Shown here piece after piece: positions 1 through 64,000 of a DNA stretch of 64,000 nucleotides; positions within the stretch are counted from its first letter, which is position 1; every line of letters starts with the position of its first letter. The stretch covers positions 1 to 64,000 of the forward strand of contig JAHEZL010000010.1 of the NCBI GenBank assembly GCA_023251095.1. The letters run 5' to 3'. The notes beneath the pieces are model-generated. The model worked only from the letters and a program-made list of their open reading frames with translations. It ran no database searches and had not been told where the DNA came from. The stretch is from Flavobacteriales bacterium. Lineage in GTDB: Bacteria; Bacteroidota; Bacteroidia; Flavobacteriales_C; GCA-002722245. Made by a program: the position numbers and the translations under genes.

Positions 1-11
1 GAAAAACAGAA

Positions 12-104
12 CTATTTTTTCTTCTTGTGTCTGTTTTTTCTCAAACGTTTTTTGCGTTTGTGTGTAGCCATCTTGTGTCTTTTTCTTTTTTTTCCGCTTG
101 GCAT
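12..104 (-). CDS. bS22/mS38-like tiny basic ribosomal protein (AURKAIP1/COX24 type)
   Basis: A 30-residue reading frame starting MPSGKKRKRHKMATHKRKKR, almost entirely Lys, Arg and His. Seen directly: ATG at 104, TAG at 12-14, and 18 bp between its start and the stop of the upstream TPR gene. From family knowledge: the pattern matches the short AURKAIP1/COX24-domain proteins of Bacteroidota, relatives of mitochondrial mS38 and actinobacterial bS22, which bind rRNA in the small subunit. Inference: a small ribosomal subunit protein cotranscribed with the TPR and HU genes on the same strand. Such short frames are often missed in annotation. Confidence 0.85.
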   Translation of the reverse strand: MPSGKKRKRHKMATHKRKKRLRKNRHKKKK

Positions 105-122
105 AATGTTGTTTTTTAAAAA

Positions 123-584
123 TTATTTTAATTGTTCTATAATTTGCTGTATCGATTCTTTTTGCTTTGAATCGGGAGCAGTTTCGTACAGCTTAACAAA
201 AATGCTCCTGGCTTTCGCCGTGTCTTTTAATTCCAAATAAGTTTCGGCCAATTGTCTTTGGGTTTCCCAACTTGGTTTTACTTCATTCAATCGTTCCAGA
301 TAACCTACAGCTTTTTCATGCTGATGGGTTCTTAAACTCATTTCTGAAAGCAATTCCAGAGTCCGCACATTTTTAGGATCCTCCTCCAAAACCTCTTTTA
401 AAAGTTTTATCCCCGCCATTGGCTGAACCTCCATGGCCGCCAATGCTTCATCAATCTTTTTATCCAAAGACTGAACTTTAGGAGCCTCTGCTTTTACAAC
501 AGAAGAACTCTTTACAGGTAAAAAATATAAAAGAACGACGGCGGCAATGGCGCTTATAATGACTATCAGTTGCTTATTGCTCAT
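123..584 (-). CDS. Membrane-anchored TPR protein
   Basis: 153 residues. An N-terminal hydrophobic segment (residues about 5-23) anchors the protein in the inner membrane, followed by a linker and two or three tetratricopeptide-like helical hairpins (about 50-150) with the typical small and aromatic residue spacing. TPRs are protein-protein interaction scaffolds; no catalytic motif is visible. It lies 11 bp downstream of the HU gene and just upstream of the bS22/mS38-like gene, all on the minus strand, so one transcript is likely. Similar small TPR proteins next to HU occur in other Bacteroidota, but the partner is unknown. Confidence 0.8.
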   Translation of the reverse strand: MSNKQLIVIISAIAAVVLLYFLPVKSSSVVKAEAPKVQSLDKKIDEALAAMEVQPMAGIKLLKEVLEEDPKNVRTLELLSEMSLRTHQHEKAVGYLERLNEVKPSWETQRQLAETYLELKDTAKARSIFVKLYETAPDSKQKESIQQIIEQLK

Positions 585-595
585 CCTTGGTTAAA

Positions 596-886
596 CTACT
601 TTTTCTTAGAAGTAATTTTTACTTTTTCAACAAAAACTTTTGCCGGTTTAAACGCCGGTACATTGTGTTCAGGGATGATGATGGTGGTGTTTTTAGAAAT
701 GTTCCTTCCTGTTTTTTGAGCTCTTTTCTTAACGATGAAAGAACCGAATCCTCTCAGGTAAACGTTGTCCCCTTTTGATAATGAAGATTTGATGGATTTC
801 ATCATTGCTTCTACTGTTGCCTGAACTGCAACTTTCTCAATTCCTGTTTTGTCTGCGATCTCGTTTACGATGTCTGCTTTTGTCAT
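596..886 (-). CDS. HU/IHF-family DNA-binding protein
   Basis: 96 residues from ATG 886. A longer in-frame TTG start at 910 exists, but residue 1 of the family consensus (MTKADIVNEI) falls at 886. The protein has the two N-terminal helices, then the beta-arm signature (around residues 45-75: LRGFGSF, then a Lys/Arg-rich arm with the NVPAFKPAKVF element). It is a histone-like dimer that bends DNA and compacts the nucleoid. The C-terminus ends in a Lys-rich tail. It is first gene of a likely HU-TPR-bS22 operon, divergent from mutY. Whether it is HU-alpha, HU-beta or IHF-like cannot be settled from sequence alone. Confidence 0.93.
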   Translation of the reverse strand: MTKADIVNEIADKTGIEKVAVQATVEAMMKSIKSSLSKGDNVYLRGFGSFIVKKRAQKTGRNISKNTTIIIPEHNVPAFKPAKVFVEKVKITSKKK

Positions 887-939
887 GTCTGATAAATTTA
901 TATATCTCAATAATTAATTAGTTCTTAATTTAGGGGCTG

Positions 940-969
940 CGAATTTACATTTTTAATTCATTTTACAAA
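940..969 (-). promoter_or_regulatory. Bacteroidota-type promoter for the HU gene
   Basis: On the minus strand TTTG (-33 element, 969-966) is followed after 18 nt by TAAATTCG (-7 element, 947-940), one base off the Bacteroidota consensus TAnnTTTG. It lies about 55 nt upstream of the HU ATG. Inference from the motif only. Confidence 0.55.
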
Positions 970-1023
970 AACCCTGAGCTATTTTTTTTCTTTGTAAGTA
1001 ATTCAATCTTAACTATTTGCTGA

Positions 1024-2058
1024 ATGTTTTCAAAAAAACTGATTTCCTGGTACCACCAAAACAAACGTGATTTGCCTTGGCGGCACACCCGGAATCCCTA
1101 TAAAATATGGCTTTCTGAGATCATCCTGCAACAAACAAGAGTAGAGCAGGGTTTGCCTTATTATGAAAAATTCGTGAGCACCTTCCCCAATGTTGTTTCT
1201 TTGGCCAAGGCAAAAGAAGATGAGGTTTTAAAATTGTGGCAGGGCTTGGGTTATTACAGCAGAGCGAGGAATTTGCATCATGCTGCCAAATCGGTGGCGA
1301 ATGATTTTAAAGGAAAATTTCCATCGGAATACAAAGATATTTTATCCCTGAAAGGTGTTGGAGAATATACGGCTGCAGCCATTGCTTCTTTTTCTTACGA
1401 CCTCCCCTATCCTGTTTTAGACGGGAATGTTTTCCGCGTTATTTCAAGAATTTATGGATTTCATGAAGCCATTGATTCTCCGGCAGGAAAGAAAAAATTT
1501 ATTGAGCATTTACAAACTCTGATTCCGCACGACGATGCTGCTTCCTTCAATCAGGCCATCATGGAATTTGGCGCAATGCATTGCACGCCTAAAAATCCAA
1601 ATTGTGTAAACTGCATATTTAAAAGTCAGTGCTATGCAGCCAAAAACGACAAAGTGGATTTGCTTCCTATCAAAGAAAAAAAGATCATAAAACGCGACCG
1701 CTACTTCTATTACACAGTAAGTATTGATTCGAAAAAAAACATTCTCATTCAAAAGAGAAAAGGAAAAGATATCTGGGAAGGAATGTATGAATTTCCGAAT
1801 ATTGAATCTCCTGTAAAGCTGGATAATCCTATTAAAGAGTTAAGCATCAACAAAAAGGATTTACTTTCTTTCACCGAAATTCAAAAGCATTTGCTGACCC
1901 ATCAAAACATTTATTTTAGTTTTTATGTGGTGAAGGGAGAACCTTCTTCAAAGAAGGAATTGTGGGTGAGCGCTGAAAAATTGATGGAATACCCCGTTCC
2001 GAAAATAATTCAGGATTTTATCCACAAAAAGTTAAATTTGTATCTTCCTCATAAATAA
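1024..2058 (+). CDS. mutY: A/G-specific adenine DNA glycosylase MutY
   Basis: 344 residues. It removes adenine mispaired with 8-oxoguanine in base-excision repair. Visible features: catalytic Glu32 in [10 protein letters not shown], the helix-hairpin-helix [12 protein letters not shown] (about 109-120) followed by the essential Asp133 in VLDGNV, and the iron-sulfur loop Cys187-x6-Cys194-x2-Cys197-x5-Cys203. The C-terminal third (about 225-335) is the NUDIX-like 8-oxoG recognition domain. It is first of a mutY-ssb-gldE-gldD run, 4 bp before ssb, a conserved Bacteroidota arrangement, and divergent from HU. Confidence 0.97.
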
Positions 2059-2062
2059 AAGT

Positions 2063-2479
2063 ATGGCAGGTGTTAACAAAGTAATTTTAATCGGAAACCT
2101 CGGAAAAGACCCTGAGGTGAGGTATTTGGAGGGAGGCACTGCTGTTGCAAATTTCACCTTAGCCACTACCGAAACCTACAAAGACAAAAGTGGAAACCGG
2201 GTGGAACAAACCGAATGGCACAATGTGGTGGTTTGGCGCGGACTGGCTGAAATTGCTGAGAAATATTTAAAAAAAGGAAATCAGGTTTATGTAGAAGGCA
2301 AACTTCGTACACGTGCCTGGGATGACAAAGACGGCGTTAAAAGATATACCACCGAAATAATAGCGGATAATATGACCATGCTGGGTGGCAAGCGTGATGA
2401 TGTTGCGGGAGCGGCTCCGACTGAAAAACCAAAAAATCAAAAAAGCTCTTCTGAGGAATTGGGAGATCTTCCCTTTTAA
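2063..2479 (+). CDS. ssb: Single-stranded DNA-binding protein
   Basis: 138 residues. An N-terminal OB fold (1-110) begins [20 protein letters not shown], followed by a short disordered Lys/Ser-rich linker and the acidic tip ending DLPF, which recruits replication and repair partners. It coats single-stranded DNA at forks and during repair. It starts 4 bp after mutY and precedes gldE, so it is probably cotranscribed with a repair gene on one side and gliding genes on the other. Length and tail are standard for a housekeeping Bacteroidota SSB. Confidence 0.97.
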
Positions 2480-2553
2480 AAAACAATACTATCGACCTCA
2501 TCCCTCATATCCATTTATTACTCGTTACAGGCTCCAATACAGCCATAGTATCC

Positions 2554-3819
2554 ATGTCGCTGATGTTCATCGGCATGTTCGTTTTGCTGATAGGCGCTGC
2601 ATTTATTTCTTCTACTGAGGTAGCCTTTTTCTCCATGGACAAAAAAGCTTTGGAGTTGCTGGAATTGCGACACAACAAGGCCGGGAAAATTATTAAGAAA
2701 TTACTCGACAGTCCGGAAAAACTACTGGCAACAATTTTAATCACCAACAGCTTTTTTCATATTTCCTTCGTTTTTGTTTCTACCGCGTTTATCAGCCGAC
2801 TAGAAAGCATTGGCATTGCAAACGTTATCCCCACTGTGGTTCAAATCATCCTTATCAGTATTCTGTTGATTCTCTTTGGAGAAATTATTCCAAAAGTATT
2901 GGCTACTAAAAAAGGCGAGAAAATTGCAGTATTCATGTCGGCTCCCATGCTTTTGCTCACTACTGTTTTAAAACCCTTTTCTGCTTTTTTGCTCTTATTC
3001 AGCTCACAAAAAAAGAAACAGCAAAAAACAAAAAACATTTCTGTTGATGAGCTTTCTGCAGTTCATGATTTGATTCAAAATGAAGATGCTTCTGAACAGG
3101 AACAAAAAATTCTTTCGGGCATTTTATCTTTTGGAAATACCGACGTGAAACAAATCATGACACCGCGCACCAATATTATAGCGCTGAATGAAAGTCATTC
3201 TCTACCTATGGTTATCAAAGAAATTCAGTCTTCTGAGTTTTCAAGAATTCCGATACACAACGACAACATTGATAAAATCACAGGAGTACTTTATATCAAA
3301 GATTTACTTCCTTATTTAAATGAAGGAGAAAATTTCGATTGGAAAGTATTGAAACGTCCGCCTTTCTTCGTTCCTGAAAGCAAAAAAATCGACGATTTAT
3401 TAAAAGAATTTCAGGAAAAGAAAATGCACATGGCCGTTGTAGTAGATGAATACGGCGGAACATCAGGCATCATTACTTTAGAAGATGTCATTGAAGAAAT
3501 TGTGGGCGACCTCAGTGATGAATACGATGATGAAGATGTCATCTATTCCAAGCTGGATGATAAAAACTATGTTTTCGATGGTAAAACTTTACTCATCGAT
3601 ATGTACCGTGTTTTGGAAATTGATGAAGAAGCGTTTGAAGCAGCCAAAGGCGAAGCCGATACCATTGCCGGATTCATACTGGAGCAAACGGGAGTTTTCC
3701 CTAAAAAGGATACTTTTATTGAGTTTGCAGGCATCCGTTTTAAAATCGACAGTATGGATAAACGCCGAATTGTAAGCATCAAAGTGACACTTCCTCCCGA
3801 TTTAAAACAACGTAAATAA
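2554..3819 (+). CDS. gldE: Gliding motility-associated protein GldE (CNNM/CorC-like)
   Basis: 421 residues. Order: an N-terminal DUF21/CNNM membrane domain with three to four helices (about 1-165), paired CBS domains (about 190-310; ITGVLYIKDLLPYL and VVVDEYGGTSGIITLEDVIEEI are typical), then a CorC_HlyC domain (about 325-410). Family members resemble Mg/Co-efflux proteins; GldE supports gliding, genetically linked to GldD. The stop overlaps the gldD start (TAATG). The frame is open upstream to about 2479 without ATG, GTG or TTG, and translates to plausible hydrophobic GldE-like sequence, so the true N-terminus may begin about 20 residues earlier from a rare start. Confidence 0.92.
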   Translation: MSLMFIGMFVLLIGAAFISSTEVAFFSMDKKALELLELRHNKAGKIIKKLLDSPEKLLATILITNSFFHISFVFVSTAFISRLESIGIANVIPTVVQIILISILLILFGEIIPKVLATKKGEKIAVFMSAPMLLLTTVLKPFSAFLLLFSSQKKKQQKTKNISVDELSAVHDLIQNEDASEQEQKILSGILSFGNTDVKQIMTPRTNIIALNESHSLPMVIKEIQSSEFSRIPIHNDNIDKITGVLYIKDLLPYLNEGENFDWKVLKRPPFFVPESKKIDDLLKEFQEKKMHMAVVVDEYGGTSGIITLEDVIEEIVGDLSDEYDDEDVIYSKLDDKNYVFDGKTLLIDMYRVLEIDEEAFEAAKGEADTIAGFILEQTGVFPKKDTFIEFAGIRFKIDSMDKRRIVSIKVTLPPDLKQRK

Positions 3820-4379
3820 TGAGAAAATTACTTGTTGTTGTTATTATTTCGGTTTTCATTTTCGGATGTGATGAAGTCACAGTACCCAAGCCAAAAGGCT
3901 ATTTCCACATTACTTTGCCTGCAAAAAAATATCAGCATTTTCAAAGTGCCTGTCCGTTTGAATTCGACATTGCTTCCATAGCCAAAATGGCACGCAAAGA
4001 TTCCGCTTCCTGCTTTTACAATCTGGAATACCCGCAATGGAAGGCCACTATTTATTTATCGTACTTGCCGATTAAAAATGATTTGAAGGAATTGATCGAT
4101 GATGAACATCGCAGAAAAGAAAAACACATTCAACTAGCTTCTTCTATTGAGGATTCGGTTTTTATTTTTGCCGACAAACATGTAAGCGCCACTGTTTTCA
4201 ATATCAACGGCACCAAAACTGCCACTCCCCTTCAATTTTTTATTACCGACAGCACACAACATTTCTTTCGCGGAGCCTTGTATTTTTATCATTCACCCAA
4301 CAATGATTCTGTTGCTCCTATCATTCAATACATCAAAGAAGATGTAAGAAAACTGATCCAAACTTTTAAATGGAAGTAG
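3819..4379 (+). CDS. gldD: Gliding motility lipoprotein GldD
   Basis: 186 residues with a lipoprotein signal (hydrophobic 4-14, lipobox IFGC, Cys17). The mature part carries the GldD pattern PKPKGYFHITLPAKKYQ and CPFEFD, then YPQWKATIYLSYLPI. GldD is a lipoprotein needed for gliding/T9SS function in Flavobacterium johnsoniae; its biochemical role is not established. It overlaps gldE by one base at the start and its last 14 bp overlap convergently with ctaA. Confidence 0.93.
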   Translation: MRKLLVVVIISVFIFGCDEVTVPKPKGYFHITLPAKKYQHFQSACPFEFDIASIAKMARKDSASCFYNLEYPQWKATIYLSYLPIKNDLKELIDDEHRRKEKHIQLASSIEDSVFIFADKHVSATVFNINGTKTATPLQFFITDSTQHFFRGALYFYHSPNNDSVAPIIQYIKEDVRKLIQTFKWK

Positions 4380-5400
4380 ATTCTTCTTTCAAAGCGAAAT
4401 ACAAAACGCAGGAAGAAGTAAGCAGTAAACTGGCCAGTACCAAATGGGTTGGCTGCATCACTTGTGGAATTTCAAAATAACCCATCACCACACCGGTTAG
4501 AATATTTGCAATAATTAAAATAAGAATTGCCTGTACCGCTTTGTGTTTGATTTTTGCTTCATATAAAAAATAAATTGCAGCGCCGACCACTGCTGCATAC
4601 AACAAAGAAAAGGTGCGATGGGTCAAAAATATCCAACCCGACAAGCCTACCCACTGCTCACGCAACTCGCCTGAAAGTCGCAAATCATCAAAACTCTGGC
4701 GCACAAAACTTCCCAAAACCAACTGCCCTATCAACAACAAAATGGAAAGCAACAACATTTTTTTTATCGGCTTGAATTTTCCTTGTTCCACATATACAGG
4801 CTGTAAAACCTTTGATTGCGTGTAAGTCACTACTATCAATATCAAAAATGCAGCATGTAAATGAATACTGATTTTATAGGGCTTCAGGTTAGAAGAAACC
4901 ACCAAGGCGCCCAGATATCCTTCGATACAAATGAGAATAAAAGTGAATACACTTCCCCAAAAAACAACGGGTTTTTCTTTTCTGAAAGGAATAGAAAAAT
5001 AAAGCATCAGCATCGCCATAATGCCCAACACGGCGCCACTCAAACGATTGATGTATTCAATAATAGTGTGTTCGGGTTTATAAATTGCGTAATCGTGCTT
5101 TTTATATTGCTCCCACTGACTTTCATCAAAAACAGCAGAAGGCTGATAGTTTTCTTGGGCAACAAGTAATTTGTTGTCGTGAATAATGATTTGTCCTTTT
5201 TCAAATGTTTTACCGGCTTGCCATTGTACCTGTTCCTCCTCCAACGGCGGCACCCAGTAGCCATAGCACTTAGGCCAGTCGGGACAGCCCATTCCGGCTC
5301 CCGTAGCCTTTACCAAACTACCGGCAAGAATAACGAGTAAAGAAAAAACAAGGGTGAGCCTGCTGAAAAGATTAAAGCGTTTTTCCTGTTTAAAATTCAT
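4366..5400 (-). CDS. ctaA: Heme A synthase (COX15/CtaA family)
   Basis: 344 residues, polytopic membrane protein with about eight helices in two four-helix halves. Seen: the N-terminal LVKATGAGMGCPDWPKCYG signature, EYINRLSGAVLG with the conserved Glu and Arg near the first heme ligand, and the C-terminal half with LTHRTFSLLYA and MQPTHLVLASLLL, whose histidines match the second heme pair. The enzyme oxidises heme O to heme A for aa3-type cytochrome oxidases. An extra periplasmic insertion (about 50-110) is typical of Bacteroidota members. Its start overlaps the stop of the upstream heavy-metal-domain lipoprotein (TAATG), suggesting a cytochrome oxidase biogenesis operon. Confidence 0.93.
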   Translation of the reverse strand: MNFKQEKRFNLFSRLTLVFSLLVILAGSLVKATGAGMGCPDWPKCYGYWVPPLEEEQVQWQAGKTFEKGQIIIHDNKLLVAQENYQPSAVFDESQWEQYKKHDYAIYKPEHTIIEYINRLSGAVLGIMAMLMLYFSIPFRKEKPVVFWGSVFTFILICIEGYLGALVVSSNLKPYKISIHLHAAFLILIVVTYTQSKVLQPVYVEQGKFKPIKKMLLLSILLLIGQLVLGSFVRQSFDDLRLSGELREQWVGLSGWIFLTHRTFSLLYAAVVGAAIYFLYEAKIKHKAVQAILILIIANILTGVVMGYFEIPQVMQPTHLVLASLLLTSSCVLYFALKEESTSI

Positions 5401-5750
5401 TATTGAACGCTGTCTTTGGGTAAAGCAGCAATTTCTTTTGTGGCAACTACTTCATAAATACCTTCTGCTACCGATTCAACAGCACTTTCCAGATCTTCCA
5501 CATCAGCAATGGCAGCATTGTAAGAAACCAAAGCATGTTTATTTTCAAAATTTACCCTGGCTTCCTTTACGCCAGATGTTTCAATAAGCTTTATTTGGAT
5601 AGAGGGTGCACAACTATGGGCGCAGGTCATGCCGTCAATGCTCATTTCTACGTGTTTAATTACTTCCGGCACGGGAGTTGGTGCTCCGCAGGAAAACAAA
5701 AGTGCAAGTACTAACAAGCCACTAAATTGCTTTATATATTCCATCTTCAT
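5400..5750 (-). CDS. Heavy-metal-associated (HMA) domain lipoprotein
   Basis: About 116 residues from ATG 5750 (a second ATG at 5744 is also possible; longer in-frame starts would run through the upstream gene). A signal sequence ends in LLFSC, a lipobox. The mature domain is an HMA fold with GMTCAHSCAPSI, a Cys-x3-Cys variant of the usual MxCxxC metal loop that recurs in Bacteroidota. It ends with a charged tail. Likely a periplasm-facing copper-binding lipoprotein. It overlaps the upstream cytosolic HMA chaperone by 29 bp and ctaA by 1 bp, consistent with copper and heme A delivery to cytochrome oxidase. Confidence 0.82.
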   Translation of the reverse strand: MKMEYIKQFSGLLVLALLFSCGAPTPVPEVIKHVEMSIDGMTCAHSCAPSIQIKLIETSGVKEARVNFENKHALVSYNAAIADVEDLESAVESVAEGIYEVVATKEIAALPKDSVQ

Positions 5751-5928
5751 TGATTGCTGTTTTAATTTTTTGAATGGTCTCATCATCAACATCATTAAAT
5801 TCAACGGTATTTTTTCCCAAATTTACTATGAATTTACTTTCGGACAAAAAATCATTCACCAGAGCAGTAACATGAGCCACACAGTGCTTACAGGTCATAC
5901 CTTCTATTGTAATAATCGATTTCATCAA
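5722..5928 (-). CDS. CopZ-like copper chaperone (HMA domain)
   Basis: 68 residues, a complete ferredoxin-like HMA domain with the canonical metal loop GMTCKHCVAHV (Cys-x2-Cys) and no signal peptide, hence cytosolic. The family binds Cu(I) and hands it to P-type ATPases or assembly proteins. It is first gene of a three-gene minus-strand operon with the HMA lipoprotein and ctaA, which implies a role in copper supply for terminal oxidase assembly. No copper ATPase is present in the window. Confidence 0.87.
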   Translation of the reverse strand: MMKSIITIEGMTCKHCVAHVTALVNDFLSESKFIVNLGKNTVEFNDVDDETIQKIKTAINEDGIYKAI

Positions 5929-5956
5929 GCAAAGTTAACACGAAATTTAAAATCTA

Positions 5957-5987
5957 TTTGTTTATTCAGCTTATTTTATTAGTTTTG
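5957..5987 (+). promoter_or_regulatory. Promoter for rplU-rpmA
   Basis: TTTG (5957-5960), an 18-19 nt spacer, and TAGTTTTG (5980-5987) match the Bacteroidota consensus TTTG/TAnnTTTG exactly. It lies 29 nt upstream of the rplU ATG. Confidence 0.75.
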
Positions 5988-6016
5988 CCTCCCTTAATTT
6001 TTTAAACGCGAAGAAA

Positions 6017-6334
6017 ATGTACGCAATTGTAGAGATAGCAGGGCAACAATACAAAGTAGCCAAAGATCAACAGATCTATGTACATCACTTGGGAGCTGAA
6101 GAAGGTAAATCACTTACTTTCGATAAAGTTCTTTTGGTTGATGATAACGGAAAGATTTCTGTTGGCGCCCCAGCTGTAAGCGGTGCTTCAGTCACTGCTA
6201 AAGTAGTTACTCCACTCGTAAAAGGAGACAAAGTTTTGATTTTCAAAAAGAAACGAAGAAAAGGGTATCAAAAGTTGAACGGTCACCGTCAACAATTTAC
6301 TCAAGTTCAAATTGAAGGAATCAGCTTAAAGTAA
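6017..6334 (+). CDS. rplU: 50S ribosomal protein L21
   Basis: 105 residues, normal bL21 length, starting [20 protein letters not shown] and containing the C-terminal signature [15 protein letters not shown], the conserved 23S rRNA-binding stretch. It is followed 26 bp later by rpmA, the near-universal rplU-rpmA pair, behind a clear consensus promoter. Confidence 0.98.
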
Positions 6335-6360
6335 ACATTAACATTAAAAACTAAAAGACC

Positions 6361-6624
6361 ATGGCACATAAGAAAGGGGCTGGTAGCACCACCAACGGTA
6401 GAGAGTCAGAGTCGAAGAGACTTGGAGTAAAAAAATTCGGTGGCGAAAAAGTAATCGCCGGAAACATCTTGGTTAGACAAAGAGGTACAGTTCACAATCC
6501 TGGCCTCAATGTAGGAATGGGTAAAGACCACACTCTTTTTGCAACTGCACCTGGTGTTGTTCAATTCAGAAAGAAAAAAGACAACAGATCTTATGTTTCT
6601 GTTGTACCTGCTGCTGCTGAATAA
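6361..6624 (+). CDS. rpmA: 50S ribosomal protein L27
   Basis: 87 residues. The start [20 protein letters not shown] is the bL27 N-terminus that reaches the peptidyl transferase centre; no Firmicutes-type cleavable extension is present. [10 protein letters not shown] and HTLFA, later in the protein, are also diagnostic. Second gene of the rplU-rpmA operon, closed by an intrinsic terminator. Confidence 0.98.
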
Positions 6625-6645
6625 GCGCATCATTTAAAAACATAC

Positions 6646-6686
6646 AAACCTTCTGATTCGAAAGAGTTAGAAGGTTTTTTATTTTT
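6646..6686 (+). terminator. Intrinsic terminator of rplU-rpmA
   Basis: AAACCTTCT (6646-6654) pairs with AGAAGGTTT (6669-6677), then a T-rich run to 6686. It ends just before plsC. Confidence 0.85.
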
Positions 6687-6697
6687 AGTTTAGCCGG

Positions 6698-7438
6698 ATG
6701 AAGGTATTGATGTTTATATGGAAAATATGGTTTTTGATTGTAATGATCATCACTACCCTCTTCTATTTTCCTTTTGTTTACCTCACTATTGTAATACTCA
6801 AGCGCTACGACCTTACTTACAATATTTTTTACCGCTGCTGGGCCTGGAGTATCTTAATTCCTATTGGCATTTTTCCTAAAAAAATAATGCGTGGGAAATT
6901 CCCTGAAAACCAAGGATTCATACTGGTTTCCAATCACACTTCACAACTGGATATTGTAGTACCTTATACTTTACTATCACAGCATTTTGCTTTTTTAGCG
7001 AAGCGTGAACTGACGAAGCTCCCTTTATTCAGAACCAATTTCAGAGGAATGAATATCACAGTGGATAGAAAAAGTTTGATCTCGGGATTGGAATCGCTCA
7101 CGGAATGCAAAACCAAATTGGACAACAAGATCAACATTTTGATTTTCCCGGAAGGGACGCGTTCCAAAAATGCTCCTGGGATGATTCCTTTTAAAAGTGG
7201 AGCTTTTAAGCTGGCCATCAAAGAACAGGTACCTATTGTACCAATGGTTTTTCTGGATAATTACAAAAGACTGGAAGGTGGAAAAGGTTTGTTTAAAAGC
7301 ATGGCCGGACCGGGAAGGAGCCGTATGGTGGTATTAAACCCCATAGAAACAAAAGGACTCACACAAAAAGATGTGGAGTCCTTAATTGAAAAAGTTTATT
7401 CTGAGATGGAAAAAACGTTGAAAGAATTCAACGCTTAG
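6698..7438 (+). CDS. plsC: 1-acyl-sn-glycerol-3-phosphate acyltransferase
   Basis: 246 residues. An N-terminal membrane helix (about 8-32) is followed by the acyltransferase motifs: NHTSQLD (block I, catalytic His/Asp), an RxxFRGMNITVDR block II region, FPEGTRSK (block III) and VPIVPMV (block IV). It makes phosphatidic acid from lysophosphatidic acid at the inner membrane. It has its own unit after the rpmA terminator, and its 3' end overlaps the bacilliredoxin gene convergently by 4 bp. Confidence 0.92.
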   Translation: MKVLMFIWKIWFLIVMIITTLFYFPFVYLTIVILKRYDLTYNIFYRCWAWSILIPIGIFPKKIMRGKFPENQGFILVSNHTSQLDIVVPYTLLSQHFAFLAKRELTKLPLFRTNFRGMNITVDRKSLISGLESLTECKTKLDNKINILIFPEGTRSKNAPGMIPFKSGAFKLAIKEQVPIVPMVFLDNYKRLEGGKGLFKSMAGPGRSRMVVLNPIETKGLTQKDVESLIEKVYSEMEKTLKEFNA

Positions 7439-7854
7439 CAATACTCTTCAAAAGCAGCTACTAAATTATCAGCAATCAATTCAGCCGGACGGCCTTCAAT
7501 TGCATGACGCTCTATCATGTGCACCAGTTTACCATTTTTAAATAAGGCAATGGCCGGTGATGACGGAGGATAAGGCAACATATACTGACGGGCACGAGCC
7601 ACTGCATCGGTATCAAAGCCTGCAAATACAGTTGTAAATTTACTTGGTTTTTTTCCGCTTGTTGCAGCCGCTTGTTTTGCAGCCGGACGTGCATTTCTCG
7701 CAGCACAACCACAAACCGAGTTGATCACTACCAATACGGTTTCGTCTTTTCCTGAATTGAGGGTATTATCCACTTCTTCTGAAGTGCTTAAATCGGTAAA
7801 ACCTGCGCTTACTAATTCTTGTTTTAAAGGGAGTACAATTTCTGCTGGGTACAT
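7435..7854 (-). CDS. BrxA/BrxB-family bacilliredoxin
   Basis: 139 residues, the full family length. Thioredoxin-like fold with the diagnostic Cys-Gly-Cys site (Cys48, Cys50) in INSVCGCAARNARP. Relatives in Firmicutes reduce bacillithiol-mixed disulfides; many Bacteroidota also use bacillithiol. Cytosolic, no signal peptide. It is convergent with plsC and downstream of tadA on the same strand, 75 bp apart. Confidence 0.9.
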   Translation of the reverse strand: MYPAEIVLPLKQELVSAGFTDLSTSEEVDNTLNSGKDETVLVVINSVCGCAARNARPAAKQAAATSGKKPSKFTTVFAGFDTDAVARARQYMLPYPPSSPAIALFKNGKLVHMIERHAIEGRPAELIADNLVAAFEEYC

Positions 7855-7929
7855 ATTATGAGTTTTAATTTCCGGATTAAAGTTAGGAAAGATTGTAGCA
7901 ACAATTATTTAAAAAATGATAAATAAAAT

Positions 7930-8376
7930 CTATCTCTTCTTCTCAAAAAATGATTGAAGGAGTTGGCGACTTTCTTCTGCAAGAATTCCGCGACTCACTT
8001 CTGTTTTAGGATGCAGCATATCCAAGCTGATTAAACTGTATCCTCTTTTAGGATCGGAAGAAGCAAAAACAACGCGTTTTAATCTCGCCCAATAAGCGGC
8101 ACCGGCACACATACAGCAAGGTTCCAGCGTAACATACAAAGTGCATTCATTGAGAAATTTACCGCCCAAAAAATTAGCTGCCGATGTAAAAGCCAGCATT
8201 TCCGCATGCGCGGTAACATCAGTCAGTTGTTCAGTTTGGTTGTGCGCACGCGCTATAATCTGGTTTTTACAAACAATCACGGCTCCCACAGGAACCTCAT
8301 CTTCTTCAAAAGCCTGCTGTGCCTCCACCATCGCCTGCTTCATAAAATACTCGTCGGAAAATACGCTTAAGTCCAT
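7930..8376 (-). CDS. tadA: tRNA adenosine(34) deaminase
   Basis: 148 residues. Cytidine/deoxycytidylate deaminase fold with the zinc motifs HAEM (His57, catalytic Glu59) and PCCMC (Cys87, Cys90). TadA converts adenosine-34 to inosine in tRNA-Arg(ACG). A promoter -7 element ends 6 nt before the ATG, so its mRNA may be almost leaderless. Divergent from the cytochrome c gene. Confidence 0.93.
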   Translation of the reverse strand: MDLSVFSDEYFMKQAMVEAQQAFEEDEVPVGAVIVCKNQIIARAHNQTEQLTDVTAHAEMLAFTSAANFLGGKFLNECTLYVTLEPCCMCAGAAYWARLKRVVFASSDPKRGYSLISLDMLHPKTEVSRGILAEESRQLLQSFFEKKR

Positions 8377-8381
8377 AGACC

Positions 8382-8409
8382 CAAAGTTAAAAGAAGATTC
8401 TTACATTTG
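8382..8409. promoter_or_regulatory. Divergent promoters, tadA and cytochrome c gene
   Basis: Minus strand: TAACTTTG (8389-8382), a perfect Bacteroidota -7 box, ending 6 nt before the tadA ATG. Plus strand: TACATTTG (8402-8409), also perfect, 22 nt before the cytochrome ATG. Clear -33 elements are not evident. Confidence 0.55.
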
Positions 8410-8431
8410 CGCATCTTAAAACTCATACACG

Positions 8432-9052
8432 ATGGATTCTAATACCCTTCTCAGCAAAGCGCACATGTTATTGGCGCTCCTCTTCGTAATTTCAATGTTA
8501 ATCAAGGTCATCCTGATTTTCAAAAACAACGAATCTTTTGATAAATACAGAGGGAAAACAAAAATCGCGGAAATGATTGTTACCATTTTGTTTTTGATAC
8601 TGGGAATCATTTTAATGGTACAAAAAGGAGGCGGTTTCCATCTACTTTTCTGGATAAAATTAGCAGTTGTTGCAGCGGGTATACCCTTGGGAATTGTGGG
8701 TGCTAAAAAACACAGCAAAGTATTAGTGACATTATCTTTCTTATGTTTCTTTGCCGCTTACGGATTGGCAGAAGTTGCCAAAAAGAAAGTTGTGGTAGAA
8801 GAAGTTGTTGTGGCAGAACCCACTCAACTTGGCATAGAAATATACAAAGCCAACTGTACTCCTTGTCATGGTGAAGATGGTAAAAAAGGATTGGGTGGAG
8901 CATCCGATTTATCAACTTCTATTTTAAGTGAAGAAGACGCTAAAGGCGTAATCACTAATGGTAGAGGAAACATGGCTCCTTACAGAGGCCAGATGAAAGA
9001 AGAAGATATTAAAGCTCTGGCAGCTTACTTACAATCGTTAAAAGGAAAATAA
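8432..9052 (+). CDS. Membrane-anchored monoheme cytochrome c
   Basis: 206 residues in two parts. Residues 1-112 form four hydrophobic helices of SirB-like appearance; after a Lys/Val/Glu-rich linker, residues 132-206 form a class I cytochrome c domain with CTPCH (Cys142, Cys145, His146) and distal ligand Met181 in GNMAPY. The heme domain should face the periplasm and act in electron transfer. It ends 3 bp before hflX, so the two are likely cotranscribed. No oxidase or reductase partner lies nearby. Confidence 0.88.
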   Translation: MDSNTLLSKAHMLLALLFVISMLIKVILIFKNNESFDKYRGKTKIAEMIVTILFLILGIILMVQKGGGFHLLFWIKLAVVAAGIPLGIVGAKKHSKVLVTLSFLCFFAAYGLAEVAKKKVVVEEVVVAEPTQLGIEIYKANCTPCHGEDGKKGLGGASDLSTSILSEEDAKGVITNGRGNMAPYRGQMKEEDIKALAAYLQSLKGK

Positions 9053-9055
9053 CAA

Positions 9056-10258
9056 GTGGCAAAAAAAGGATTTGATACTCGCGGCAAAGGCTATGAAAGA
9101 GCAGTATTGGTTGGTGTTATCACCGATCAGTATTCCAAACATCATGCTCAGGAATACATGGACGAGCTGACTTTTTTAGCTGAAACCGCAGGAGCAAATA
9201 CCCTAAAAGTTTTTCAACAAAAATTACCTCGTCCGGATTCTACCACTTACGTTGGAAAAGGAAAACTGGAAGAAATTCAACTTTTTGTAAAAGCTGAAAA
9301 AGTGGAACTCGCCATTTTTGATGATGAATTATCTCCTTCACAAATCAGAAATATCGAGAAAGTTTTAGAAATAAAAATTTTAGATCGCACGAATTTAATC
9401 CTTGATATTTTTGCAAAACGCGCTACTTCAGCAAATGCGCGAATGCAAGTAGAATTAGCACAATACCAATACCTGCTGCCTCGATTGACAAGATTGTGGA
9501 CGCATCTCTCCAAACAAAAAGGAGGTATTGGTATGAAGGGGCCCGGTGAAACTGAAATTGAAACCGACCGACGTGTAGTACGCGACAAAATATCCTTGTT
9601 GAAAGATCGCCTGGAGAAAATCGACAAGCAAGCAATGGCGCAACGTGGCAACCGCGACAACCTTATCCGCGTGGCACTAGTGGGCTACACAAACGTTGGG
9701 AAAAGCACCATCATGAATGCCATCAGCAAGTCGGAAGTCTTCGCTGAAAACAAACTCTTCGCTACACTGGACACCACTGTTCGTAAAGTGGTTATTGACA
9801 ACGTTCCTTTCTTGCTTTCCGACACTGTTGGTTTCATTCGAAAATTGCCGCACGATTTGGTGGAATCTTTTAAATCAACTTTGGATGAAGTCCGTGAAGC
9901 CGACATTCTTTTGCATGTGGTAGATGTATCTCATCCAAGTTTTGAGGACCATATACATGTGGTTCAAGAAACGCTGAAAGACATTGAAGCCGGTGACAAG
10001 CCAACCTTCCTGATCTTTAATAAAATTGACGCTTACCAACCGGCCATCAATATGGAAGTGGAGCTGGAAGAACCTGATGCTTTACCTGTTGATGCATTGG
10101 AAGAATTGAAAAAAAGCTGGATGGCAAAAACCAATGCACAATGCATGTTTATCTCTGCAACAGAAAAATCAAACTGGGATGAATTTAAAGCATCCTTATA
10201 CAACATGGTAAAAAAACTACACCAGGAAAAATATCCTCACCAGAACTTTTTGTATTAG
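9056..10258 (+). CDS. hflX: GTPase HflX
   Basis: 400 residues, GTG start at 9056, three bases after the cytochrome gene. An N-terminal HflX domain (about 15-200) with the glycine-rich GPGETEIETDRR element precedes the G domain: G1 GYTNVGKST (210-218), G3 DTVGF, G4 NKID. HflX is a ribosome-associated GTPase that splits stalled 70S ribosomes under stress. The length fits Bacteroidota members. Confidence 0.95.
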   Translation: MAKKGFDTRGKGYERAVLVGVITDQYSKHHAQEYMDELTFLAETAGANTLKVFQQKLPRPDSTTYVGKGKLEEIQLFVKAEKVELAIFDDELSPSQIRNIEKVLEIKILDRTNLILDIFAKRATSANARMQVELAQYQYLLPRLTRLWTHLSKQKGGIGMKGPGETEIETDRRVVRDKISLLKDRLEKIDKQAMAQRGNRDNLIRVALVGYTNVGKSTIMNAISKSEVFAENKLFATLDTTVRKVVIDNVPFLLSDTVGFIRKLPHDLVESFKSTLDEVREADILLHVVDVSHPSFEDHIHVVQETLKDIEAGDKPTFLIFNKIDAYQPAINMEVELEEPDALPVDALEELKKSWMAKTNAQCMFISATEKSNWDEFKASLYNMVKKLHQEKYPHQNFLY

Positions 10259-10432
10259 TTATTTCTTCTTTTTCACGTCTTTCACAATCCACCAAAAACC
10301 AATAATTACTGCAAGTAAAAGCACAAGAAAGAAAGTTTGGGCTTTAGAAGAAAGCCCGTCTAAACTGCTGTGTGGCTGGGTATATCCACCTCCTCCAACG
10401 CCAAAACGCAAAAATACAAGAAGTAGATTCAT
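10259..10432 (-). CDS. Small membrane protein downstream of metB
   Basis: 57 residues from ATG 10432 to TAA 10259. The N-terminus is hydrophobic (MNLLLVFLRFGVGGGGY), then comes a short polar stretch, a strong transmembrane helix (about 33-50, ending GFWWIV) and a basic tail KDVKKKK, predicting a cytosolic C-terminus. It starts 4 bp after the stop of the cystathionine gamma-synthase gene and is probably translated from the same mRNA. No function is recognised. It could be missed because of its size; the Gly-rich segment and charge pattern support real coding. Confidence 0.6.
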   Translation of the reverse strand: MNLLLVFLRFGVGGGGYTQPHSSLDGLSSKAQTFFLVLLLAVIIGFWWIVKDVKKKK

Positions 10433-10436
10433 GCTT

Positions 10437-11588
10437 TTATTTCACCACACTCTCAATCGCCTGTTTCAAATCGGCAACCAAATCTTCAGCATCTTCAATA
10501 CCAATGCTCAAACGAATCAATGAATCCGTCACACCAACTTTTTCTCTTTCTTCTTTAGGAATAGAAGCGTGAGTCATGCTTGCAGGATGTCCGATGAGTG
10601 ATTCAACACCACCCAACGATTCGGCACAAGCAAATATTTTTACTTTAGATAAAACTTCTCTCGCTACTTCCAGATCATCATTTTTCAATGAAAAAGAAAT
10701 CATTCCTCCGAAATCCTTCATTTGTTTTTTAGCAACATCATGATTCGGATGCGTTGGTAAACCTGGGAAATATACTTTTTTCACTGCAGGATGAGCCACC
10801 AAAAATTGAGCAACTGCTTTTGCATTTTCGCAATGGCGATCCATGCGAACGTGTAAGGTTTTAATACCTCGCAACGCTAAAAAACAATCTTGCGGACCAG
10901 GAACTACTCCAGTTGCATTTTGAAGGAAAGCCAAGCGTTCAGCCAAAGCATCATCGTTTAAAATGATGGCCCCCATGATCACATCACTGTGACCGGCAAG
11001 ATATTTAGTAATAGAGTGAACAACAACATCGGCGCCCAGATCCAAAGGTCTTTGCAAATATGGAGAAGCAAAAGTATTGTCGACACCCAATATTATTTTA
11101 TTTTTTTTCGCGATATCAGCTACTGCGGCAATATCAATAATATTCATCATCGGATTGGTTGGCGTTTCCAACCAGATCATCTTTGTGTTTTTATTGATGT
11201 ATGGATTGATCGCTTCTGGATTTTCCATGTCTACAAAATGAAACTTCAATCCGTAGTTCTGGAAAACCTTAACGAAAATGCGGTAAGATCCACCGTATAA
11301 ATCGTTGGAAGAAATGATTTCATCACCTGGTGAAAAGGTTTTCAGGAGTACATCCATTGCTCCCAACCCACTGGCAAAACACAAACCATGCTTTCCGTTC
11401 TCTAATGCGGCAAGATTTTTTTCCAGCGCTGTACGCGTAGGGTTATGGGTACGTGAATACTCATATCCTTTGTGTACACCCGGACGCTCCTGCACGTAAG
11501 TAGATGTTTGGTAAATCGGCGTCATGATGGCTCCTGTTGCAGGATCCGGCTCCTGACCTGCGTGTATGGCTTTGGTGGCAAATTTCAT
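10437..11588 (-). CDS. metB: Cystathionine gamma-synthase/lyase-type PLP enzyme
   Basis: 383 residues, Cys/Met-metabolism PLP family. Seen: YEYSRTHNPTRTALEKNLAALE near the N-terminus, SSNDLYGGSYRIF, and SITKYLAGHSDV carrying the PLP Lys. The family covers cystathionine gamma-synthase, gamma-lyase and beta-lyase; sequence motifs alone do not decide, so the symbol is provisional. It would act in transsulfuration and methionine supply. Followed by a 57-residue membrane protein in the same transcription unit. Confidence 0.88.
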   Translation of the reverse strand: MKFATKAIHAGQEPDPATGAIMTPIYQTSTYVQERPGVHKGYEYSRTHNPTRTALEKNLAALENGKHGLCFASGLGAMDVLLKTFSPGDEIISSNDLYGGSYRIFVKVFQNYGLKFHFVDMENPEAINPYINKNTKMIWLETPTNPMMNIIDIAAVADIAKKNKIILGVDNTFASPYLQRPLDLGADVVVHSITKYLAGHSDVIMGAIILNDDALAERLAFLQNATGVVPGPQDCFLALRGIKTLHVRMDRHCENAKAVAQFLVAHPAVKKVYFPGLPTHPNHDVAKKQMKDFGGMISFSLKNDDLEVAREVLSKVKIFACAESLGGVESLIGHPASMTHASIPKEEREKVGVTDSLIRLSIGIEDAEDLVADLKQAIESVVK

Positions 11589-11705
11589 TGTACTTTATTT
11601 ATGAGCTGCAAATGTAACAAAAACTCTTTTGATGGGATTGCTTCAATTTTTGAGTACAAAAATTTCGCAACGAGCGGAAGTCAACTTCACAGAATAGGCA
11701 GGTAA

Positions 11706-11820
11706 CTTCGTGCGAAGACCCGAGCCAAGAGGCGGGCGCGCGAAAGATTTTTAGCGCGGTGGCAGCTTCTCTTGGCTCTTGAATTTTTTGGATACTTTTT
11801 GTTTCAAGACAAAAAGTATC
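11706..11820. repeat. Structured intergenic repeat cluster (REP-like)
   Basis: Three inverted repeats in tandem: CTTCG-TG-CGAAG (11706-11717); GAGCCAAGAG (11722-11731) with CTCTTGGCTC (11769-11778) around a GC-rich centre; and GATACTTTTTGT (11791-11802) with ACAAAAAGTATC (11809-11820). The GC-rich middle stands out from the AT-rich surroundings. It occupies the 272-bp gap between divergent metB and the membrane protein gene. It resembles dispersed REP-type elements; other genomic copies cannot be seen from here. Confidence 0.6.
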
Positions 11821-11860
11821 GATTTGCTTCTTTTTAAAAGAAGAACACTATTTTAGCCCA

Positions 11861-12874
11861 ATGAAATCCACCCAAATCGATTGGCTCAACATCGGACTAA
11901 TGCTCGTATCACTAATACTGGCATTAAAAATCCCTTTCGAGCTTTTTCTTTTTTCATACGCAGTATTAGGTCCTTTGCATTACCTCACTGAAATCAACTG
12001 GCTGAAAGAAAAAAACTATTTTTCTAAAAGTAATCTCGTGTTTTGGGTGATGTTGGTTTTAGCTTGTCTGGTGTCGTTAAAACCCGTGCTGGATTCACTT
12101 TCATCATGGTCGCTTAGTGCAGAATATTTAAGCAGCTGGGACAATTCAGCCATGCAATACTTTCTTTACGAATGGTCGCCCAACTTTATTTTTGTGGGAT
12201 TGATTGCCGGAATCTCTTTTGCGATTTTTGATAAAGCATGGATCTCCTTTGTGGCTATTGCCATTGCACTAGCCGTAGGATATTTATTACTGAAAGAAGA
12301 TTTGTTTATGCTATGGATGGGAGCCTTCCTACCAACTTTGATACACGTTTATATTTTTACCGGACTCTTTATGCTTTACGGAGCCATAAAAACCAAAAGC
12401 ACTCCGGGCATAATAAGCGTTATAGCTTTAGCGCTCTGCGGTATTTTAATTGCCAATTATAACTTTATCAAAATGCCTCAAATCTCTAAGGAAACTTTTA
12501 TGATATGGGACAAAAGTACTTTTCAGGGTTTAACAGAAAGCTTTACTTCCATGTTCAATATGGACATTGAAAAAAATAAGGAAGGACAAAGAATGATTTT
12601 ACGCATTCAGGCCTTTATTGCCTTTGCTTACACTTACCACTATTTAAACTGGTTTTCCAAAACCTCCATCATCAAATGGCATCAGGTAAGCAAAAAGGAA
12701 TTGGCTTTAATCGGAGGATTCTGGGCAGCATCGGTAGGATTGTACTATTACGATTATCATGTTGGCTTAATCGTATTGTTCACCCTGAGTTTCTTCCATG
12801 TATTTCTTGAATTCCCTTTGAATGTACAAAGCATCAAAGGAATAGTTCAGAGTGTTGGAAAAAAAGAAAAATGA
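11861..12874 (+). CDS. Polytopic membrane protein of unknown function
   Basis: 337 residues with about ten predicted transmembrane helices and no signal peptide. Conserved-looking polar clusters within helices are GPLHYLTEINWL (about 37-48), YTYHYLNWFSKTSIIKWHQ (about 255-273) and FFHVFLEFPLN near the C-terminus; the repeated His/Glu residues could bind metal or polar substrate. It does not match a family I can name with confidence; a distant link to membrane-bound His-rich oxygenases or desaturases is only a thought. Single-gene unit between a repeat cluster and the convergent nfu gene. Confidence 0.75.
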   Translation: MKSTQIDWLNIGLMLVSLILALKIPFELFLFSYAVLGPLHYLTEINWLKEKNYFSKSNLVFWVMLVLACLVSLKPVLDSLSSWSLSAEYLSSWDNSAMQYFLYEWSPNFIFVGLIAGISFAIFDKAWISFVAIAIALAVGYLLLKEDLFMLWMGAFLPTLIHVYIFTGLFMLYGAIKTKSTPGIISVIALALCGILIANYNFIKMPQISKETFMIWDKSTFQGLTESFTSMFNMDIEKNKEGQRMILRIQAFIAFAYTYHYLNWFSKTSIIKWHQVSKKELALIGGFWAASVGLYYYDYHVGLIVLFTLSFFHVFLEFPLNVQSIKGIVQSVGKKEK

Positions 12875-12883
12875 GGTTGCTTC

Positions 12884-12917
12884 ATCCGTCGGCTGACGGA
12901 TCTATAGCAATGACGTG
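12884..12917. repeat. Short hairpin repeat between convergent genes
   Basis: ATCCGTC (12884-12890), loop GGCT, GACGGAT (12895-12901), then TCTATAGCAATGACG. The pattern is that of a dispersed REP-like palindrome and may also act as terminator for the two convergent genes. Confidence 0.5.
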
Positions 12918-12925
12918 TTTTGTGA

Positions 12926-13522
12926 TTAAAGCGCTTCCGAAACCACTTCCGTCACTTCAGGTACCAGTTTTTTCAGCAAACCTTCAATCCCTTGTTTCAA
13001 TGTTACTGTAGAAGAAGGACATCCGCTGCAAGCACCGCGAAGCACCACATTTACCTTACCGTCTCTGAAAGATTTAAAGTCGATGGATCCTCCGTCAGAT
13101 TCCACTGCCGGACGAATGTATTCATTCAATGCATCAATGATTTTCTGATCGATCTCTGTAGTGGCTACATTCAAAGGCTCGCTGATCTCAACAGGCTTTT
13201 CTGTTGTTTCTTTCACAACTGTTTCTGTTAAAACAGCACCGCCGTCATTGATAAAATCTCTGATGAATTCACGCAATTCCGTCATCACCATGTCCCATTC
13301 AATCTGAGGATTTTTGGTTACCGAAACATAATTGTTGGCGATAAACACTGAATCAACAAAAGGAAAATTCAATAATTTTTTTGACAATGGAGAAACAGAT
13401 AAATCGCTTGAAGTAGTAAAATCTACCGGACTTCCGGCATTTAAAACTTTATTGGCTACAAATTTCATCACCCCCGGATTGGGAGTCATTTCAGCATATA
13501 TGGTTACAGGTACTTTTGTCAT
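12926..13522 (-). CDS. NFU1-type iron-sulfur cluster carrier
   Basis: 198 residues. An N-terminal Nfu_N domain (about 5-95; EMTPNPGVMKFVAN is diagnostic) and a C-terminal NifU-like domain (about 120-195) with the cluster-binding pair Cys165/Cys168 in GACSGCPSSTVTL. NFU proteins deliver 4Fe-4S clusters to target enzymes; NadB's partner NadA and dihydroxyacid dehydratase are typical clients in general metabolism. Divergent from nadB with about 105 bp between starts. Confidence 0.93.
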   Translation of the reverse strand: MTKVPVTIYAEMTPNPGVMKFVANKVLNAGSPVDFTTSSDLSVSPLSKKLLNFPFVDSVFIANNYVSVTKNPQIEWDMVMTELREFIRDFINDGGAVLTETVVKETTEKPVEISEPLNVATTEIDQKIIDALNEYIRPAVESDGGSIDFKSFRDGKVNVVLRGACSGCPSSTVTLKQGIEGLLKKLVPEVTEVVSEAL

Positions 13523-13627
13523 AATGATATCTTTTAAAAATAATTGCCCGTGGGGCTCGCAGCCAAAGTTAAGGCATTATTAAATATAAGGCATTAAAAT
13601 TTGTATTTTCGCTGCACAAAGTAAAAA

Positions 13628-15202
13628 ATGAAACACAACAGCGACTTTCTGATATTGGGTTCAGGCATAGCCGGGTTAACCTATGCATTGAAAGTAGCGC
13701 CGTTTGGAAAGGTAACTATCGTCACCAAGGAAAGTCCGGAAGAATCCAGCACAAAATACGCTCAGGGCGGTATTGCAGCTGTTTGGAATGAAGGAGATAA
13801 TTTTGAAAAACACATTAAAGATACCTTGGAATGCGGTGGCGGATTGTGCAACGAAAAAGTGGTGGAAATGGTAGTGCGCGAATCCACCGAAAGAATCAAA
13901 GAATTGATTGATTGGGGAACCAAATTCGATAAAAACGAAGAGGGAGAATATGATTTAGCCAAAGAAGGCGGACATTCTGAACACCGCGTTTTGCATCACA
14001 AAGACATTACGGGCTGGGAAATAGAAAGAACTCTTTTGAAAAAAGTACACAAACATCCAAACATCACTGTTCTGGATCATCATTGTGCTTTAGAAGTCAT
14101 TACCCAACATCACCTCGGACGGGAAATCACACGCGCAACAATGGATATGGAGTGTTATGGAGCTTATGTGCTCAACACCAAAACCGGCGCGATCGACACC
14201 TATCTTTCCAAAACAACATTGATGGCCACCGGCGGAGCGGGCCATGCTTACGCTACCACCACCAATCCTTTGATTGCTACAGGAGATGGAATTGCCATGG
14301 CTTACCGTGCTAAAATTACGGTGAACGACATGGAGTTTATTCAGTTCCATCCAACGTCCTTATACAACCCCGGAGAATATCCGTCTTTCCTTATTACAGA
14401 AGCCATCAGAGGTTTTGGTGCCAAACTGCGCAATAAAAAAGGAAAGTATTTCATGAAAAAATACGATTCGCGGGAAGAGCTTGCACCAAGAGATATTGTA
14501 GCAAGATCCATCGACAATGAATTAAAAATTCATGGGGATGATTATGTTTATCTGGATTGTACCCATCTGGATATGCCTAAATTCATTGAGCATTTTCCTA
14601 ATATCCATTCCAAATGTTTATCGCTAGGGATTGATCCTGCAAAAGATTTTATTCCCGTTGTTCCTGCAGCACATTATCTGTGCGGAGGAATTCAGGTGGA
14701 TGAGCACGGACTCACATCGGCAAAAAATTTATACGCCATCGGAGAATGCTCCTGTACAGGCTTACACGGCGCAAACCGCCTGGCTTCCAATTCGCTTTTA
14801 GAAGCTGTGGTTTTCGCGCACCGCGCAGCTTTGCACTCCTCAGAACAAATAAAAAATACAAAAATAAATAAGGCTGTTCCCGAATGGAACGACGAAGGAA
14901 CAGAAGCGCCCGAAGAAATGATTTTGATCACACAAAGCTTGAAAGAAGTAAAAATGATCATGAGCAGTTATGTGGGCATTGTGCGCTCAAACATTCGTTT
15001 GCAAAGAGCTTTAGACAGATTGGAAATCATTTATCAGGAAACAGAAGCCCTTTACAAAAAAACCACCGCGTCAAAAGAATTGTGCGAAATGAGGAATCTC
15101 ATCAATGTGGCTTATCTCATTATTAAATTCGCATCTTTGCGCCATGAAAATGTGGGACTGCATTATAGTCTCGACTACATTAAAGAAACTGCCCGTAAAT
15201 GA
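13628..15202 (+). CDS. nadB: L-aspartate oxidase
   Basis: 524 residues. FAD-binding Rossmann GSGIAGLTYAL (10-20), STKYAQGGIAA, the catalytic loop MEFIQFHPTSLY and TEAIRGFGAKL (active-site Arg), and the GECSCTGLHGANRLASNSLLEA signature in the C-terminal part of the flavin domain. It oxidises aspartate to iminoaspartate in de novo NAD synthesis. A -7-like TATTTTCG lies just upstream. The stop overlaps the next gene's start by 4 bp. nadA and nadC are not in the window. Confidence 0.96.
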   Translation: MKHNSDFLILGSGIAGLTYALKVAPFGKVTIVTKESPEESSTKYAQGGIAAVWNEGDNFEKHIKDTLECGGGLCNEKVVEMVVRESTERIKELIDWGTKFDKNEEGEYDLAKEGGHSEHRVLHHKDITGWEIERTLLKKVHKHPNITVLDHHCALEVITQHHLGREITRATMDMECYGAYVLNTKTGAIDTYLSKTTLMATGGAGHAYATTTNPLIATGDGIAMAYRAKITVNDMEFIQFHPTSLYNPGEYPSFLITEAIRGFGAKLRNKKGKYFMKKYDSREELAPRDIVARSIDNELKIHGDDYVYLDCTHLDMPKFIEHFPNIHSKCLSLGIDPAKDFIPVVPAAHYLCGGIQVDEHGLTSAKNLYAIGECSCTGLHGANRLASNSLLEAVVFAHRAALHSSEQIKNTKINKAVPEWNDEGTEAPEEMILITQSLKEVKMIMSSYVGIVRSNIRLQRALDRLEIIYQETEALYKKTTASKELCEMRNLINVAYLIIKFASLRHENVGLHYSLDYIKETARK

Positions 15203-16374
15203 GTTCGGAAAACGAAATTGAAAAAATATTCAACTACAAAAAGTTGTTGATTCCCGTAATCATTGGAATTCTGGCTTCCGTTGCACTGATTGCATATCAG
15301 CTCAACAAAACCACTTTCGTTGAAGTTGAAGCCGGCAAAGGACAATATGTTTGGGAAGACATAAACAAGGACCATCTAAAACAAGAAGAAGAATACATTG
15401 AAAGCACTTCCGGCCAGGCCAATTTTACCACAGAAACTTTCACCGAAAGCTTACACTCCATTGAATGGACTTCCCATTCTGCCATGTGGCTGGGAATTGC
15501 CCTGCTCGCTGTAGTGGTAAGAGATTTCGGTTATGTATGGCGACTCCGCATTTTATCCGAAAAGAAAATTTCATGGAGAGCAAGTTTTGATGTCATCATG
15601 ATATGGGAACTCGCTTCAGCCATTGCGCCATCGGCAGCAGGCGGTTCAAAAGTGGCCATGTTCATTATCAGAAGAGAAGGAATCAATCTCGGAAAAAGCA
15701 CGGCCTTGGTAATGGTGACTGCTTTTTTAGATGAACTGTTTTACATTTTGATAGTGCCTATCATGTTTATTGCCGCAGGAACCACGCAAATTCTCCCGGC
15801 CAGCTTCAACGATATTTTAAAAACCAATCAGTTCATTATTTTCATGGTTGCCTACACCGGATTGGTTTTGCTGACGGTGGTATTGTTTTTCGGAATTTTC
15901 AGAAAACCTCACTTGCTTAAAAAAGGCTTGGTTAAAATTGTTTTCCGCTTTAATTTTTTAAAACGTTTTCGCCGAACAGCAGTGCGCACCGGCAATGAAA
16001 TGATTATCGCTTCGCAGGAATTAAAAGAACAACCTTTCAGCTATTACTTCAAAGCTTTTTGTGCTTCTTCCCTATCCTGGACCGCCCGTTTTATGGTAGT
16101 GAATTTCATTATGATGGCCTTCCTGCCGAACATTGATAATGTATTGATCTTTTGCCGACAACTGATTTTATGGGTGCTCATGTTGATTCCTGTAACTCCC
16201 GGCGCAAGCGGTATTTCTGAATTCTTATTTACCGGAATCATGGGAGACATCACCTCTTCAGGCGGATTAATTTTAGTGATCACACTATTATGGAGATTTT
16301 TGAGTTATTATCCATATTTATTTGTGGGATTGATAGTTCTTCCCGGATGGATCAAAAGAACTTCTAAAAAATAA
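15199..16374 (+). CDS. Flippase-like (LPG synthase TM-type) membrane protein
   Basis: 391 residues, polytopic. Starts with one transmembrane helix (about 14-33), a hydrophilic loop (40-90), then a block of seven or so helices of the lysylphosphatidylglycerol synthase transmembrane/flippase-like family (COG0392 type): AIAPSAAGGSKVAMFIIRREGINLGKS is the hallmark, and PVTPGASGISEF in the C-terminal half is the second. No soluble aminoacyl-transferase domain is present, so lipid synthesis is unlikely; a role in lipid or glycan translocation is inferred. It overlaps nadB by 4 bp (ATGA). Confidence 0.85.
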   Translation: MSSENEIEKIFNYKKLLIPVIIGILASVALIAYQLNKTTFVEVEAGKGQYVWEDINKDHLKQEEEYIESTSGQANFTTETFTESLHSIEWTSHSAMWLGIALLAVVVRDFGYVWRLRILSEKKISWRASFDVIMIWELASAIAPSAAGGSKVAMFIIRREGINLGKSTALVMVTAFLDELFYILIVPIMFIAAGTTQILPASFNDILKTNQFIIFMVAYTGLVLLTVVLFFGIFRKPHLLKKGLVKIVFRFNFLKRFRRTAVRTGNEMIIASQELKEQPFSYYFKAFCASSLSWTARFMVVNFIMMAFLPNIDNVLIFCRQLILWVLMLIPVTPGASGISEFLFTGIMGDITSSGGLILVITLLWRFLSYYPYLFVGLIVLPGWIKRTSKK

Positions 16375-16386
16375 CTCTCTTTTTAC

Positions 16387-17124
16387 ATGGAGAAAAAAGA
16401 TAATTTTTCCAAACAAGCAGATTTATACGCCAAGTACCGACCGGAGTATCCCGATGAATTGTATCAATTTATTTTTTCGAAAGTAAAGCGTTTTGATACT
16501 GCATGGGATTGCGCCACAGGTAACGGTCAGGCTGCAAAAGTTTTGGCCGCGCACTTTACTCATGTTGAAGCCACCGACATCAGTGCAAAACAAATAGAAA
16601 ATGCTTTTCCAATTGACAATATTCATTACAGCGTTCAAATCGCAGAAAAAACTTTTTTTGAAAATCATTCCTTTGATTTAATTACTGTTGCACAAGCTTT
16701 ACACTGGTTTAAATTCGATGATTTTTTCAATGAAGTAAAAAGAGTTTTAAAACCCGATGGAGTTTTTGCGGCATGGTGTTACGGACTCAATTCGGTTGAC
16801 CCTGAAATAGATGAAATTACTCAGCATTTTTACAGAGATATAGTAGGTCCTTTTTGGGACAAAGAAAGAACCCATATTGAAAAAAAATACGAAAGCATTG
16901 CTTTTCCCTTTCCCGAAATTGTGAGTCGGGATTTTTATTATAATGCCGAATGGAGTGCTGACGAATACCTTGGTTATCTAGGCACCTGGTCGAGTGTTCA
17001 ACATTATATCAAAAACAAAAACAGCAATCCAATTGAACTTATTTCACAAAGCATTATTGATAAATGGGGAAGGAATAAGCGCACAGTGACCTTTCCAATC
17101 CATTTGAAATTAGTATGTTTGTAA
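16387..17124 (+). CDS. Class I SAM-dependent methyltransferase
   Basis: 245 residues. Motif I WDCATGNGQAAKVLA (about 38-52) and ATDIS (acidic end of beta-2) form the SAM site; ITVAQALHWF and the RVLKPDGVFAAW segment complete the Rossmann-like MTase core (methyltransf_11 type). The ALHWF segment is typical of the YcgJ/trans-aconitate-like subgroup. Substrate unknown. 12 bp after the flippase-like gene, likely same transcript as nadB. Confidence 0.87.
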   Translation: MEKKDNFSKQADLYAKYRPEYPDELYQFIFSKVKRFDTAWDCATGNGQAAKVLAAHFTHVEATDISAKQIENAFPIDNIHYSVQIAEKTFFENHSFDLITVAQALHWFKFDDFFNEVKRVLKPDGVFAAWCYGLNSVDPEIDEITQHFYRDIVGPFWDKERTHIEKKYESIAFPFPEIVSRDFYYNAEWSADEYLGYLGTWSSVQHYIKNKNSNPIELISQSIIDKWGRNKRTVTFPIHLKLVCL

Positions 17125-17150
17125 TGACCCTTAATTAAAACCTTTTTACA

Positions 17151-18008
17151 GTGAAACAAGCAATATTTGTTACCCTCTCTATTTTCGCTTTAGGCTGTAA
17201 CTCCGATAGCGACACAAAGAAAGAAAGCGGTGAAATCAAAACCGAGGAGAAAGTTGACGTGAAATTCTCCAAGCAACAAATTAAAGATTTCAAATCCGCA
17301 GCTAAAGTATTTAACGCTTTACCTACTCCTATTGAAATGGCTGAAATCATTCAGAAAAGCAATGTAATTTACGATCCTGAATTATTGAACGACGATAAAA
17401 AAACTGCCGATTACGTTACTACAGTAGAAAGAGCATTGAACTTAGGAGTATACTTTGCCGACCTTAGTTTCACCAGTGTTTTCGATCATCCGCAGGAATC
17501 TGTAAACTATTTGAAAGCCGCTCAAAAAATGGCCACTGAATTAAATATCCTGGATGTGTTCAATGAAAACATCACTTCAAGAATGGAATCTAACATGAAC
17601 AACAAAGATTCATTATTGACTATTATCAGCGAAGCTTATTTATCTACCGATAACTATTTGTATGAAAACCAGATGCACTCTGTTTCTGCTGCGGTTTTAG
17701 CGGGATCATGGATTGAAGGTTTATCTATCGCAACCCGTTTACGATCAAGCGCCGGAGAATCTAAAATGATTAAAGCAAAAATCAGCGAACAAAAATCTTC
17801 ATTGAACAATCTGATGGGTTTATTGAAAGATTGTAAAGAAGCTGAATTGTCGCAAATCAAAGTAAAGTTAACGAAGATGGAAGAGTTATATACCGAGATT
17901 AAAGTAACTACTGCGGCTGATTCTACTAAGACTTACGAGATGAGTGATGAAACCTTCAAGAAAATTTCATCTGCGATCAACAACATCAGAACTTCTATTG
18001 TTGAATAA
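17151..18008 (+). CDS. Lipoprotein of unknown function
   Basis: 285 residues from a GTG start that gives a clean lipoprotein signal (lipobox FALGC, Cys16), followed by an acidic/Ser-rich tether and a mostly helical soluble domain (about 38-285). No catalytic motif is visible. The helical composition, with segments such as TVERALNLGVYFADLSF, resembles an uncharacterised Bacteroidota lipoprotein family. Plus-strand, 26 bp after the methyltransferase. Followed by a convergent hairpin. Confidence 0.8.
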   Translation: MKQAIFVTLSIFALGCNSDSDTKKESGEIKTEEKVDVKFSKQQIKDFKSAAKVFNALPTPIEMAEIIQKSNVIYDPELLNDDKKTADYVTTVERALNLGVYFADLSFTSVFDHPQESVNYLKAAQKMATELNILDVFNENITSRMESNMNNKDSLLTIISEAYLSTDNYLYENQMHSVSAAVLAGSWIEGLSIATRLRSSAGESKMIKAKISEQKSSLNNLMGLLKDCKEAELSQIKVKLTKMEELYTEIKVTTAADSTKTYEMSDETFKKISSAINNIRTSIVE

Positions 18009-18037
18009 ATCCTCCTGCCTTCGCACAAACAACACAC

Positions 18038-18059
18038 TCCTCCTTTAAAAAAAGGAGGA
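18038..18059. terminator. Hairpin between convergent genes
   Basis: TCCTCCTTT (18038-18046) pairs with AAAGGAGGA (18051-18059), loop AAAA. It sits between a plus-strand lipoprotein stop (18008) and a minus-strand LRR gene stop (18063). T-runs are short, so terminator strength is uncertain. Confidence 0.5.
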
Positions 18060-18062
18060 AGT

Positions 18063-18665
18063 TTAGTTGCAATTGCAACTCACATCCATCAATACTTTTG
18101 CGTTGGGAACCAATTTCATGATTTGAAATTGTTGCTCTTCATTCATGGAAACCGAGCGCAGATCCAAAACTTTTAACTGTTGCAGATCACCGAGTTCTTC
18201 AGGGAATTCGGCAACGTTATTGTCCCACAAATCCAAAATACTGAGCTTGCTCAACTGTCCGATTTTTGAAGACATATAAAAGATGTCGTTTTTCCCCAGT
18301 CGCAATACCTGTAAATTCTTCAACTGATAAATTTCTTCAGGCAATCCTTCCAGCTTGTTGCTCTCGAGGATCAATACCTTCAGGTTTTTCAATTGTCCGA
18401 TTTCTTTAGGAATACTATCTAATTTGTTAGAAGAAAGATCCAGGTATTCCAGGTTAGTAAACTGAAATATTTCCATTGGAACCTTGGTGAGTTTTTTTCC
18501 TTTCAGCACCAATTTTATAACACTTGCCGAATCTTCGGGGTTTATTTTATAGGTATCGTATGTAACTGTTCTTTTGTATGAATTGGTGATGGAATCCTGC
18601 TCCTGTGCGTAGGCAAACTGCACCAGGAGTAAGAGAATAAAGAATATGTAATTTTTCAAATTCAT
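18063..18665 (-). CDS. Secreted leucine-rich repeat protein
   Basis: 200 residues with a signal peptide (1-20, cleavage near AYA-QE). Residues 60-190 hold about five leucine-rich repeats of the form LxxLxxLDLSSNKLxSIPxEIGQ, typical of the Ras-suppressor-like bacterial LRRs. The mature C-terminus ends with a short Cys pair (SCNCN). Predicted periplasmic or surface protein mediating binding. Its start overlaps the ribF stop, so it is cotranscribed with ribF, without an obvious functional link. Confidence 0.85.
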   Translation of the reverse strand: MNLKNYIFFILLLLVQFAYAQEQDSITNSYKRTVTYDTYKINPEDSASVIKLVLKGKKLTKVPMEIFQFTNLEYLDLSSNKLDSIPKEIGQLKNLKVLILESNKLEGLPEEIYQLKNLQVLRLGKNDIFYMSSKIGQLSKLSILDLWDNNVAEFPEELGDLQQLKVLDLRSVSMNEEQQFQIMKLVPNAKVLMDVSCNCN

Positions 18666-19588
18666 TTTATTATTTCCAGACTTTTTATTTTATCCGCCAT
18701 GAGCTGTTCCTTTAATTTTTCCAGACTCTCAAATTTCTGTTCGTCTCTGATTTTTTGCAAGGGCAAAACCGTAATATCCTGTCCGTACAAATCGCCATTG
18801 AAATCAAAAACGTTCACTTCTATATTTATATTTTCCTCTTCTTGAATTGTTGGTCGGAATCCTATGTTCATCATCCCTCCGAAGTTGCTATCGCCAATTT
18901 TAAGCTTAACCGCATAAACCCCGATACCGGGAATCATTTTATGAGCATCATCCACCTTGATATTGGCAGTTGGAAAACCTATAGTTCTTCCTTTTTTATT
19001 TCCTTCCACCACTTTTCCGCGCAGCGAAAAAGCATGTCCGAGATACTTATTGGCCAAAGGTATTTTACCAACTTCCAAAGCCTCTCGTATTTTTGTGGAA
19101 CTGATATCTACATTATTTATTTCCTGAGCCGGGATTTCTTCTACATCAAATCCATAAACCGGACCGTATTCCATCAAATGATCAAAAGACCCCTCTCGGT
19201 TTCTTCCAAAAAGATGGTTGTAGCCTATCACCAGTTTTGAAGTCCCTATCACGCCAACCAGAATGTTTCGGATAAAATCGATGGATGAAATACGTGAAAA
19301 TTCTTTGGTAAAGGGAATCACAATTAAATGATCAATGCCTTCTTTTTCCAGCAATTCAATTTTTTCGGGAAGTGTGGTGATCAAGCGGATATTGGTATCG
19401 TTATAAATGACAATGCGTGGATGAGGATCAAAGGTGATGACTACCGTCTCCCCTTTTTCCTTGGCCGCAATTTCCTTGAGTCGTTTTAAAATGGTTTGAT
19501 GTCCCAGATGAACTCCGTCAAAGGTTCCGGTGGTAACAACTGCTTTATTTAACTTTTTAAAATCCTGTAACCGATAATGTACTTTCAC
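18662..19588 (-). CDS. ribF: Bifunctional riboflavin kinase/FAD synthetase
   Basis: 308 residues. N-terminal FMN adenylyltransferase domain with GTFDGVHLGH (21-30) and the nucleotide-binding VIGYNHLFGRNREG segment; C-terminal flavokinase domain (about 180-305) with GRTIGFPTANI and GVYAV. It converts riboflavin to FMN and FAD. The start is supported by the family N-terminus. Divergent from atpD. Confidence 0.96.
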   Translation of the reverse strand: MKVHYRLQDFKKLNKAVVTTGTFDGVHLGHQTILKRLKEIAAKEKGETVVITFDPHPRIVIYNDTNIRLITTLPEKIELLEKEGIDHLIVIPFTKEFSRISSIDFIRNILVGVIGTSKLVIGYNHLFGRNREGSFDHLMEYGPVYGFDVEEIPAQEINNVDISSTKIREALEVGKIPLANKYLGHAFSLRGKVVEGNKKGRTIGFPTANIKVDDAHKMIPGIGVYAVKLKIGDSNFGGMMNIGFRPTIQEEENINIEVNVFDFNGDLYGQDITVLPLQKIRDEQKFESLEKLKEQLMADKIKSLEIIK

Positions 19589-19704
19589 CCGCTTTTGCTT
19601 TTAAAATTGCCACTTTCCAAACGTACACGATTCTTTTCTGAACGCCAAAAAAATAGAAAAGCTTTTACTGCGAAAAATCATTGAAAAAAAATGCAATTTT
19701 AATT

Positions 19705-19733
19705 GTTGGGTTTTAGTAAAAAGACTTAGCTTT
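19705..19733 (+). promoter_or_regulatory. Promoter for atpD-atpC
   Basis: TTG (19705-19707), 18 nt spacer, TAGCTTTG (19726-19733): a consensus Bacteroidota -33/-7 pair 38 nt before the atpD ATG. Confidence 0.7.
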
Positions 19734-19747
19734 GCACTCGAAAATAA

Positions 19748-21280
<1,533 letters not shown>

Positions 21281-21290
21281 TCTACTGAAA

Positions 21291-21524
21291 ATGAATTTAG
21301 ATATCTTAACTCCCGACGAAAAATTGTACGAAGGCACAGCTGACGCAGTCACTGTACCGGGAAGCAATGGTATTTTGCAAATTCTCAATGGCCACGCGGC
21401 TTTAATATCAAGCCTTGCAAAAGGTGATGTTAGAGTGAGCACACCGGAAGGTGAAAAAATCTTCAAAATTGAAGGTGGCGTTGTTGAAGTGGCAAACAAC
21501 AAAGTGATCGTTTTAGCGGAGTAA
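21291..21524 (+). CDS. atpC: F1 ATP synthase epsilon subunit (short form)
   Basis: 77 residues, the N-terminal beta-sandwich only (LDILTPDEKLYEG, VPGSNGILQILNGHAAL, IEGGVVEVANNKVIVLAE). The C-terminal helical hairpin that can inhibit ATP hydrolysis in other bacteria is absent; short epsilon subunits are usual in Bacteroidota. 10 bp after atpD, followed by a strong terminator. Confidence 0.95.
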   Translation: MNLDILTPDEKLYEGTADAVTVPGSNGILQILNGHAALISSLAKGDVRVSTPEGEKIFKIEGGVVEVANNKVIVLAE

Positions 21525-21542
21525 AACGCACAACAATAAAAG

Positions 21543-21580
21543 AAAACCCTGTGATGAAAATCGCAGGGTTTTTTGTTTTT
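21543..21580 (+). terminator. Intrinsic terminator of atpDC
   Basis: AAAACCCTG (21543-21551) pairs with CAGGGTTTT (21564-21572), with GAT/ATC extending the stem around a GAAA-type loop, followed by a T-rich run to 21580. Confidence 0.88.
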
Positions 21581-21629
21581 AAATTTTTAAACAATGGACA
21601 AGCCTTATTAATATTTTTAGCTTTGCTCC

Positions 21630-22727
21630 ATGAAAAACATTTTCATACTACTGCTATGTGTCTTGTTTTATCCCACTGTTGCACAAATAACGGGGTTGGA
21701 CACTAATTTACGTGTTGCAGGTTTACGTGTTTACAACACGGCCATTACAGGCGATTTTAAGAAAGTAGACAGTCTGGTTGTGTTAACACCAAAAAGTGCG
21801 ATGAAAAGCAGCGAGGCGCTGCTAAAATATTTCAATAAATTTTGCACCAATGATTACGAAAGGGTTCGGGCCTTTTACACTTTCATCGGTGAATTCATCA
21901 CTTACGATTATGCAAAATTCAAGGACAGAAAAAACATCAAGCGCCAGCTTTCTGCCAAAGAATTATTGAGCTCCAAACAAGGTGTATGTGGTGATGTTGC
22001 CATACTGTTCAGAGAGTTCTGCAGAGATGCGAATATCCCCTGTCTTTTTGTAATCGGTTATACCAAACAACCTTTTAAATTCTGGACCCCAAAAAGAAAA
22101 GATGTGGATCACGCGTGGAATGCCGTTCGCATTGACACCACCTGGTATTTAGTAGATGCCACCTGGGGCATGAAACTCAACACCAATAAAAAACACTGTG
22201 CCGAAAAAGTAAACTATCTTTTTTTTCTGTCGCATCCCATCGTATTTATTCAAAACCATTTGCCTGCCGATCCTGCTTTGCAAATGTTGAACAATCCTAT
22301 TTCATGGCAATACTTTAAATGGCACGGCTTTACAAGAGAAAAATCAAGAGCCTACGCTTTTAATTACCACTTCGCCGACACGCTCAATTATCGCGATTCA
22401 TTAAGTGAAGACAGAGCCATTTTACTCAGTGCAATTTCTGCTTACGACTTCAATCCGAAAAACAAATACATCATTGGCGCCATCATGTTTTGGCATGCGG
22501 AAGAATTACTCGACGAAAAAAAACAAAACAAACGCAAATTCTCTCTCACCGAATACAAGCATGCACGCAGTGTGTATGAGCAGGCACAAGAGCAATTCGA
22601 ACTGGTGAACACCGGAAAAGGGAAAGGAGCAAAAAGATATATTCAGAAAAAAATTGATGAACTGGATAAAAAAATTGTGCAGCAGGAAAAAAAATTAATT
22701 AAGGCGGCTCAACACAAAAAATCCTAA
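21630..22727 (+). CDS. Secreted transglutaminase-like protease-fold protein
   Basis: 365 residues with a signal peptide (1-18, FYPTVAQ). The transglutaminase core shows the catalytic triad Cys120 (SSKQGVCGDVA), His161 (VDHAWNAVRI) and Asp176 (WYLVDATWG), the order found in bacterial transglutaminase-like peptidases. The C-terminal 80 residues are Lys/Gln-rich and helical. Likely periplasmic; substrate unknown. It is the last core-looking gene before the ilvC-fragment array, convergent with the DUF3078 gene. Confidence 0.87.
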   Translation: MKNIFILLLCVLFYPTVAQITGLDTNLRVAGLRVYNTAITGDFKKVDSLVVLTPKSAMKSSEALLKYFNKFCTNDYERVRAFYTFIGEFITYDYAKFKDRKNIKRQLSAKELLSSKQGVCGDVAILFREFCRDANIPCLFVIGYTKQPFKFWTPKRKDVDHAWNAVRIDTTWYLVDATWGMKLNTNKKHCAEKVNYLFFLSHPIVFIQNHLPADPALQMLNNPISWQYFKWHGFTREKSRAYAFNYHFADTLNYRDSLSEDRAILLSAISAYDFNPKNKYIIGAIMFWHAEELLDEKKQNKRKFSLTEYKHARSVYEQAQEQFELVNTGKGKGAKRYIQKKIDELDKKIVQQEKKLIKAAQHKKS

Positions 22728-22739
22728 AAGGCAACTGCG

Positions 22740-23669
22740 CTATTTAAACTTGTGCGCAAAGCCAATCCCTAACACTTCTTTAAACTGAGTTCTCGGACCA
22801 TAACTATCAAATGCCCCTGTAACATCTGTGTGTGTTCCTATTTTAATGTCGTCGTCGTACACCAAAGAAGCACTGATCGTTGCTAAAACATATTTATTTA
22901 CTTTAAAGGTGAGAATGGTTTCCCAGTTCACGTCGATGTTTTCCGGATGATGTACATAATCAGAGAAAAAATCCACTTTCGTTTTAAGATTGACATTAGT
23001 CATAATATCTTTCTGAAAAGAAAATTTCACGTAAGCCCCCGCTTCTGCACGCACTGTTTTACCCGGATCAACACCAAAAGCACCTCTGTCGGATAAAGTT
23101 TTATCCATCACAAAAGTACTTTTAATGCATACGGGGGCGATAAACAAAGAATAAACGCTGCCAAATTTTTTATCTACACCGAGCGCTGTGATAAAATATG
23201 CCGGAGCCAAAAAGCGAGAGATGATTTCATTGTTTCCTGTTTTGGAATAACCATCGGCGTACTGTGTTTTAAAATTTAACAAGGCCGAATAATACCAACC
23301 CTTTCCGGCCAGATGTCCTACTTTCGAATCGAGATCAAATTTATCATCCGTTTTAACAAAACCAACATCACTGCGCACCATAAATCCATAACCTGTGCTC
23401 AAATTATTTTCCCATGTAAATTCTTTCCTTTTGTAGGATAATCTTAAGGCAACCAATCCGCTTAAAGCATATGAATTAATTCCTCCTGCTGCCCAATTCA
23501 CAAAGGCCGATTGAGCAAAATTTAAATTGGTATTTCCCGTGAATTTCCAACCGTCGATCGTATCCGCATTGACTTCTTTTAATTGTTTTTCATCCTCCTC
23601 ATCCAATTGTGAGTATGCTATCGAATAGCTAAAAACAAAAAATATTACAGCACTTATTTTCCGGTTCAT
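22740..23669 (-). CDS. DUF3078-type outer-membrane protein
   Basis: 309 residues from ATG 23669, which gives a proper signal peptide (MNRKISAVIFFVFSYSIAYS). The mature sequence is beta-strand rich and has the DUF3078 start DGWKFTGNTNLNFAQSAFVNWAAGG; the C-terminus ends FAHKFK, compatible with an outer-membrane barrel. The frame stays open upstream into the decayed ilvC fragment (copy F) to 23813, because that fragment has lost its stop codon, but the added residues are ilvC remnant plus terminator and are not a real N-terminus. Possibly the original downstream neighbour of ilvC. Confidence 0.85.
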   Translation of the reverse strand: MNRKISAVIFFVFSYSIAYSQLDEEDEKQLKEVNADTIDGWKFTGNTNLNFAQSAFVNWAAGGINSYALSGLVALRLSYKRKEFTWENNLSTGYGFMVRSDVGFVKTDDKFDLDSKVGHLAGKGWYYSALLNFKTQYADGYSKTGNNEIISRFLAPAYFITALGVDKKFGSVYSLFIAPVCIKSTFVMDKTLSDRGAFGVDPGKTVRAEAGAYVKFSFQKDIMTNVNLKTKVDFFSDYVHHPENIDVNWETILTFKVNKYVLATISASLVYDDDIKIGTHTDVTGAFDSYGPRTQFKEVLGIGFAHKFK

Positions 23670-23696
23670 GTCAAGTTGTTTTGTGGGCGCAAAGAA

Positions 23697-23730
23697 ATAA
23701 AAAATCCCCACAGCTTTCACCATGAGGATT
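23697..23730 (-). terminator. Degenerate terminator after ilvC-fragment F
   Basis: AATCC (23703-23707) pairs with GGATT (23726-23730), with an A-run on the plus strand at 23697-23704 (U-run in minus-strand RNA). It aligns with the ilvC terminator hairpin but the stem is broken. Confidence 0.5.
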
Positions 23731-23753
23731 CCATTATTCAATATCAAAAAGGA

Positions 23754-23846
23754 CCAAGCCAACTCCACCACTCTCTCAACACCTACAGAGATAGATTTCA
23801 TAGCACACATCACCCCTCTTAAAGTTTTACCGATTTGTTCAATTGG
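23754..23846 (-). repeat. ilvC 3'-end fragment, copy F (decayed)
   Basis: About 93 bp matching the last third of the ilvC C-terminal region in sense orientation. The reading frame gives GAMG changed to GVMC, six bases are lost near the end, and the stop is changed to TGG. It is the copy farthest from ilvC and the only one with clear coding damage, which fits it being oldest. Followed by a weak version of the ilvC terminator. Confidence 0.88.
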
Positions 23847-24025
23847 TCCTCCCTATTACACTTCTACAAAAAATTGCATTCTCTTTTTATAAACTTAATT
23901 TGAATGAAACTTTAAAGATTAAAAACAGGTATGAGTCAAAATACGTTGGTATATATAATGGAAACAATAATTATTTTTTTTATTAAAACACATCTTTCAT
24001 AACTACACTTCAAATTCACCTTTTT

Positions 24026-25687
24026 ATGAAAAAAAAACAAATCCTTTCCATTTTGTCTCTTAGCCTTACCATTGTTTCTTTCGCTCAAACCAATTTAACG
24101 CTTGTTAAAGACATTAATACAAGTACAACATATGGCATCGGTAATGGCGATCCTTCTGCTTTTACTGTAATGAATAACAAATTATATTTTTTAGGAAATG
24201 ATGGTGTAACTCCCGGTGAAAAAATTTTTATTACAGACATTACTAACACAAACACCGAGATGATCGGACCTGTTGCAGGTGCAGGAACAGCAATTACTAA
24301 CATCACAGCCTACAATAACAGATTGTATTTTTATTTTAATGATGGTATAAATGGCATAGAATTGTGGTCGAGCGATGGAACAACTGCAGGCACAAGTATG
24401 TTTAATGACTTTAGGCCAGGACTAGTATCCGGAACGAACATACCAGCTAGTTCGACTCCCGAAAACTTGACGGTATGCAACAATCTTTTGTTTTTTACAG
24501 CGTTTGATGGGACAGCAAATTTCGCGCAATTATTTGTAACAGATGGTACGCTAGGAGGCACCATAAAACTTGGAGGTGTTGGCGCTAATTTAGCAAGCTC
24601 AGGACCTGCAGGTAAATTCATGACATACAACAATAAAATTTATTTCACAGGCAATACAGGCTCAGGGTATGGCTTTTGGGAAAGTGATGGTACAGTAAGC
24701 GGCACAAAGCTGATTACAAGTTCAATCAATCTTTTAGAAAGTTCTTATAACTTAATTAATAATGCTCTTTATTTTTACGCAAGCAGTAATGCAACAGCTA
24801 TGCAAGGTATTTATCGATTTGATAATACTTTAGGATTACAACTTCTAAAAGATACGGTAGGACCTTCAACCTCAGGAACAACTGATTTCATAGAGTTTAA
24901 TGGACAAATTTTTATTTCGGGATATGATTTAACAAATTCACAAAACAATATAGGCTACGAATTGTGGGTTAGCGATGGTACACCAGCAGGAACAAAACTT
25001 TTCAAAGACATTAATTTAGGAAGTGGTAATTCTAAACCACATAATTTTACAATTTATAATTCACACCTATATTTTTTAACTATACATAACGGAGGCGAAT
25101 TATGGGAAACAGATGGCACTCTTGGAGGGACGGTTTTAGTAAAAACAAGTACAGGTGGTTCGGGTAGAAATATAAATGTTCTTTATAATAAAATGTATTT
25201 TGGACAAGCCTATATGTGGGAAAGTGATGGAACACCATCAGGGACATTTCAAATTACGCCAACAATTACCCTAGATAACACTTACAATCATTATGCTTCT
25301 ATTATTTTTAATCAAGAGTTATATTTTGACGCTTATTACCTTGATGTATCAAGCAATAGCTCGGGCTTGGAATTATGTAAATTAAATAATCCTTTAAGTG
25401 GCATAAATGATTCTCCTGATTTGATATCGCAAATAAATGTATATCCCAATCCAAGTAATGAATTTGTGATGGTAGAACTATTTAATCCAACACAGAAAAA
25501 TATTTCAGTAGTTATTTCTGATGTACTAGGCAAACAAACAATACAAAAAAGTGCAGCATGTTATTCTACTGGCAAACAAACAATAACATTAAATATCAAT
25601 GATGTGCCAAATGGTATTTGGCTTATATCTGTTGTAGATGAGGCGAATCAAAAACTGACAACACAGAAAATCGTCATTCAGAAATAA
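24026..25687 (+). CDS. T9SS-secreted protein with ELW-SDGT repeats
   Basis: 553 residues with a signal peptide (1-20). The body has at least six repeats of about 45-60 residues built on ELWxSDGTxxGTxLxKD with NNxLYF, forming a predicted beta-propeller. The C-terminal 80 residues are a T9SS type A sorting domain: NVYPNPSNEFVMVEL, ISDVLGKQ, GIWLISV, ending QKIVIQK. Exported through the GldKLMN machinery and probably attached to the surface. It is the only cargo gene in the ilvC-fragment array read on the plus strand; copies F and E flank it. Confidence 0.88.
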   Translation: MKKKQILSILSLSLTIVSFAQTNLTLVKDINTSTTYGIGNGDPSAFTVMNNKLYFLGNDGVTPGEKIFITDITNTNTEMIGPVAGAGTAITNITAYNNRLYFYFNDGINGIELWSSDGTTAGTSMFNDFRPGLVSGTNIPASSTPENLTVCNNLLFFTAFDGTANFAQLFVTDGTLGGTIKLGGVGANLASSGPAGKFMTYNNKIYFTGNTGSGYGFWESDGTVSGTKLITSSINLLESSYNLINNALYFYASSNATAMQGIYRFDNTLGLQLLKDTVGPSTSGTTDFIEFNGQIFISGYDLTNSQNNIGYELWVSDGTPAGTKLFKDINLGSGNSKPHNFTIYNSHLYFLTIHNGGELWETDGTLGGTVLVKTSTGGSGRNINVLYNKMYFGQAYMWESDGTPSGTFQITPTITLDNTYNHYASIIFNQELYFDAYYLDVSSNSSGLELCKLNNPLSGINDSPDLISQINVYPNPSNEFVMVELFNPTQKNISVVISDVLGKQTIQKSAACYSTGKQTITLNINDVPNGIWLISVVDEANQKLTTQKIVIQK

Positions 25688-25728
25688 AAAAGAAAGAACT
25701 GAGATTATTAACTGTTATCACTAAAATA

Positions 25729-25763
25729 GAAAAAGCCCTTGGTTTCCCAAGGGCTCTCTTTTA
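25729..25763. terminator. Hairpin after ilvC-fragment E, probably bidirectional
   Basis: AGCCCTTGG (25734-25742) pairs with CCAAGGGCT (25747-25755), with A-rich left and T-rich right flanks, so it can end both the plus-strand SDGT gene and the minus-strand transcript through copy E. Confidence 0.82.
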
Positions 25764-25780
25764 TTTATCTTCTCAGAATA

Positions 25781-25866
25781 CTAAGCCTCCTCCAACTCTA
25801 CCACTCTCTCAACACCAACAGAGATAGATTTCATAGCTCCCATCGCTCCTCTTAAAGTTTTACCGA
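25781..25866 (-). repeat. ilvC 3'-end fragment, copy E
   Basis: 86 bp encoding in frame [20 protein letters not shown] and then RVVELEEA plus a TAG stop, identical in protein to the ilvC C-terminus but different at several third positions. It begins 8 bp after the stop of the upstream delta-60 protein gene (25875) and is followed by a hairpin terminator. Confidence 0.92.
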
Positions 25867-25874
25867 ATGTTCTA

Positions 25875-28853
25875 TTATTTTTGCATTACTAATGAAAATG
25901 TGCTTTGCAATGAGCTTGAATTTATTTTTACCAAATAAACTCCATTCGATAAACTACTTGTAAAAAGTGGAATTTGATTTTGTCCAGAAATTAAATTTAT
26001 ACTTTCAGACATCACTTTTTGTCCAAGTATATCACAAACTGAAATCTCTACTAAACATGTTTCGGTTACTGATAATTTCAATGTTACATCTCCAGTTGTT
26101 GGATTTGGATAAAGATTGCTAATAGATGGTGAAATTTCGGAAATCTCTATTTTACTAGTATCGCAAACAGACACTGTTAAACTTCCTGTAGCAGAAGCTT
26201 TGCAGCCATTTGCATTAGTTACCTCACAAGTATAGTTACCAGCTTTAATTCCTTTTGAAATTTGAGATACACCTACTCCATTTCCACTCCATAAATAAGT
26301 TTTGAATCCTGATCCAGCATCAAAAATTACAGAATCTCCTTTACAAATTGTTTGATTAGGTATAGTTATAACCGGAAATGGATTTTCAATTGTAATAGAA
26401 GCTGTATCAGCACAACCATTACCATCCAAAACAGTGGCTTCATAAACCTTGGAAGAATTGAAAAGAACGACAGAATCATTAATAACACTGGAATTTACCC
26501 AGTTATATTTATATGGATGTTTTCCAAAAAATGCGATAGCAGTAGCTGATCCAATATTTTGGGAGCAAATAGTATCAACTACATCAGTAAAAGTCAATTG
26601 AAAATTACTGCAAATATTTGGAGAGTCACCTATAATACGGCAAACCTGACTCTTTTTAATACCGTTGTATGAATAAAAATGACCAGCAATAAGGATATTT
26701 CCATCGGGCTGTAATATAACGGGACTCACATCCGCATTTTTTCCACTTCCTTGATTAATAGTAAAAACACTGTCAACGGTTCCATCTGTATTCAAACGAT
26801 TAAAACCTGAACCACCCACTAATATTTTTTGATCCGACTGAACAACAATAGAATAGACAGGGAAATATATTCCAACTGTTCTTGCGGACACGAAAGAATT
26901 ATCAAGTGTTCCGTTTGAATTTAACCGTACAACATACGACTTTTTAATACCATCGTAATACAACACTTTACCGCCTATTAATATCTTATTGTCAGGCTGA
27001 ACAGCGATAGCGTACACCTCCGAATTCCATGCTTCCTTTATAGAAAAGGATTTATCTAAACTTCCATTTGCATTTAATCTTAGTATGATACGATTAAGTC
27101 CGTTGATAACAAACAAACCCCCAATCAAAATTTTACTATCTGACTGCACTACAATTGATCTGACATCGGGGTGGTAATCTGATAGTATTGTGTTAAAAGA
27201 TTCATCTAATTTTCCATCTGATTTTAATCTGGCAATTCCATTTTTAGTAGTTCCATTGTATGAAGTGAAAGTACCTCCAATTAATATTTTTCCATCAGGT
27301 TGTAATGCGAGAGAATGTATTTCAGCTCCACCTGTCCCCGGGTTGAAAGAATAGTCAAGTGTTCCATCGGGATTTAAGCGGGCAATGCCATTTCGCGCAA
27401 CATTATTGTATGATATAAATGCTCCTCCAATTAAAATTTTCCCGTCAGGCTGCACCAGCATGCAATGAATTAAGCCACTGAAAGAGAACTCTGCATCAGT
27501 GTTTGCCCCTTTTGAATTAAATGTATTGTCAATGGTTCCGTCAGAATTTAATCGGATTAAGGATCCTCTACCATAGTTTTTATACATGAATTGCCCCGAG
27601 ATCAAAATCTTCTTATCGGGTTGTAATGCCATTACTTCAATGTAATTATAGGGCCCATAAAGTGAAGGATTAAAAGAACCATCTATACTCCCATTATCAT
27701 TTAAACGGGCAATATACTTTCTATTTGTCCCATTAAAAGAAGTGAAATTTCCACCAATCAAAATTTTTCCGTCTGCTTGCAAAGCAATAGAATAAATAAT
27801 ATCATTCGTTCCATCCATTGGATTAAAAGAAGTATCCAAAGTTCCGTCAGAATTCAATTTTGCTATATGATTTCTTTCCATTCCGGAATAAAAAGTAAAA
27901 TCTCCCCCAATCAATATTTTTCCGACAGAATCTACACATATTGATCTTACGGAATTATTTGCACCGAATCCAGGATTAAAAGTAGTATCAATACTTCCGT
28001 CAGAATTTAATCTTGCAATATGATTTCTATTTATACCATTATAATCAGTGAAATCTCCTCCAATCAAAATTTTACCTATAGAATCAATAACAAGTGATTT
28101 AACCAAATTATTTGCGCCTGTTCCTAGATCAAAAGAAGTGTCTATAGTTCCATCAGAATTCAATCTTGCAATATGATTTCTGCTTATGCCATTATATTCA
28201 GTAAAATCTCCTCCAATCAAAATTTTACCTATAGAATCAATAACGATTGATGTAACTGAATTATTTGCACCTGTTCCCGGATCAAAAGAAGTGTCTATAG
28301 TTCCATCGGGATTTAATCTTGCGATATGATTTCTGACGACACCATCATAACTTGTAAAATCTCCTCCGATTAAAATTTTCTTATCAGACTGAAGGACAAT
28401 GAAATTAATAGAGTTATTAGGCCCCACCCCGCTATTAAACGACGAGTCAAGGTTTCTATTATAATCGAATCGAAGAATATAGTTTTTCTTTGATTTCCCA
28501 TATCCGGTAAAACTTCCACCAACCAAAGTTTTTGTATCAGGCTGAATGGCTAATGTATTTACAGGATTATTGGGGAAATCTGCAAATGGGTGTGTAAAAA
28601 AAGAAGATCCATTCACATTGACTGTAGCAACTCCACCAGAACCTATCCCACTGTAGATATTAAAGCCTCCACCTAACATTATAAGTCCATCTGAACGAAT
28701 AGCAACTGAACTAACGAAGTGATTTGGGCCATCTCCATATTGATAGCCAATATCATTTCTATTAAATGTAGTATCTAAAGCACCTGCTTGCCCATAAACG
28801 AAAACACTATTCAATAACACGAATAATATTACAACACATTTAATTTTAATCAT
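25875..28853 (-). CDS. Large T9SS-secreted delta-60 repeat protein
   Basis: 992 residues from ATG 28853 (signal peptide MIKIKCVVILFVLLNSVFVYG; upstream in-frame starts add no signal). Residues about 30-720 hold more than a dozen delta-60 repeats, each about 50 residues with KILIGGDFTSYNG and ARLNSDGTIDTSF, typical beta-propeller blades. Then come two Ig/PKD-like domains (DGNGCADTA and TNANGCKAS ends) and a C-terminal T9SS sorting domain (LYPNPTTGDV ... GVYLVKI, ending LVMQK). Likely a surface adhesin or matrix protein. Several blades (about 28000-28350) are nearly identical in DNA, suggesting recent blade duplication. Its stop abuts ilvC copy E. Confidence 0.9.
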   Translation of the reverse strand: MIKIKCVVILFVLLNSVFVYGQAGALDTTFNRNDIGYQYGDGPNHFVSSVAIRSDGLIMLGGGFNIYSGIGSGGVATVNVNGSSFFTHPFADFPNNPVNTLAIQPDTKTLVGGSFTGYGKSKKNYILRFDYNRNLDSSFNSGVGPNNSINFIVLQSDKKILIGGDFTSYDGVVRNHIARLNPDGTIDTSFDPGTGANNSVTSIVIDSIGKILIGGDFTEYNGISRNHIARLNSDGTIDTSFDLGTGANNLVKSLVIDSIGKILIGGDFTDYNGINRNHIARLNSDGSIDTTFNPGFGANNSVRSICVDSVGKILIGGDFTFYSGMERNHIAKLNSDGTLDTSFNPMDGTNDIIYSIALQADGKILIGGNFTSFNGTNRKYIARLNDNGSIDGSFNPSLYGPYNYIEVMALQPDKKILISGQFMYKNYGRGSLIRLNSDGTIDNTFNSKGANTDAEFSFSGLIHCMLVQPDGKILIGGAFISYNNVARNGIARLNPDGTLDYSFNPGTGGAEIHSLALQPDGKILIGGTFTSYNGTTKNGIARLKSDGKLDESFNTILSDYHPDVRSIVVQSDSKILIGGLFVINGLNRIILRLNANGSLDKSFSIKEAWNSEVYAIAVQPDNKILIGGKVLYYDGIKKSYVVRLNSNGTLDNSFVSARTVGIYFPVYSIVVQSDQKILVGGSGFNRLNTDGTVDSVFTINQGSGKNADVSPVILQPDGNILIAGHFYSYNGIKKSQVCRIIGDSPNICSNFQLTFTDVVDTICSQNIGSATAIAFFGKHPYKYNWVNSSVINDSVVLFNSSKVYEATVLDGNGCADTASITIENPFPVITIPNQTICKGDSVIFDAGSGFKTYLWSGNGVGVSQISKGIKAGNYTCEVTNANGCKASATGSLTVSVCDTSKIEISEISPSISNLYPNPTTGDVTLKLSVTETCLVEISVCDILGQKVMSESINLISGQNQIPLFTSSLSNGVYLVKINSSSLQSTFSLVMQK

Positions 28854-28933
28854 AAAACTGCTTTGAGAAATCATCCAAAATCTTTTCGAATTTAGGAAAA
28901 TATAGAGAACCATAAAAACTGAAATTAAACATC

Positions 28934-28964
28934 AAAAAAAATCCCCACGATTTCTCGCAGGGAT
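28934..28964 (-). terminator. ilvC-type terminator hairpin, copy D
   Basis: ATCCCCACGA (28941-28950), loop TTTC, TCGCAGGGAT (28955-28964): a 10-bp stem with a GAAA loop in minus-strand RNA and a U-run from the A-tract 28934-28940. Practically identical to the hairpin after resident ilvC. Confidence 0.88.
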
Positions 28965-28991
28965 CTTGTACTTTATTTATCTTCTTAAAGC

Positions 28992-29092
28992 CTACGCCTC
29001 CTCCAACTCCACTACTCTCTCCACTCCTACAGAAATAGATTTCATAGCACCCATCGCTCCTCTTAATGTTTTACCGATTTGTTCAATTGGAT
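28992..29092 (-). repeat. ilvC 3'-end fragment, copy D
   Basis: 101 bp encoding [20 protein letters not shown] and then [12 protein letters not shown] with TAG stop, intact in frame. Terminal Ala codon is GCG rather than GCT. Lies between glpD (stop 29130) and an ilvC-type terminator. Confidence 0.92.
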
Positions 29093-29129
29093 TTAATTGG
29101 TGTCTGTCCCATAGCCGTCCCTCATTTTT

Positions 29130-30692
29130 TTACAGCATATAACATTTCGCAATCGATTGAAAAAGCTCCACTTGCTTTTTAATCCATTCTTCAGATTCAC
29201 CTAATTCCTGCGCCATTACTTTTGCTACGTCAGGAGCAACCTCAACAGCTGCTTTCACATCAAGAAACAACAAACGCGTTCTTCGCGCTAAAACATCTTC
29301 TAGTTGCACCGCCATTTCATTGCGCACGGCCCAAATCACTTCCGCAAAAACATAAGGATATTCCTGATGTATTTTCTCCCCCCATCTTGAATTTTCTTGA
29401 ATCAATTTTTGGATGGATGCAGCGTCCGTTCCATAAACAACTAAATGATTTCTCTGCAAAGATGCTTTTAAGTAACCGTGAATTTTATATTCCGAAGTGG
29501 TACATTTTTTAATAGGCAAGTCGGCTTCCTTGGCAACTAAATCTATTGTTTCTTCTGCCATCTTTCGGTAGGTCGTCCACTTACCGCCGGTGATGGTTAT
29601 TAAACCACTCTCTTCGGTGAACAATTTATGACTCCTCGAAATATCCTTCGTGTTTTTACCTTCTTTAGCAGGTTTTGCTAAAGGACGTAAACCACAAAAC
29701 ACCGATTTTATATCTTCCATCTTCGCTTCCTGCAGCGCATATCGATTGAAATTGTCTAAAATGAATTGTACTTCTTGTTCAGTAGGTTTTGGATCTAAAG
29801 ATTCTTTTTCTACCAAAACATCTGTAGTTCCTACTACTAATTTATCGTGCCATGGTATAGCGAAAAGAACTCTCCCATCGCTTGTTTTAGGAATCATGAG
29901 TGCCTTGGTGCTGGGCAAAAACTTACTATCGAGAACGATATGTGTTCCCTGACTCACCTGAATACTAGAGGCTCTTCCGGGTTGATCCAATTTCAAAATC
30001 TGATCTACAAAAACACCTGTGGCATTCACTACCGCTTTTGCATTCAGCGAATATTCTATATCATTCAACACATCCTTTGCTACTACTCCAGTAATTTTAC
30101 CAGCATCATTTTTACTAAATGATTTTACCTTCATGTAGTTGAGTACTATCGCCCCATTGTCGGCTGCCGATTGCGCTAAATTAATCGCCAATCTGGCGTC
30201 GTCAAATTGTCCGTCGTGATACACTACGCCTTTCACCAACTTTTCTTTTTTGATACCTGGCAAGGTATTTTCTACTTCCTTTACTGAAATAATTTCTGAT
30301 TTTCCTAAGCTCAAGCTTCCCGATAACCAATCGTATAATTTGAGTCCCACAGTATACTTCAATGCCTCTAACCAAGAAAACGTTGGAATTAAAAAAGTTT
30401 GATTATCGCACACATGAGGAGCATTCTTAAGCAACAATCCTCTTTCATGTAAGGCCTCAAATACCAATTTGATATTTCCTTGTGCCAGATACCTCACACC
30501 ACCATGAACCAGCTTAGTACTTCTGCTTGATGTTCCTTTCGCAAAATCACTTTGTTCTAACAACAATGTTTTGTATCCTCTTAACGAAGCATCAAGTGCA
30601 ATTCCCAGTCCGGTGGCTCCTCCTCCAATGACAATGATATCCCAAATTGTAGAAGTGTTTTTTATATATTGCAGACTATCGCGTCGGTTCAT
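29130..30692 (-). CDS. glpD: Aerobic glycerol-3-phosphate dehydrogenase
   Basis: 520 residues. N-terminal FAD site IIVIGGGATGLGIALDA (about 20-36), then ERGLLLKNAPH and TTDVLVEKESLDPKPTEQEV, VFCGLRPLA and ITGGKWTTYRKMAEE, all typical of GlpD. It is a membrane-associated flavoprotein oxidising sn-glycerol-3-phosphate to DHAP and passing electrons to quinone. Divergent from glpT-glpQ with 60 bp between starts. The three glp genes form a complete uptake and use module, and they lie between ilvC copies C and D, so they may have been acquired as cargo or be older residents. Confidence 0.95.
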   Translation of the reverse strand: MNRRDSLQYIKNTSTIWDIIVIGGGATGLGIALDASLRGYKTLLLEQSDFAKGTSSRSTKLVHGGVRYLAQGNIKLVFEALHERGLLLKNAPHVCDNQTFLIPTFSWLEALKYTVGLKLYDWLSGSLSLGKSEIISVKEVENTLPGIKKEKLVKGVVYHDGQFDDARLAINLAQSAADNGAIVLNYMKVKSFSKNDAGKITGVVAKDVLNDIEYSLNAKAVVNATGVFVDQILKLDQPGRASSIQVSQGTHIVLDSKFLPSTKALMIPKTSDGRVLFAIPWHDKLVVGTTDVLVEKESLDPKPTEQEVQFILDNFNRYALQEAKMEDIKSVFCGLRPLAKPAKEGKNTKDISRSHKLFTEESGLITITGGKWTTYRKMAEETIDLVAKEADLPIKKCTTSEYKIHGYLKASLQRNHLVVYGTDAASIQKLIQENSRWGEKIHQEYPYVFAEVIWAVRNEMAVQLEDVLARRTRLLFLDVKAAVEVAPDVAKVMAQELGESEEWIKKQVELFQSIAKCYML

Positions 30693-30752
30693 AGGTATCG
30701 AAATTAACTATAAATCCTTTATGCCGTACACAGAGAAAAAAAGGACTAATAA

Positions 30753-32090
30753 ATGTTTAAATTTTTAAAACCACCAGCACAACGTCCTGCAATTGCCGAT
30801 GATCAAAAAGATGCGGCTTACAAAAAATACCGATGGCAAGTTTTCCTGGGAATATTTATTGGTTACGCTGGTTACTACTTGGTGCGAAAAAACTTCACCA
30901 TGGCCATGCCCGATTTGATTGATGCCGGATATACCAAAGCCCAACTTGGATTCGCCCTATCGGGAGTTTCTATAGCTTACGGAATTAGTAAATTGGTGAT
31001 GGGAATGCTTTCCGATAAAAGCAATGCCAGAATATTTCTTCCCTTGGGTTTAATTTTATCTGGATTGACCATGATATTCATGGGACTCACGCATTGGGCA
31101 ACCTTATCGGTATATTCTATGTTTATTATATTGGCCATCAACGGATGGTTTCAAGGTATGGGTTGGCCCCCCAGTGGCAGAGTAATGGTATACTGGTTTT
31201 CACAGAAAGAACGTGCCAGAAAAATGTCTCTATGGAATGTGGCACACAACGTTGGTGGTGCCTTAGCAGGAAAAGTAGCGATACTTGGAACACTCATTTT
31301 TGGCGCATGGCAAAGTAAATTGTACTTCCCTGGATTCGTCGCTATCGTTATCGCCGTTATTGCCTATTTTTTAATTCGTGATACACCTCAATCGTGCGGA
31401 TTGCCCGACATTGAAACTTACAAAGGTGATCGCGAAGCAAACAACGGCAATGAGAAAAGTGTGCAGAAATATTCTAGTAAGGAAATTTTCATGAAGTACA
31501 TTCTTAAAAATAAAATGCTTTGGTATATCTCCATTATTAATGTGTTTGTTTATCTCGTTAGAAACGGAGTGGTAGATTGGGCACCTACATATTTAAAAGA
31601 AGCTAAAGATTATGATTTGAGCGACCAAGGATGGGCCACCTTCGCTTATGAATTTGCAGGAATACCAGGAACTTTGTTGTGCGGCTACCTCTCCGATAAA
31701 TACTTCAAGGGCAATCGTTCTTTGGCTACCATTATCTTCATGTTGTTTGTTACAATTGCCGTTTTGGTGTACTGGCTAAATCCAAAAGGAAATTTTATGG
31801 TGGATCAAATTGCACTCATCGCCATCGGATTTTTTATCTATGGTCCGGTAATGTTAATTGGTGTTTTTGCACTTGACTTGGTGCCACGTGATGCTGCTGG
31901 TACTGCTGCCGGATTCACCGGATTTTTTGGTTATTTAGGTGGTGCCGCCTTCGCCAATATCGGCTTTGGATATGTGGTAGATAAATGGCAATGGGATGGC
32001 GGTTTTATTGTCATTATTGCCGCTTGTATTCTTGCTATTTTAATTTCATTGCTTACTTACCGACACGAAAAAAAACACAGTAGTTTATGA
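30753..32090 (+). CDS. glpT: Glycerol-3-phosphate transporter, MFS/OPA family
   Basis: 445 residues with about twelve transmembrane helices. Family marks: YAGYYLVRKNFTMAMPDL in the first helix region, SDKSNAR after helix 3, WFQGMGWPPSGRVMVYWFS, and RNGVVDWAPTYL in the second half. The OPA family exchanges organophosphates for phosphate; the glpD and glpQ neighbours point to glycerol-3-phosphate. Its stop overlaps the glpQ start by 4 bp. Confidence 0.9.
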   Translation: MFKFLKPPAQRPAIADDQKDAAYKKYRWQVFLGIFIGYAGYYLVRKNFTMAMPDLIDAGYTKAQLGFALSGVSIAYGISKLVMGMLSDKSNARIFLPLGLILSGLTMIFMGLTHWATLSVYSMFIILAINGWFQGMGWPPSGRVMVYWFSQKERARKMSLWNVAHNVGGALAGKVAILGTLIFGAWQSKLYFPGFVAIVIAVIAYFLIRDTPQSCGLPDIETYKGDREANNGNEKSVQKYSSKEIFMKYILKNKMLWYISIINVFVYLVRNGVVDWAPTYLKEAKDYDLSDQGWATFAYEFAGIPGTLLCGYLSDKYFKGNRSLATIIFMLFVTIAVLVYWLNPKGNFMVDQIALIAIGFFIYGPVMLIGVFALDLVPRDAAGTAAGFTGFFGYLGGAAFANIGFGYVVDKWQWDGGFIVIIAACILAILISLLTYRHEKKHSSL

Positions 32091-33181
32091 AGCTATTAGT
32101 CATTTCATTGATTTTTCTTTGGACTTGTTCGAACAACAATTACATGGTTAATTCTCTTTCAGTATCGCAAGAGCAGCTGCTCACTCAAATACCTCAACAT
32201 ATCGTAATTGCTCACCGCGGAACTACTTTTTTCGCTCCCGAAGAAACAGAAACCGCCATGATATGGGCGAGAAATACAGGTGCTCATTATTTGGAATTCG
32301 ACATTCAAAGAACCAAAGACTTTTATTTGGTAGCGCTGCATGATGACAATCTTATTCGCACCAGCAATGTTGAAGAGGTTTTTCCTCACAAAAAAAATCT
32401 TCCTGTTTCAGAATTTACTTATGCTGAATTATTACAACTCAATTTCGGAAAATGGTTTAATGAACTTTACCCACAGCGTCGAGATAGCGTTTTCGAATGG
32501 CAAGATATTCTTACGTTAGAAGACATTGTTCAAATAGCCGAAGGCAAATGCATTGCAAGAGATTCAAACAAAATAAAAATGGTGCGCAGCAATGAAAAAG
32601 GAACAATTGAAACCATCTATAAAACAGATGTTAGTGATCAAAAACACCGTCCGGGCCTTTATATCGAAACAAAAAAACCAGAGTTATTTCCTGGTATTGA
32701 AAAAGATTTGAAAAAAGAATTGATTCGTTTAAAATGGTACGAACACTACAAAAATATTGAAGTTTATAAAGACAAAATTGGAATAGCGAATTCTCCGCAA
32801 AGAATAATTCTTCAAACATTCTCTAAAAAAAGTTTAACCCTCTTGCATCAAGAATTTGGCGACCATATGCCTATTTGTTTTTTGCTTTGGAGAGGAAATG
32901 AATCTACCGACGATTTGCCCGATGATCAACCTGAAACTTTTTTAAAGTGGGTTAATTTTGCGATCGATAATGGCGCAACGATTATTGGTCCGAGTATTGG
33001 CGGCGCACCAAATAATTACCCCAATTTGTTAACTACCGAAAATTTAAAGATTCTCAAAAAAAGTAAATTACTCGTTCATCCATACTCCTTCGATACACCG
33101 GAACAGTTAAACAAATACGGCAAAGAAATTCAAGGTATATTTAGCAATAAAGCCAATGAAGCGCTTAACTTTTTTAAATAA
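32087..33181 (+). CDS. glpQ: Glycerophosphodiester phosphodiesterase
   Basis: 364 residues; N-terminus MKLLVISLIFLWTCSNN with a lipobox-like LWTC (Cys14). GDPD-fold motifs: IAHRGTTFFAPEET (catalytic His), LEFDIQRTKD, VALHDDNL. The Gly of the usual HRG..PENT motif region is kept but Pro-Glu-Asn is altered to Pro-Glu-Glu. It hydrolyses glycerophosphodiesters to glycerol-3-phosphate, feeding GlpT and GlpD. Cotranscribed with glpT (ATGA overlap). Confidence 0.9.
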   Translation: MKLLVISLIFLWTCSNNNYMVNSLSVSQEQLLTQIPQHIVIAHRGTTFFAPEETETAMIWARNTGAHYLEFDIQRTKDFYLVALHDDNLIRTSNVEEVFPHKKNLPVSEFTYAELLQLNFGKWFNELYPQRRDSVFEWQDILTLEDIVQIAEGKCIARDSNKIKMVRSNEKGTIETIYKTDVSDQKHRPGLYIETKKPELFPGIEKDLKKELIRLKWYEHYKNIEVYKDKIGIANSPQRIILQTFSKKSLTLLHQEFGDHMPICFLLWRGNESTDDLPDDQPETFLKWVNFAIDNGATIIGPSIGGAPNNYPNLLTTENLKILKKSKLLVHPYSFDTPEQLNKYGKEIQGIFSNKANEALNFFK

Positions 33182-33214
33182 AATCCCTACTCTAAGAGTT
33201 ACTTATTGAGACAA

Positions 33215-33664
33215 TTATCTTCCTTTTTTTGGAAGTCCTAATAGATATATTTTTTTACCCCTTCCTTTTAAAACTCCTTTTTTCCAAATATAATTTTCGC
33301 TTTTCAGATCTTTGGTAAGTTCATCTAAATCTTTTAAGGTATAGGTTCGAACATTAGATACGGCGCCATCCCAGGCAAAGTAGAAAGGGAGGACAGGAAT
33401 AAAATAAGTAAATACAATTTGCTTCCAGGAAAGTGGTTTTACAAAAGGAGTGATAAAAAACGTCATTAAAAAATTCAAAGGCAATGCAATCCACCACAGT
33501 ATATTTGGCAAACTATTGTCGCTGATTTCATAAATACAAATGGGTTGTTGACTACTTTGAGCATCTTGCAAAATCTTTTTAGCAGTTTCAGAATTCATGT
33601 GATGAAAACTGCAGATTGAAACCAGCAACAAGAGGCGGGCAGCCAACAATTGATCGGCTATCAT
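33215..33664 (-). pseudogene. Truncated C-terminal part of a methyltransferase-like membrane protein
   Basis: About 149 residues from ATG 33664. It contains FHHMNSETAKKILQDAQ, a two-helix membrane segment (about 58-95) and AWDGAVSNVRTYTLKDLDEL. These resemble the C-terminal half of a Bacteroidota family that normally carries an N-terminal SAM-binding Rossmann domain. No such N-terminal domain is found upstream: the next 670 bp are non-coding. I infer a 5'-truncated remnant; a genuine short protein remains possible since the frame is intact. Confidence 0.55.
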
Positions 33665-33670
33665 TTCCAA

Positions 33671-34336
33671 TTTCCTTTTACCTTAACTAGTAAAGATCAC
33701 CTCCCTACACCCACCAAAGCCCTTCAATCTCATTAGTTCCCTTTCCAGCGGTATCAATTATCCGGAAACCACTTCTCCCACCAGTAAATCCAATCATTTA
33801 CATTTCTAAAAGAAATAAACAAGAAAGTTTTATCACTGAAAACAGCAAGTAATATTTAACCCCATCGCCTTTCACGATAGTGGTTTATGCTGTATTTCTT
33901 TTGAGGATTTTCTTTGAGATGGTTTTCCACACTTCTGCTTCATCAAAAAAACCACTGAAAGTAAAATCCTTCCTTTTTACGTCTTTGTACTTCTAGCAGG
34001 ATCACTGGATTCCACATTTTACGGGAAATTTCAACGCCACTTATAAACTTTATATGACACCTCTGTTTTACTTCTGAAATGAAGTGAAATCTACTTGTGT
34101 TTTACGTATCGATCCGCTTATAAATCTAGCGGTGGATAAGGATTCCCGTGTTCAATGATTCTTCACTTATAGATTTAACTTTTATATCTACCAATGTTTT
34201 TAAATGTGCAGGATTGGTGGTTGTAAATGGGAATCTATTTGTCTTTATCGATTCTTACCAAAAACCACATTGAAAGATTTGAATCCACTTGATTAGTATA
34301 TTTTTGTTTACTCAACTCTTTGCTTTTTGCCAGACA
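33671..34336. other. Gene-free degenerate stretch
   Basis: About 666 bp without a credible gene on either strand: frames are short and stop-rich, and no RNA gene, hairpin terminator or ilvC fragment is seen. It contains a 42-bp repeat shared with 40150-40191. Probably decayed coding DNA at a cassette junction. Confidence 0.6.
34193..34234 (+). repeat. 42-bp repeat, copy 1
   Basis: Identical to 40150-40191 apart from two mismatches. Translates in one plus frame to NVFKCAGLVVVNGN; the other copy gives NVFKWAGMVVVNGN. It lies in gene-free DNA. Confidence 0.75.
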
Positions 34337-34648
34337 TTAATTTGGAATAGTCCAGTTTTCGGGACCCGCATCAGTTTTAGTACTGTCTTTCATCTCCTCA
34401 GAAACAGCTTCCTCTTCAATTTTAACACTGTCTTTACGCTCTACTTTATCCGATTGAGGCACTCCATACCCGCCATTCCCCGTAGCAGCGCCAGTACCTT
34501 CTCCACTTGCCTCTCCATCTCCACTTGCTCCATCGTCACTTCCGCTTCCTTCCGGTAGCATAAAGGCTATTAAAAAAACTATTGCAAACAGGATAATGAC
34601 AGATTTGGCAGCGTTATCCAATATCCAGTTTTTTATTTTTTCAATCAT
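34337..34648 (-). CDS. Small single-pass membrane protein with disordered tail
   Basis: 103 residues: a short cytosolic start, one transmembrane helix (about 16-32, SVIILFAIVFLIAFMLP), then a Gly/Ser/Asp/Glu-rich low-complexity segment (33-65) and a charged tail ending ENWTIPN. No known domain. It starts 33 bp after the S41 peptidase stop on the same strand and is probably cotranscribed. The composition is biased but the frame is uninterrupted. Confidence 0.6.
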   Translation of the reverse strand: MIEKIKNWILDNAAKSVIILFAIVFLIAFMLPEGSGSDDGASGDGEASGEGTGAATGNGGYGVPQSDKVERKDSVKIEEEAVSEEMKDSTKTDAGPENWTIPN

Positions 34649-34681
34649 AAATTTCTTTTAAGTTTAAATAGGAAGAATGCT

Positions 34682-35974
34682 TCAAAGAGGCCATACCTTC
34701 ACAACACTTCCATTATCATATTCAACAATTATTTTTGAAATTTCACCATTAGAATCTTCCATTCTTATTCTCGCAAAAGGCAACTCCTTAATTTGAAAAC
34801 AATTATTTTTAATTGGAATGAGATGAAACAAATCATTACCCTTTTTATATTGAAGAACACCGGAATCTATGAAGAAACTTCGTCCATCAAAATTCCCTAT
34901 GAATTTTTTTAAATAGTTACTGTCATAACTAAAAGGATGAATTTCTGCATTGATGCTGGAAAGAGCCCAATTGAATTTGAATGTATCCATTGAATCTTTT
35001 GAACTTTTACATAGATTTTCCAACGCTGTTTTGTATGCTACATTTAATGCCGATTCACTACTACAGTTAATATGGGGGAATACACCAATGCCTTCCCAAT
35101 TCGACTTTGTAATTGGGTTTATTGCTTTGGCAAAAGGGATCGTCATATTAAAACCATTTCCTAAATAAACATTTCTAATGGGATGAGCTCCACCACCTGT
35201 AGTGTCGCCAATAATTGTAGCTCTTTTCAAATTTTTAAGATTATAGCAAAATTCTTCGCCGGCAGAAAAAGTTGATTGGCTTGTTAAAATATAAATCGGA
35301 ACATCTATCTTCTTTCCGGGAACACAGGGATCTGTCCAAAATTCTTCTGTATCGTCATCTATTCGGTAGTAAATATCATTGAGATGCACTTTCTCTTCTC
35401 CAAAAAAATAACTTGAAATATATTTCACCATTTCAGGATCACCTCCAAGGTTGTCTCTTAAATCAATAATCAATGCATTGGTATTTTCAACAGCAGAAAT
35501 AGCAGATGTAGCGGCATTTTCTCCTAATCCCAACTCACTGAATTCATTCAATTTAATATACCCAACATTTCCACTTAAGATTTCAATTTTTTGAAAACCA
35601 TAATTTGCCCATTTCATTCTTTTTTGCTCCTCATCATTAATTTGATTGAATGATAGCAGACTAGTGTTTGTTGTTGTTTTTGGATCAGTGTACCAAAATG
35701 AAAAATGATAATCACCACTTAATTTTCTCAACTCATCATGCATTTGCATAGCAAAAGCTTCTTCATCATGAAAATCCTTATATTTTCCAGAATGATTATT
35801 CGATATCAATTGATTACAAATTGAATCTACTCTTTCAGGATTTATGTAGTATTCATTAAGTTTTTCCCTAATCGCTTCTATTACTTCAGCATTTGAATTA
35901 AATGATTTATTAGATGTGGAATTATCTGCGCATGATACAAATAGCGCATAACATACAAACAACAAATACTTCAT
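34682..35974 (-). CDS. S41-family (tail-specific-like) peptidase lipoprotein
   Basis: 430 residues. N-terminal lipoprotein signal with lipobox FVSC (Cys15). N-terminal helical domain (30-90), then an S41 core: GYIKLNEFSELG, LIIDLRDNLGGDP, and TSQSTFSAGEEF with nucleophile Ser237, followed by IGDTTGGGAHP. No PDZ domain is evident, as in the tricorn-core/IRBP-like branch. The C-terminal domain (330-430) is beta-rich. Envelope-located serine peptidase of unknown substrate. Upstream lies ilvC copy C with its terminator. Confidence 0.87.
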   Translation of the reverse strand: MKYLLFVCYALFVSCADNSTSNKSFNSNAEVIEAIREKLNEYYINPERVDSICNQLISNNHSGKYKDFHDEEAFAMQMHDELRKLSGDYHFSFWYTDPKTTTNTSLLSFNQINDEEQKRMKWANYGFQKIEILSGNVGYIKLNEFSELGLGENAATSAISAVENTNALIIDLRDNLGGDPEMVKYISSYFFGEEKVHLNDIYYRIDDDTEEFWTDPCVPGKKIDVPIYILTSQSTFSAGEEFCYNLKNLKRATIIGDTTGGGAHPIRNVYLGNGFNMTIPFAKAINPITKSNWEGIGVFPHINCSSESALNVAYKTALENLCKSSKDSMDTFKFNWALSSINAEIHPFSYDSNYLKKFIGNFDGRSFFIDSGVLQYKKGNDLFHLIPIKNNCFQIKELPFARIRMEDSNGEISKIIVEYDNGSVVKVWPL

Positions 35975-36019
35975 GTGAGGGTTTTTACTAGTAATTAAAG
36001 ATTTCCAACCCCACTAAAA

Positions 36020-36049
36020 TAAAAAATCCCCACGATTTCTCGTAGGGAT
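36020..36049 (-). terminator. ilvC-type terminator hairpin, copy C
   Basis: ATCCCCACGA (36026-36035), TTTC, TCGTAGGGAT (36040-36049), A-tract 36020-36026. One base differs from the resident ilvC hairpin (C to T, which keeps pairing as G-U/A-U variation). Confidence 0.86.
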
Positions 36050-36071
36050 CTTATCTTATTTACGTAGAAAA

Positions 36072-36127
36072 CTAAGCCTCCTCCAACTCCACCACTCTCT
36101 CAACACCAACAGAGATAGATTTCATAG
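36072..36127 (-). repeat. ilvC 3'-end fragment, copy C (shortest)
   Basis: 56 bp encoding [17 protein letters not shown] and TAG in frame. It starts 5 bp after the stop codon of the upstream delta-60/DUF7619 protein (36133) and is followed by the ilvC-type hairpin. Confidence 0.9.
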
Positions 36128-36132
36128 GATGG

Positions 36133-38637
36133 TTATCTCTGTATTACTAATGAAGTTGAACTTTGCAATGAACTTGAATTTACTAGTACAAAATAAACTC
36201 CATTTGACAATCCACTTGTAGAAAGAGGAATTTGATTTTCTCCATTTACCAAACTCACATTTTTAGTCAAAAATTTCTCTCCTAATAAATTATAAACACT
36301 AATTGCAACCAATGTATTTTGTGAGACTACAATATTTAGTATAGCATTATCAGATGTAGGATTAGGGTATAAAGAACTGATGTGCTGCGTGGCATTTGTA
36401 ATAAAATTATTTGATGGTTTACATGGCTGATGATTATCCCCGGTATAAATAGTATTTTGAACAACATTAGTAAGTACTGCTGGATTATAATCGAAGAAAA
36501 TTTCGGCTTTGTTTGAAATTATTGTACCATTTGAAACGGAGGATTTCACTTTGATTTCATAAATAACGTACCCATGGCTTTTAGGTTCATTACTATTGCT
36601 GTCGGCCAACCAAATATCAGTAAACACAAATTTTATGGCATTGTTTTTTAGTATTACAGTATGCATTGTATCACTTGCACTTATAATACGAAGAGTGTTT
36701 AAGTCAAGATTTATGTCCAACGAATCGACCACATTAATATTAATTGCTTCAGCATTTCCTGTGTTCTGGAAACGAACAGTATAAGTTAAAAGTTGATCTT
36801 TTTTTACATAAGCTTCTTCACATTCTCCACTCGGATTAACCGAAATATCATTTGGATCGTAACTATTTCTTACCAATGAATAAGATGTTTGACTATTGTT
36901 TGTGCTATCCACATCTAACACCAAAGGCGTAACAAAACTTTGCATTAAAATAGTATCGTTCATTTGACTTTGCGTAGAAACGGTAAGATTAACATCTACC
37001 TTAAAATCTTTAATTTGATGTTGTAAATCTGTGAAATTCCAAATTAGTGTATCACCATGAATGAAATCAGGCACAACAGAAGCGCTATCAAAAGTTAAAG
37101 AATCGGGGATTATAAATTTAAGTTGCCCACTTTTCGTAGCACAACCGTTATTATAAGCAAGTAGTCGTGTAGTTGAATTAACGCCTGGGCGAAAAGTCTC
37201 CATTATAATTTCTGTAGATAAATCAAAATCACTTTGAATTTGAGGCTCGGATATCAAAACTTCAACAGAATCTTTGCATCCCAATCCGTCAGTAACAATA
37301 CATTTGTACGTTTTGGCGGTATCAAATTCAGCAATTGAATCAGTGTAGGAGAATGCGTTTTTCCACTCATACGAATATGGTTGCACACCATTATATCCGA
37401 TAGCACTTGCACTACCGTTTGCTGTACACGATACATTATAAACATTCGTCACTCCTACCCTAACATTACAGGCAGAGCTATCCGTAACAATAAGTCTGGC
37501 AACATGAAAATTTCCAATGTAAGTGCGAAAACTACCAGAAATCACGATTTTATTGTCGGCTTGAATACTAATTCCTGAAACCATAGACTGAGAATACAAT
37601 GCTTTATTAAGTACCATATTATAAAATGAATTGTTTAAGCTTCCGTCGGCATTTAACGCTATTAAACCGCTACAGTCAACATTATTATAACTAGTAATAA
37701 AGCCTCCAACTAAAATCTTATCATCACTTGTAACTTTAACATCGTAAAGATTGACTCCAACATAACCGTTTACACCTCCATTAAATGTTTCATCTAAGGA
37801 TCCATCGGGATTCAATCTAGCAATTCCTTTGATTACTTTATCATTGTACTTTTCAAATTCGCCAACTATGATGATTTTACCGTCACTCTGTATATCCATC
37901 GCATGTGCATGCATATCATTTCCTACTTTCCCATAATTAAAAGTTGTATCTCTGCTGCCATCTGAGTGCAACCTTATCATACGTGGTTGCAAAGAATCCG
38001 CCACATAACTATAAGCAGCGCTCACAAGTATTTTTCCGTCGGAAAGGTATTTCATTGCTAGAACCGATCCACTGTTCATTGCATAAGTGAAAGAAGGATC
38101 TATAGCACCATTATTATCTATTCTTATTAATCGCTTTACTGCAACTCCATTATATTCTGTAAAAGTGCCTTCTAACAAGATCTTGCCATCTGGTTGTAAA
38201 AGTAACTTTTCAGAATAGCCGTTTGGACCGCTGTTACCAAAATTAAAGCTTTCGTCTATACTACCATCACTGTTAATTCTGATGATGTTTTTAATTGCAG
38301 TACCATCGTACACGGTATCTGTAGTAGTTAAAATAATTTTCCCATCGGCTAACAAAACAAAATCATCCATTCGACCCTTCACTATAAATTTATTGGCAAA
38401 GGAAGTGTCGATGGAACCGTCTTCATGTAGTCTTGTTAGAACTTCTCTTACCACTCCATCATATGAACCAACTTGACCCTTTAATAAAATTTTTCCATCA
38501 GGTTGAATGATTGTCTTATGACTTGATTTAGCTGGACCGATACCCCGGTTAAAAGTTGTATCAACCACAAAAATTTGAGAGAATGTTTTCAAATTTAAAG
38601 ATGCACAAAGTAGAATAAGTAGTAGGTGTTTCTTCAT
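36133..38637 (-). CDS. T9SS-secreted delta-60 repeat protein with DUF7619-like domain
   Basis: 834 residues from ATG 38637 (signal MKKHLLLILLCASLNLKTFS). Residues about 25-375 carry seven to eight delta-60 blades (KILLEGTFTEYNGVA, ARLNPDGSLDETF), then one SprB-like/PKD repeat (SYEWKNAFSYTDS ... DGLGCKDSVEVLI), a DUF11/DUF7619-like beta domain (about 590-735; YDPNDISVNPSGE, LTYTVRFQNTGNAEA, EIFFDYNPAV), and a C-terminal T9SS sorting domain ending LVIQR. It is a paralogue of the protein at 25875-28853, with closely similar tails. Its stop codon lies almost on ilvC copy C. Confidence 0.9.
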   Translation of the reverse strand: MKKHLLLILLCASLNLKTFSQIFVVDTTFNRGIGPAKSSHKTIIQPDGKILLKGQVGSYDGVVREVLTRLHEDGSIDTSFANKFIVKGRMDDFVLLADGKIILTTTDTVYDGTAIKNIIRINSDGSIDESFNFGNSGPNGYSEKLLLQPDGKILLEGTFTEYNGVAVKRLIRIDNNGAIDPSFTYAMNSGSVLAMKYLSDGKILVSAAYSYVADSLQPRMIRLHSDGSRDTTFNYGKVGNDMHAHAMDIQSDGKIIIVGEFEKYNDKVIKGIARLNPDGSLDETFNGGVNGYVGVNLYDVKVTSDDKILVGGFITSYNNVDCSGLIALNADGSLNNSFYNMVLNKALYSQSMVSGISIQADNKIVISGSFRTYIGNFHVARLIVTDSSACNVRVGVTNVYNVSCTANGSASAIGYNGVQPYSYEWKNAFSYTDSIAEFDTAKTYKCIVTDGLGCKDSVEVLISEPQIQSDFDLSTEIIMETFRPGVNSTTRLLAYNNGCATKSGQLKFIIPDSLTFDSASVVPDFIHGDTLIWNFTDLQHQIKDFKVDVNLTVSTQSQMNDTILMQSFVTPLVLDVDSTNNSQTSYSLVRNSYDPNDISVNPSGECEEAYVKKDQLLTYTVRFQNTGNAEAININVVDSLDINLDLNTLRIISASDTMHTVILKNNAIKFVFTDIWLADSNSNEPKSHGYVIYEIKVKSSVSNGTIISNKAEIFFDYNPAVLTNVVQNTIYTGDNHQPCKPSNNFITNATQHISSLYPNPTSDNAILNIVVSQNTLVAISVYNLLGEKFLTKNVSLVNGENQIPLSTSGLSNGVYFVLVNSSSLQSSTSLVIQR

Positions 38638-38762
38638 AACAGCGGATTTTTGTTTCAACACTAAGTATACCCATTTTTTCAACTTTTGTTACAGAAGCAT
38701 TAATCGAGCATTTCTTTGACCATATGTTATTTTCTGGTTTCATATAGCACTCATTATTAATT

Positions 38763-38794
38763 AAAAAAGACTACCCATTTCTGAGTAGTCTTTT
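38763..38794 (-). terminator. Terminator hairpin after ilvC-fragment B
   Basis: AAAAGACTAC (38765-38774) pairs with GTAGTCTTTT (38785-38794). The stem sequence differs from the other ilvC-type hairpins although its position relative to the fragment stop is the same. Confidence 0.82.
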
Positions 38795-38814
38795 CTCTTT
38801 ATCTTCTCAGAATA

Positions 38815-38916
38815 CTAAGCCTCTTCCAACTCCACCACTCTCTCAACACCAACAGAGATAGATTTCATAGCACCCATCGCTCCTCTTAAAGTTTTACCGA
38901 TTTGTTCAATCGGATG
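38815..38916 (-). repeat. ilvC 3'-end fragment, copy B
   Basis: 102 bp encoding [20 protein letters not shown] and [13 protein letters not shown] with TAG, identical to the resident ilvC C-terminus at protein level, with synonymous changes. The flank ATCTTCTCAGAATA before the stop is shared with copy E. It lies 49 bp beyond the fic stop. Confidence 0.92.
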
Positions 38917-38965
38917 GTTTCTTAAAGAAAACCTTTGGCTCATCCTTTCAGACAAATCTAATTTT

Positions 38966-40066
38966 TCAAACTATATTCAACTTGTATGAAGTACTTCGTC
39001 CGCCCGATTCATTCTTCACTAAAACATTTTTCTCCAACAACACATTAATATCTCTGGTAGCTGTCATGCGCGTGCATTTCGCAATACGCGACCATTTAGA
39101 GGAAGTAATATTGCCTTCAAAGCCTTCCAGTAATTTGCGAATGATTTTTAACTGGCGCTCATTAAAATTATCTTGAGAATATTTCAACCAAAATTGTCTT
39201 TTGAAATCAACTTTTTGAATCACCTCATCGGATGCCTCCATAGCTTTAACCACAATATTTAAAAACCAAAGTATCCATTCAGTAACATCTAAACTTCCCT
39301 TACTGGCTTTGTTCAGCTGACTATAATATTCTTTCCTATTTTTCAATACCGAATTGGAAAAACTGTAAAATCGTAAGGCTGAAGAATCTGCCTCACACAA
39401 AAGCATATCCACCAAAGCCCTTCCAACCCTTCGATTTCCATCTTCAAAAGGATGTATCACTTCAAACCACAAATGAGCTATTGCTGCCTTAATGAAAGGA
39501 TGATGATTTTGTTTTGTATTGAAATAAGAAAAAAAATCTTTCATCATTTTCGACACATTGGCAGAGCCGGGAGCCTCGTAATGCACCGCTTCTCTTCCCA
39601 TTGCACCCGAAACTATCTGCATGGCTTCCTTTGAAGTTCGCCACTTTGCCACTTCTATCTTCCTTCCCGCCGAACGCCCTGTTGGAAATAAACCCGCATG
39701 CCAATCAAAAACACGCGATGCCGACAAAGGCTTGTTGTACCGCTGTGTTGCATCCAAAAATAAATTTACTGCACCCTCCGATTCTTCCGATTTATTCAAG
39801 TCTTTGTCTTCTATCTCTATCCCTAATTTTCTGGCAATTGACGACCTCACCTGCGATTCCAATAATTTTTCGCCTTCAATTTCACTATTTTTTAAAACAT
39901 CTAAAACCCCGGTTTCCAAAGCAGTTCTCTCCTTTGAATCAAAGCCCAATGCCGCAAGCTTCCCCAACAGATATCCCTGCTTAGATATAAGCTGAAAAAG
40001 CACAGAATTCACCGCGCTTTCATCCCACTTCCACTTCGGCCAGTCTTTTCTTTGATAGATGTACAT
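38966..40066 (-). CDS. Fic/DUF4172-family AMPylase-like protein with winged helix
   Basis: 366 residues from ATG 40066 (a GTG five codons upstream is possible). Order: N-terminal DUF4172-like Fic_N region (about 1-95) with the inhibitory-helix-like NSEIEGE; Fic core with HPFEDGNRRVGR (His205), in which the usual second Gly of HxFxxGNGR is Arg; C-terminal winged helix (about 300-366; SRIAKCTRMTATRDINVL). Fic enzymes transfer AMP or other nucleotides to protein side chains; this subgroup is often self-inhibited and DNA-binding. Its start codon sits inside a repeat array that may be its own operator. Confidence 0.9.
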   Translation of the reverse strand: MYIYQRKDWPKWKWDESAVNSVLFQLISKQGYLLGKLAALGFDSKERTALETGVLDVLKNSEIEGEKLLESQVRSSIARKLGIEIEDKDLNKSEESEGAVNLFLDATQRYNKPLSASRVFDWHAGLFPTGRSAGRKIEVAKWRTSKEAMQIVSGAMGREAVHYEAPGSANVSKMMKDFFSYFNTKQNHHPFIKAAIAHLWFEVIHPFEDGNRRVGRALVDMLLCEADSSALRFYSFSNSVLKNRKEYYSQLNKASKGSLDVTEWILWFLNIVVKAMEASDEVIQKVDFKRQFWLKYSQDNFNERQLKIIRKLLEGFEGNITSSKWSRIAKCTRMTATRDINVLLEKNVLVKNESGGRSTSYKLNIV

Positions 40067-40126
40067 GTTACAAATATACACTTATTTGTAACATTATTTG
40101 TTACGAATAGGATTTTATTTGTAACA
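40066..40126 (-). promoter_or_regulatory. Repeat operator overlapping the fic start
   Basis: TGTTACAAATA (40066-40076) is the exact inverted repeat of TATTTGTAACA (40083-40093); two more direct copies follow, TTATTTGTTAC (40094-40104) and TTATTTGTAACA (40115-40126). The palindrome includes the first base of the fic ATG. Inference: binding site for the winged helix of the Fic protein, giving autoregulation. Confidence 0.6.
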
Positions 40127-40149
40127 AGGGGAATATATTGATACCTATG

Positions 40150-40191
40150 AATGTTTTTAAATGGGCAGGAATGGTGGTTGTAAATGGGAAT
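40150..40191 (+). repeat. 42-bp repeat, copy 2
   Basis: Two mismatches against 34193-34234. It sits between the fic promoter region and the stop of the small membrane protein gene. Confidence 0.75.
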
Positions 40192-40202
40192 ACAGAGGAA
40201 AT

Positions 40203-40595
40203 TTATTTCTTATAAAAAGTCATTTTTTCACAGCCCTTAGCATTCATCCAATGTTCTTTCTCATCAATAATAAAATCACAATCAAGAAAAAGTTGCTTAT
40301 TATACTCTTGATTAAACTTTAATGTACCTCCATTTATTTCATAAGTCCCCCATACATATTCAATACTGAAAAGAACTCCGGTAAAACTCAAAAAAGTAGA
40401 GTCTTTATACAATTTCACTTCTGTAGTACACATACCATCATTCTCTTGACAAACTGCAAAAACTTCTTTGTTTTCGAATTTCCTGATATGATATCCTTCA
40501 TATTGGTAAACTGAAGCAAACCAAAGAATAGCAGCGACAATAATCAATCCAATAGCAAGGAATGTCCATTTCAATATTTTTAAAAACCTTTTCAT
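40203..40595 (-). CDS. Small membrane-anchored protein, unknown
   Basis: 130 residues: basic N-terminus (MKRFLKILKW), one transmembrane helix (about 10-30), then a beta-rich extracytoplasmic domain with four Cys (in AVCQENDGMCTTE, LFLDCDF and AKGCEKM) that could form two disulfides. Resembles lipocalin-like or META-type small envelope proteins in length but no family is assigned. It lies between the ilvC-type terminator of copy A and the fic gene. Confidence 0.65.
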   Translation of the reverse strand: MKRFLKILKWTFLAIGLIIVAAILWFASVYQYEGYHIRKFENKEVFAVCQENDGMCTTEVKLYKDSTFLSFTGVLFSIEYVWGTYEINGGTLKFNQEYNKQLFLDCDFIIDEKEHWMNAKGCEKMTFYKK

Positions 40596-40610
40596 CCAGC
40601 CAAATATAAC

Positions 40611-40643
40611 AAAACAAAAATCCCCACGATTTCTCGCAGGGAT
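40611..40643 (-). terminator. ilvC-type terminator hairpin, copy A
   Basis: ATCCCCACGA (40620-40629), TTTC, TCGCAGGGAT (40634-40643), A-tract 40611-40620. The stem is identical to that after resident ilvC. Confidence 0.88.
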
Positions 40644-40666
40644 CTTTAATTCAATTTATCAAAAGA

Positions 40667-40844
40667 CTAAGCCTCCTCCAACTCCACTACTCTCTCAACT
40701 CCTACAGAGATAGATTTCATAGCACCCATCGCTCCTCTTAATGTTTTACCAATTTTCTCGACTGGGTGAGATCTCAATGCTTCGTTCACACGAACCAATT
40801 CCAAATTATCAACTCCATTTCCTTTTCCGGCACCATATGTTTTA
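40667..40844 (-). repeat. ilvC 3'-end fragment, copy A (longest)
   Basis: 178 bp encoding 58 residues in frame, from [13 protein letters not shown] through to VVELEEA and a TAG stop. Against resident ilvC it changes Ile-Glu-Gln to Val-Glu-Lys (HPVEKIG) and otherwise differs at synonymous positions. It begins about 6 bp after the serine hydrolase stop (40850) and is the copy nearest ilvC. Confidence 0.94.
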
Positions 40845-40849
40845 GTCCT

Positions 40850-42553
40850 TTACTCTACTTTTTTGAAATGAAGATTACGAATTTGGATTCCCGACATTTT
40901 GCATCCAATAATTTTGTTTTTTGAATCTCTAATGAAATCGACTTCTCTAATCTGCGGTGCATGTTCCAAGTCTAAAAACTGTTCTTTCTTATACGGAGTT
41001 AACGAGAAATTACCCGCTCTTTCTTGCGTCACAGTGAGCTTTCCTTCAATAACAGTAAGTTTATATGTCAGGGTAAGTTCCTCACAGTAAAAAGTCCCCG
41101 TGTAATCCTCTAATTTTACATTTGGCCAATTTGGCTTTTCCTTTCTTTCCCAAACGGTTTCAAAATTCTGAATAGTGGTAAGTTTTTGAGCATAACCATC
41201 TTTCAAATCTGAGAATGTCATTTGGATATCAGACTGATTCGGTGTTTTATAAGTATTACCACTAGTGTTACCATAAGTTAGGGCATCGTCAAGCCAAACG
41301 GGGCGAATAATCAAGGAATCGTTATTGGGTTTAACCTCTATAAAACGCCCTAGGTCCCTTGAGTAGTACCAGCCACTTAATTGATTGGGGGTAAACTTTT
41401 TTTCTTTAGTTTCTTCGTCAATCTTATTTTCTTCGGGAGTTTCAATAAATTTATCTTTCAAATAAATCTTAGCAATTTCTCTAACAAAAGGTTCTGGAAT
41501 AAAATCTTTGTCGTTGCTAAATGTAATAATCGACAATTTGTCGTCGGGACAATAGATCGAAGAAGCAAGAAAACTCACCCATCCCCCGCGATCGAAAACT
41601 ACATTTATTCCATTATTTATTGCGAGCCCTATTCCAATTCCATACGATACTTTCTCCCTAATAATTACGGTATCTTGCATCATTCGATTGATAATGTTTT
41701 TGCTGCCCGCTGTGGGGTTCTGCATATTTATAGACCATTTAATAAAATCATCCATTGTAGTATAAAGGGAACTCGACCCAATAGCCGTTAAATTATTTGT
41801 GTTAACATGATAAATGCTATCCTGCAAAAAATATCCGTTGGCTTTATTTTTAAATATTTCACTATTGTCATCTTTGAAATGAGTATGGTTCATATTAAGA
41901 GGTTGGAAAATATTAGTATCGGTCCACTCGCGAAAAGATTTTCCTGTTACCCTTTCAACTAGATCTACCAAAACGTTGTAGCCACTTTGGCAATAATTGA
42001 ATTTAGATCCAGGAGTGAAGTTTAATTCTTTTTGACTGTAGGTTAACGATAAGATTTCTTTAAAAGAAATAGGATCATCTTCTAGTTGACACTTCATTCC
42101 TAAAAGATCTGGCCAATCTCTAAGTCCACTTGTATGATGCACTAAATGATCTATTGTGATTTTATGACCAAAATCGGGGAATTCGGGAATGTATTTACGA
42201 ATATCATCATGCAATGATATTTTGCCTTGTTCTACCAACATTGAGATGGCAAAACCTACAAATTGCTTAGCAATAGAAGCAACATCAAAAACAGTAGACG
42301 AATCAATAGGAATTCCATACTCTAAATTGGCCATTCCATAAGCTTTTTTAAACACAACACTACCATCTTTTACCACCGCTACGATGACTCCTGGAGCATT
42401 TTTTCTGTTTAAGTGAATAAAGAGGGAATCAACTTTTTTGCTTTGAGCCGCAAACTCAGAATTTGAAGAGTGAAATTCTTGAGTTTTCTTTTGTCCAAAA
42501 CAGGTAATTGAAGCCAATAAAACAATTGCGATAAGTTGCGAAGTTAATTTCAT
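40850..42553 (-). CDS. Serine hydrolase, class C beta-lactamase/PBP fold
   Basis: 567 residues with a signal peptide (1-20, ITCFG-Q). The beta-lactamase domain (about 40-370) has SxxK as SIAK (Ser93, Lys96) in FDVASIAKQFVGFAI, and YCQSGYN at 187, where the usual YxN is Tyr-Cys-Gln. HTSGLRDW is also typical. The C-terminal 190 residues form a lipocalin-like beta domain (LSGWYYSRDLGRFIEV). Such proteins are usually esterases or D-peptidases, not antibiotic resistance enzymes. Upstream it shares a motif with the sigma-factor promoter, suggesting that this is a target of that sigma factor. Confidence 0.88.
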   Translation of the reverse strand: MKLTSQLIAIVLLASITCFGQKKTQEFHSSNSEFAAQSKKVDSLFIHLNRKNAPGVIVAVVKDGSVVFKKAYGMANLEYGIPIDSSTVFDVASIAKQFVGFAISMLVEQGKISLHDDIRKYIPEFPDFGHKITIDHLVHHTSGLRDWPDLLGMKCQLEDDPISFKEILSLTYSQKELNFTPGSKFNYCQSGYNVLVDLVERVTGKSFREWTDTNIFQPLNMNHTHFKDDNSEIFKNKANGYFLQDSIYHVNTNNLTAIGSSSLYTTMDDFIKWSINMQNPTAGSKNIINRMMQDTVIIREKVSYGIGIGLAINNGINVVFDRGGWVSFLASSIYCPDDKLSIITFSNDKDFIPEPFVREIAKIYLKDKFIETPEENKIDEETKEKKFTPNQLSGWYYSRDLGRFIEVKPNNDSLIIRPVWLDDALTYGNTSGNTYKTPNQSDIQMTFSDLKDGYAQKLTTIQNFETVWERKEKPNWPNVKLEDYTGTFYCEELTLTYKLTVIEGKLTVTQERAGNFSLTPYKKEQFLDLEHAPQIREVDFIRDSKNKIIGCKMSGIQIRNLHFKKVE

Positions 42554-42618
42554 AAAATTAATGTTAGGTGAAGTTAAGTAGCACTAAATATTATACTACC
42601 TATTTAATTCGAAAAACC

Positions 42619-42631
42619 AAAAAAGGTAAAC
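42619..42631 (-). promoter_or_regulatory. Candidate ECF sigma promoter element, hydrolase gene
   Basis: Minus-strand GTTTACCTTTTTT (42631-42619), preceded by TTCCT and followed about 8 nt later by CGAATTAA. The same element precedes the sigma-factor gene. It lies about 66-78 nt upstream of the ATG. Confidence 0.5.
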
Positions 42632-42678
42632 AGCAGGAAGCATTCTTTTTATAATTTGCCAATTGAAGGAGAAATATT

Positions 42679-43548
42679 TTATGGCAATTTTGGGTTGTAA
42701 ATATTGAGAGACTTGTCGTCTTCAACTAACCATAATTCAAAAGTACCTGGCCCGCACTTACCCCAAATACTACCCCATAGTTGGGCACCATTTTTACTTC
42801 TTGTAAAGATTAGTCTTCCGGTTTTTAAACACCATTTATTACTTACATTTCTTTCTTCTAGAATTTCATCTTCGTTGAAACTAATAACATCATTCTCGTA
42901 ACGACATTTTGCCTTCATTACGGCATAATCCTTACCATTGCTGATTTTAGAAATGGCGTAGTAATGAATGGAATCTTTTTTTATTAGTTTAAAAACAAAA
43001 TCAAATGATTGGCCATTTAGACTCAATTCTCCTCTCCAAAAAATTTCAGTAAATTTCTTATCTGTGACTACCTCCGAAGCCAATGTATTTTTTCCTTCTT
43101 CAGTTTCTACAGGTTTCTCTTTTGCATCTTCCTTCAATTGTTTAATGGTGGCCAGATTATCAGAAAAAAGGGGCATTTCTTTTAATTCAAGCTTAGCAGG
43201 TGGTTTGGATGTTTCTTTTAATTCAAGTTTAGCAAGTGGATCTGATTGAAGTTTGGAAGTTTCTTTTGCTTGACGATTTAAAAGTAAGGTGATACCAATA
43301 ATGGCTCCAATAATTACTATCGAAACTGAGGCTATTGTAATAGCTTTTATGAGCTTAAACTTTGAAAGTGACTTTTGAGATTGTATTATGAATACCTCTT
43401 TCTGTATTGTGGCTCTGAGTATTTGCTGACATTCAATTTGCGCCTCTAAATCCTCCACATTACCAAGCGATTGAATTAACATTTCCTTGGTAATATTACC
43501 ATCCAAGAAATCATCAATTTGGGCCAATATTTCGAGTTCTTTTCTCAT
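42679..43548 (-). CDS. Putative anti-sigma factor, single-pass membrane protein
   Basis: 289 residues. Residues 1-62 are a cytosolic helical domain of anti-sigma appearance (IDDFLDGNITKEMLIQSLGN), then a transmembrane helix (about 66-90), a linker with a short internal repeat (LAKLELKETSK / PAKLELKEMP), and an extracytoplasmic domain (about 160-289) of unknown fold. It starts 3 bp after the sigma gene. Position and topology support sequestration of the sigma factor and release on an envelope signal; no zinc motif (HxxxCxxC) is present. Confidence 0.75.
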   Translation of the reverse strand: MRKELEILAQIDDFLDGNITKEMLIQSLGNVEDLEAQIECQQILRATIQKEVFIIQSQKSLSKFKLIKAITIASVSIVIIGAIIGITLLLNRQAKETSKLQSDPLAKLELKETSKPPAKLELKEMPLFSDNLATIKQLKEDAKEKPVETEEGKNTLASEVVTDKKFTEIFWRGELSLNGQSFDFVFKLIKKDSIHYYAISKISNGKDYAVMKAKCRYENDVISFNEDEILEERNVSNKWCLKTGRLIFTRSKNGAQLWGSIWGKCGPGTFELWLVEDDKSLNIYNPKLP

Positions 43549-43551
43549 CGC

Positions 43552-44088
43552 TTAAGCTTTTTGCTGATAGTTTTTCTTAGCTGCTTCCAAGCATCGATAC
43601 TTTAGGGTTTTAGCAACCTTGTCGGAGCTAAAGCCAAATTCCAAAGCGATTTGATTCATCCTTTTGCCTTCAACATAAAATGCTTTAAGTAGTTTTTTGC
43701 AACTTTCTTCTAACTGAAGAAAGGCTTTTTGCGCGATTTCATACTTTTTCTCTTCTTTAATTACTTCTTCAAGAACTTCGTTGTGATCTAAATCAATCTC
43801 TATTTCAAAATATTTTTTCTTTTCACGATTAAGACTTACGTATTTGTGTTTGCAAATACCGAAAAGGAAAGTGTTAACTGAAGAAGTAAGTTCGAATTGA
43901 GGATCTTTTAATTTGTTGAGCAAAATGTATAGAGCTTCATGATAAACATCTTCAACTTCCTGTTTTGTAGCGCCAAACCTTTTTAAATACGATTTGATTT
44001 TGGGATAATACCTATACAAAAGCTTAAAGGCTTGCTCATTGTTGTTCTTTAATTTTTCTACTAATTGTACTTCGGTCATGTAAGGCAT
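43552..44088 (-). CDS. ECF-type RNA polymerase sigma factor
   Basis: 178 residues (ATG 44088; another in-frame ATG at 44079). Sigma-70 region 2 occupies about 15-90 (LLYRYYPKIKSYLKRFG, QEVEDVYHEALYILLNKL) and region 4 about 115-172 (KAFLQLEESCKKLLKAFYVEGKRMNQIALEFGFSSDKVAKTLKYRCL helix-turn-helix, read from 116). Regions 1 and 3 are absent, as in ECF factors. Followed directly by a membrane anti-sigma gene and then the serine hydrolase gene. An upstream motif shared with the hydrolase promoter suggests autoregulation. Confidence 0.9.
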   Translation of the reverse strand: MPYMTEVQLVEKLKNNNEQAFKLLYRYYPKIKSYLKRFGATKQEVEDVYHEALYILLNKLKDPQFELTSSVNTFLFGICKHKYVSLNREKKKYFEIEIDLDHNEVLEEVIKEEKKYEIAQKAFLQLEESCKKLLKAFYVEGKRMNQIALEFGFSSDKVAKTLKYRCLEAAKKNYQQKA

Positions 44089-44108
44089 TTATTACTTAAT
44101 GCAAGAAT

Positions 44109-44122
44109 AAAAAAAGGTAAAC
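44109..44122 (-). promoter_or_regulatory. Candidate ECF sigma promoter element, sigma gene
   Basis: Minus-strand GTTTACCTTTTTTT (44122-44109), preceded by TTCCTT and followed by TGCATTAA, about 21-34 nt upstream of the ATG. Matches the element at 42619-42631. Confidence 0.5.
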
Positions 44123-44287
44123 AAGGAAAGTTAATTAAATATCGAAATGGAACTTTGGATGAATATTAATCAATTAAGATTTAAAAATAAAAATTAGAGA
44201 GACAGACAATATAATTCTCATTTCTAAACATGCTCATCATTTTTGGATATCTGCTTTTATCGAAGGCAAACGATTGCCTATCAATAA

Positions 44288-44320
44288 TAAAAAAAAATCC
44301 CCACGATTTCTCGCAGGGAT
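44288..44320 (-). terminator. Terminator of the ilv operon/lasso-like ORF
   Basis: ATCCCCACGA (44297-44306), TTTC, TCGCAGGGAT (44311-44320), A-tract 44288-44297. It closes the ilvBNAC transcript after the lasso-like ORF; the same hairpin recurs after ilvC fragments A, C and D. Confidence 0.88.
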
Positions 44321-44343
44321 TCTTACACTATAAGCTTTTAACA

Positions 44344-44472
44344 CTAAGATGCATGATAATCACCGTCTTCGCTATATGAAACAGCTGGTCCGCCTTCTGT
44401 TTCCTTAATTGGTTCTACCTCAAATATAGGCTTCACCCAACTCTTCTTTTCTTTAATCTCTTGTGTTTTCAT
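44344..44472 (-). CDS. Lasso-peptide-like RiPP precursor (orphan)
   Basis: 42 residues, ATG 44472 to TAG 44344. A charged leader with KKSWVKPIFEVEPIKETE resembles the lasso leader consensus (Tyr-x2-Pro-x-Leu and a Thr at position -2). The putative core begins GGPAVSYSEDGDYHAS: Gly at position 1, Glu at position 9, the spacing used for a nine-residue macrolactam ring. It resembles the paeninodin-type lasso family. It sits 24 bp after the ilvC stop and before the ilvC terminator, so it is likely on the ilv transcript. No B (protease/RRE) or C (asparagine synthetase-like) enzyme is in the window. Confidence 0.65.
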   Translation of the reverse strand: MKTQEIKEKKSWVKPIFEVEPIKETEGGPAVSYSEDGDYHAS

Positions 44473-44496
44473 TTCTTGTAATTTTTATTTACAATT

Positions 44497-46008
44497 TTAA
44501 GCCTCCTCCAACTCCACTACTCTTTCTACACCAACAGAAATACTTTTCATAGCACCCATCGCTCCTCTTAATGTTTTACCGATTTGTTCAATTGGATGAG
44601 ATCTCAAAGCTTCGTTTACACGAACCAGTTCCAGATTATCAACTCCATTTCCTTTTCCGGCACCGTATGTTTTACCACAAATATCCGTATCTAGGTTCTT
44701 CATGAAGTCCGAAAGTAATGGTTTACAAGCGTGATCGAATAAGTAGCAACCATATTCCGCTGTGTCAGAAATAACACGGTTCATTTCGTGTAATTTTTTA
44801 CGTGCAATCAAGTTTGCGATCAGTGGAGTTTCGTGCAGTGACTCATAGTATGCAGATTCTTCCTTGATTCCTACCTCTACCATCGATTCAAAAGCCAATT
44901 CAACTCCGGCTTTCACCATCGCCACCATCACAACACCGTTGTCGTAGTATTCTTGCTCAGAAATATTTACATCGCCAGCAGGAGTTTTTTCAAAAGCAGT
45001 TTCTCCTGTAGCAGCTCTCCAAGTCAATAAGTTTTTATCGTCAGCAGCCCAGTCAGCCATCATTGTAGATGAGAAAACACCAGTGATGATATCATCCATA
45101 TGTTTTTGGAACAATGGACGCATGATTACTTTTAATTCTTCAGCTATTTTGAAAGCTTTCAATTTAGCAGGATTGCTCAAACGATCCATCATGTTGGTGA
45201 TACCGCCTTGTTTCAATCCTTCAGTGATAGTTTCCCATCCGTATTGAATCAATTTAGAAGCATATCCTTTATCGATTCCTTTTTCTACCATTTTGTTGAA
45301 GCAAAGGATAGAACCGGTTTGTAACAATCCACAAAGGATAGTTTGCTCACCCATCAAATCCGATTTCACCTCAGCAACGAAAGATGATTTCAAAACACCT
45401 GCTCTGTCGCCACCTGTACCAGCGCAATATGCTTTTGCATAAGCCCAGCCTTTTCCTTCCGGATCGTTTTCAGGGTGAACAGCAATTAAGGTTGGTACAC
45501 CAAATCCTCTTTTGTATTCTTCACGAACTTCAGTACCTGGTGATTTAGGTGCTACCATGATTACTGTAATGTCTTTACGGATTTGTGTTCCTTCCTCAAC
45601 GATATTGAAACCGTGAGAATAAGCCAAAGCCGATCCTTTTTTCATTAAGGGCATAACAGCAGCAACTACTGACGTGTGTTGTTTATCTGGTGTAAGGTTA
45701 ATTACCAAATCAGCCGTAGGAATCATCTCTTTATATGTTCCAACAGGAAATTTATTGACTGCTGCATTTTTGTATGATTGACGTTGGTTTGTGATAGCCT
45801 CATCACGCAAAGCGTAAGAAATATCCAAACCTGAATCTCTTAAGTTCAAACCTTGGTTTAACCCTTGAGCACCGCATCCTACGATGACGATTTTTTTGCC
45901 TTTAAGCGCTTTTACACCTTCAGAAAACTCTGAATTGTCCATAAACTCACAAGTCCCCAGCTGAGCCAGTTTCTCTCTTTGCGATAAAGTGTTGTAATAA
46001 TTTGCCAT
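44497..46008 (-). CDS. ilvC: Ketol-acid reductoisomerase, class II
   Basis: 503 residues, the length of class II (E. coli-type) enzymes, with duplicated knotted C-terminal domain. NADPH site [18 protein letters not shown] (44-61), then [20 protein letters not shown] and the metal-site region [15 protein letters not shown] with the conserved Asp/Glu pair, plus a second helical repeat ([19 protein letters not shown]). It converts acetolactate or acetohydroxybutyrate to dihydroxyacids for Ile, Val and Leu. Last gene of ilvB-N-A-x-C. Its final 177 bp (44497-44673) are the source type of six downstream fragments. Confidence 0.97.
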
Positions 46009-46094
46009 AATTTTTTATCAATTATAAATTGGATTGCAAAAATGCGAAGATTTGCCGAGATATATAAATATTTAAAGGGTTATTTTAGTTCCTT

Positions 46095-46457
46095 TTACAT
46101 CGGCAGCGCTACACAGCCCTCTTCTGTTACAGTAAATGAACCCGTGTAAGTTCCATTCGGACCAGTAGCCCCTCCATAATACACTGTGTATATGTAGGAA
46201 CCCGGTTTTAAATAAGAAAGAACAAAACTTGATTGGCTATCGCAGTTTGGTGCAGAAGGCGTAGAGGCTACAGCAATTTGTGTTTTTGACAACGCATAAG
46301 TACTACTCGACTGTTGTTTAACTTCAAGATGATAGGAATATTTAGTGCCGGTTGTTCCATAATTCGACCAAAAAACGGCTTTACCTCTGGGGTTTTCACA
46401 ACCAGAAAAGCATAAAGCTATGAAAAGGGAAAAAAATAAAAAACATACTTGTTTCAT
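46095..46457 (-). CDS. Small lipoprotein inside the ilv operon
   Basis: 120 residues with a lipoprotein signal (lipobox FSGC, Cys20) and a beta-rich domain (25-120) with Cys73 and Cys115 that may pair. No family recognised; segments such as YLKPGSYIYTVYYGG suggest an Ig-like or transthyretin-like sandwich. It lies between ilvA (21 bp away) and ilvC (86 bp) on the same strand, an unexpected place for an envelope protein. Confidence 0.7.
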   Translation of the reverse strand: MKQVCFLFFSLFIALCFSGCENPRGKAVFWSNYGTTGTKYSYHLEVKQQSSSTYALSKTQIAVASTPSAPNCDSQSSFVLSYLKPGSYIYTVYYGGATGPNGTYTGSFTVTEEGCVALPM

Positions 46458-46477
46458 AATAATTATCTCATTGGATT

Positions 46478-47734
46478 TTACACAAAATACTGGAACAAAC
46501 TCGGATCGTCGTTGATATCGGTGTAATTGATGCCGTATTTTTGCATGCGATCCAGCAAGGCCTGGTAATCTTCCTTGTGCTTCAACTCCACACCTATCAT
46601 TGCCGGACCTGATTCACGGGCATTTTTCTTCACGTATTCAAAACGGGTGATATCGTCATTCGGTCCCAAAACCTCAGATACAAACTCTTTCAATGCTCCG
46701 GGACGTTGCGGAAAGCGAATGATGAAGAAGTGTTTCAACCCTTCATAAATCATTGATCTTTCCTTGATTTCCTGCATGCGATCGATGTCGTTGTTGCTTC
46801 CGCTGACAACACAAACTATGGTTTTACCTTTTATTTTGTCTTTGTAGAAATCCAAAGCAGCAACCGATAAAGCTCCTGCAGGTTCAACCACAATAGCTTC
46901 TTCGTTGTACAAACTCAAAATAGTGCTGCACACTTTTCCTTCGGGAACCAAAACCACATCGTCAATCAAATCTTTGATGATAGAGAAAGTGATATCGCCT
47001 ACTTTTTGAACTGCAGCACCATCTACAAACTTGTCGATTTCTTTTAATTCAATCGCTTTCCCTACTTCCAGGGCCTGTTTCAACGCAGGTGCCCCTTTAG
47101 GTTCAACACCAATTAACTTCGTATTCGGACTCACTTGTTTGTAGTAAGAACCCAACCCAGAAGCCAATCCACCGCCACCTACAGGAATAAATATAAAATC
47201 GATGTTTTTTAATTCATCATGAATTTCTTTTGCAACTGTACCCTGACCTTCAATGACTTTTACATCATCAAAAGGATGAATAAATTCCAAACCTTCTTTC
47301 TTGCTCACTTCCAAAGCAGCTTTGTAGCTGTCATCGTAAGTATCACCGGTTAAAATAACTTCCACCCATTGTTTACCAAACATCTTCACCTTCTCCAGTT
47401 TTTGTTTTGGAGTGGTTGATGGCATGTAAACTTTACCGTGAATCCCTAAAAGATTACAGGAATAAGCAAAGCCCTGCGCGTGATTTCCGGCGCTCGCGCA
47501 TATCACTCCTTTAGCCAAAATTTCTTTCGATAAAGATTGTATTTTATTATATGCACCGCGAATTTTATAAGAACGAACGATTTGTAAATCTTCTCTTTTC
47601 AGATAAACTTCACAACCGTATTTTTCCGACAAAGCCAGATTCTTTTGCAAAGGCGTATGCATCGCAACACCTATCAAATTTTCTGCGGCTTTATTTATAT
47701 TTTCTATGCTTATTAAAGCTTCTGCTGTTTTCAT
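46478..47734 (-). CDS. ilvA: Threonine ammonia-lyase (biosynthetic)
   Basis: 418 residues. PLP lysine in REDLQIVRSYKIRGA (Lys about 56), glycine-rich phosphate cup VGGGGLASG, and a C-terminal single ACT-like regulatory domain (about 330-415; FFIIRFPQRPGALKEFV). It makes 2-oxobutyrate for isoleucine. The shorter regulatory part, compared with the two-ACT E. coli enzyme, matches the usual Bacteroidota and Bacillus form. Starts 1-2 bp after ilvN. Confidence 0.95.
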   Translation of the reverse strand: MKTAEALISIENINKAAENLIGVAMHTPLQKNLALSEKYGCEVYLKREDLQIVRSYKIRGAYNKIQSLSKEILAKGVICASAGNHAQGFAYSCNLLGIHGKVYMPSTTPKQKLEKVKMFGKQWVEVILTGDTYDDSYKAALEVSKKEGLEFIHPFDDVKVIEGQGTVAKEIHDELKNIDFIFIPVGGGGLASGLGSYYKQVSPNTKLIGVEPKGAPALKQALEVGKAIELKEIDKFVDGAAVQKVGDITFSIIKDLIDDVVLVPEGKVCSTILSLYNEEAIVVEPAGALSVAALDFYKDKIKGKTIVCVVSGSNNDIDRMQEIKERSMIYEGLKHFFIIRFPQRPGALKEFVSEVLGPNDDITRFEYVKKNARESGPAMIGVELKHKEDYQALLDRMQKYGINYTDINDDPSLFQYFV

Positions 47735-47735
47735 T

Positions 47736-48254
47736 TTATGCTTCTCCTATTTCCTGCAAATAATTGTGCAAACTGTACATTGGTTTTGATACGGCAACTC
47801 GACCGGAGCGAACAAACTCAAGGATTCCATGAGGTTCCAAAGCTTTGAATAAAGATTTGGTTTCATCCTTTCGTCCGGTTTTTTCAATCGCTATAAAATC
47901 AGCGTCAGCATACAAAATCTTGGCGTTGTGTGCTTCCACTATCTCGTTCACTTTCGGGCCGGGTTTCATCTTGTACAATGCAATTTCACGAGCCACTACT
48001 TCATCATCCAAAAAGTACGATGCCATCAATACATCAACTAACTTTTCAATCTGCAAAGCCACATTTCTAACGGTATTTTCCGTTCCATACACCACAATAG
48101 TGAAACGGTGAATACCTTCTTTTTCAGATTCGGAAGTAGTTAAACTTTCAATATTAATTTTTCTTCTTGTGAAGATTTGCGTGATCCTGTATAGGATTCC
48201 CGAATAGTTCTCTGAAAAAACAGAGATCGTATATTTCTTTATTTCGTCGCTCAT
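47736..48254 (-). CDS. ilvN: Acetolactate synthase small subunit
   Basis: 172 residues. N-terminal ACT domain (about 8-80; SVFSENYSGILYRITQIFTRR) binding valine for feedback control, then an ALS_ss_C domain (KSLFKALEPHGILEFVRSGRVAV). It activates and regulates IlvB. 11 bp after ilvB and adjacent to ilvA. Confidence 0.95.
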   Translation of the reverse strand: MSDEIKKYTISVFSENYSGILYRITQIFTRRKINIESLTTSESEKEGIHRFTIVVYGTENTVRNVALQIEKLVDVLMASYFLDDEVVAREIALYKMKPGPKVNEIVEAHNAKILYADADFIAIEKTGRKDETKSLFKALEPHGILEFVRSGRVAVSKPMYSLHNYLQEIGEA

Positions 48255-48265
48255 CGCCTTATTTT

Positions 48266-50008
48266 TTATGCTGATAATTGAATTTCATGAACTGCTTTTC
48301 CTTGTGGTATCATAGGGAATACATTTCCTTCCTGCTCAACCATTACTTCTAATAAATACGGACCGTTATGCGCCAGCATTTCTTTTAATGCATCTTCAAT
48401 CTGCTCTCTCTTATCAATTTTTTGAGCAGGAATTCCATAGCCCTGAGAAATCATTACGAAGTTCGGATTGATCAATTCTGTTTGAGCATATCTTCTGTCA
48501 AAGAACAACTCTTGCCACTGACGAACCATTCCCAAGAAATTATTATTCAGAATAATGATTTTTACCGCTGCATTAGTTTGGAAAATAGTTCCCAATTCCT
48601 GAATGGTCATTTGGAAACCTCCATCACCAATAATTGCAACAACATCTTTATTTGGGTTTGCCATCTTGGCGCCAAAAGCTGCCGGCAAACAGAAGCCCAT
48701 AGTTCCCAATCCGCCTGAAGTAACGTTGGCATTGGTTGATTCAAACTGATAGTAACGCGTTGCTACCATTTGATGCTGACCAACGTCGGTTACCAAAATT
48801 GCTTGTCCTTTGGTTAAATCGCTTAATTTGCGAATAACCTCGGCCATCTTTAATAAAGGTGTAGAAGGGTTTAATTCTTCTTTGATTACTTTCTCAAATT
48901 CTATTTTATCACAAGCTCTGAATTCCGCCAACCACGCAGCGTGGTCGTTTTTATTCAACAATGGCAATAAAGCATCCATGGCTTCTTTTGCATCGGCATG
49001 AACCGGAATGTGCGCGTGAACGTTTTTGCTGATTTCCGATTTGTCCAGTTCGATATGGATTATTTTCGCTTGTTTAGCATAAGCATCCAAACGCCCCGTT
49101 ACACGATCGTCAAAACGCATTCCAATTGCGATGAGTACATCACATTCATTGGTTTTCATATTTGGACCGTAATTCCCGTGCATTCCCAGCATACCTACGT
49201 ACAAAGGATGACTGGTTCGGATAGCCGACAATCCCAGCAAAGTACTTGCTGCAGGAATTCCTGCTTTTTCCATTATAGCAATCAATGCATCTTGCCCATG
49301 AGATAACAATACACCGTGTCCGCATAAAATCAAAGGTTTTTTTGCACCATTGATTGTAGCTGCAGCTTCTTTAACCTGCTCAATTTTCAAAGCCGGTTTT
49401 GGCTGATAAGATCTGATGTAAGTACATTTTTTATATTCAAATTCGAAAGACTCAAAAAGAGCGTTCTTAGTAATATCAATGAGTACAGGTCCCGGTCGGC
49501 CTGAATTAGCAATGTAAAATGCTTTAGCAATAGCTAAAGGAATTTCCTCAGCTTTGGTTACTTGAAATGACCATTTGGTAACAGGCGCTGCGATCCCGAT
49601 AATATCAGTTTCCTGAAAAGCATCGGTACCCAACAAATGACTTCCAACTTGGCCTGTAATACAAACCATAGGAGTTGAATCGATCATGGCATCAGCGATA
49701 CCCGTGATTAAGTTAGTTGCTCCCGGACCGGATGTTGCAATGGCAACTGCCGTTGTATTGGTAGTTCTTGAAAAACCTTCTGCTGCATGGGTAGCGCCTT
49801 GTTCATGGCGCACCAAAACGTGATGAATTTTATCCTGATACTTATACAATTCATCATACAAAGGCATGATAGCGCCTCCGGGATAACCAAACACAATGTT
49901 GATTCCCTCTTCCAGCAAAGAAAGTACTACTGCTTCCGATCCGCTAATAGTTTTGGTTTTCATCGATTTTTCAGTTTTCAATTTTTCCTTTTCCATTGTT
50001 AATTCCAT
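48266..50008 (-). CDS. ilvB: Acetolactate synthase large subunit
   Basis: 580 residues, ThDP enzyme. Motifs: [16 protein letters not shown] and [15 protein letters not shown] (catalytic Glu), FAD-region segments, and the ThDP motif [12 protein letters not shown] ... LNNNFLGMV. It condenses pyruvate, or pyruvate with 2-oxobutyrate, in the first common step for Val, Leu and Ile. First structural gene after the valine-coded attenuator. The ATG at 50008 is 14 nt after the attenuator terminator; a second ATG follows at codon 5. Confidence 0.96.
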
Positions 50009-50021
50009 ACCCCTTTAGATT

Positions 50022-50108
50022 AAAAAAGCCTTTCTCAAATTGAGAAAGGCTTATCTTTTAAAAATAGCGTCTTTCTCACCTCCTTTAGGAGACTACCACC
50101 ACGACGCT
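50022..50108 (-). promoter_or_regulatory. ilvBNAC transcription attenuator
   Basis: Minus-strand RNA. Segment 1 AGCGTC (50108-50103, inside the leader peptide) pairs with segment 2 GACGCT (50071-50066). Segment 2 also carries GAGAAAG (50077-50071), which pairs with CTTTCTC (50048-50042), the left arm of the terminator. The terminator stem GCCTTTCTCAA (50050-50040) with TTGAGAAAGGC (50038-50028) ends in a U-run (50027-50022). Stalling on Val codons would cover segment 1, free 2 to pair with 3 and block termination. Textbook attenuator geometry. Confidence 0.85.
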
Positions 50109-50135
50109 AATAATATTTTTTGTACTTATTTTCAT
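50085..50135 (-). CDS. ilv leader peptide
   Basis: 16 residues, MKISTKNIISVVVVVS, stop TAA (50087-50085). Two consecutive Ile and five consecutive Val codons read out branched-chain aminoacyl-tRNA supply. Segment 1 of the attenuator coincides with the Ser-Val codons just before the Val run. No leader peptide of this type was seen before ilvD. Confidence 0.85.
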   Translation of the reverse strand: MKISTKNIISVVVVVS

Positions 50136-50175
50136 TTCAGTCTACAATATTAAGAAAAGTATTAATCGCTTTCAG

Positions 50176-50183
50176 CAAAACTA
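50176..50183 (-). promoter_or_regulatory. Candidate -7 element for the ilvB transcript
   Basis: Minus-strand TAGTTTTG (50183-50176), a perfect TAnnTTTG, 40 nt before the leader ATG. Another perfect match, TAAATTTG, is at 50269-50262. No good -33 partner for either, so which one is used is open. Confidence 0.4.
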
Positions 50184-50283
50184 TCTTTTATTTTTTCACT
50201 TAATCCCAGTTTCAAATTATTTAAACTCATCAAATAATCAATAAAACAAGGCATTACAGAGCAAATTTAATACGATCTCTATC

Positions 50284-51960
50284 TTAATTATCTGTTACAC
50301 ATCCTTCTGAAGCCGGACCTACACATTTTGCGTATTTGTACAATACACCGCTTGTTGGACCAGGCTTTGGTTTCCATACTGCACGGCGCTTAGCAATCTC
50401 TTCATCAGAAATTTTTGCTTCAATTCTGTTGGCTACCGCATCAATACGAATGATATCACCGTCTTTCAATAAGCCGATTAATCCGCCTTCTTGTGCTTCC
50501 GGACAGATATGTCCTACCATAAATCCGTGAGAACCACCGCTGAAACGACCATCTGTAATCAAAGCCACATCTTTCCCCAAACCTTTCCCCATAACGGCAG
50601 AAGTAGGTTTTAGCATTTCCGGCATTCCCGGTCCGCCTTTAGGTCCTTCGTAACGAATAACAATTACATTTCCTTTTTTCACTTTACCGTTCAAGATACC
50701 GTCGCTGGCAGCAAACTCATCATCAAATACTACAGCCGGACCTTCAAACAACTCACCTTCTTTACCGGTGATTTTCGCTACAGAGCCTTTCTCTGCCAAG
50801 TTTCCGTATAATATTCTGATGTGACCTGTTTCTTTCAAAGGCTTGTCGAAAGGCATAATCAAATCTTGTCCTTCAGTTAAAGAAGGAACTTGAGCTAAGT
50901 TTTCAGCCAATGTTTTTCCTGTTACTGTTAAACAATCTCCATGAAGCATTCCTTTTTCCAACAGCATTTTCATCACCGCGGGAACTCCGCCAATAGCGTG
51001 TAAGTCCTGCATTAAATATTTTCCACTAGGTTTTAAATCGGCCAGGAAAGGAGTAGTATCGCTCATCTTTTGGAAATCATCCAGATTCAAAGGAACATCT
51101 ACGGCCTTTGCCATTGCAATTAAATGCAATACTGCGTTGGTAGATCCACCAAGAATAACAATCACACGCATTGCATTTTCAAAGGCTTTGCGCGTCATGA
51201 TATCACGAGGCTTAATATCTTTTTCTAATAAATTTCTAATGGCAGCACCTACTCTGGTTAATTCCGCATCTTTTTCCTTACTTAAAGCAGGAGCAGAAGA
51301 ACTGAAAGGCAAACTCATTCCCATCGCTTCAATAGCAGAAGACATAGTGTTAGCGGTATACATACCACCGCAAGCACCTGCACCCGGACAAGAATTTTTT
51401 ATAATTCCTTTGAAGTCTTCATCGCTCAGATTTCCATTTACTTTTTCACCCAAAGCTTCAAAAGCAGAAATGATATTTAATGTTTTACCGCAGTAATTTC
51501 CACCAGCAATAGATCCTCCATAAACCAATATGGCCGGACGGTTCAGTCGTCCCAAAGCTATCATTGCTCCAGGCATATTTTTATCACAACCCACGATAGG
51601 AATCACTGCATCGTAAAATTGCGCCTGTACTACTGTTTCAATTGAATCGGCAATAATATCACGGGAAACCAAAGAATATTTCATTCCTGTTGTACCGTTA
51701 GAAATACCATCACTCACACCTATAGTGTGAAAAACCAAACCCACTAGATTAGACTTTACAACACTCTTCTTCACCTCTGTAGCAAAACCATTCAAATGCA
51801 TATTACAAGTATTCCCTTCATAACCCGTACTCACAATACCCACCTGAGCTTTGCTCATATCATCGTCTGTTAACCCTACTCCATACAACATCGCCTGAGA
51901 AGCAGGCTGAGTAACATCTTGCGTAATTGTTTTACTGTGTTTATTTAATTCTTCAGACAT
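50284..51960 (-). CDS. ilvD: Dihydroxy-acid dehydratase
   Basis: 558 residues from ATG 51960 (an upstream in-frame start at 51984 adds eight residues unlike the family). Cluster-binding Cys are in [10 protein letters not shown] and [17 protein letters not shown]; the C-terminal domain has [20 protein letters not shown]. It dehydrates dihydroxyacids to 2-oxo acids for Val and Ile with an iron-sulfur cluster. Separated from ilvB by 275 bp containing the attenuator, so it is probably its own transcript or partly read through. Confidence 0.96.
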
Positions 51961-51991
51961 GGGTATATTTTTAATGAAGCACAAAGATTAT

Positions 51992-52028
51992 AAAAAACAA
52001 AAACATTCTCCTATTAAGGAGAATGTTT
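51992..52028 (-). terminator. Terminator of the phosphorelay operon
   Basis: AAACATTCTCCT (52001-52012), loop ATTA, AGGAGAATGTTT (52017-52028), perfect 12-bp stem, with A-rich plus-strand run 51992-52003 giving the U-tract. It separates the receiver gene (stop 52052) from ilvD. Confidence 0.9.
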
Positions 52029-52051
52029 CTGAACTATGATTTTGTTAAATA

Positions 52052-52606
52052 TTAATGTGGCAATACTTCTTCACCAGGAGGAGGTGTTTGTCCCGGCTGT
52101 GGTATCAATCCAAATATGCTATTATCAAAAAGATAAATTATTAAAAAGATCACCAATAAAATAAGGAAGATGATCATCGTTCTGGCAAACTTCCTGAAAC
52201 TTTCCTGATCGGCTTCTTTATCTTTAGATTTTGTTACGCGTTTGATATCGTTTTGAACTCTGATAAAAGCACTTTTGTTTTTCACCACATAATCCACCGC
52301 ACCATACTTCACAGAGTTTACGGCTACATCAATGTCTTCCTGACCCGACAACATGATTACTTCAACATTAGGAGAGATTTGTTTGATTTCCTGTAATACC
52401 TTAATCCCCGTCATGGAATTAGGTTTTTCACTGTCCAGAAAATAATCTAAAATAATGATATCCGGTTTTTTATTCAGCGCTTTCAATACATCTTCACCGG
52501 TTGTAAAAGTTTTTATCGTAAAACTTTTGTTTTGACTGAGATTGTGGAGTGCCGTCTTTAAGAACAAGTCATCATCATCGACTAAGTAAATTAAAGTATT
52601 TGCCAT
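52052..52606 (-). CDS. Membrane-anchored stand-alone receiver (REC-TM)
   Basis: 184 residues. Residues 5-125 form a receiver domain with acidic cluster VDDDD, phosphoacceptor Asp54 in IIILDYFLD, Thr/Ser-site MLSGQ and Lys109 in YVVKNKS. After a charged linker a single transmembrane helix follows (about 143-161), then a Pro/Gly-rich tail ending PPPGEEVLPH. Receivers with a C-terminal membrane anchor and no output domain are uncommon. It is last gene of the phosphorelay operon and may be the membrane-proximal phosphate sink or switch. Confidence 0.85.
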   Translation of the reverse strand: MANTLIYLVDDDDLFLKTALHNLSQNKSFTIKTFTTGEDVLKALNKKPDIIILDYFLDSEKPNSMTGIKVLQEIKQISPNVEVIMLSGQEDIDVAVNSVKYGAVDYVVKNKSAFIRVQNDIKRVTKSKDKEADQESFRKFARTMIIFLILLVIFLIIYLFDNSIFGLIPQPGQTPPPGEEVLPH

Positions 52607-52631
52607 ATTAGTTAGTTTGTTAGTTTGTTAT

Positions 52632-52991
52632 TCAGCTTTGTAATTCCGATAATTCTTGTTTTAACTCTTCTTCTGCCAGAGCATAAGCTATGGTCATTTG
52701 CTCCAGTAAAGCGGGGATTTTCTCCAGTTCTTTTGCTTTTAATCCGCATTCCTGTAATTCTTTACTCGCCTCTACCATATCTGTCATCCCCATGAAAGAA
52801 TAACTTGTTTTTAGTTTGTGGGCTATACCGCCTATTTGCTGCCAGTCTTGTTTTGCAAGAGATTCTTTCATCTTTTCAATAGAGCCCGGAGTGGTTTTAA
52901 TAAATGAGTTAATAATATCTTCCATGAAATCTTTACTTCCTAAAGAAAGATCATTTAAGTAATTCAAATCTATGTATTTATAATTTCCCAT
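52632..52991 (-). CDS. Histidine phosphotransfer (Hpt) protein
   Basis: 119 residues from ATG 52991 (a TTG-initiated extension would overlap the upstream gene). All-helical Hpt domain with phosphorylated His58 in IGGIAHKLKTSYSFMG, the family HKLKG-like motif. It shuttles phosphate between the upstream hybrid kinase receiver and the downstream REC-TM protein. 14 bp after the hybrid kinase gene and 25 bp before the REC-TM gene. Confidence 0.9.
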   Translation of the reverse strand: MGNYKYIDLNYLNDLSLGSKDFMEDIINSFIKTTPGSIEKMKESLAKQDWQQIGGIAHKLKTSYSFMGMTDMVEASKELQECGLKAKELEKIPALLEQMTIAYALAEEELKQELSELQS

Positions 52992-53004
52992 TGTAAAAAT
53001 TTCG

Positions 53005-55002
53005 TTACTCTCGGTTTTGTACCAGTTTAGCAATTTTTTGTTTCAATTTATCCGGATTAAAGGGCTTGAGGATGTAGTCATTCATCCCTGCCTCAAGATA
53101 CTTGTTGTCGCTAGACTCCGTGAAAATAAACGCAGTCATGGCCAAGATAGGGATATTTTTCTTTGGTGCAGAAAATTCATTGCGAATAATTTTTGTGGCT
53201 TCCAGCCCGTCCATTTCAGGCATCATAATATCCATCAAAATAATATCGTAATCTTTTTCTCTGAATTTCTCCAACGCCAATTTTCCATTTTCGGCAATGT
53301 CCAATTCGCATCCAAAATTGTTGATGACTCTTTTTGCAAGAATCTGATTCAACTCATTGTCTTCAGCCAATAGAATATTCAATTTACCCAGCTGAATATC
53401 TTTTATATCATCAGTGTCATCTGCTTTTTTCGCGTCGGCAGCAGCTTTAGGCAAAGCAACTGTGACAATAAATCTTGATCCTTTATCAGGCTCACTCAAT
53501 ACTTTAATCTCTCCCTTCATCAGGTTCACCAGCTTTTTCACAATGGTGAGTCCCAATCCTGTTCCGCCATATTTTCTGGTAGTGTCTCCTTTAGCTTGCG
53601 TAAAGCTTTCAAAGATATCAGTCAATTTATCGGCAGGAATACCGATTCCCGAATCCTGCACCGACATTTCCAGATTCACTTCTTTATCTGTTTCACTGAG
53701 AATTTTCACCTCCAGCTCTACCTTGCCTTTACCGGTAAACTTAATCCCATTGCTCAACAAATTCAAAAGAATTTGGTTGATGCGCACCGAATCTCCCACC
53801 ACACGCGCAGGCATTTTATCATCCACCTTTAATACAAGAGAAATTCCTTTGTCTTCAGCTGTTTGTTTTTGCAACTTCATCAATTCATTGAGCAAACTTT
53901 TCATGTCAAAAGGCGAAGACTCAATTGACATTTTCCCCGCTTCAATCTTAGAGAAATCAAGAATGTCATTGATGATTACGATCAAATTTTCACCTGAAAT
54001 TTTTACCGATTGCAAACTGCTTCTCTGCTCCTCATCCAAATTGGTTTTCAGCACCAGATTGGTAAAACCGATAATGGCATTCATCGGAGTACGGATCTCA
54101 TGACTCATGTTGGCCATGAAATCCTGTTTGATTTTCACAGAAGCTTCTGCCACTCGTTTTGCTTCGCTCAATTCTTTATTGATGCGAACCAGATAAGCTA
54201 AATTTTCACTTAATTTTTTTTCTGTTTGTTTACGAATCGTAATGTCGGCGCCATTTGCAAAACACTTATTGTTTTTCACCACCAACTTCCAACGCATCCA
54301 TTTTTCGGAACCGTCTTTACATTTCATGCGGTTTTCAAAAACAAAAATATCGCTGTTATTGGCTAGTTCTTCCTGAATGATTTTCTTGGTTTCATTCACA
54401 TCTTCACTGTGAAAATAATCCAGCAACGGAGTTCCTATAACATCAGTCAACTCATAACCCAGTAAGGGTTTAAAGGTTTGATTGACTTCTTCTATTTTAA
54501 AACTGTCCAAGTCGAAAATGCAAGTAATGTCCATGGAGTTATCCACGAGACTGGCGAGATTTTCCAACACCACATTTTGTTCACCCAACTCTTTTTGCTG
54601 ATGGTATAATTTCAAGTAAGTACTCACTTTTGCTTTAGTGATCTCAATATCCAAAGGCTTAAAAAGATAATCTACCGCACCGGTTTCATAACCTTTCAAA
54701 ACATACTTTTGTTCTTTGCTGATCGCAGTTACAAAAATGATAGAAATGCCTTCTGTTTTTTTATTGGATTTTAAAATCTCAGCCACTTCAAAACCATTCA
54801 TCTCAGGCATCTGAACGTCGAGTAATATCAATGCGATTTCATTGCTGTAAGCTAACTTTAACGCTGCTTTTCCTGATGTAGCCTTAAGGAAATTGCGACC
54901 TTCACCGGCCAATAATTTTTCAAGGGCGAAAATGTTTTCACTTACATCATCTACTATTAAGATATTCGCAACTTTTTCTTTGTTTTCCGGCTTCTTAAAC
55001 AT
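53005..55002 (-). CDS. REC-PAS-HisKA-HATPase-REC hybrid kinase
   Basis: 665 residues, no membrane segment. N-terminal receiver (12-130; Asp62 in [13 protein letters not shown]), PAS domain (about 150-265), coiled coil, HisKA with His301 in [13 protein letters not shown], HATPase (about 410-525; [11 protein letters not shown] and YGGTGLGL), C-terminal receiver (about 542-660; [12 protein letters not shown]). Cytosolic node that can take input from the N-terminal REC and send phosphate out through the C-terminal REC to the Hpt. Overlaps the upstream NIT kinase gene by 8 bp. Confidence 0.93.
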
Positions 55003-57442
55003 GAGCTAAAACATTTTTTAATTTTTCTATTAATATTTTTTCCTGCAGCGGAAGTGAAAGCGCATCTTGCTGAGCGCCGCCTATCCATACAATGTGCTGA
55101 AATTGATTTAATTTTTGTTTTTCTTCTTCTGATAAATCTATATCCTCCACTATACACAAAGCAATTTTTGTTGCTTTTGCTTTTTCATCTACCTCATCTA
55201 TTTCCGTTGCATCTATCAGTGCTAAGCCATATTTATCAAATACTGCACTCAACTGAAAAACATGCATAATGTCTTTGGTGAAAAAAAGAATGTTTTTTCC
55301 TTTGATCTCTTTAGCATAATGAGCTACTGCAGGACCGCCGCCATCTTCTGTAATCCAGGGACCTTCAGCATTTTTTATTGTTTTATGCTCTTCATGCTGC
55401 TCATATTCATCCACTTCTTTTTCAGCGCTGACTACCACTCCTTCCACAGGAAAAAATACCGTAAAAGTAGATCCTTTGCCTTCTTCACTGCTCAATTTTA
55501 TTTCTCCTTCCAGAAGGGCTAATAATTTTTTGGTAATAGAGAGACCCAAGCCGGTACCGCCATATTTTCTGCTGGTAGATCCATCTGCCTGACGGAACGC
55601 TTCAAAAACCTGAGCCTGCTTGTCTTTTGGAATACCTATTCCCGTATCAATAACATCAAAAGCAATAACCGGTTTAAACAAGCCCATTTCCATTTTTTCT
55701 TTGTCATCCGTAACATCACGCACAACAATGCGCACAGCACCTTTCTCGGGAGTAAATTTAATGGCATTGGAAATCAGATTTTTTAAAATCTGTTCCAAAC
55801 GAAGTTTATCTGTTTGCAATGTTTTCAATTGGGTATTCACGGCAAACTCCAGTTTCACCGCTTTTTGGTCGGCCAGAGGCTTGAACAATCCGTTAATATC
55901 GCCTACTATTTCTTCTAAGGAATAGTCACTTATTTCAACATCTAAACGGCCTGCTTCAATTTTTGATAAATCCAATATGTCATTGATCAAAACCAACAAG
56001 CCACTTCCTGATTTATGTATCACGGTGGCACAATCCACCTGATCTGCAGTCATATTTTTAGTAGGATTGTCGGCTAATATTTTTGATAAGATCAATAAGC
56101 TATTCAAAGGTGTTCGTAGTTCGTGCGACATGTTAGCCAAAAACTCAGATTTGTAGCGATTGCTTTGCTGTAATTCACCTACAGTATCTTTGAGCTCAGC
56201 AGTAGTTTTTTTAAGGGATTCCTGCATGTTTAATAATGCGGTACCTAAAATATCTTTATCACCTCTTATATTTACCGGCACGTCATAATTACCTTTTCCG
56301 ATTTTATTGGCAACCACCGCCAATTCTTTTGTGTTTTCAACTAAAGACAAAAACACTTTTGTCAAATCGCCAATGGAATCATTGGAGTAAACTTCTATTT
56401 CCACATCAGTGTCTCCGTTTTTAATTTTATTGGCGGCATCACCCAACAATCGCATTTGATGATTTACGGATCTGATAGACAATAGCACCCACAATACCAC
56501 CAATAAAATAGTAGCGGAAATCATGATGATGGATGCGTTGATTTTATCTTGTGCTGTTTTATAATCCTCTTTGATAATCAACTGAATTTCCGACAGGGAC
56601 ATTCCTTCAATTTCATTTAAAATATTCATGGCTCCGGTAGAACTGATCCACCAGTCCTCGGCAGTATAGGTATATAATTTATCCTCGGGATGCTCAAAAG
56701 CGTAATCCGTCATTTCCAGCATCCGCGCTACTGTTCCGTTATAAAAGTCCCTTTTCACAATATCATTCAGTTCTCTGGAAGCCAGCTTTTTAAAAGATTT
56801 AATGTTGCTCTCAAAAGCACCCTTCTGTCCGGCAAACTTACCGTAATCAAGTCCGTCGAAACGTCCCATATCAAAAGTCTTATTCAGGGTAGTCCGCATT
56901 CTTCCCAAAGATTCTTTGGTACGCGTCAAAGAAATATAAGCACGAATAGCATCATTTGTTTTTTCAGTTCCGGAAGAAGTTCCTATGGAAGTAATTTTGT
57001 CGATCAGTTGCTCAATGACTATTGAATAATAGGCATCCACTTCTTCGTAGGACATCTGAAACCAACTGATTTTACTGCGCACCTCCTTGATTTCATTTAA
57101 TTCTTTTAAAAAAGAAGTGTCGGGGTGAGACTGCAATGCCTCTATTTTTATAGACCTGATGACTGAATCCGTTTGTAAAATCTGACCCATCATTTTACTC
57201 TGAATTTCAAAAATCGGATTGTTGATGTACAATACAGAATAATCTCTTTCTTTTTGAAGTTCGTGGACAACAACCGACATGAGTCTTATCTCATTGGTTT
57301 TCTCATCAATTACCTCCAGCTTCCTTTCATTATCAAAGCCTACAATGATTTTATCCACTGAAAACCACGTGAGGATAATCAAGGGAAAAAAGGCAGAAAG
57401 AAAGAGTTTTTGCTTAAGACTAAGTCGATTAAAAAGCTGCAT
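54995..57442 (-). CDS. NIT-domain membrane histidine kinase with degenerate receiver
   Basis: 815 residues. Transmembrane helix 1 (about 12-33), a helical periplasmic sensor of the NIT (nitrate/nitrite-sensing) type (about 40-295; [16 protein letters not shown] and [16 protein letters not shown] are family marks), helix 2 (302-323), HAMP and a second HAMP-like helix, HisKA His440 in [13 protein letters not shown], HATPase (about 545-665). The last 115 residues look like a receiver fold but the phosphoacceptor and acidic residues are missing ([18 protein letters not shown]), so a pseudo-receiver. No nitrate genes are near; the ligand is unknown. Confidence 0.9.
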
Positions 57443-57545
57443 TACCCTGTTAAAATTTATGTTTTATACCTAAACCTACGATAAAAGTTTTACTATGAGC
57501 CACTTAAATTAGAAAATCGAAAATAAAATTGCTTTTTTTACATCT

Positions 57546-58625
57546 ATGAGCAAAAATTTAAAGACAATAATCCTCTACGGATTCATTATGCTGGCTGTTG
57601 TAGTGGTGATATGGCAAGCGTCAAACATTCTTTTTTATCTCTTGATTTCATCAGGTATTGGTGTGGTTGGAAATAAAATTGCGGGGAAGATAGAAGGCAT
57701 AAAAATCAAAAAGAAAAGTTTACCCCGATGGTTCATTGCAATAAGTATTATCGGCCTGCTTTATACTATCCTGATTGGTATTGCCAGTTTACTTATTCCA
57801 ATGATTTCAAATGAAATTGAATTGTTGTCGGATATTGATTACCAACTCGTACTGGATAATTTGCAAGAACCGCTTAGTAATTTAGAGAACTCTATCCGGA
57901 AGTTTACCGGAAAAGATGACTTTTCTATCAATGCATACAGCAGTGATAAATTGAGCTCCGTATTTGATGCAACTACTGTATCCTACTGGATAAATAGTAT
58001 TGCTTCTCTTACAGGAAATTTTCTTATTGCGATTTTCTCCATCAGTTTTATGTCGTTCTTTTTTATTAAAGATGGAGTGGTTATTTATAATACTTTACTC
58101 TCTTATCTTTCCGAGAAATCAAAAAACAGCGTAAAAATAATTATACATAACTCGATGAATCAATTGTCTCGTTATTTCATCGGAGTAGTGATAGAAACTT
58201 TCTTCGTTTTTCTCTTAACCGCAACAGGCCTATGGTTTATTGGAGTAGAGGAATTTATTATCATCGCGTTGTTTGCCGGATTTTTAAATATCATTCCTTA
58301 CGTAGGACCTATAATTTCAATGATTCTGGCCGCTGTTATTATTATTTCAACCGGCTATACGCTTCCCTTTTATACCGAACTGCTTCCGCTTCTCTACAAA
58401 TCCATAAGCATTTTGATTGTGGTGCAATTGATTGACGCCTTCTTTTTACAGCCTTACATTTACTCTTCCAGTGTAAATGCACATCCCTTAGAGATATTTC
58501 TAATTATCCTTTTAGCAGGAAATATTGCAGGAATTACCGCTATGATTTTTGCAATACCGGCTTATACCGTATTGAGAATAATTGTAAAAGAGATTGCTAT
58601 ACCGTCTGCTATTAATCAGCAATAA
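57546..58625 (+). CDS. AI-2E family transporter (UPF0118)
   Basis: 359 residues with seven to eight transmembrane helices and a hydrophilic loop (about 90-150). Family marks: FINIIPYVGPIIS-like segment FLNIIPYVGPIIS, and LIDAFFLQPYIYSSSVNAHPLEIFLIILLAG near the C-terminus. Members have varied transport roles including TqsA/PerM-type export and Na/H antiport; autoinducer transport should not be assumed. Divergent from the NIT kinase and overlapping the next gene's 3' end by 14 bp. Confidence 0.88.
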   Translation: MSKNLKTIILYGFIMLAVVVVIWQASNILFYLLISSGIGVVGNKIAGKIEGIKIKKKSLPRWFIAISIIGLLYTILIGIASLLIPMISNEIELLSDIDYQLVLDNLQEPLSNLENSIRKFTGKDDFSINAYSSDKLSSVFDATTVSYWINSIASLTGNFLIAIFSISFMSFFFIKDGVVIYNTLLSYLSEKSKNSVKIIIHNSMNQLSRYFIGVVIETFFVFLLTATGLWFIGVEEFIIIALFAGFLNIIPYVGPIISMILAAVIIISTGYTLPFYTELLPLLYKSISILIVVQLIDAFFLQPYIYSSSVNAHPLEIFLIILLAGNIAGITAMIFAIPAYTVLRIIVKEIAIPSAINQQ

Positions 58626-59109
58626 TGTATCTGATCATTATTGAGATGTCTAAATAATCCTGCGGTTCATTAATTGTGTTGGTGCGATATTCCCAATATG
58701 GTCTTAACTGGGCACCTAAAGTAAATGGAATAACTCCAAAATAATATTCAAGCCCCAGAACACCATCAACTCCAATTGATTTATTCCCCCCTGTTTTATA
58801 TCCCAATGGATTTTCTTGCCAATATCCGGCATGAACACCTAAACCAAAAGACCAACTTAGATTCCGAGTGTGTAAAGTTGCATTATTAATTTCTTTAAAA
58901 AACTGAAAAAGTGCTACTACTTGTCCTCCTCCGGGTTTTCTATACAGGAAATTTACTTCTATATTTTGCTCAGGTTGAATAAACTGCTTATAGCTTAAAC
59001 CATATCCTTCCTTACCGAAAATACCACCAATTGAGGATCTATACTGACCAAAAGAAAAAGAAAATACAAAAAGAAGTAAGAGTGTAAACAGCGTCTGTTT
59101 AATTCGCAT
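58612..59109 (-). CDS. Small outer-membrane beta-barrel-like protein
   Basis: 165 residues with a signal peptide (1-21, FSFSFG-Q). The mature part alternates hydrophobic and polar residues with Gly/aromatic turns (GVHAGYWQENPLGYK, LGLEYYFGVIPFTLGAQLRPYWEY) typical of a short outer-membrane barrel, likely eight strands. No specific family is assigned. Convergent overlap with the AI-2E transporter; downstream of the gld terminator on the same strand. Confidence 0.7.
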   Translation of the reverse strand: MRIKQTLFTLLLLFVFSFSFGQYRSSIGGIFGKEGYGLSYKQFIQPEQNIEVNFLYRKPGGGQVVALFQFFKEINNATLHTRNLSWSFGLGVHAGYWQENPLGYKTGGNKSIGVDGVLGLEYYFGVIPFTLGAQLRPYWEYRTNTINEPQDYLDISIMIRYIIAD

Positions 59110-59141
59110 AAAATTCAGTTTAAATCAATAAATAAATTAAA

Positions 59142-59175
59142 AAAAAACTCTTCCGGAATTCCGGAAGAGTTTTTT
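59142..59175. terminator. Strong bidirectional hairpin after gldN
   Basis: AAAAAACTCTTCCGG (59142-59156), loop AATT, CCGGAAGAGTTTTTT (59161-59175): a perfect 15-bp arm ending the gldKLMN operon. Confidence 0.93.
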
Positions 59176-59190
59176 AAGATTTCTAAGTTT

Positions 59191-60033
59191 TTAATATTCC
59201 CAAAGATCTTGCTCGTAATTAAAGATTTGATCTTTAATTCTTTTCGCTTCAAGAAGACGATCAAGGTTTGATTTGTATTCTAATATTTTTCTATCGTAAA
59301 CGTTGCTTTCTTTGATGATGTAGCTGCTGAACTGACGTTTCCAGAAGATATCTTCCAATGTTCTTCTTTCAGCATCATTGTTACGGTTAAATACTTCCTG
59401 ATTTACAAAAATCTCACGTGCTTCAGGGAAATAAATCCAGAACAAAGGTTGTTCCCCTCTGTAGTTTCCTTCTTCATCATAACTCTCCTGAACCGGGCAG
59501 ATACCAATGATTCTAACTTCCATCACTGATTTTTGCTTGTCGAAGAACCACATTTCTTTCAAACGGTATCTTTTTACAGAAGACGGATCAAAAGGAATAA
59601 CGATTGGTTTCGGAATAGAGTTTCCGTCGGCATCATAGTCAAAAAGAGTATCTGTTTTAACCAACATAGCCTGAATTTCACTTGGCTCCAATTTCACTTT
59701 GAACTCATCGTCCATAGAACTGAAAGCAGTTAAACCGCCGCCGCCTTCTTGAACCGCATCAATAATCACCTGAGTTAAACTTCTTCTGTTGTTGATTTTT
59801 TCAACAGGGAAATACAAAGGGTGATTGATTTTTTCTCTTAAGTCGATAACGCGCCAAACCATTTTTGACCACATTACATCTGCCTCTCTTAACGGAGTGT
59901 AAGGAATTACTTTCCTTGCTGTGTGATGTTCAGGGACGTAAACCCCGTCTAATACGTTTTGACCAACAGATGACGTATAGCATACAACAGCCAACACCAC
60001 CATTACCATCCATTTGTTCATTACCTTGCTCAT
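59191..60033 (-). CDS. gldN: T9SS/gliding protein GldN
   Basis: 280 residues with a signal peptide (about 1-24). The mature domain follows the GldN pattern: DVMWSKMVWRVIDLREKINHPLYFP, then RYRLKEMWFFDKQKSVMEVRIIGICPV, PLFWIYFPEAREIFV and TLEDIFWKRQFSSYIIKESN. GldN forms, with GldK, the periplasmic ring of the type IX secretion system under the outer membrane. Last gene of gldKLMN, 22 bp after gldM. Confidence 0.95.
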   Translation of the reverse strand: MSKVMNKWMVMVVLAVVCYTSSVGQNVLDGVYVPEHHTARKVIPYTPLREADVMWSKMVWRVIDLREKINHPLYFPVEKINNRRSLTQVIIDAVQEGGGGLTAFSSMDDEFKVKLEPSEIQAMLVKTDTLFDYDADGNSIPKPIVIPFDPSSVKRYRLKEMWFFDKQKSVMEVRIIGICPVQESYDEEGNYRGEQPLFWIYFPEAREIFVNQEVFNRNNDAERRTLEDIFWKRQFSSYIIKESNVYDRKILEYKSNLDRLLEAKRIKDQIFNYEQDLWEY

Positions 60034-60055
60034 AGCTATCGGTTTTAAATAAAAT

Positions 60056-61681
60056 CTAGTTTGCAGTAAGGGCTATAGTACCTAATTTTCTAACTGATCC
60101 ATCAGGCATTTTAGCTTTAATATTTTCAAAATAAACTTTTGTTCCTTTATTAGCTGCGCTTAACAATGATTTCATGTCATTTGTTAAGGCTTCAGAAGTA
60201 GAAGATAAAGTTCTCAAGTCACCTTTAAGGTTCATCGTCAAATCGAAAGATACAACGGTAACTTTCAAGTCGAAGTCGAAATTATCCATCTTAGCAATAA
60301 CGTTAGATACTACTTTTAATTTAGCAGAAGCAATCAAACCACCTCTTTGTTGCATAACCTCAGCAACTGGATCGGGAAGAGTTTTAACACGGAATACCAT
60401 TCCGCCTAAACGACCGCCACCTTTTTTGCTAACTACAACTTCAACACCTTTAGGATTTGGAGTTTTTGCATTCACAACATATTCTCCTTTTTTAGGTCCA
60501 TTAGTAATTGTTAAACCGGAAGCTGCAACCTGAATATCATCCAAAGCTACACCAGGAGCAGAAACAGCCATCGGGTTAGGAACACCTACATAAAACACGT
60601 TCATTTTTGTAGCTGATACTGTAGCTGTTGGTTCAGCAACCATATAAGTTGTATGATAATAATAATAAGTGATATCTGCTTTACCTGCAATTCTTATTAC
60701 CCCTTCAACATCCTGAAGCCCCGGCGTAGAAGCTCTTTTTCTCAACAATCCTTTTCCACCGACAGATTTAATTTCCTCAAAAGCACCTTTGAATAAAGCA
60801 TTGGGCTCGTCATCTTTTCCCGCAGGCGCAACATATTTACCATTAGTGAATTTCGTTGTATCAGCAATAGTACCCACGAATATCCTTGGAATAATACCGT
60901 TGTTATATGCGGCGATAAAAATATCTCCTCTGATAGAATCACCTGTTAAAACATAACCGGGATTCATTACAGCCATACCATTTACAACGTTTACTACCAT
61001 ACCGTCACCTTCCAAAGAAACTGCAATTTTATCAATTACCTCAGTTTCAGCATTTCTCACATAAGTTTGAATCAAAGTCATGTTTGCAGTAGCTGCAGCC
61101 ATGGGTAAGTGATCCACCAATAATGAAATCCATTCATGGGTAACACCATCTTTATCTGTACTGTCTCTGGTTGCCAACATTTTTGCTATCCTTCCTGCAA
61201 GAGGTTTATCTTTTTTTACAAGATCAACTGCTAACAACATAGCTTTAAAATCATCAACACCCTTCTTCAATGCAATAGCCTTTTCATTCGGCACATCATT
61301 TACAATATAATATCCAGATGCCAACTCCTGATTGTCTTTTGATTGTGGAATAGAGTCTTCATCTTTTCCGTCATTATCGTAAACAAGGTGATTTTTATCG
61401 GTTTGGATCATATCAAAAATATAATCTGCCTGTTTTCTGATTTTTTGAGCCAGGTCATTCAACGGTTTTATAGTTGGAATCTTTGCGGCTGCATTGGCAA
61501 TTGTTTTATATGACTTTTCATTTTTAGCTGAAAAGTTTTTATTTGTATTTCCAATACCATCTTCAAGCAATACGAAGGCATTTAATAAATCCTTCGATGC
61601 GTTCATCGCCAACATCGCCAAAAGTACAAGGTACATTAAGGAGATCATTTGCTGGCGGGGACTGAGTTTCTCTGCTGACAT
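60056..61681 (-). CDS. gldM: T9SS/gliding motor protein GldM
   Basis: 541 residues. Starts SPRQQMISLMYLVLLAMLAMN, the single cytoplasmic-membrane helix typical of GldM, then a long periplasmic part of four domains (helical D1 to about 220, beta domains D2-D4 with FYVGVPNPMAVSAPG at the D2/D3 boundary). With GldL it forms the proton-driven rotary motor that powers T9SS export and gliding. 39 bp after gldL. Confidence 0.95.
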   Translation of the reverse strand: MSAEKLSPRQQMISLMYLVLLAMLAMNASKDLLNAFVLLEDGIGNTNKNFSAKNEKSYKTIANAAAKIPTIKPLNDLAQKIRKQADYIFDMIQTDKNHLVYDNDGKDEDSIPQSKDNQELASGYYIVNDVPNEKAIALKKGVDDFKAMLLAVDLVKKDKPLAGRIAKMLATRDSTDKDGVTHEWISLLVDHLPMAAATANMTLIQTYVRNAETEVIDKIAVSLEGDGMVVNVVNGMAVMNPGYVLTGDSIRGDIFIAAYNNGIIPRIFVGTIADTTKFTNGKYVAPAGKDDEPNALFKGAFEEIKSVGGKGLLRKRASTPGLQDVEGVIRIAGKADITYYYYHTTYMVAEPTATVSATKMNVFYVGVPNPMAVSAPGVALDDIQVAASGLTITNGPKKGEYVVNAKTPNPKGVEVVVSKKGGGRLGGMVFRVKTLPDPVAEVMQQRGGLIASAKLKVVSNVIAKMDNFDFDLKVTVVSFDLTMNLKGDLRTLSSTSEALTNDMKSLLSAANKGTKVYFENIKAKMPDGSVRKLGTIALTAN

Positions 61682-61720
61682 GTCTTAGGTTTCTTTAAGT
61701 TTTAGGTTAAACATTTAAAA

Positions 61721-62527
61721 TTAACGAACTGTCATCGCAGACAACATGTTGCCATAAATAGTGTTCAACTTACTTAAGTTTTGACCTAATACAGAAATTT
61801 CCTCTTTGTATTTTTTAGTATCTTCAACTGAAGAGCTTAAGCTCAACAACAACTGGTTGATGTTGTCAGAAACTTCAGTAGATAATTTCATGCTTTCGTT
61901 AGTTGATGTTACTTGTTTAGCATAAACATCATTCAATTCAGAAAGATTGCGTGTCATTTTTGTTAATTCTTCTGCGTATGACGCACCTGTTCCTTTAAGA
62001 TCAGTTAAATCAGTTAAAGCCACTGAAGCTCTTGAGTAAGAATCAGAAAGTTTACCAACGTTTTCAGAAGCACTTTTTATGTTCTCAACAAATTCATTAC
62101 TTGCAGCACTTGCGTTACCCAAGTTGTTCATGTTACCTGCAGTATCACCTAAATTTTTCATTCCTTTGCCCAAGGACTCTAACAATTCAGGACCGATATT
62201 GGCATCCATCAACATTTTATCTAATTTTTGAGAAACAGGATCTGCTTCTTCCAATATTTCGGGAACTTCCTCTTCATGATTTTCTTCTTCGTGTCCGTGT
62301 CCGCCCGCTAATTCAGGATAAGCTAAAGTCCAGTCGATATCCATATGTGGCTCTTCAAACGCTCCCATAACAAATAAGAAAGCTTCCACCGATAAACCAC
62401 CAATAAGCATCACCGACGCACCCGGCCAATGTTGAATTTTAAACATCGCTCCAACGATTACAATAGCGGCTCCGAAACCAGTCGCCATCATCTGAAATTT
62501 TTTCTTTTTAAAGCTCGATCCTGACAT
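61721..62527 (-). CDS. gldL: T9SS/gliding motor protein GldL
   Basis: 268 residues. Two transmembrane helices (about 13-32 and 36-56): GFGAAIVIVGAMFKIQHWPG and SVMLIGGLSVEAFLFVMGAF, the latter carrying the membrane Glu important for proton flow. The cytoplasmic remainder is a long coiled coil. Pentameric partner of GldM. 49 bp after gldK. Confidence 0.95.
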   Translation of the reverse strand: MSGSSFKKKKFQMMATGFGAAIVIVGAMFKIQHWPGASVMLIGGLSVEAFLFVMGAFEEPHMDIDWTLAYPELAGGHGHEEENHEEEVPEILEEADPVSQKLDKMLMDANIGPELLESLGKGMKNLGDTAGNMNNLGNASAASNEFVENIKSASENVGKLSDSYSRASVALTDLTDLKGTGASYAEELTKMTRNLSELNDVYAKQVTSTNESMKLSTEVSDNINQLLLSLSSSVEDTKKYKEEISVLGQNLSKLNTIYGNMLSAMTVR

Positions 62528-62576
62528 AATAAATAGGTGTAAATAGGTTAGTTAAAATGACTAAGTTGTTTTGTTT

Positions 62577-63938
62577 TTAATATACCTGAGAATCGTTAAC
62601 GTCTCCTTTTTTACGTCCAAGATAGGTTTGAACGCATCTGAAGCCAACGTAACATTTTGAAGTATCCTGATATTCGTAAGTTCTTGCACCCGTTTGCATA
62701 AAATATCCTATATCTTTCCAAGAACCTCCTCTGATTACTTTTCTTTTCAAGGCAGGAGCGTCTGTTTCAGAGGCTTCGTAAGAATAATCCATGTTTAAGT
62801 CATGAGCAAAATTGAAAGCAGATTCTTCAAAAGCATTGCTTGTCCATTCTGCAACGTTACCCGCCATGTCATATAATCCGAAACCATTTGGCCAGTAGTG
62901 AGCAACAACGATAGAATGCAAACCGCCGTCATCCACATAATTTCCTCTCAAAGGTTTGAAGTTTCCTAAGAAACATCCTCTGCTGTTTCTGATATAAGGA
63001 CCACCCCAAGGATAAGGAGACTGATCATATCCACCTCTTGCAGCATATTCCCATTCAGCTTCTGTTGGCAATCTGAAATCGTTTACGATTGGTTGTTCCA
63101 AAACACTTGTTCTGTATGTATTCATCAACAAAGTTCTCCATACGCAAAATGCTTTTGCCTGATTCCAGTTTACCCCTACTACAGGATAATGGTCATAGGT
63201 TGGATGCCAGAAATACATTTTAGTCATTGGCTCATTGAAAGAGTAGGTAAAGTCATGAACCCAAGCCAAAGTATCAGGATATACATTTACTAATTCACGT
63301 TTTATAAACTGTGAACGATCTGTGATTCCTTGTCCGTAAGCATCAGGATATTGCCATGATTCAAAAGTTCTTTCTTTTTTATCTTTATCGGCATCATCGT
63401 ATTTATAACGATTGGCTTTTATAGAAGCTGTTTTAAAGTCTGTCCACCAGTATACATAATTCAATCTTCTGGCATCAATTTGTTTGTTTTTATAAAAACG
63501 CTCTGCTTCAGGCAAAAACAAATATGATAAGGCTTCAACATTTGCCTCATCATCCCATTTTATTTTTTTCTCCCAATCGATATGCTCGCCGTATTCACCT
63601 TGTGAAATAACATGCTCAGCATCTACATCTACTAACTTATAATGTGCAATGGAGTCTCTTACATAATGAACAAATTGACGGTATTCATCATTTGTAATCT
63701 CTGTTTCATCAATATAGAAAGACTGAACAGAAACTACTTTTGAATTGGCTGTAGTTGCGAAAGTGATCTCCTGATCACTTGGCCCCATATGGAAGGCTCC
63801 CAGCGGAATAAACAACATTCCAAACGGATCTTCCTGAAAGAAAGGTGCTCTATCGGTACCCACCAGCTCTCCTTTCGGACCGCTGCTACAGCTGCTCAGA
63901 GCAAATGCTACAATAAAAAAGCAAAGAAACTTTTTCAT
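62577..63938 (-). CDS. gldK: T9SS/gliding lipoprotein GldK
   Basis: 453 residues from ATG 63938, which gives a lipoprotein signal (LSSCSSG, Cys17); a further in-frame start at 63968 adds ten non-signal residues. The main domain has the formylglycine-generating-enzyme/C-type-lectin-like fold: FIPLGAFHMGPSDQE, FYIDETEITNDEYRQF, NWNQAKAFCVWR, RLPTEAEWEYAARGG, AGNVAEWTSN, RKVIRGGSWKD. In GldK the fold is structural, forming the ring with GldN. First gene of gldKLMN; its promoter would be beyond 63938. Confidence 0.95.
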   Translation of the reverse strand: MKKFLCFFIVAFALSSCSSGPKGELVGTDRAPFFQEDPFGMLFIPLGAFHMGPSDQEITFATTANSKVVSVQSFYIDETEITNDEYRQFVHYVRDSIAHYKLVDVDAEHVISQGEYGEHIDWEKKIKWDDEANVEALSYLFLPEAERFYKNKQIDARRLNYVYWWTDFKTASIKANRYKYDDADKDKKERTFESWQYPDAYGQGITDRSQFIKRELVNVYPDTLAWVHDFTYSFNEPMTKMYFWHPTYDHYPVVGVNWNQAKAFCVWRTLLMNTYRTSVLEQPIVNDFRLPTEAEWEYAARGGYDQSPYPWGGPYIRNSRGCFLGNFKPLRGNYVDDGGLHSIVVAHYWPNGFGLYDMAGNVAEWTSNAFEESAFNFAHDLNMDYSYEASETDAPALKRKVIRGGSWKDIGYFMQTGARTYEYQDTSKCYVGFRCVQTYLGRKKGDVNDSQVY

Positions 63939-64000
63939 ACTTAACACATTTAATTTTAGTGTGGCCATTTTATATAAACTTCAATTTAATAATGCAATTA

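Follow-up and report, generated by a model that had tools for sequence, protein, structure and literature searches.

The short ORF between ilvC and its terminator in the window (the whole 64,000-nucleotide stretch of DNA analyzed) is a lasso peptide precursor, as judged by homology and by all sequence features tested. The window genome (G000) is not a lasso biosynthetic system, because the maturation enzymes were sought and not found. The likely explanation is that the ORF encodes a genuine paeninodin-like precursor, of a family used by the genus, which is stranded in a genome without maturation enzymes. A genome that lacks the lasso enzymes can carry a lasso precursor on a core biosynthetic operon, and cluster-based mining would miss a precursor parked in this way. 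Among the papers searched, none joined a lasso peptide with an orphan precursor.

The precursor and its homologues

The first-pass annotation described a 42-codon ORF with a Trp-x2-Pro motif, Thr at -2, a Gly-Gly start and Glu at core position 9, and every one of these features is present (Table 1). The leader motif WVKPIF spans aa 12 to 17, and its W12 and P15 are invariant in 17 aligned sequences; the general form of the motif has been defined previously (PMC13381572). T25 occupies position -2 before E26|G27, where Thr is found in at least 90% of the alignment and is a general rule for lasso leaders (PMC10368454). The core starts with Gly-Gly, G27 being core 1 and E35 core 9, and the Glu column is kept in at least 70% of the relatives. 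The last residue is S42, which was missed in the earlier annotation. Most relatives end in S or T, and a C-terminal Ser is the kinase target in paeninodin-like lasso peptides (PMC8498205). In the alignment, the precursors of the relatives share KKxWxxP and the Thr at -2. Their cores carry an acidic residue around position 8 or 9; most begin Gly-rich and most end in Ser or Thr.

Table 1. Features of the ilvC region, with positions in the window
Feature	Position	Strand	Basis or remark
Precursor ORF, 42 aa, ATG to TAG, MKTQEIKEKKSWVKPIFEVEPIKETEGGPAVSYSEDGDYHAS	44344..44472	(-)	ORF list and profile search
Predicted leader, aa 1-26, MKTQEIKEKKSWVKPIFEVEPIKETE, T25 at -2	44395..44472	(-)	Alignment of 16 relatives; predicted cleavage point
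WVKPIF, RRE-binding motif [Y/W]xxPx[L/V/I/F/A]	44422..44439	(-)	Alignment; motif definition PMC13381572
Predicted core, GGPAVSYSEDGDYHAS, with Glu at position 9 and Ser at the C-terminus	44347..44394	(-)	Alignment; predicted ring and phosphorylation site
Intrinsic terminator common to ilvC and precursor	44293..44324	(-)	Predicted stem and T-run
ilvC, 503 aa	44497..46008	(-)	Last 66 nt and TAA stop unlike those of every relative and every intact displaced copy, which end in TAG
Displaced ilvC 3' end, 177 nt; with downstream DNA, matches current ilvC end of G001	40668..40844	(-)	blastn
Displaced ilvC 3' end	38816..38927	(-)	blastn
Displaced ilvC 3' end	36073..36127	(-)	blastn
Displaced ilvC 3' end	28993..29092	(-)	blastn
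Displaced ilvC 3' end that, together with its terminator, matches the ilvC end now in G003	25782..25876	(-)	blastn
Displaced ilvC 3' end, stop codon lost	23759..23846	(-)	blastn

The ORF is short, Pfam and NCBIfam scans gave no match to it, and no curated family covers the peptide, all of which would suit an ORF that looks like a lasso precursor only by chance. That explanation is already contradicted by the profile searches, and we give it practically no credence. A profile made from 18 relatives of the same genus (sources including G001, G003 and G004, where G001 to G004 are the four other species), with the window sequence left out, gave the ORF 41.0 bits and an E value of 1.1e-11 in a search of 1,724 ORFs, where the runner-up had an E value of 2.4. 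When the peptide was shuffled 5,000 times, the best score against the profile was 11.9 bits, and none of the shuffled peptides (0/5,000) came close to the real score. The search for similar precursors that had been proposed earlier recovered homologues in genomes of the same genus, and the claim of a lasso-type precursor is borne out by homology to precursors in a real lasso cluster of three sister species. The window precursor itself is known from a single sequence.

In the enzyme-bearing species, B1, the RRE protein, would dock onto the WxxP leader, B2 would cleave behind Glu26, with Thr at -2, and the cyclase would join the amino group of Gly1 to the side chain of Glu9, giving a nine-residue ring. 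An HprK-like kinase would then phosphorylate the C-terminal Ser. By calculation, the dehydrated core would have a monoisotopic mass of approximately 1592.64 Da, rising to approximately 1672.60 Da with one phosphate. In the window genome, the precursor ATG lies 24 nt past the ilvC stop, co-directional with ilvC and ahead of a strong terminator (14 pairs and a T-run, fold z = -3.8), which is the sole terminator-like site near the precursor. Transcription of the ilv operon probably extends through the precursor, whose translation, if it occurs, would yield an unprocessed 42-residue peptide. The earlier prediction that its expression follows branched-chain amino acid supply is plausible given this putative co-transcription. 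An Rfam search found no leader RNA.

Lasso clusters of the sister species and the empty site in the window genome

Homologous precursors occur in and around a lasso cluster in three of the four other species (G001, G003 and G004), and the cluster comprises genes for B1, B2, cyclase, kinase, nucleotidyltransferase and sulfotransferase. In G003 (contig C82, JAPLEZ010000153.1, a Lac Pavin MAG), five precursors are located inside or beside the cluster, whose B2 scored 81.9 bits against NF033537 (cut-off 33). This cluster further encodes a nucleotidyltransferase, an HprK-like kinase, a sulfotransferase, two methyltransferases, a JmjC protein and an ABC transporter. The cluster of G001 (contig C1) is similar, and that of G004 is in pieces on short contigs. 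The best model for the RRE proteins of the relatives was NF033536 (Bacillus lasso PqqD), at 74-79 bits versus a cut-off of 80 (74 in G003). Their cyclases are Asn-synthase-like, without the MCGI start and its N-terminal Cys. The loci in G003 (L029, C82:30001-50000) and G001 (L031, C1) each hold several precursors and unusual tailoring genes, including PRMT-like and JmjC genes. A second cyclase-like protein is encoded elsewhere in G003 (L036:7175-12036, contig C83), with a precursor behind it, an adjoining formyltransferase-like gene and neighbors that may resemble phage tail-collar proteins.

Paeninodin-like lasso peptides of Bacillota have WxxP leaders, an HPr-kinase homologue, nucleotidyltransferase and sulfotransferase genes and a C-terminal Ser (PMC8498205, PMC13381572). 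The window precursor resembles them in its WxxP leader, Thr at -2, Gly start, acidic ring-position residue and C-terminal Ser, and the sister species do so in having the kinase, nucleotidyltransferase, sulfotransferase, B2 and cyclase, with a Bacillus-type RRE as the best model. In contrast to those systems, the window precursor is a solitary gene behind ilvC in a genome that has none of the enzymes, the precursors of the sister species are multiplied and scattered, their cluster has extra PRMT-like and JmjC genes, and the phylum is Bacteroidota.

The earlier suggestion that the enzymes may be elsewhere in the genome did not hold, as the genome has neither B2 nor a lasso-type B1 nor a cyclase and the cluster site is intact and empty. 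For B2, the best PF13471 score in the window genome was 11.3 bits (cut-off 26) and NF033537 gave no match, while G001, G003 and G004 were positive. No lasso-type B1/RRE protein was found in this genome; its lone PqqD (33 bits) scored 19.4 against NF033536, versus 74-79 in the relatives. No lasso cyclase was found either, all five of its Asn synthases being canonical, with an MCGI start that provides Cys2. The NF033535 model alone does not discriminate (208-279 bits for these Asn synthases, 252-268 for true cyclases). True cyclases are distinguished by the missing MCGI start and a far lower TIGR01536 score (202-206 bits for the cyclases of the relatives, 442-494 for the Asn synthases of the window genome). 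The two tests set in the first-pass annotation, lasso enzymes in the genome and a conserved Gly/Glu spacing in homologues, therefore came out differently: the machinery is absent from the genome, but the core Gly start and acidic residue are largely conserved.

Two candidates for the missing enzymes were rejected. The transglutaminase gene at 21630-22727 is an ordinary Transglut_core gene (63.8 bits), and it was not taken for B2 because sister genomes whose true B2 is another gene also contain weak PF13471 matches of this kind. The PqqD on contig C32 was not accepted as the missing B1, given its poor fit to the model of the relatives and its own operon with an ATP-grasp protein and a PLP decarboxylase. 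In this operon (L037:9859-12586), the decarboxylase is diaminopimelate-decarboxylase-like and has the N-terminus KKLQYERPVI, which contains a YxxP motif; the PqqD-like protein may have an enzyme, and not a peptide precursor, as its binding partner. The window peptide might have acquired a different role, such as being bound by this PqqD-like protein or acting unmodified. That PqqD is still encoded, beside an ATP-grasp protein and a decarboxylase starting with a YERP motif, would agree with such a role. However, the protein fits the lasso RRE model poorly and has an apparent partner of its own, and nothing connects it to the ilvC-precursor locus, making this role very improbable.

In G003, the genes for agmatine deiminase and an EPS Asn synthase flank approximately 14 kb of cluster. 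Their counterparts in the window genome (88% and 78-85% identical to those of G003, respectively) are neighbors on one contig, approximately 60 nt apart, indicating that the absence of the cluster there is not an assembly gap. Identities of agmatine deiminase to that of the window genome were 88% in G003, 83% in G004, 78% in G002 and 74% in G001, which places G003 and G004 closer to the window genome than the other two. Since the cluster is present in G001, G003 and G004, its loss in the window genome and G002 would be the simpler reading, based on one gene in five species.

The window genome is rated 100% complete, which is an estimate, and consists of 43 contigs with gaps between them; an accessory replicon could be absent from the assembly. 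The main rival to a stranded or recently delivered gene is a precursor that functions in trans, with its enzymes in other strains or on a replicon missing from the assembly, as the cluster of the sister species probably serves many scattered precursors. The leader, core and C-terminal Ser are intact, the sister species hold scattered precursors far from the cluster, and the cluster is patchy within the genus and so may be patchy within the species. A decaying relic would also not have to keep its motif and core fully intact, and their state counts against a stranded relic. Yet the cluster of the relatives is chromosomal, adjoining agmatine deiminase or asnS, the site is intact and empty in the window genome, and no trace of B1, B2 or cyclase was found in the assembly. 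Function in trans is considered rather unlikely.

The number of precursors followed the presence of the machinery, with six in G001, seven in G003 and nine in G004, all with the machinery, versus none in G002 and one in the window genome. Among 395 genomes of the class, the precursor profile (E <= 0.001) was found in 6, lasso B2 in 16 and both in 5, and the sole precursor-carrying genome without B2 was the window genome. Only two of the genomes, G080 and G203, are independent in this count, as G001, G003 and G004 fed the profile. The precursors of G080 and G203 lie approximately 2 kb and 18 kb from B2, respectively. The G080 precursor adjoins kinase-like and sulfotransferase-like genes, named by their resemblance to the L029 proteins of G003. 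The neighborhood of this locus (L134), with its kinase- and sulfotransferase-like genes, is like that of the second cyclase-like protein of G003 (L036). One record, CAMBXP010000001.1, bears the title Chryseobacterium gleum but was placed in one genus with Bacteroidetes and Flavobacteriales MAGs; the title may be wrong.

Displaced ilvC ends and the probable arrival of the precursor by exchange

A blastn search with the last 200 nt of ilvC recovered exactly six further copies (55-177 nt, 87.5-93% identity), which lie on the minus strand within positions 23759-40844. These six are real, and each is followed within approximately 15-30 nt by a terminator stem with no ORF between, which agrees with the earlier claim that the precursor is missing at these ends and that the terminator comes right after the stop. 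The last 66 nt of the current ilvC were 82-88% identical to the ends in other species, versus 89-94% among those, and its stop is TAA, whereas all other intact ends have TAG. The unit at 40490-40844 matched the ilvC end of G001 and its downstream DNA, and positions 25719-25864 matched the ilvC end of G003 with its terminator. Because these displaced ends correspond to current ends in other species, the stack looks like the product of serial insertion of ilvC ends together with downstream DNA.

The precursor is located on the newest layer of this stack, in accordance with the claim that it belongs to the most recent exchange. An exchange at the 3' end of ilvC, where insertions recur, probably brought the precursor in; the precursor may also, or instead, have outlived the loss of the cluster. 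Site-specific integration and homology-anchored transformation may be candidate routes of insertion. No recombinase was recognized among ten hot-spot genes scanned.

Of the eight junctions, five map to positions 100-114 within the terminal 200 nt of ilvC, a possible crossover site. The stack (window positions 23759-44560) is interleaved with variable genes, including Fic, beta-lactamase family, sigma factor and beta-propeller genes. Displaced ilvC ends were also present in G002 and G003. The gap between ilvA and ilvC is likewise variable, with an ORF of 120 aa in the window genome (46095-46457). In G004 (L116:1978-2112, contig C105), it contains a glycosyltransferase-like gene as well as a lasso precursor.

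Dispersed precursors in the genus

Many precursors of the relatives are distant from the cluster, often as the last cistron behind unrelated genes, and the window gene is one case of this genus-wide habit. Among 15 places measured, 7 have a precursor that begins 24-48 nt past the stop of an unrelated co-directional gene. The host genes of these seven are ilvC (G000), ilvA (G004), asnS (G001), agmatine deiminase (G003) and three others. One of the seven, on contig C42 of G001, has an internal stop. One G004 precursor (L115) adjoins the far end of the ilvC hot spot.

Dispersed RiPP precursors that share one enzyme set are the prochlorosin-type arrangement of marine cyanobacteria, where the chemistry is that of lanthipeptides. 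The precursors of G001, G003 and G004 are similar in being many, with a shared leader and varied cores, and in lying in many cases away from the enzymes. They differ in having lasso rather than lanthipeptide chemistry and a putative action in trans, and the enzyme set is absent in the window genome. With six to nine precursors per enzyme-bearing sister species, many of them far from the only cluster, a prochlorosin-like dispersed arrangement is suggested for lasso peptides. This pattern is a more interesting lead than the window gene itself. We tentatively propose that one synthetase may serve dispersed last-cistron precursors (with ilvC, ilvA, asnS and agmatine deiminase as hosts), which would place each lasso peptide under a different physiological signal. 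The precursors would spread between species alone, via insertion sites at gene ends, into genomes with or without the synthetase.

In two places, G004 (L113:6321-7311, contig C6) and G001 (L035:7540-8469, contig C73), a scattered precursor is immediately followed by its own HprK-like kinase gene, and in G001 the kinase ORF is broken.
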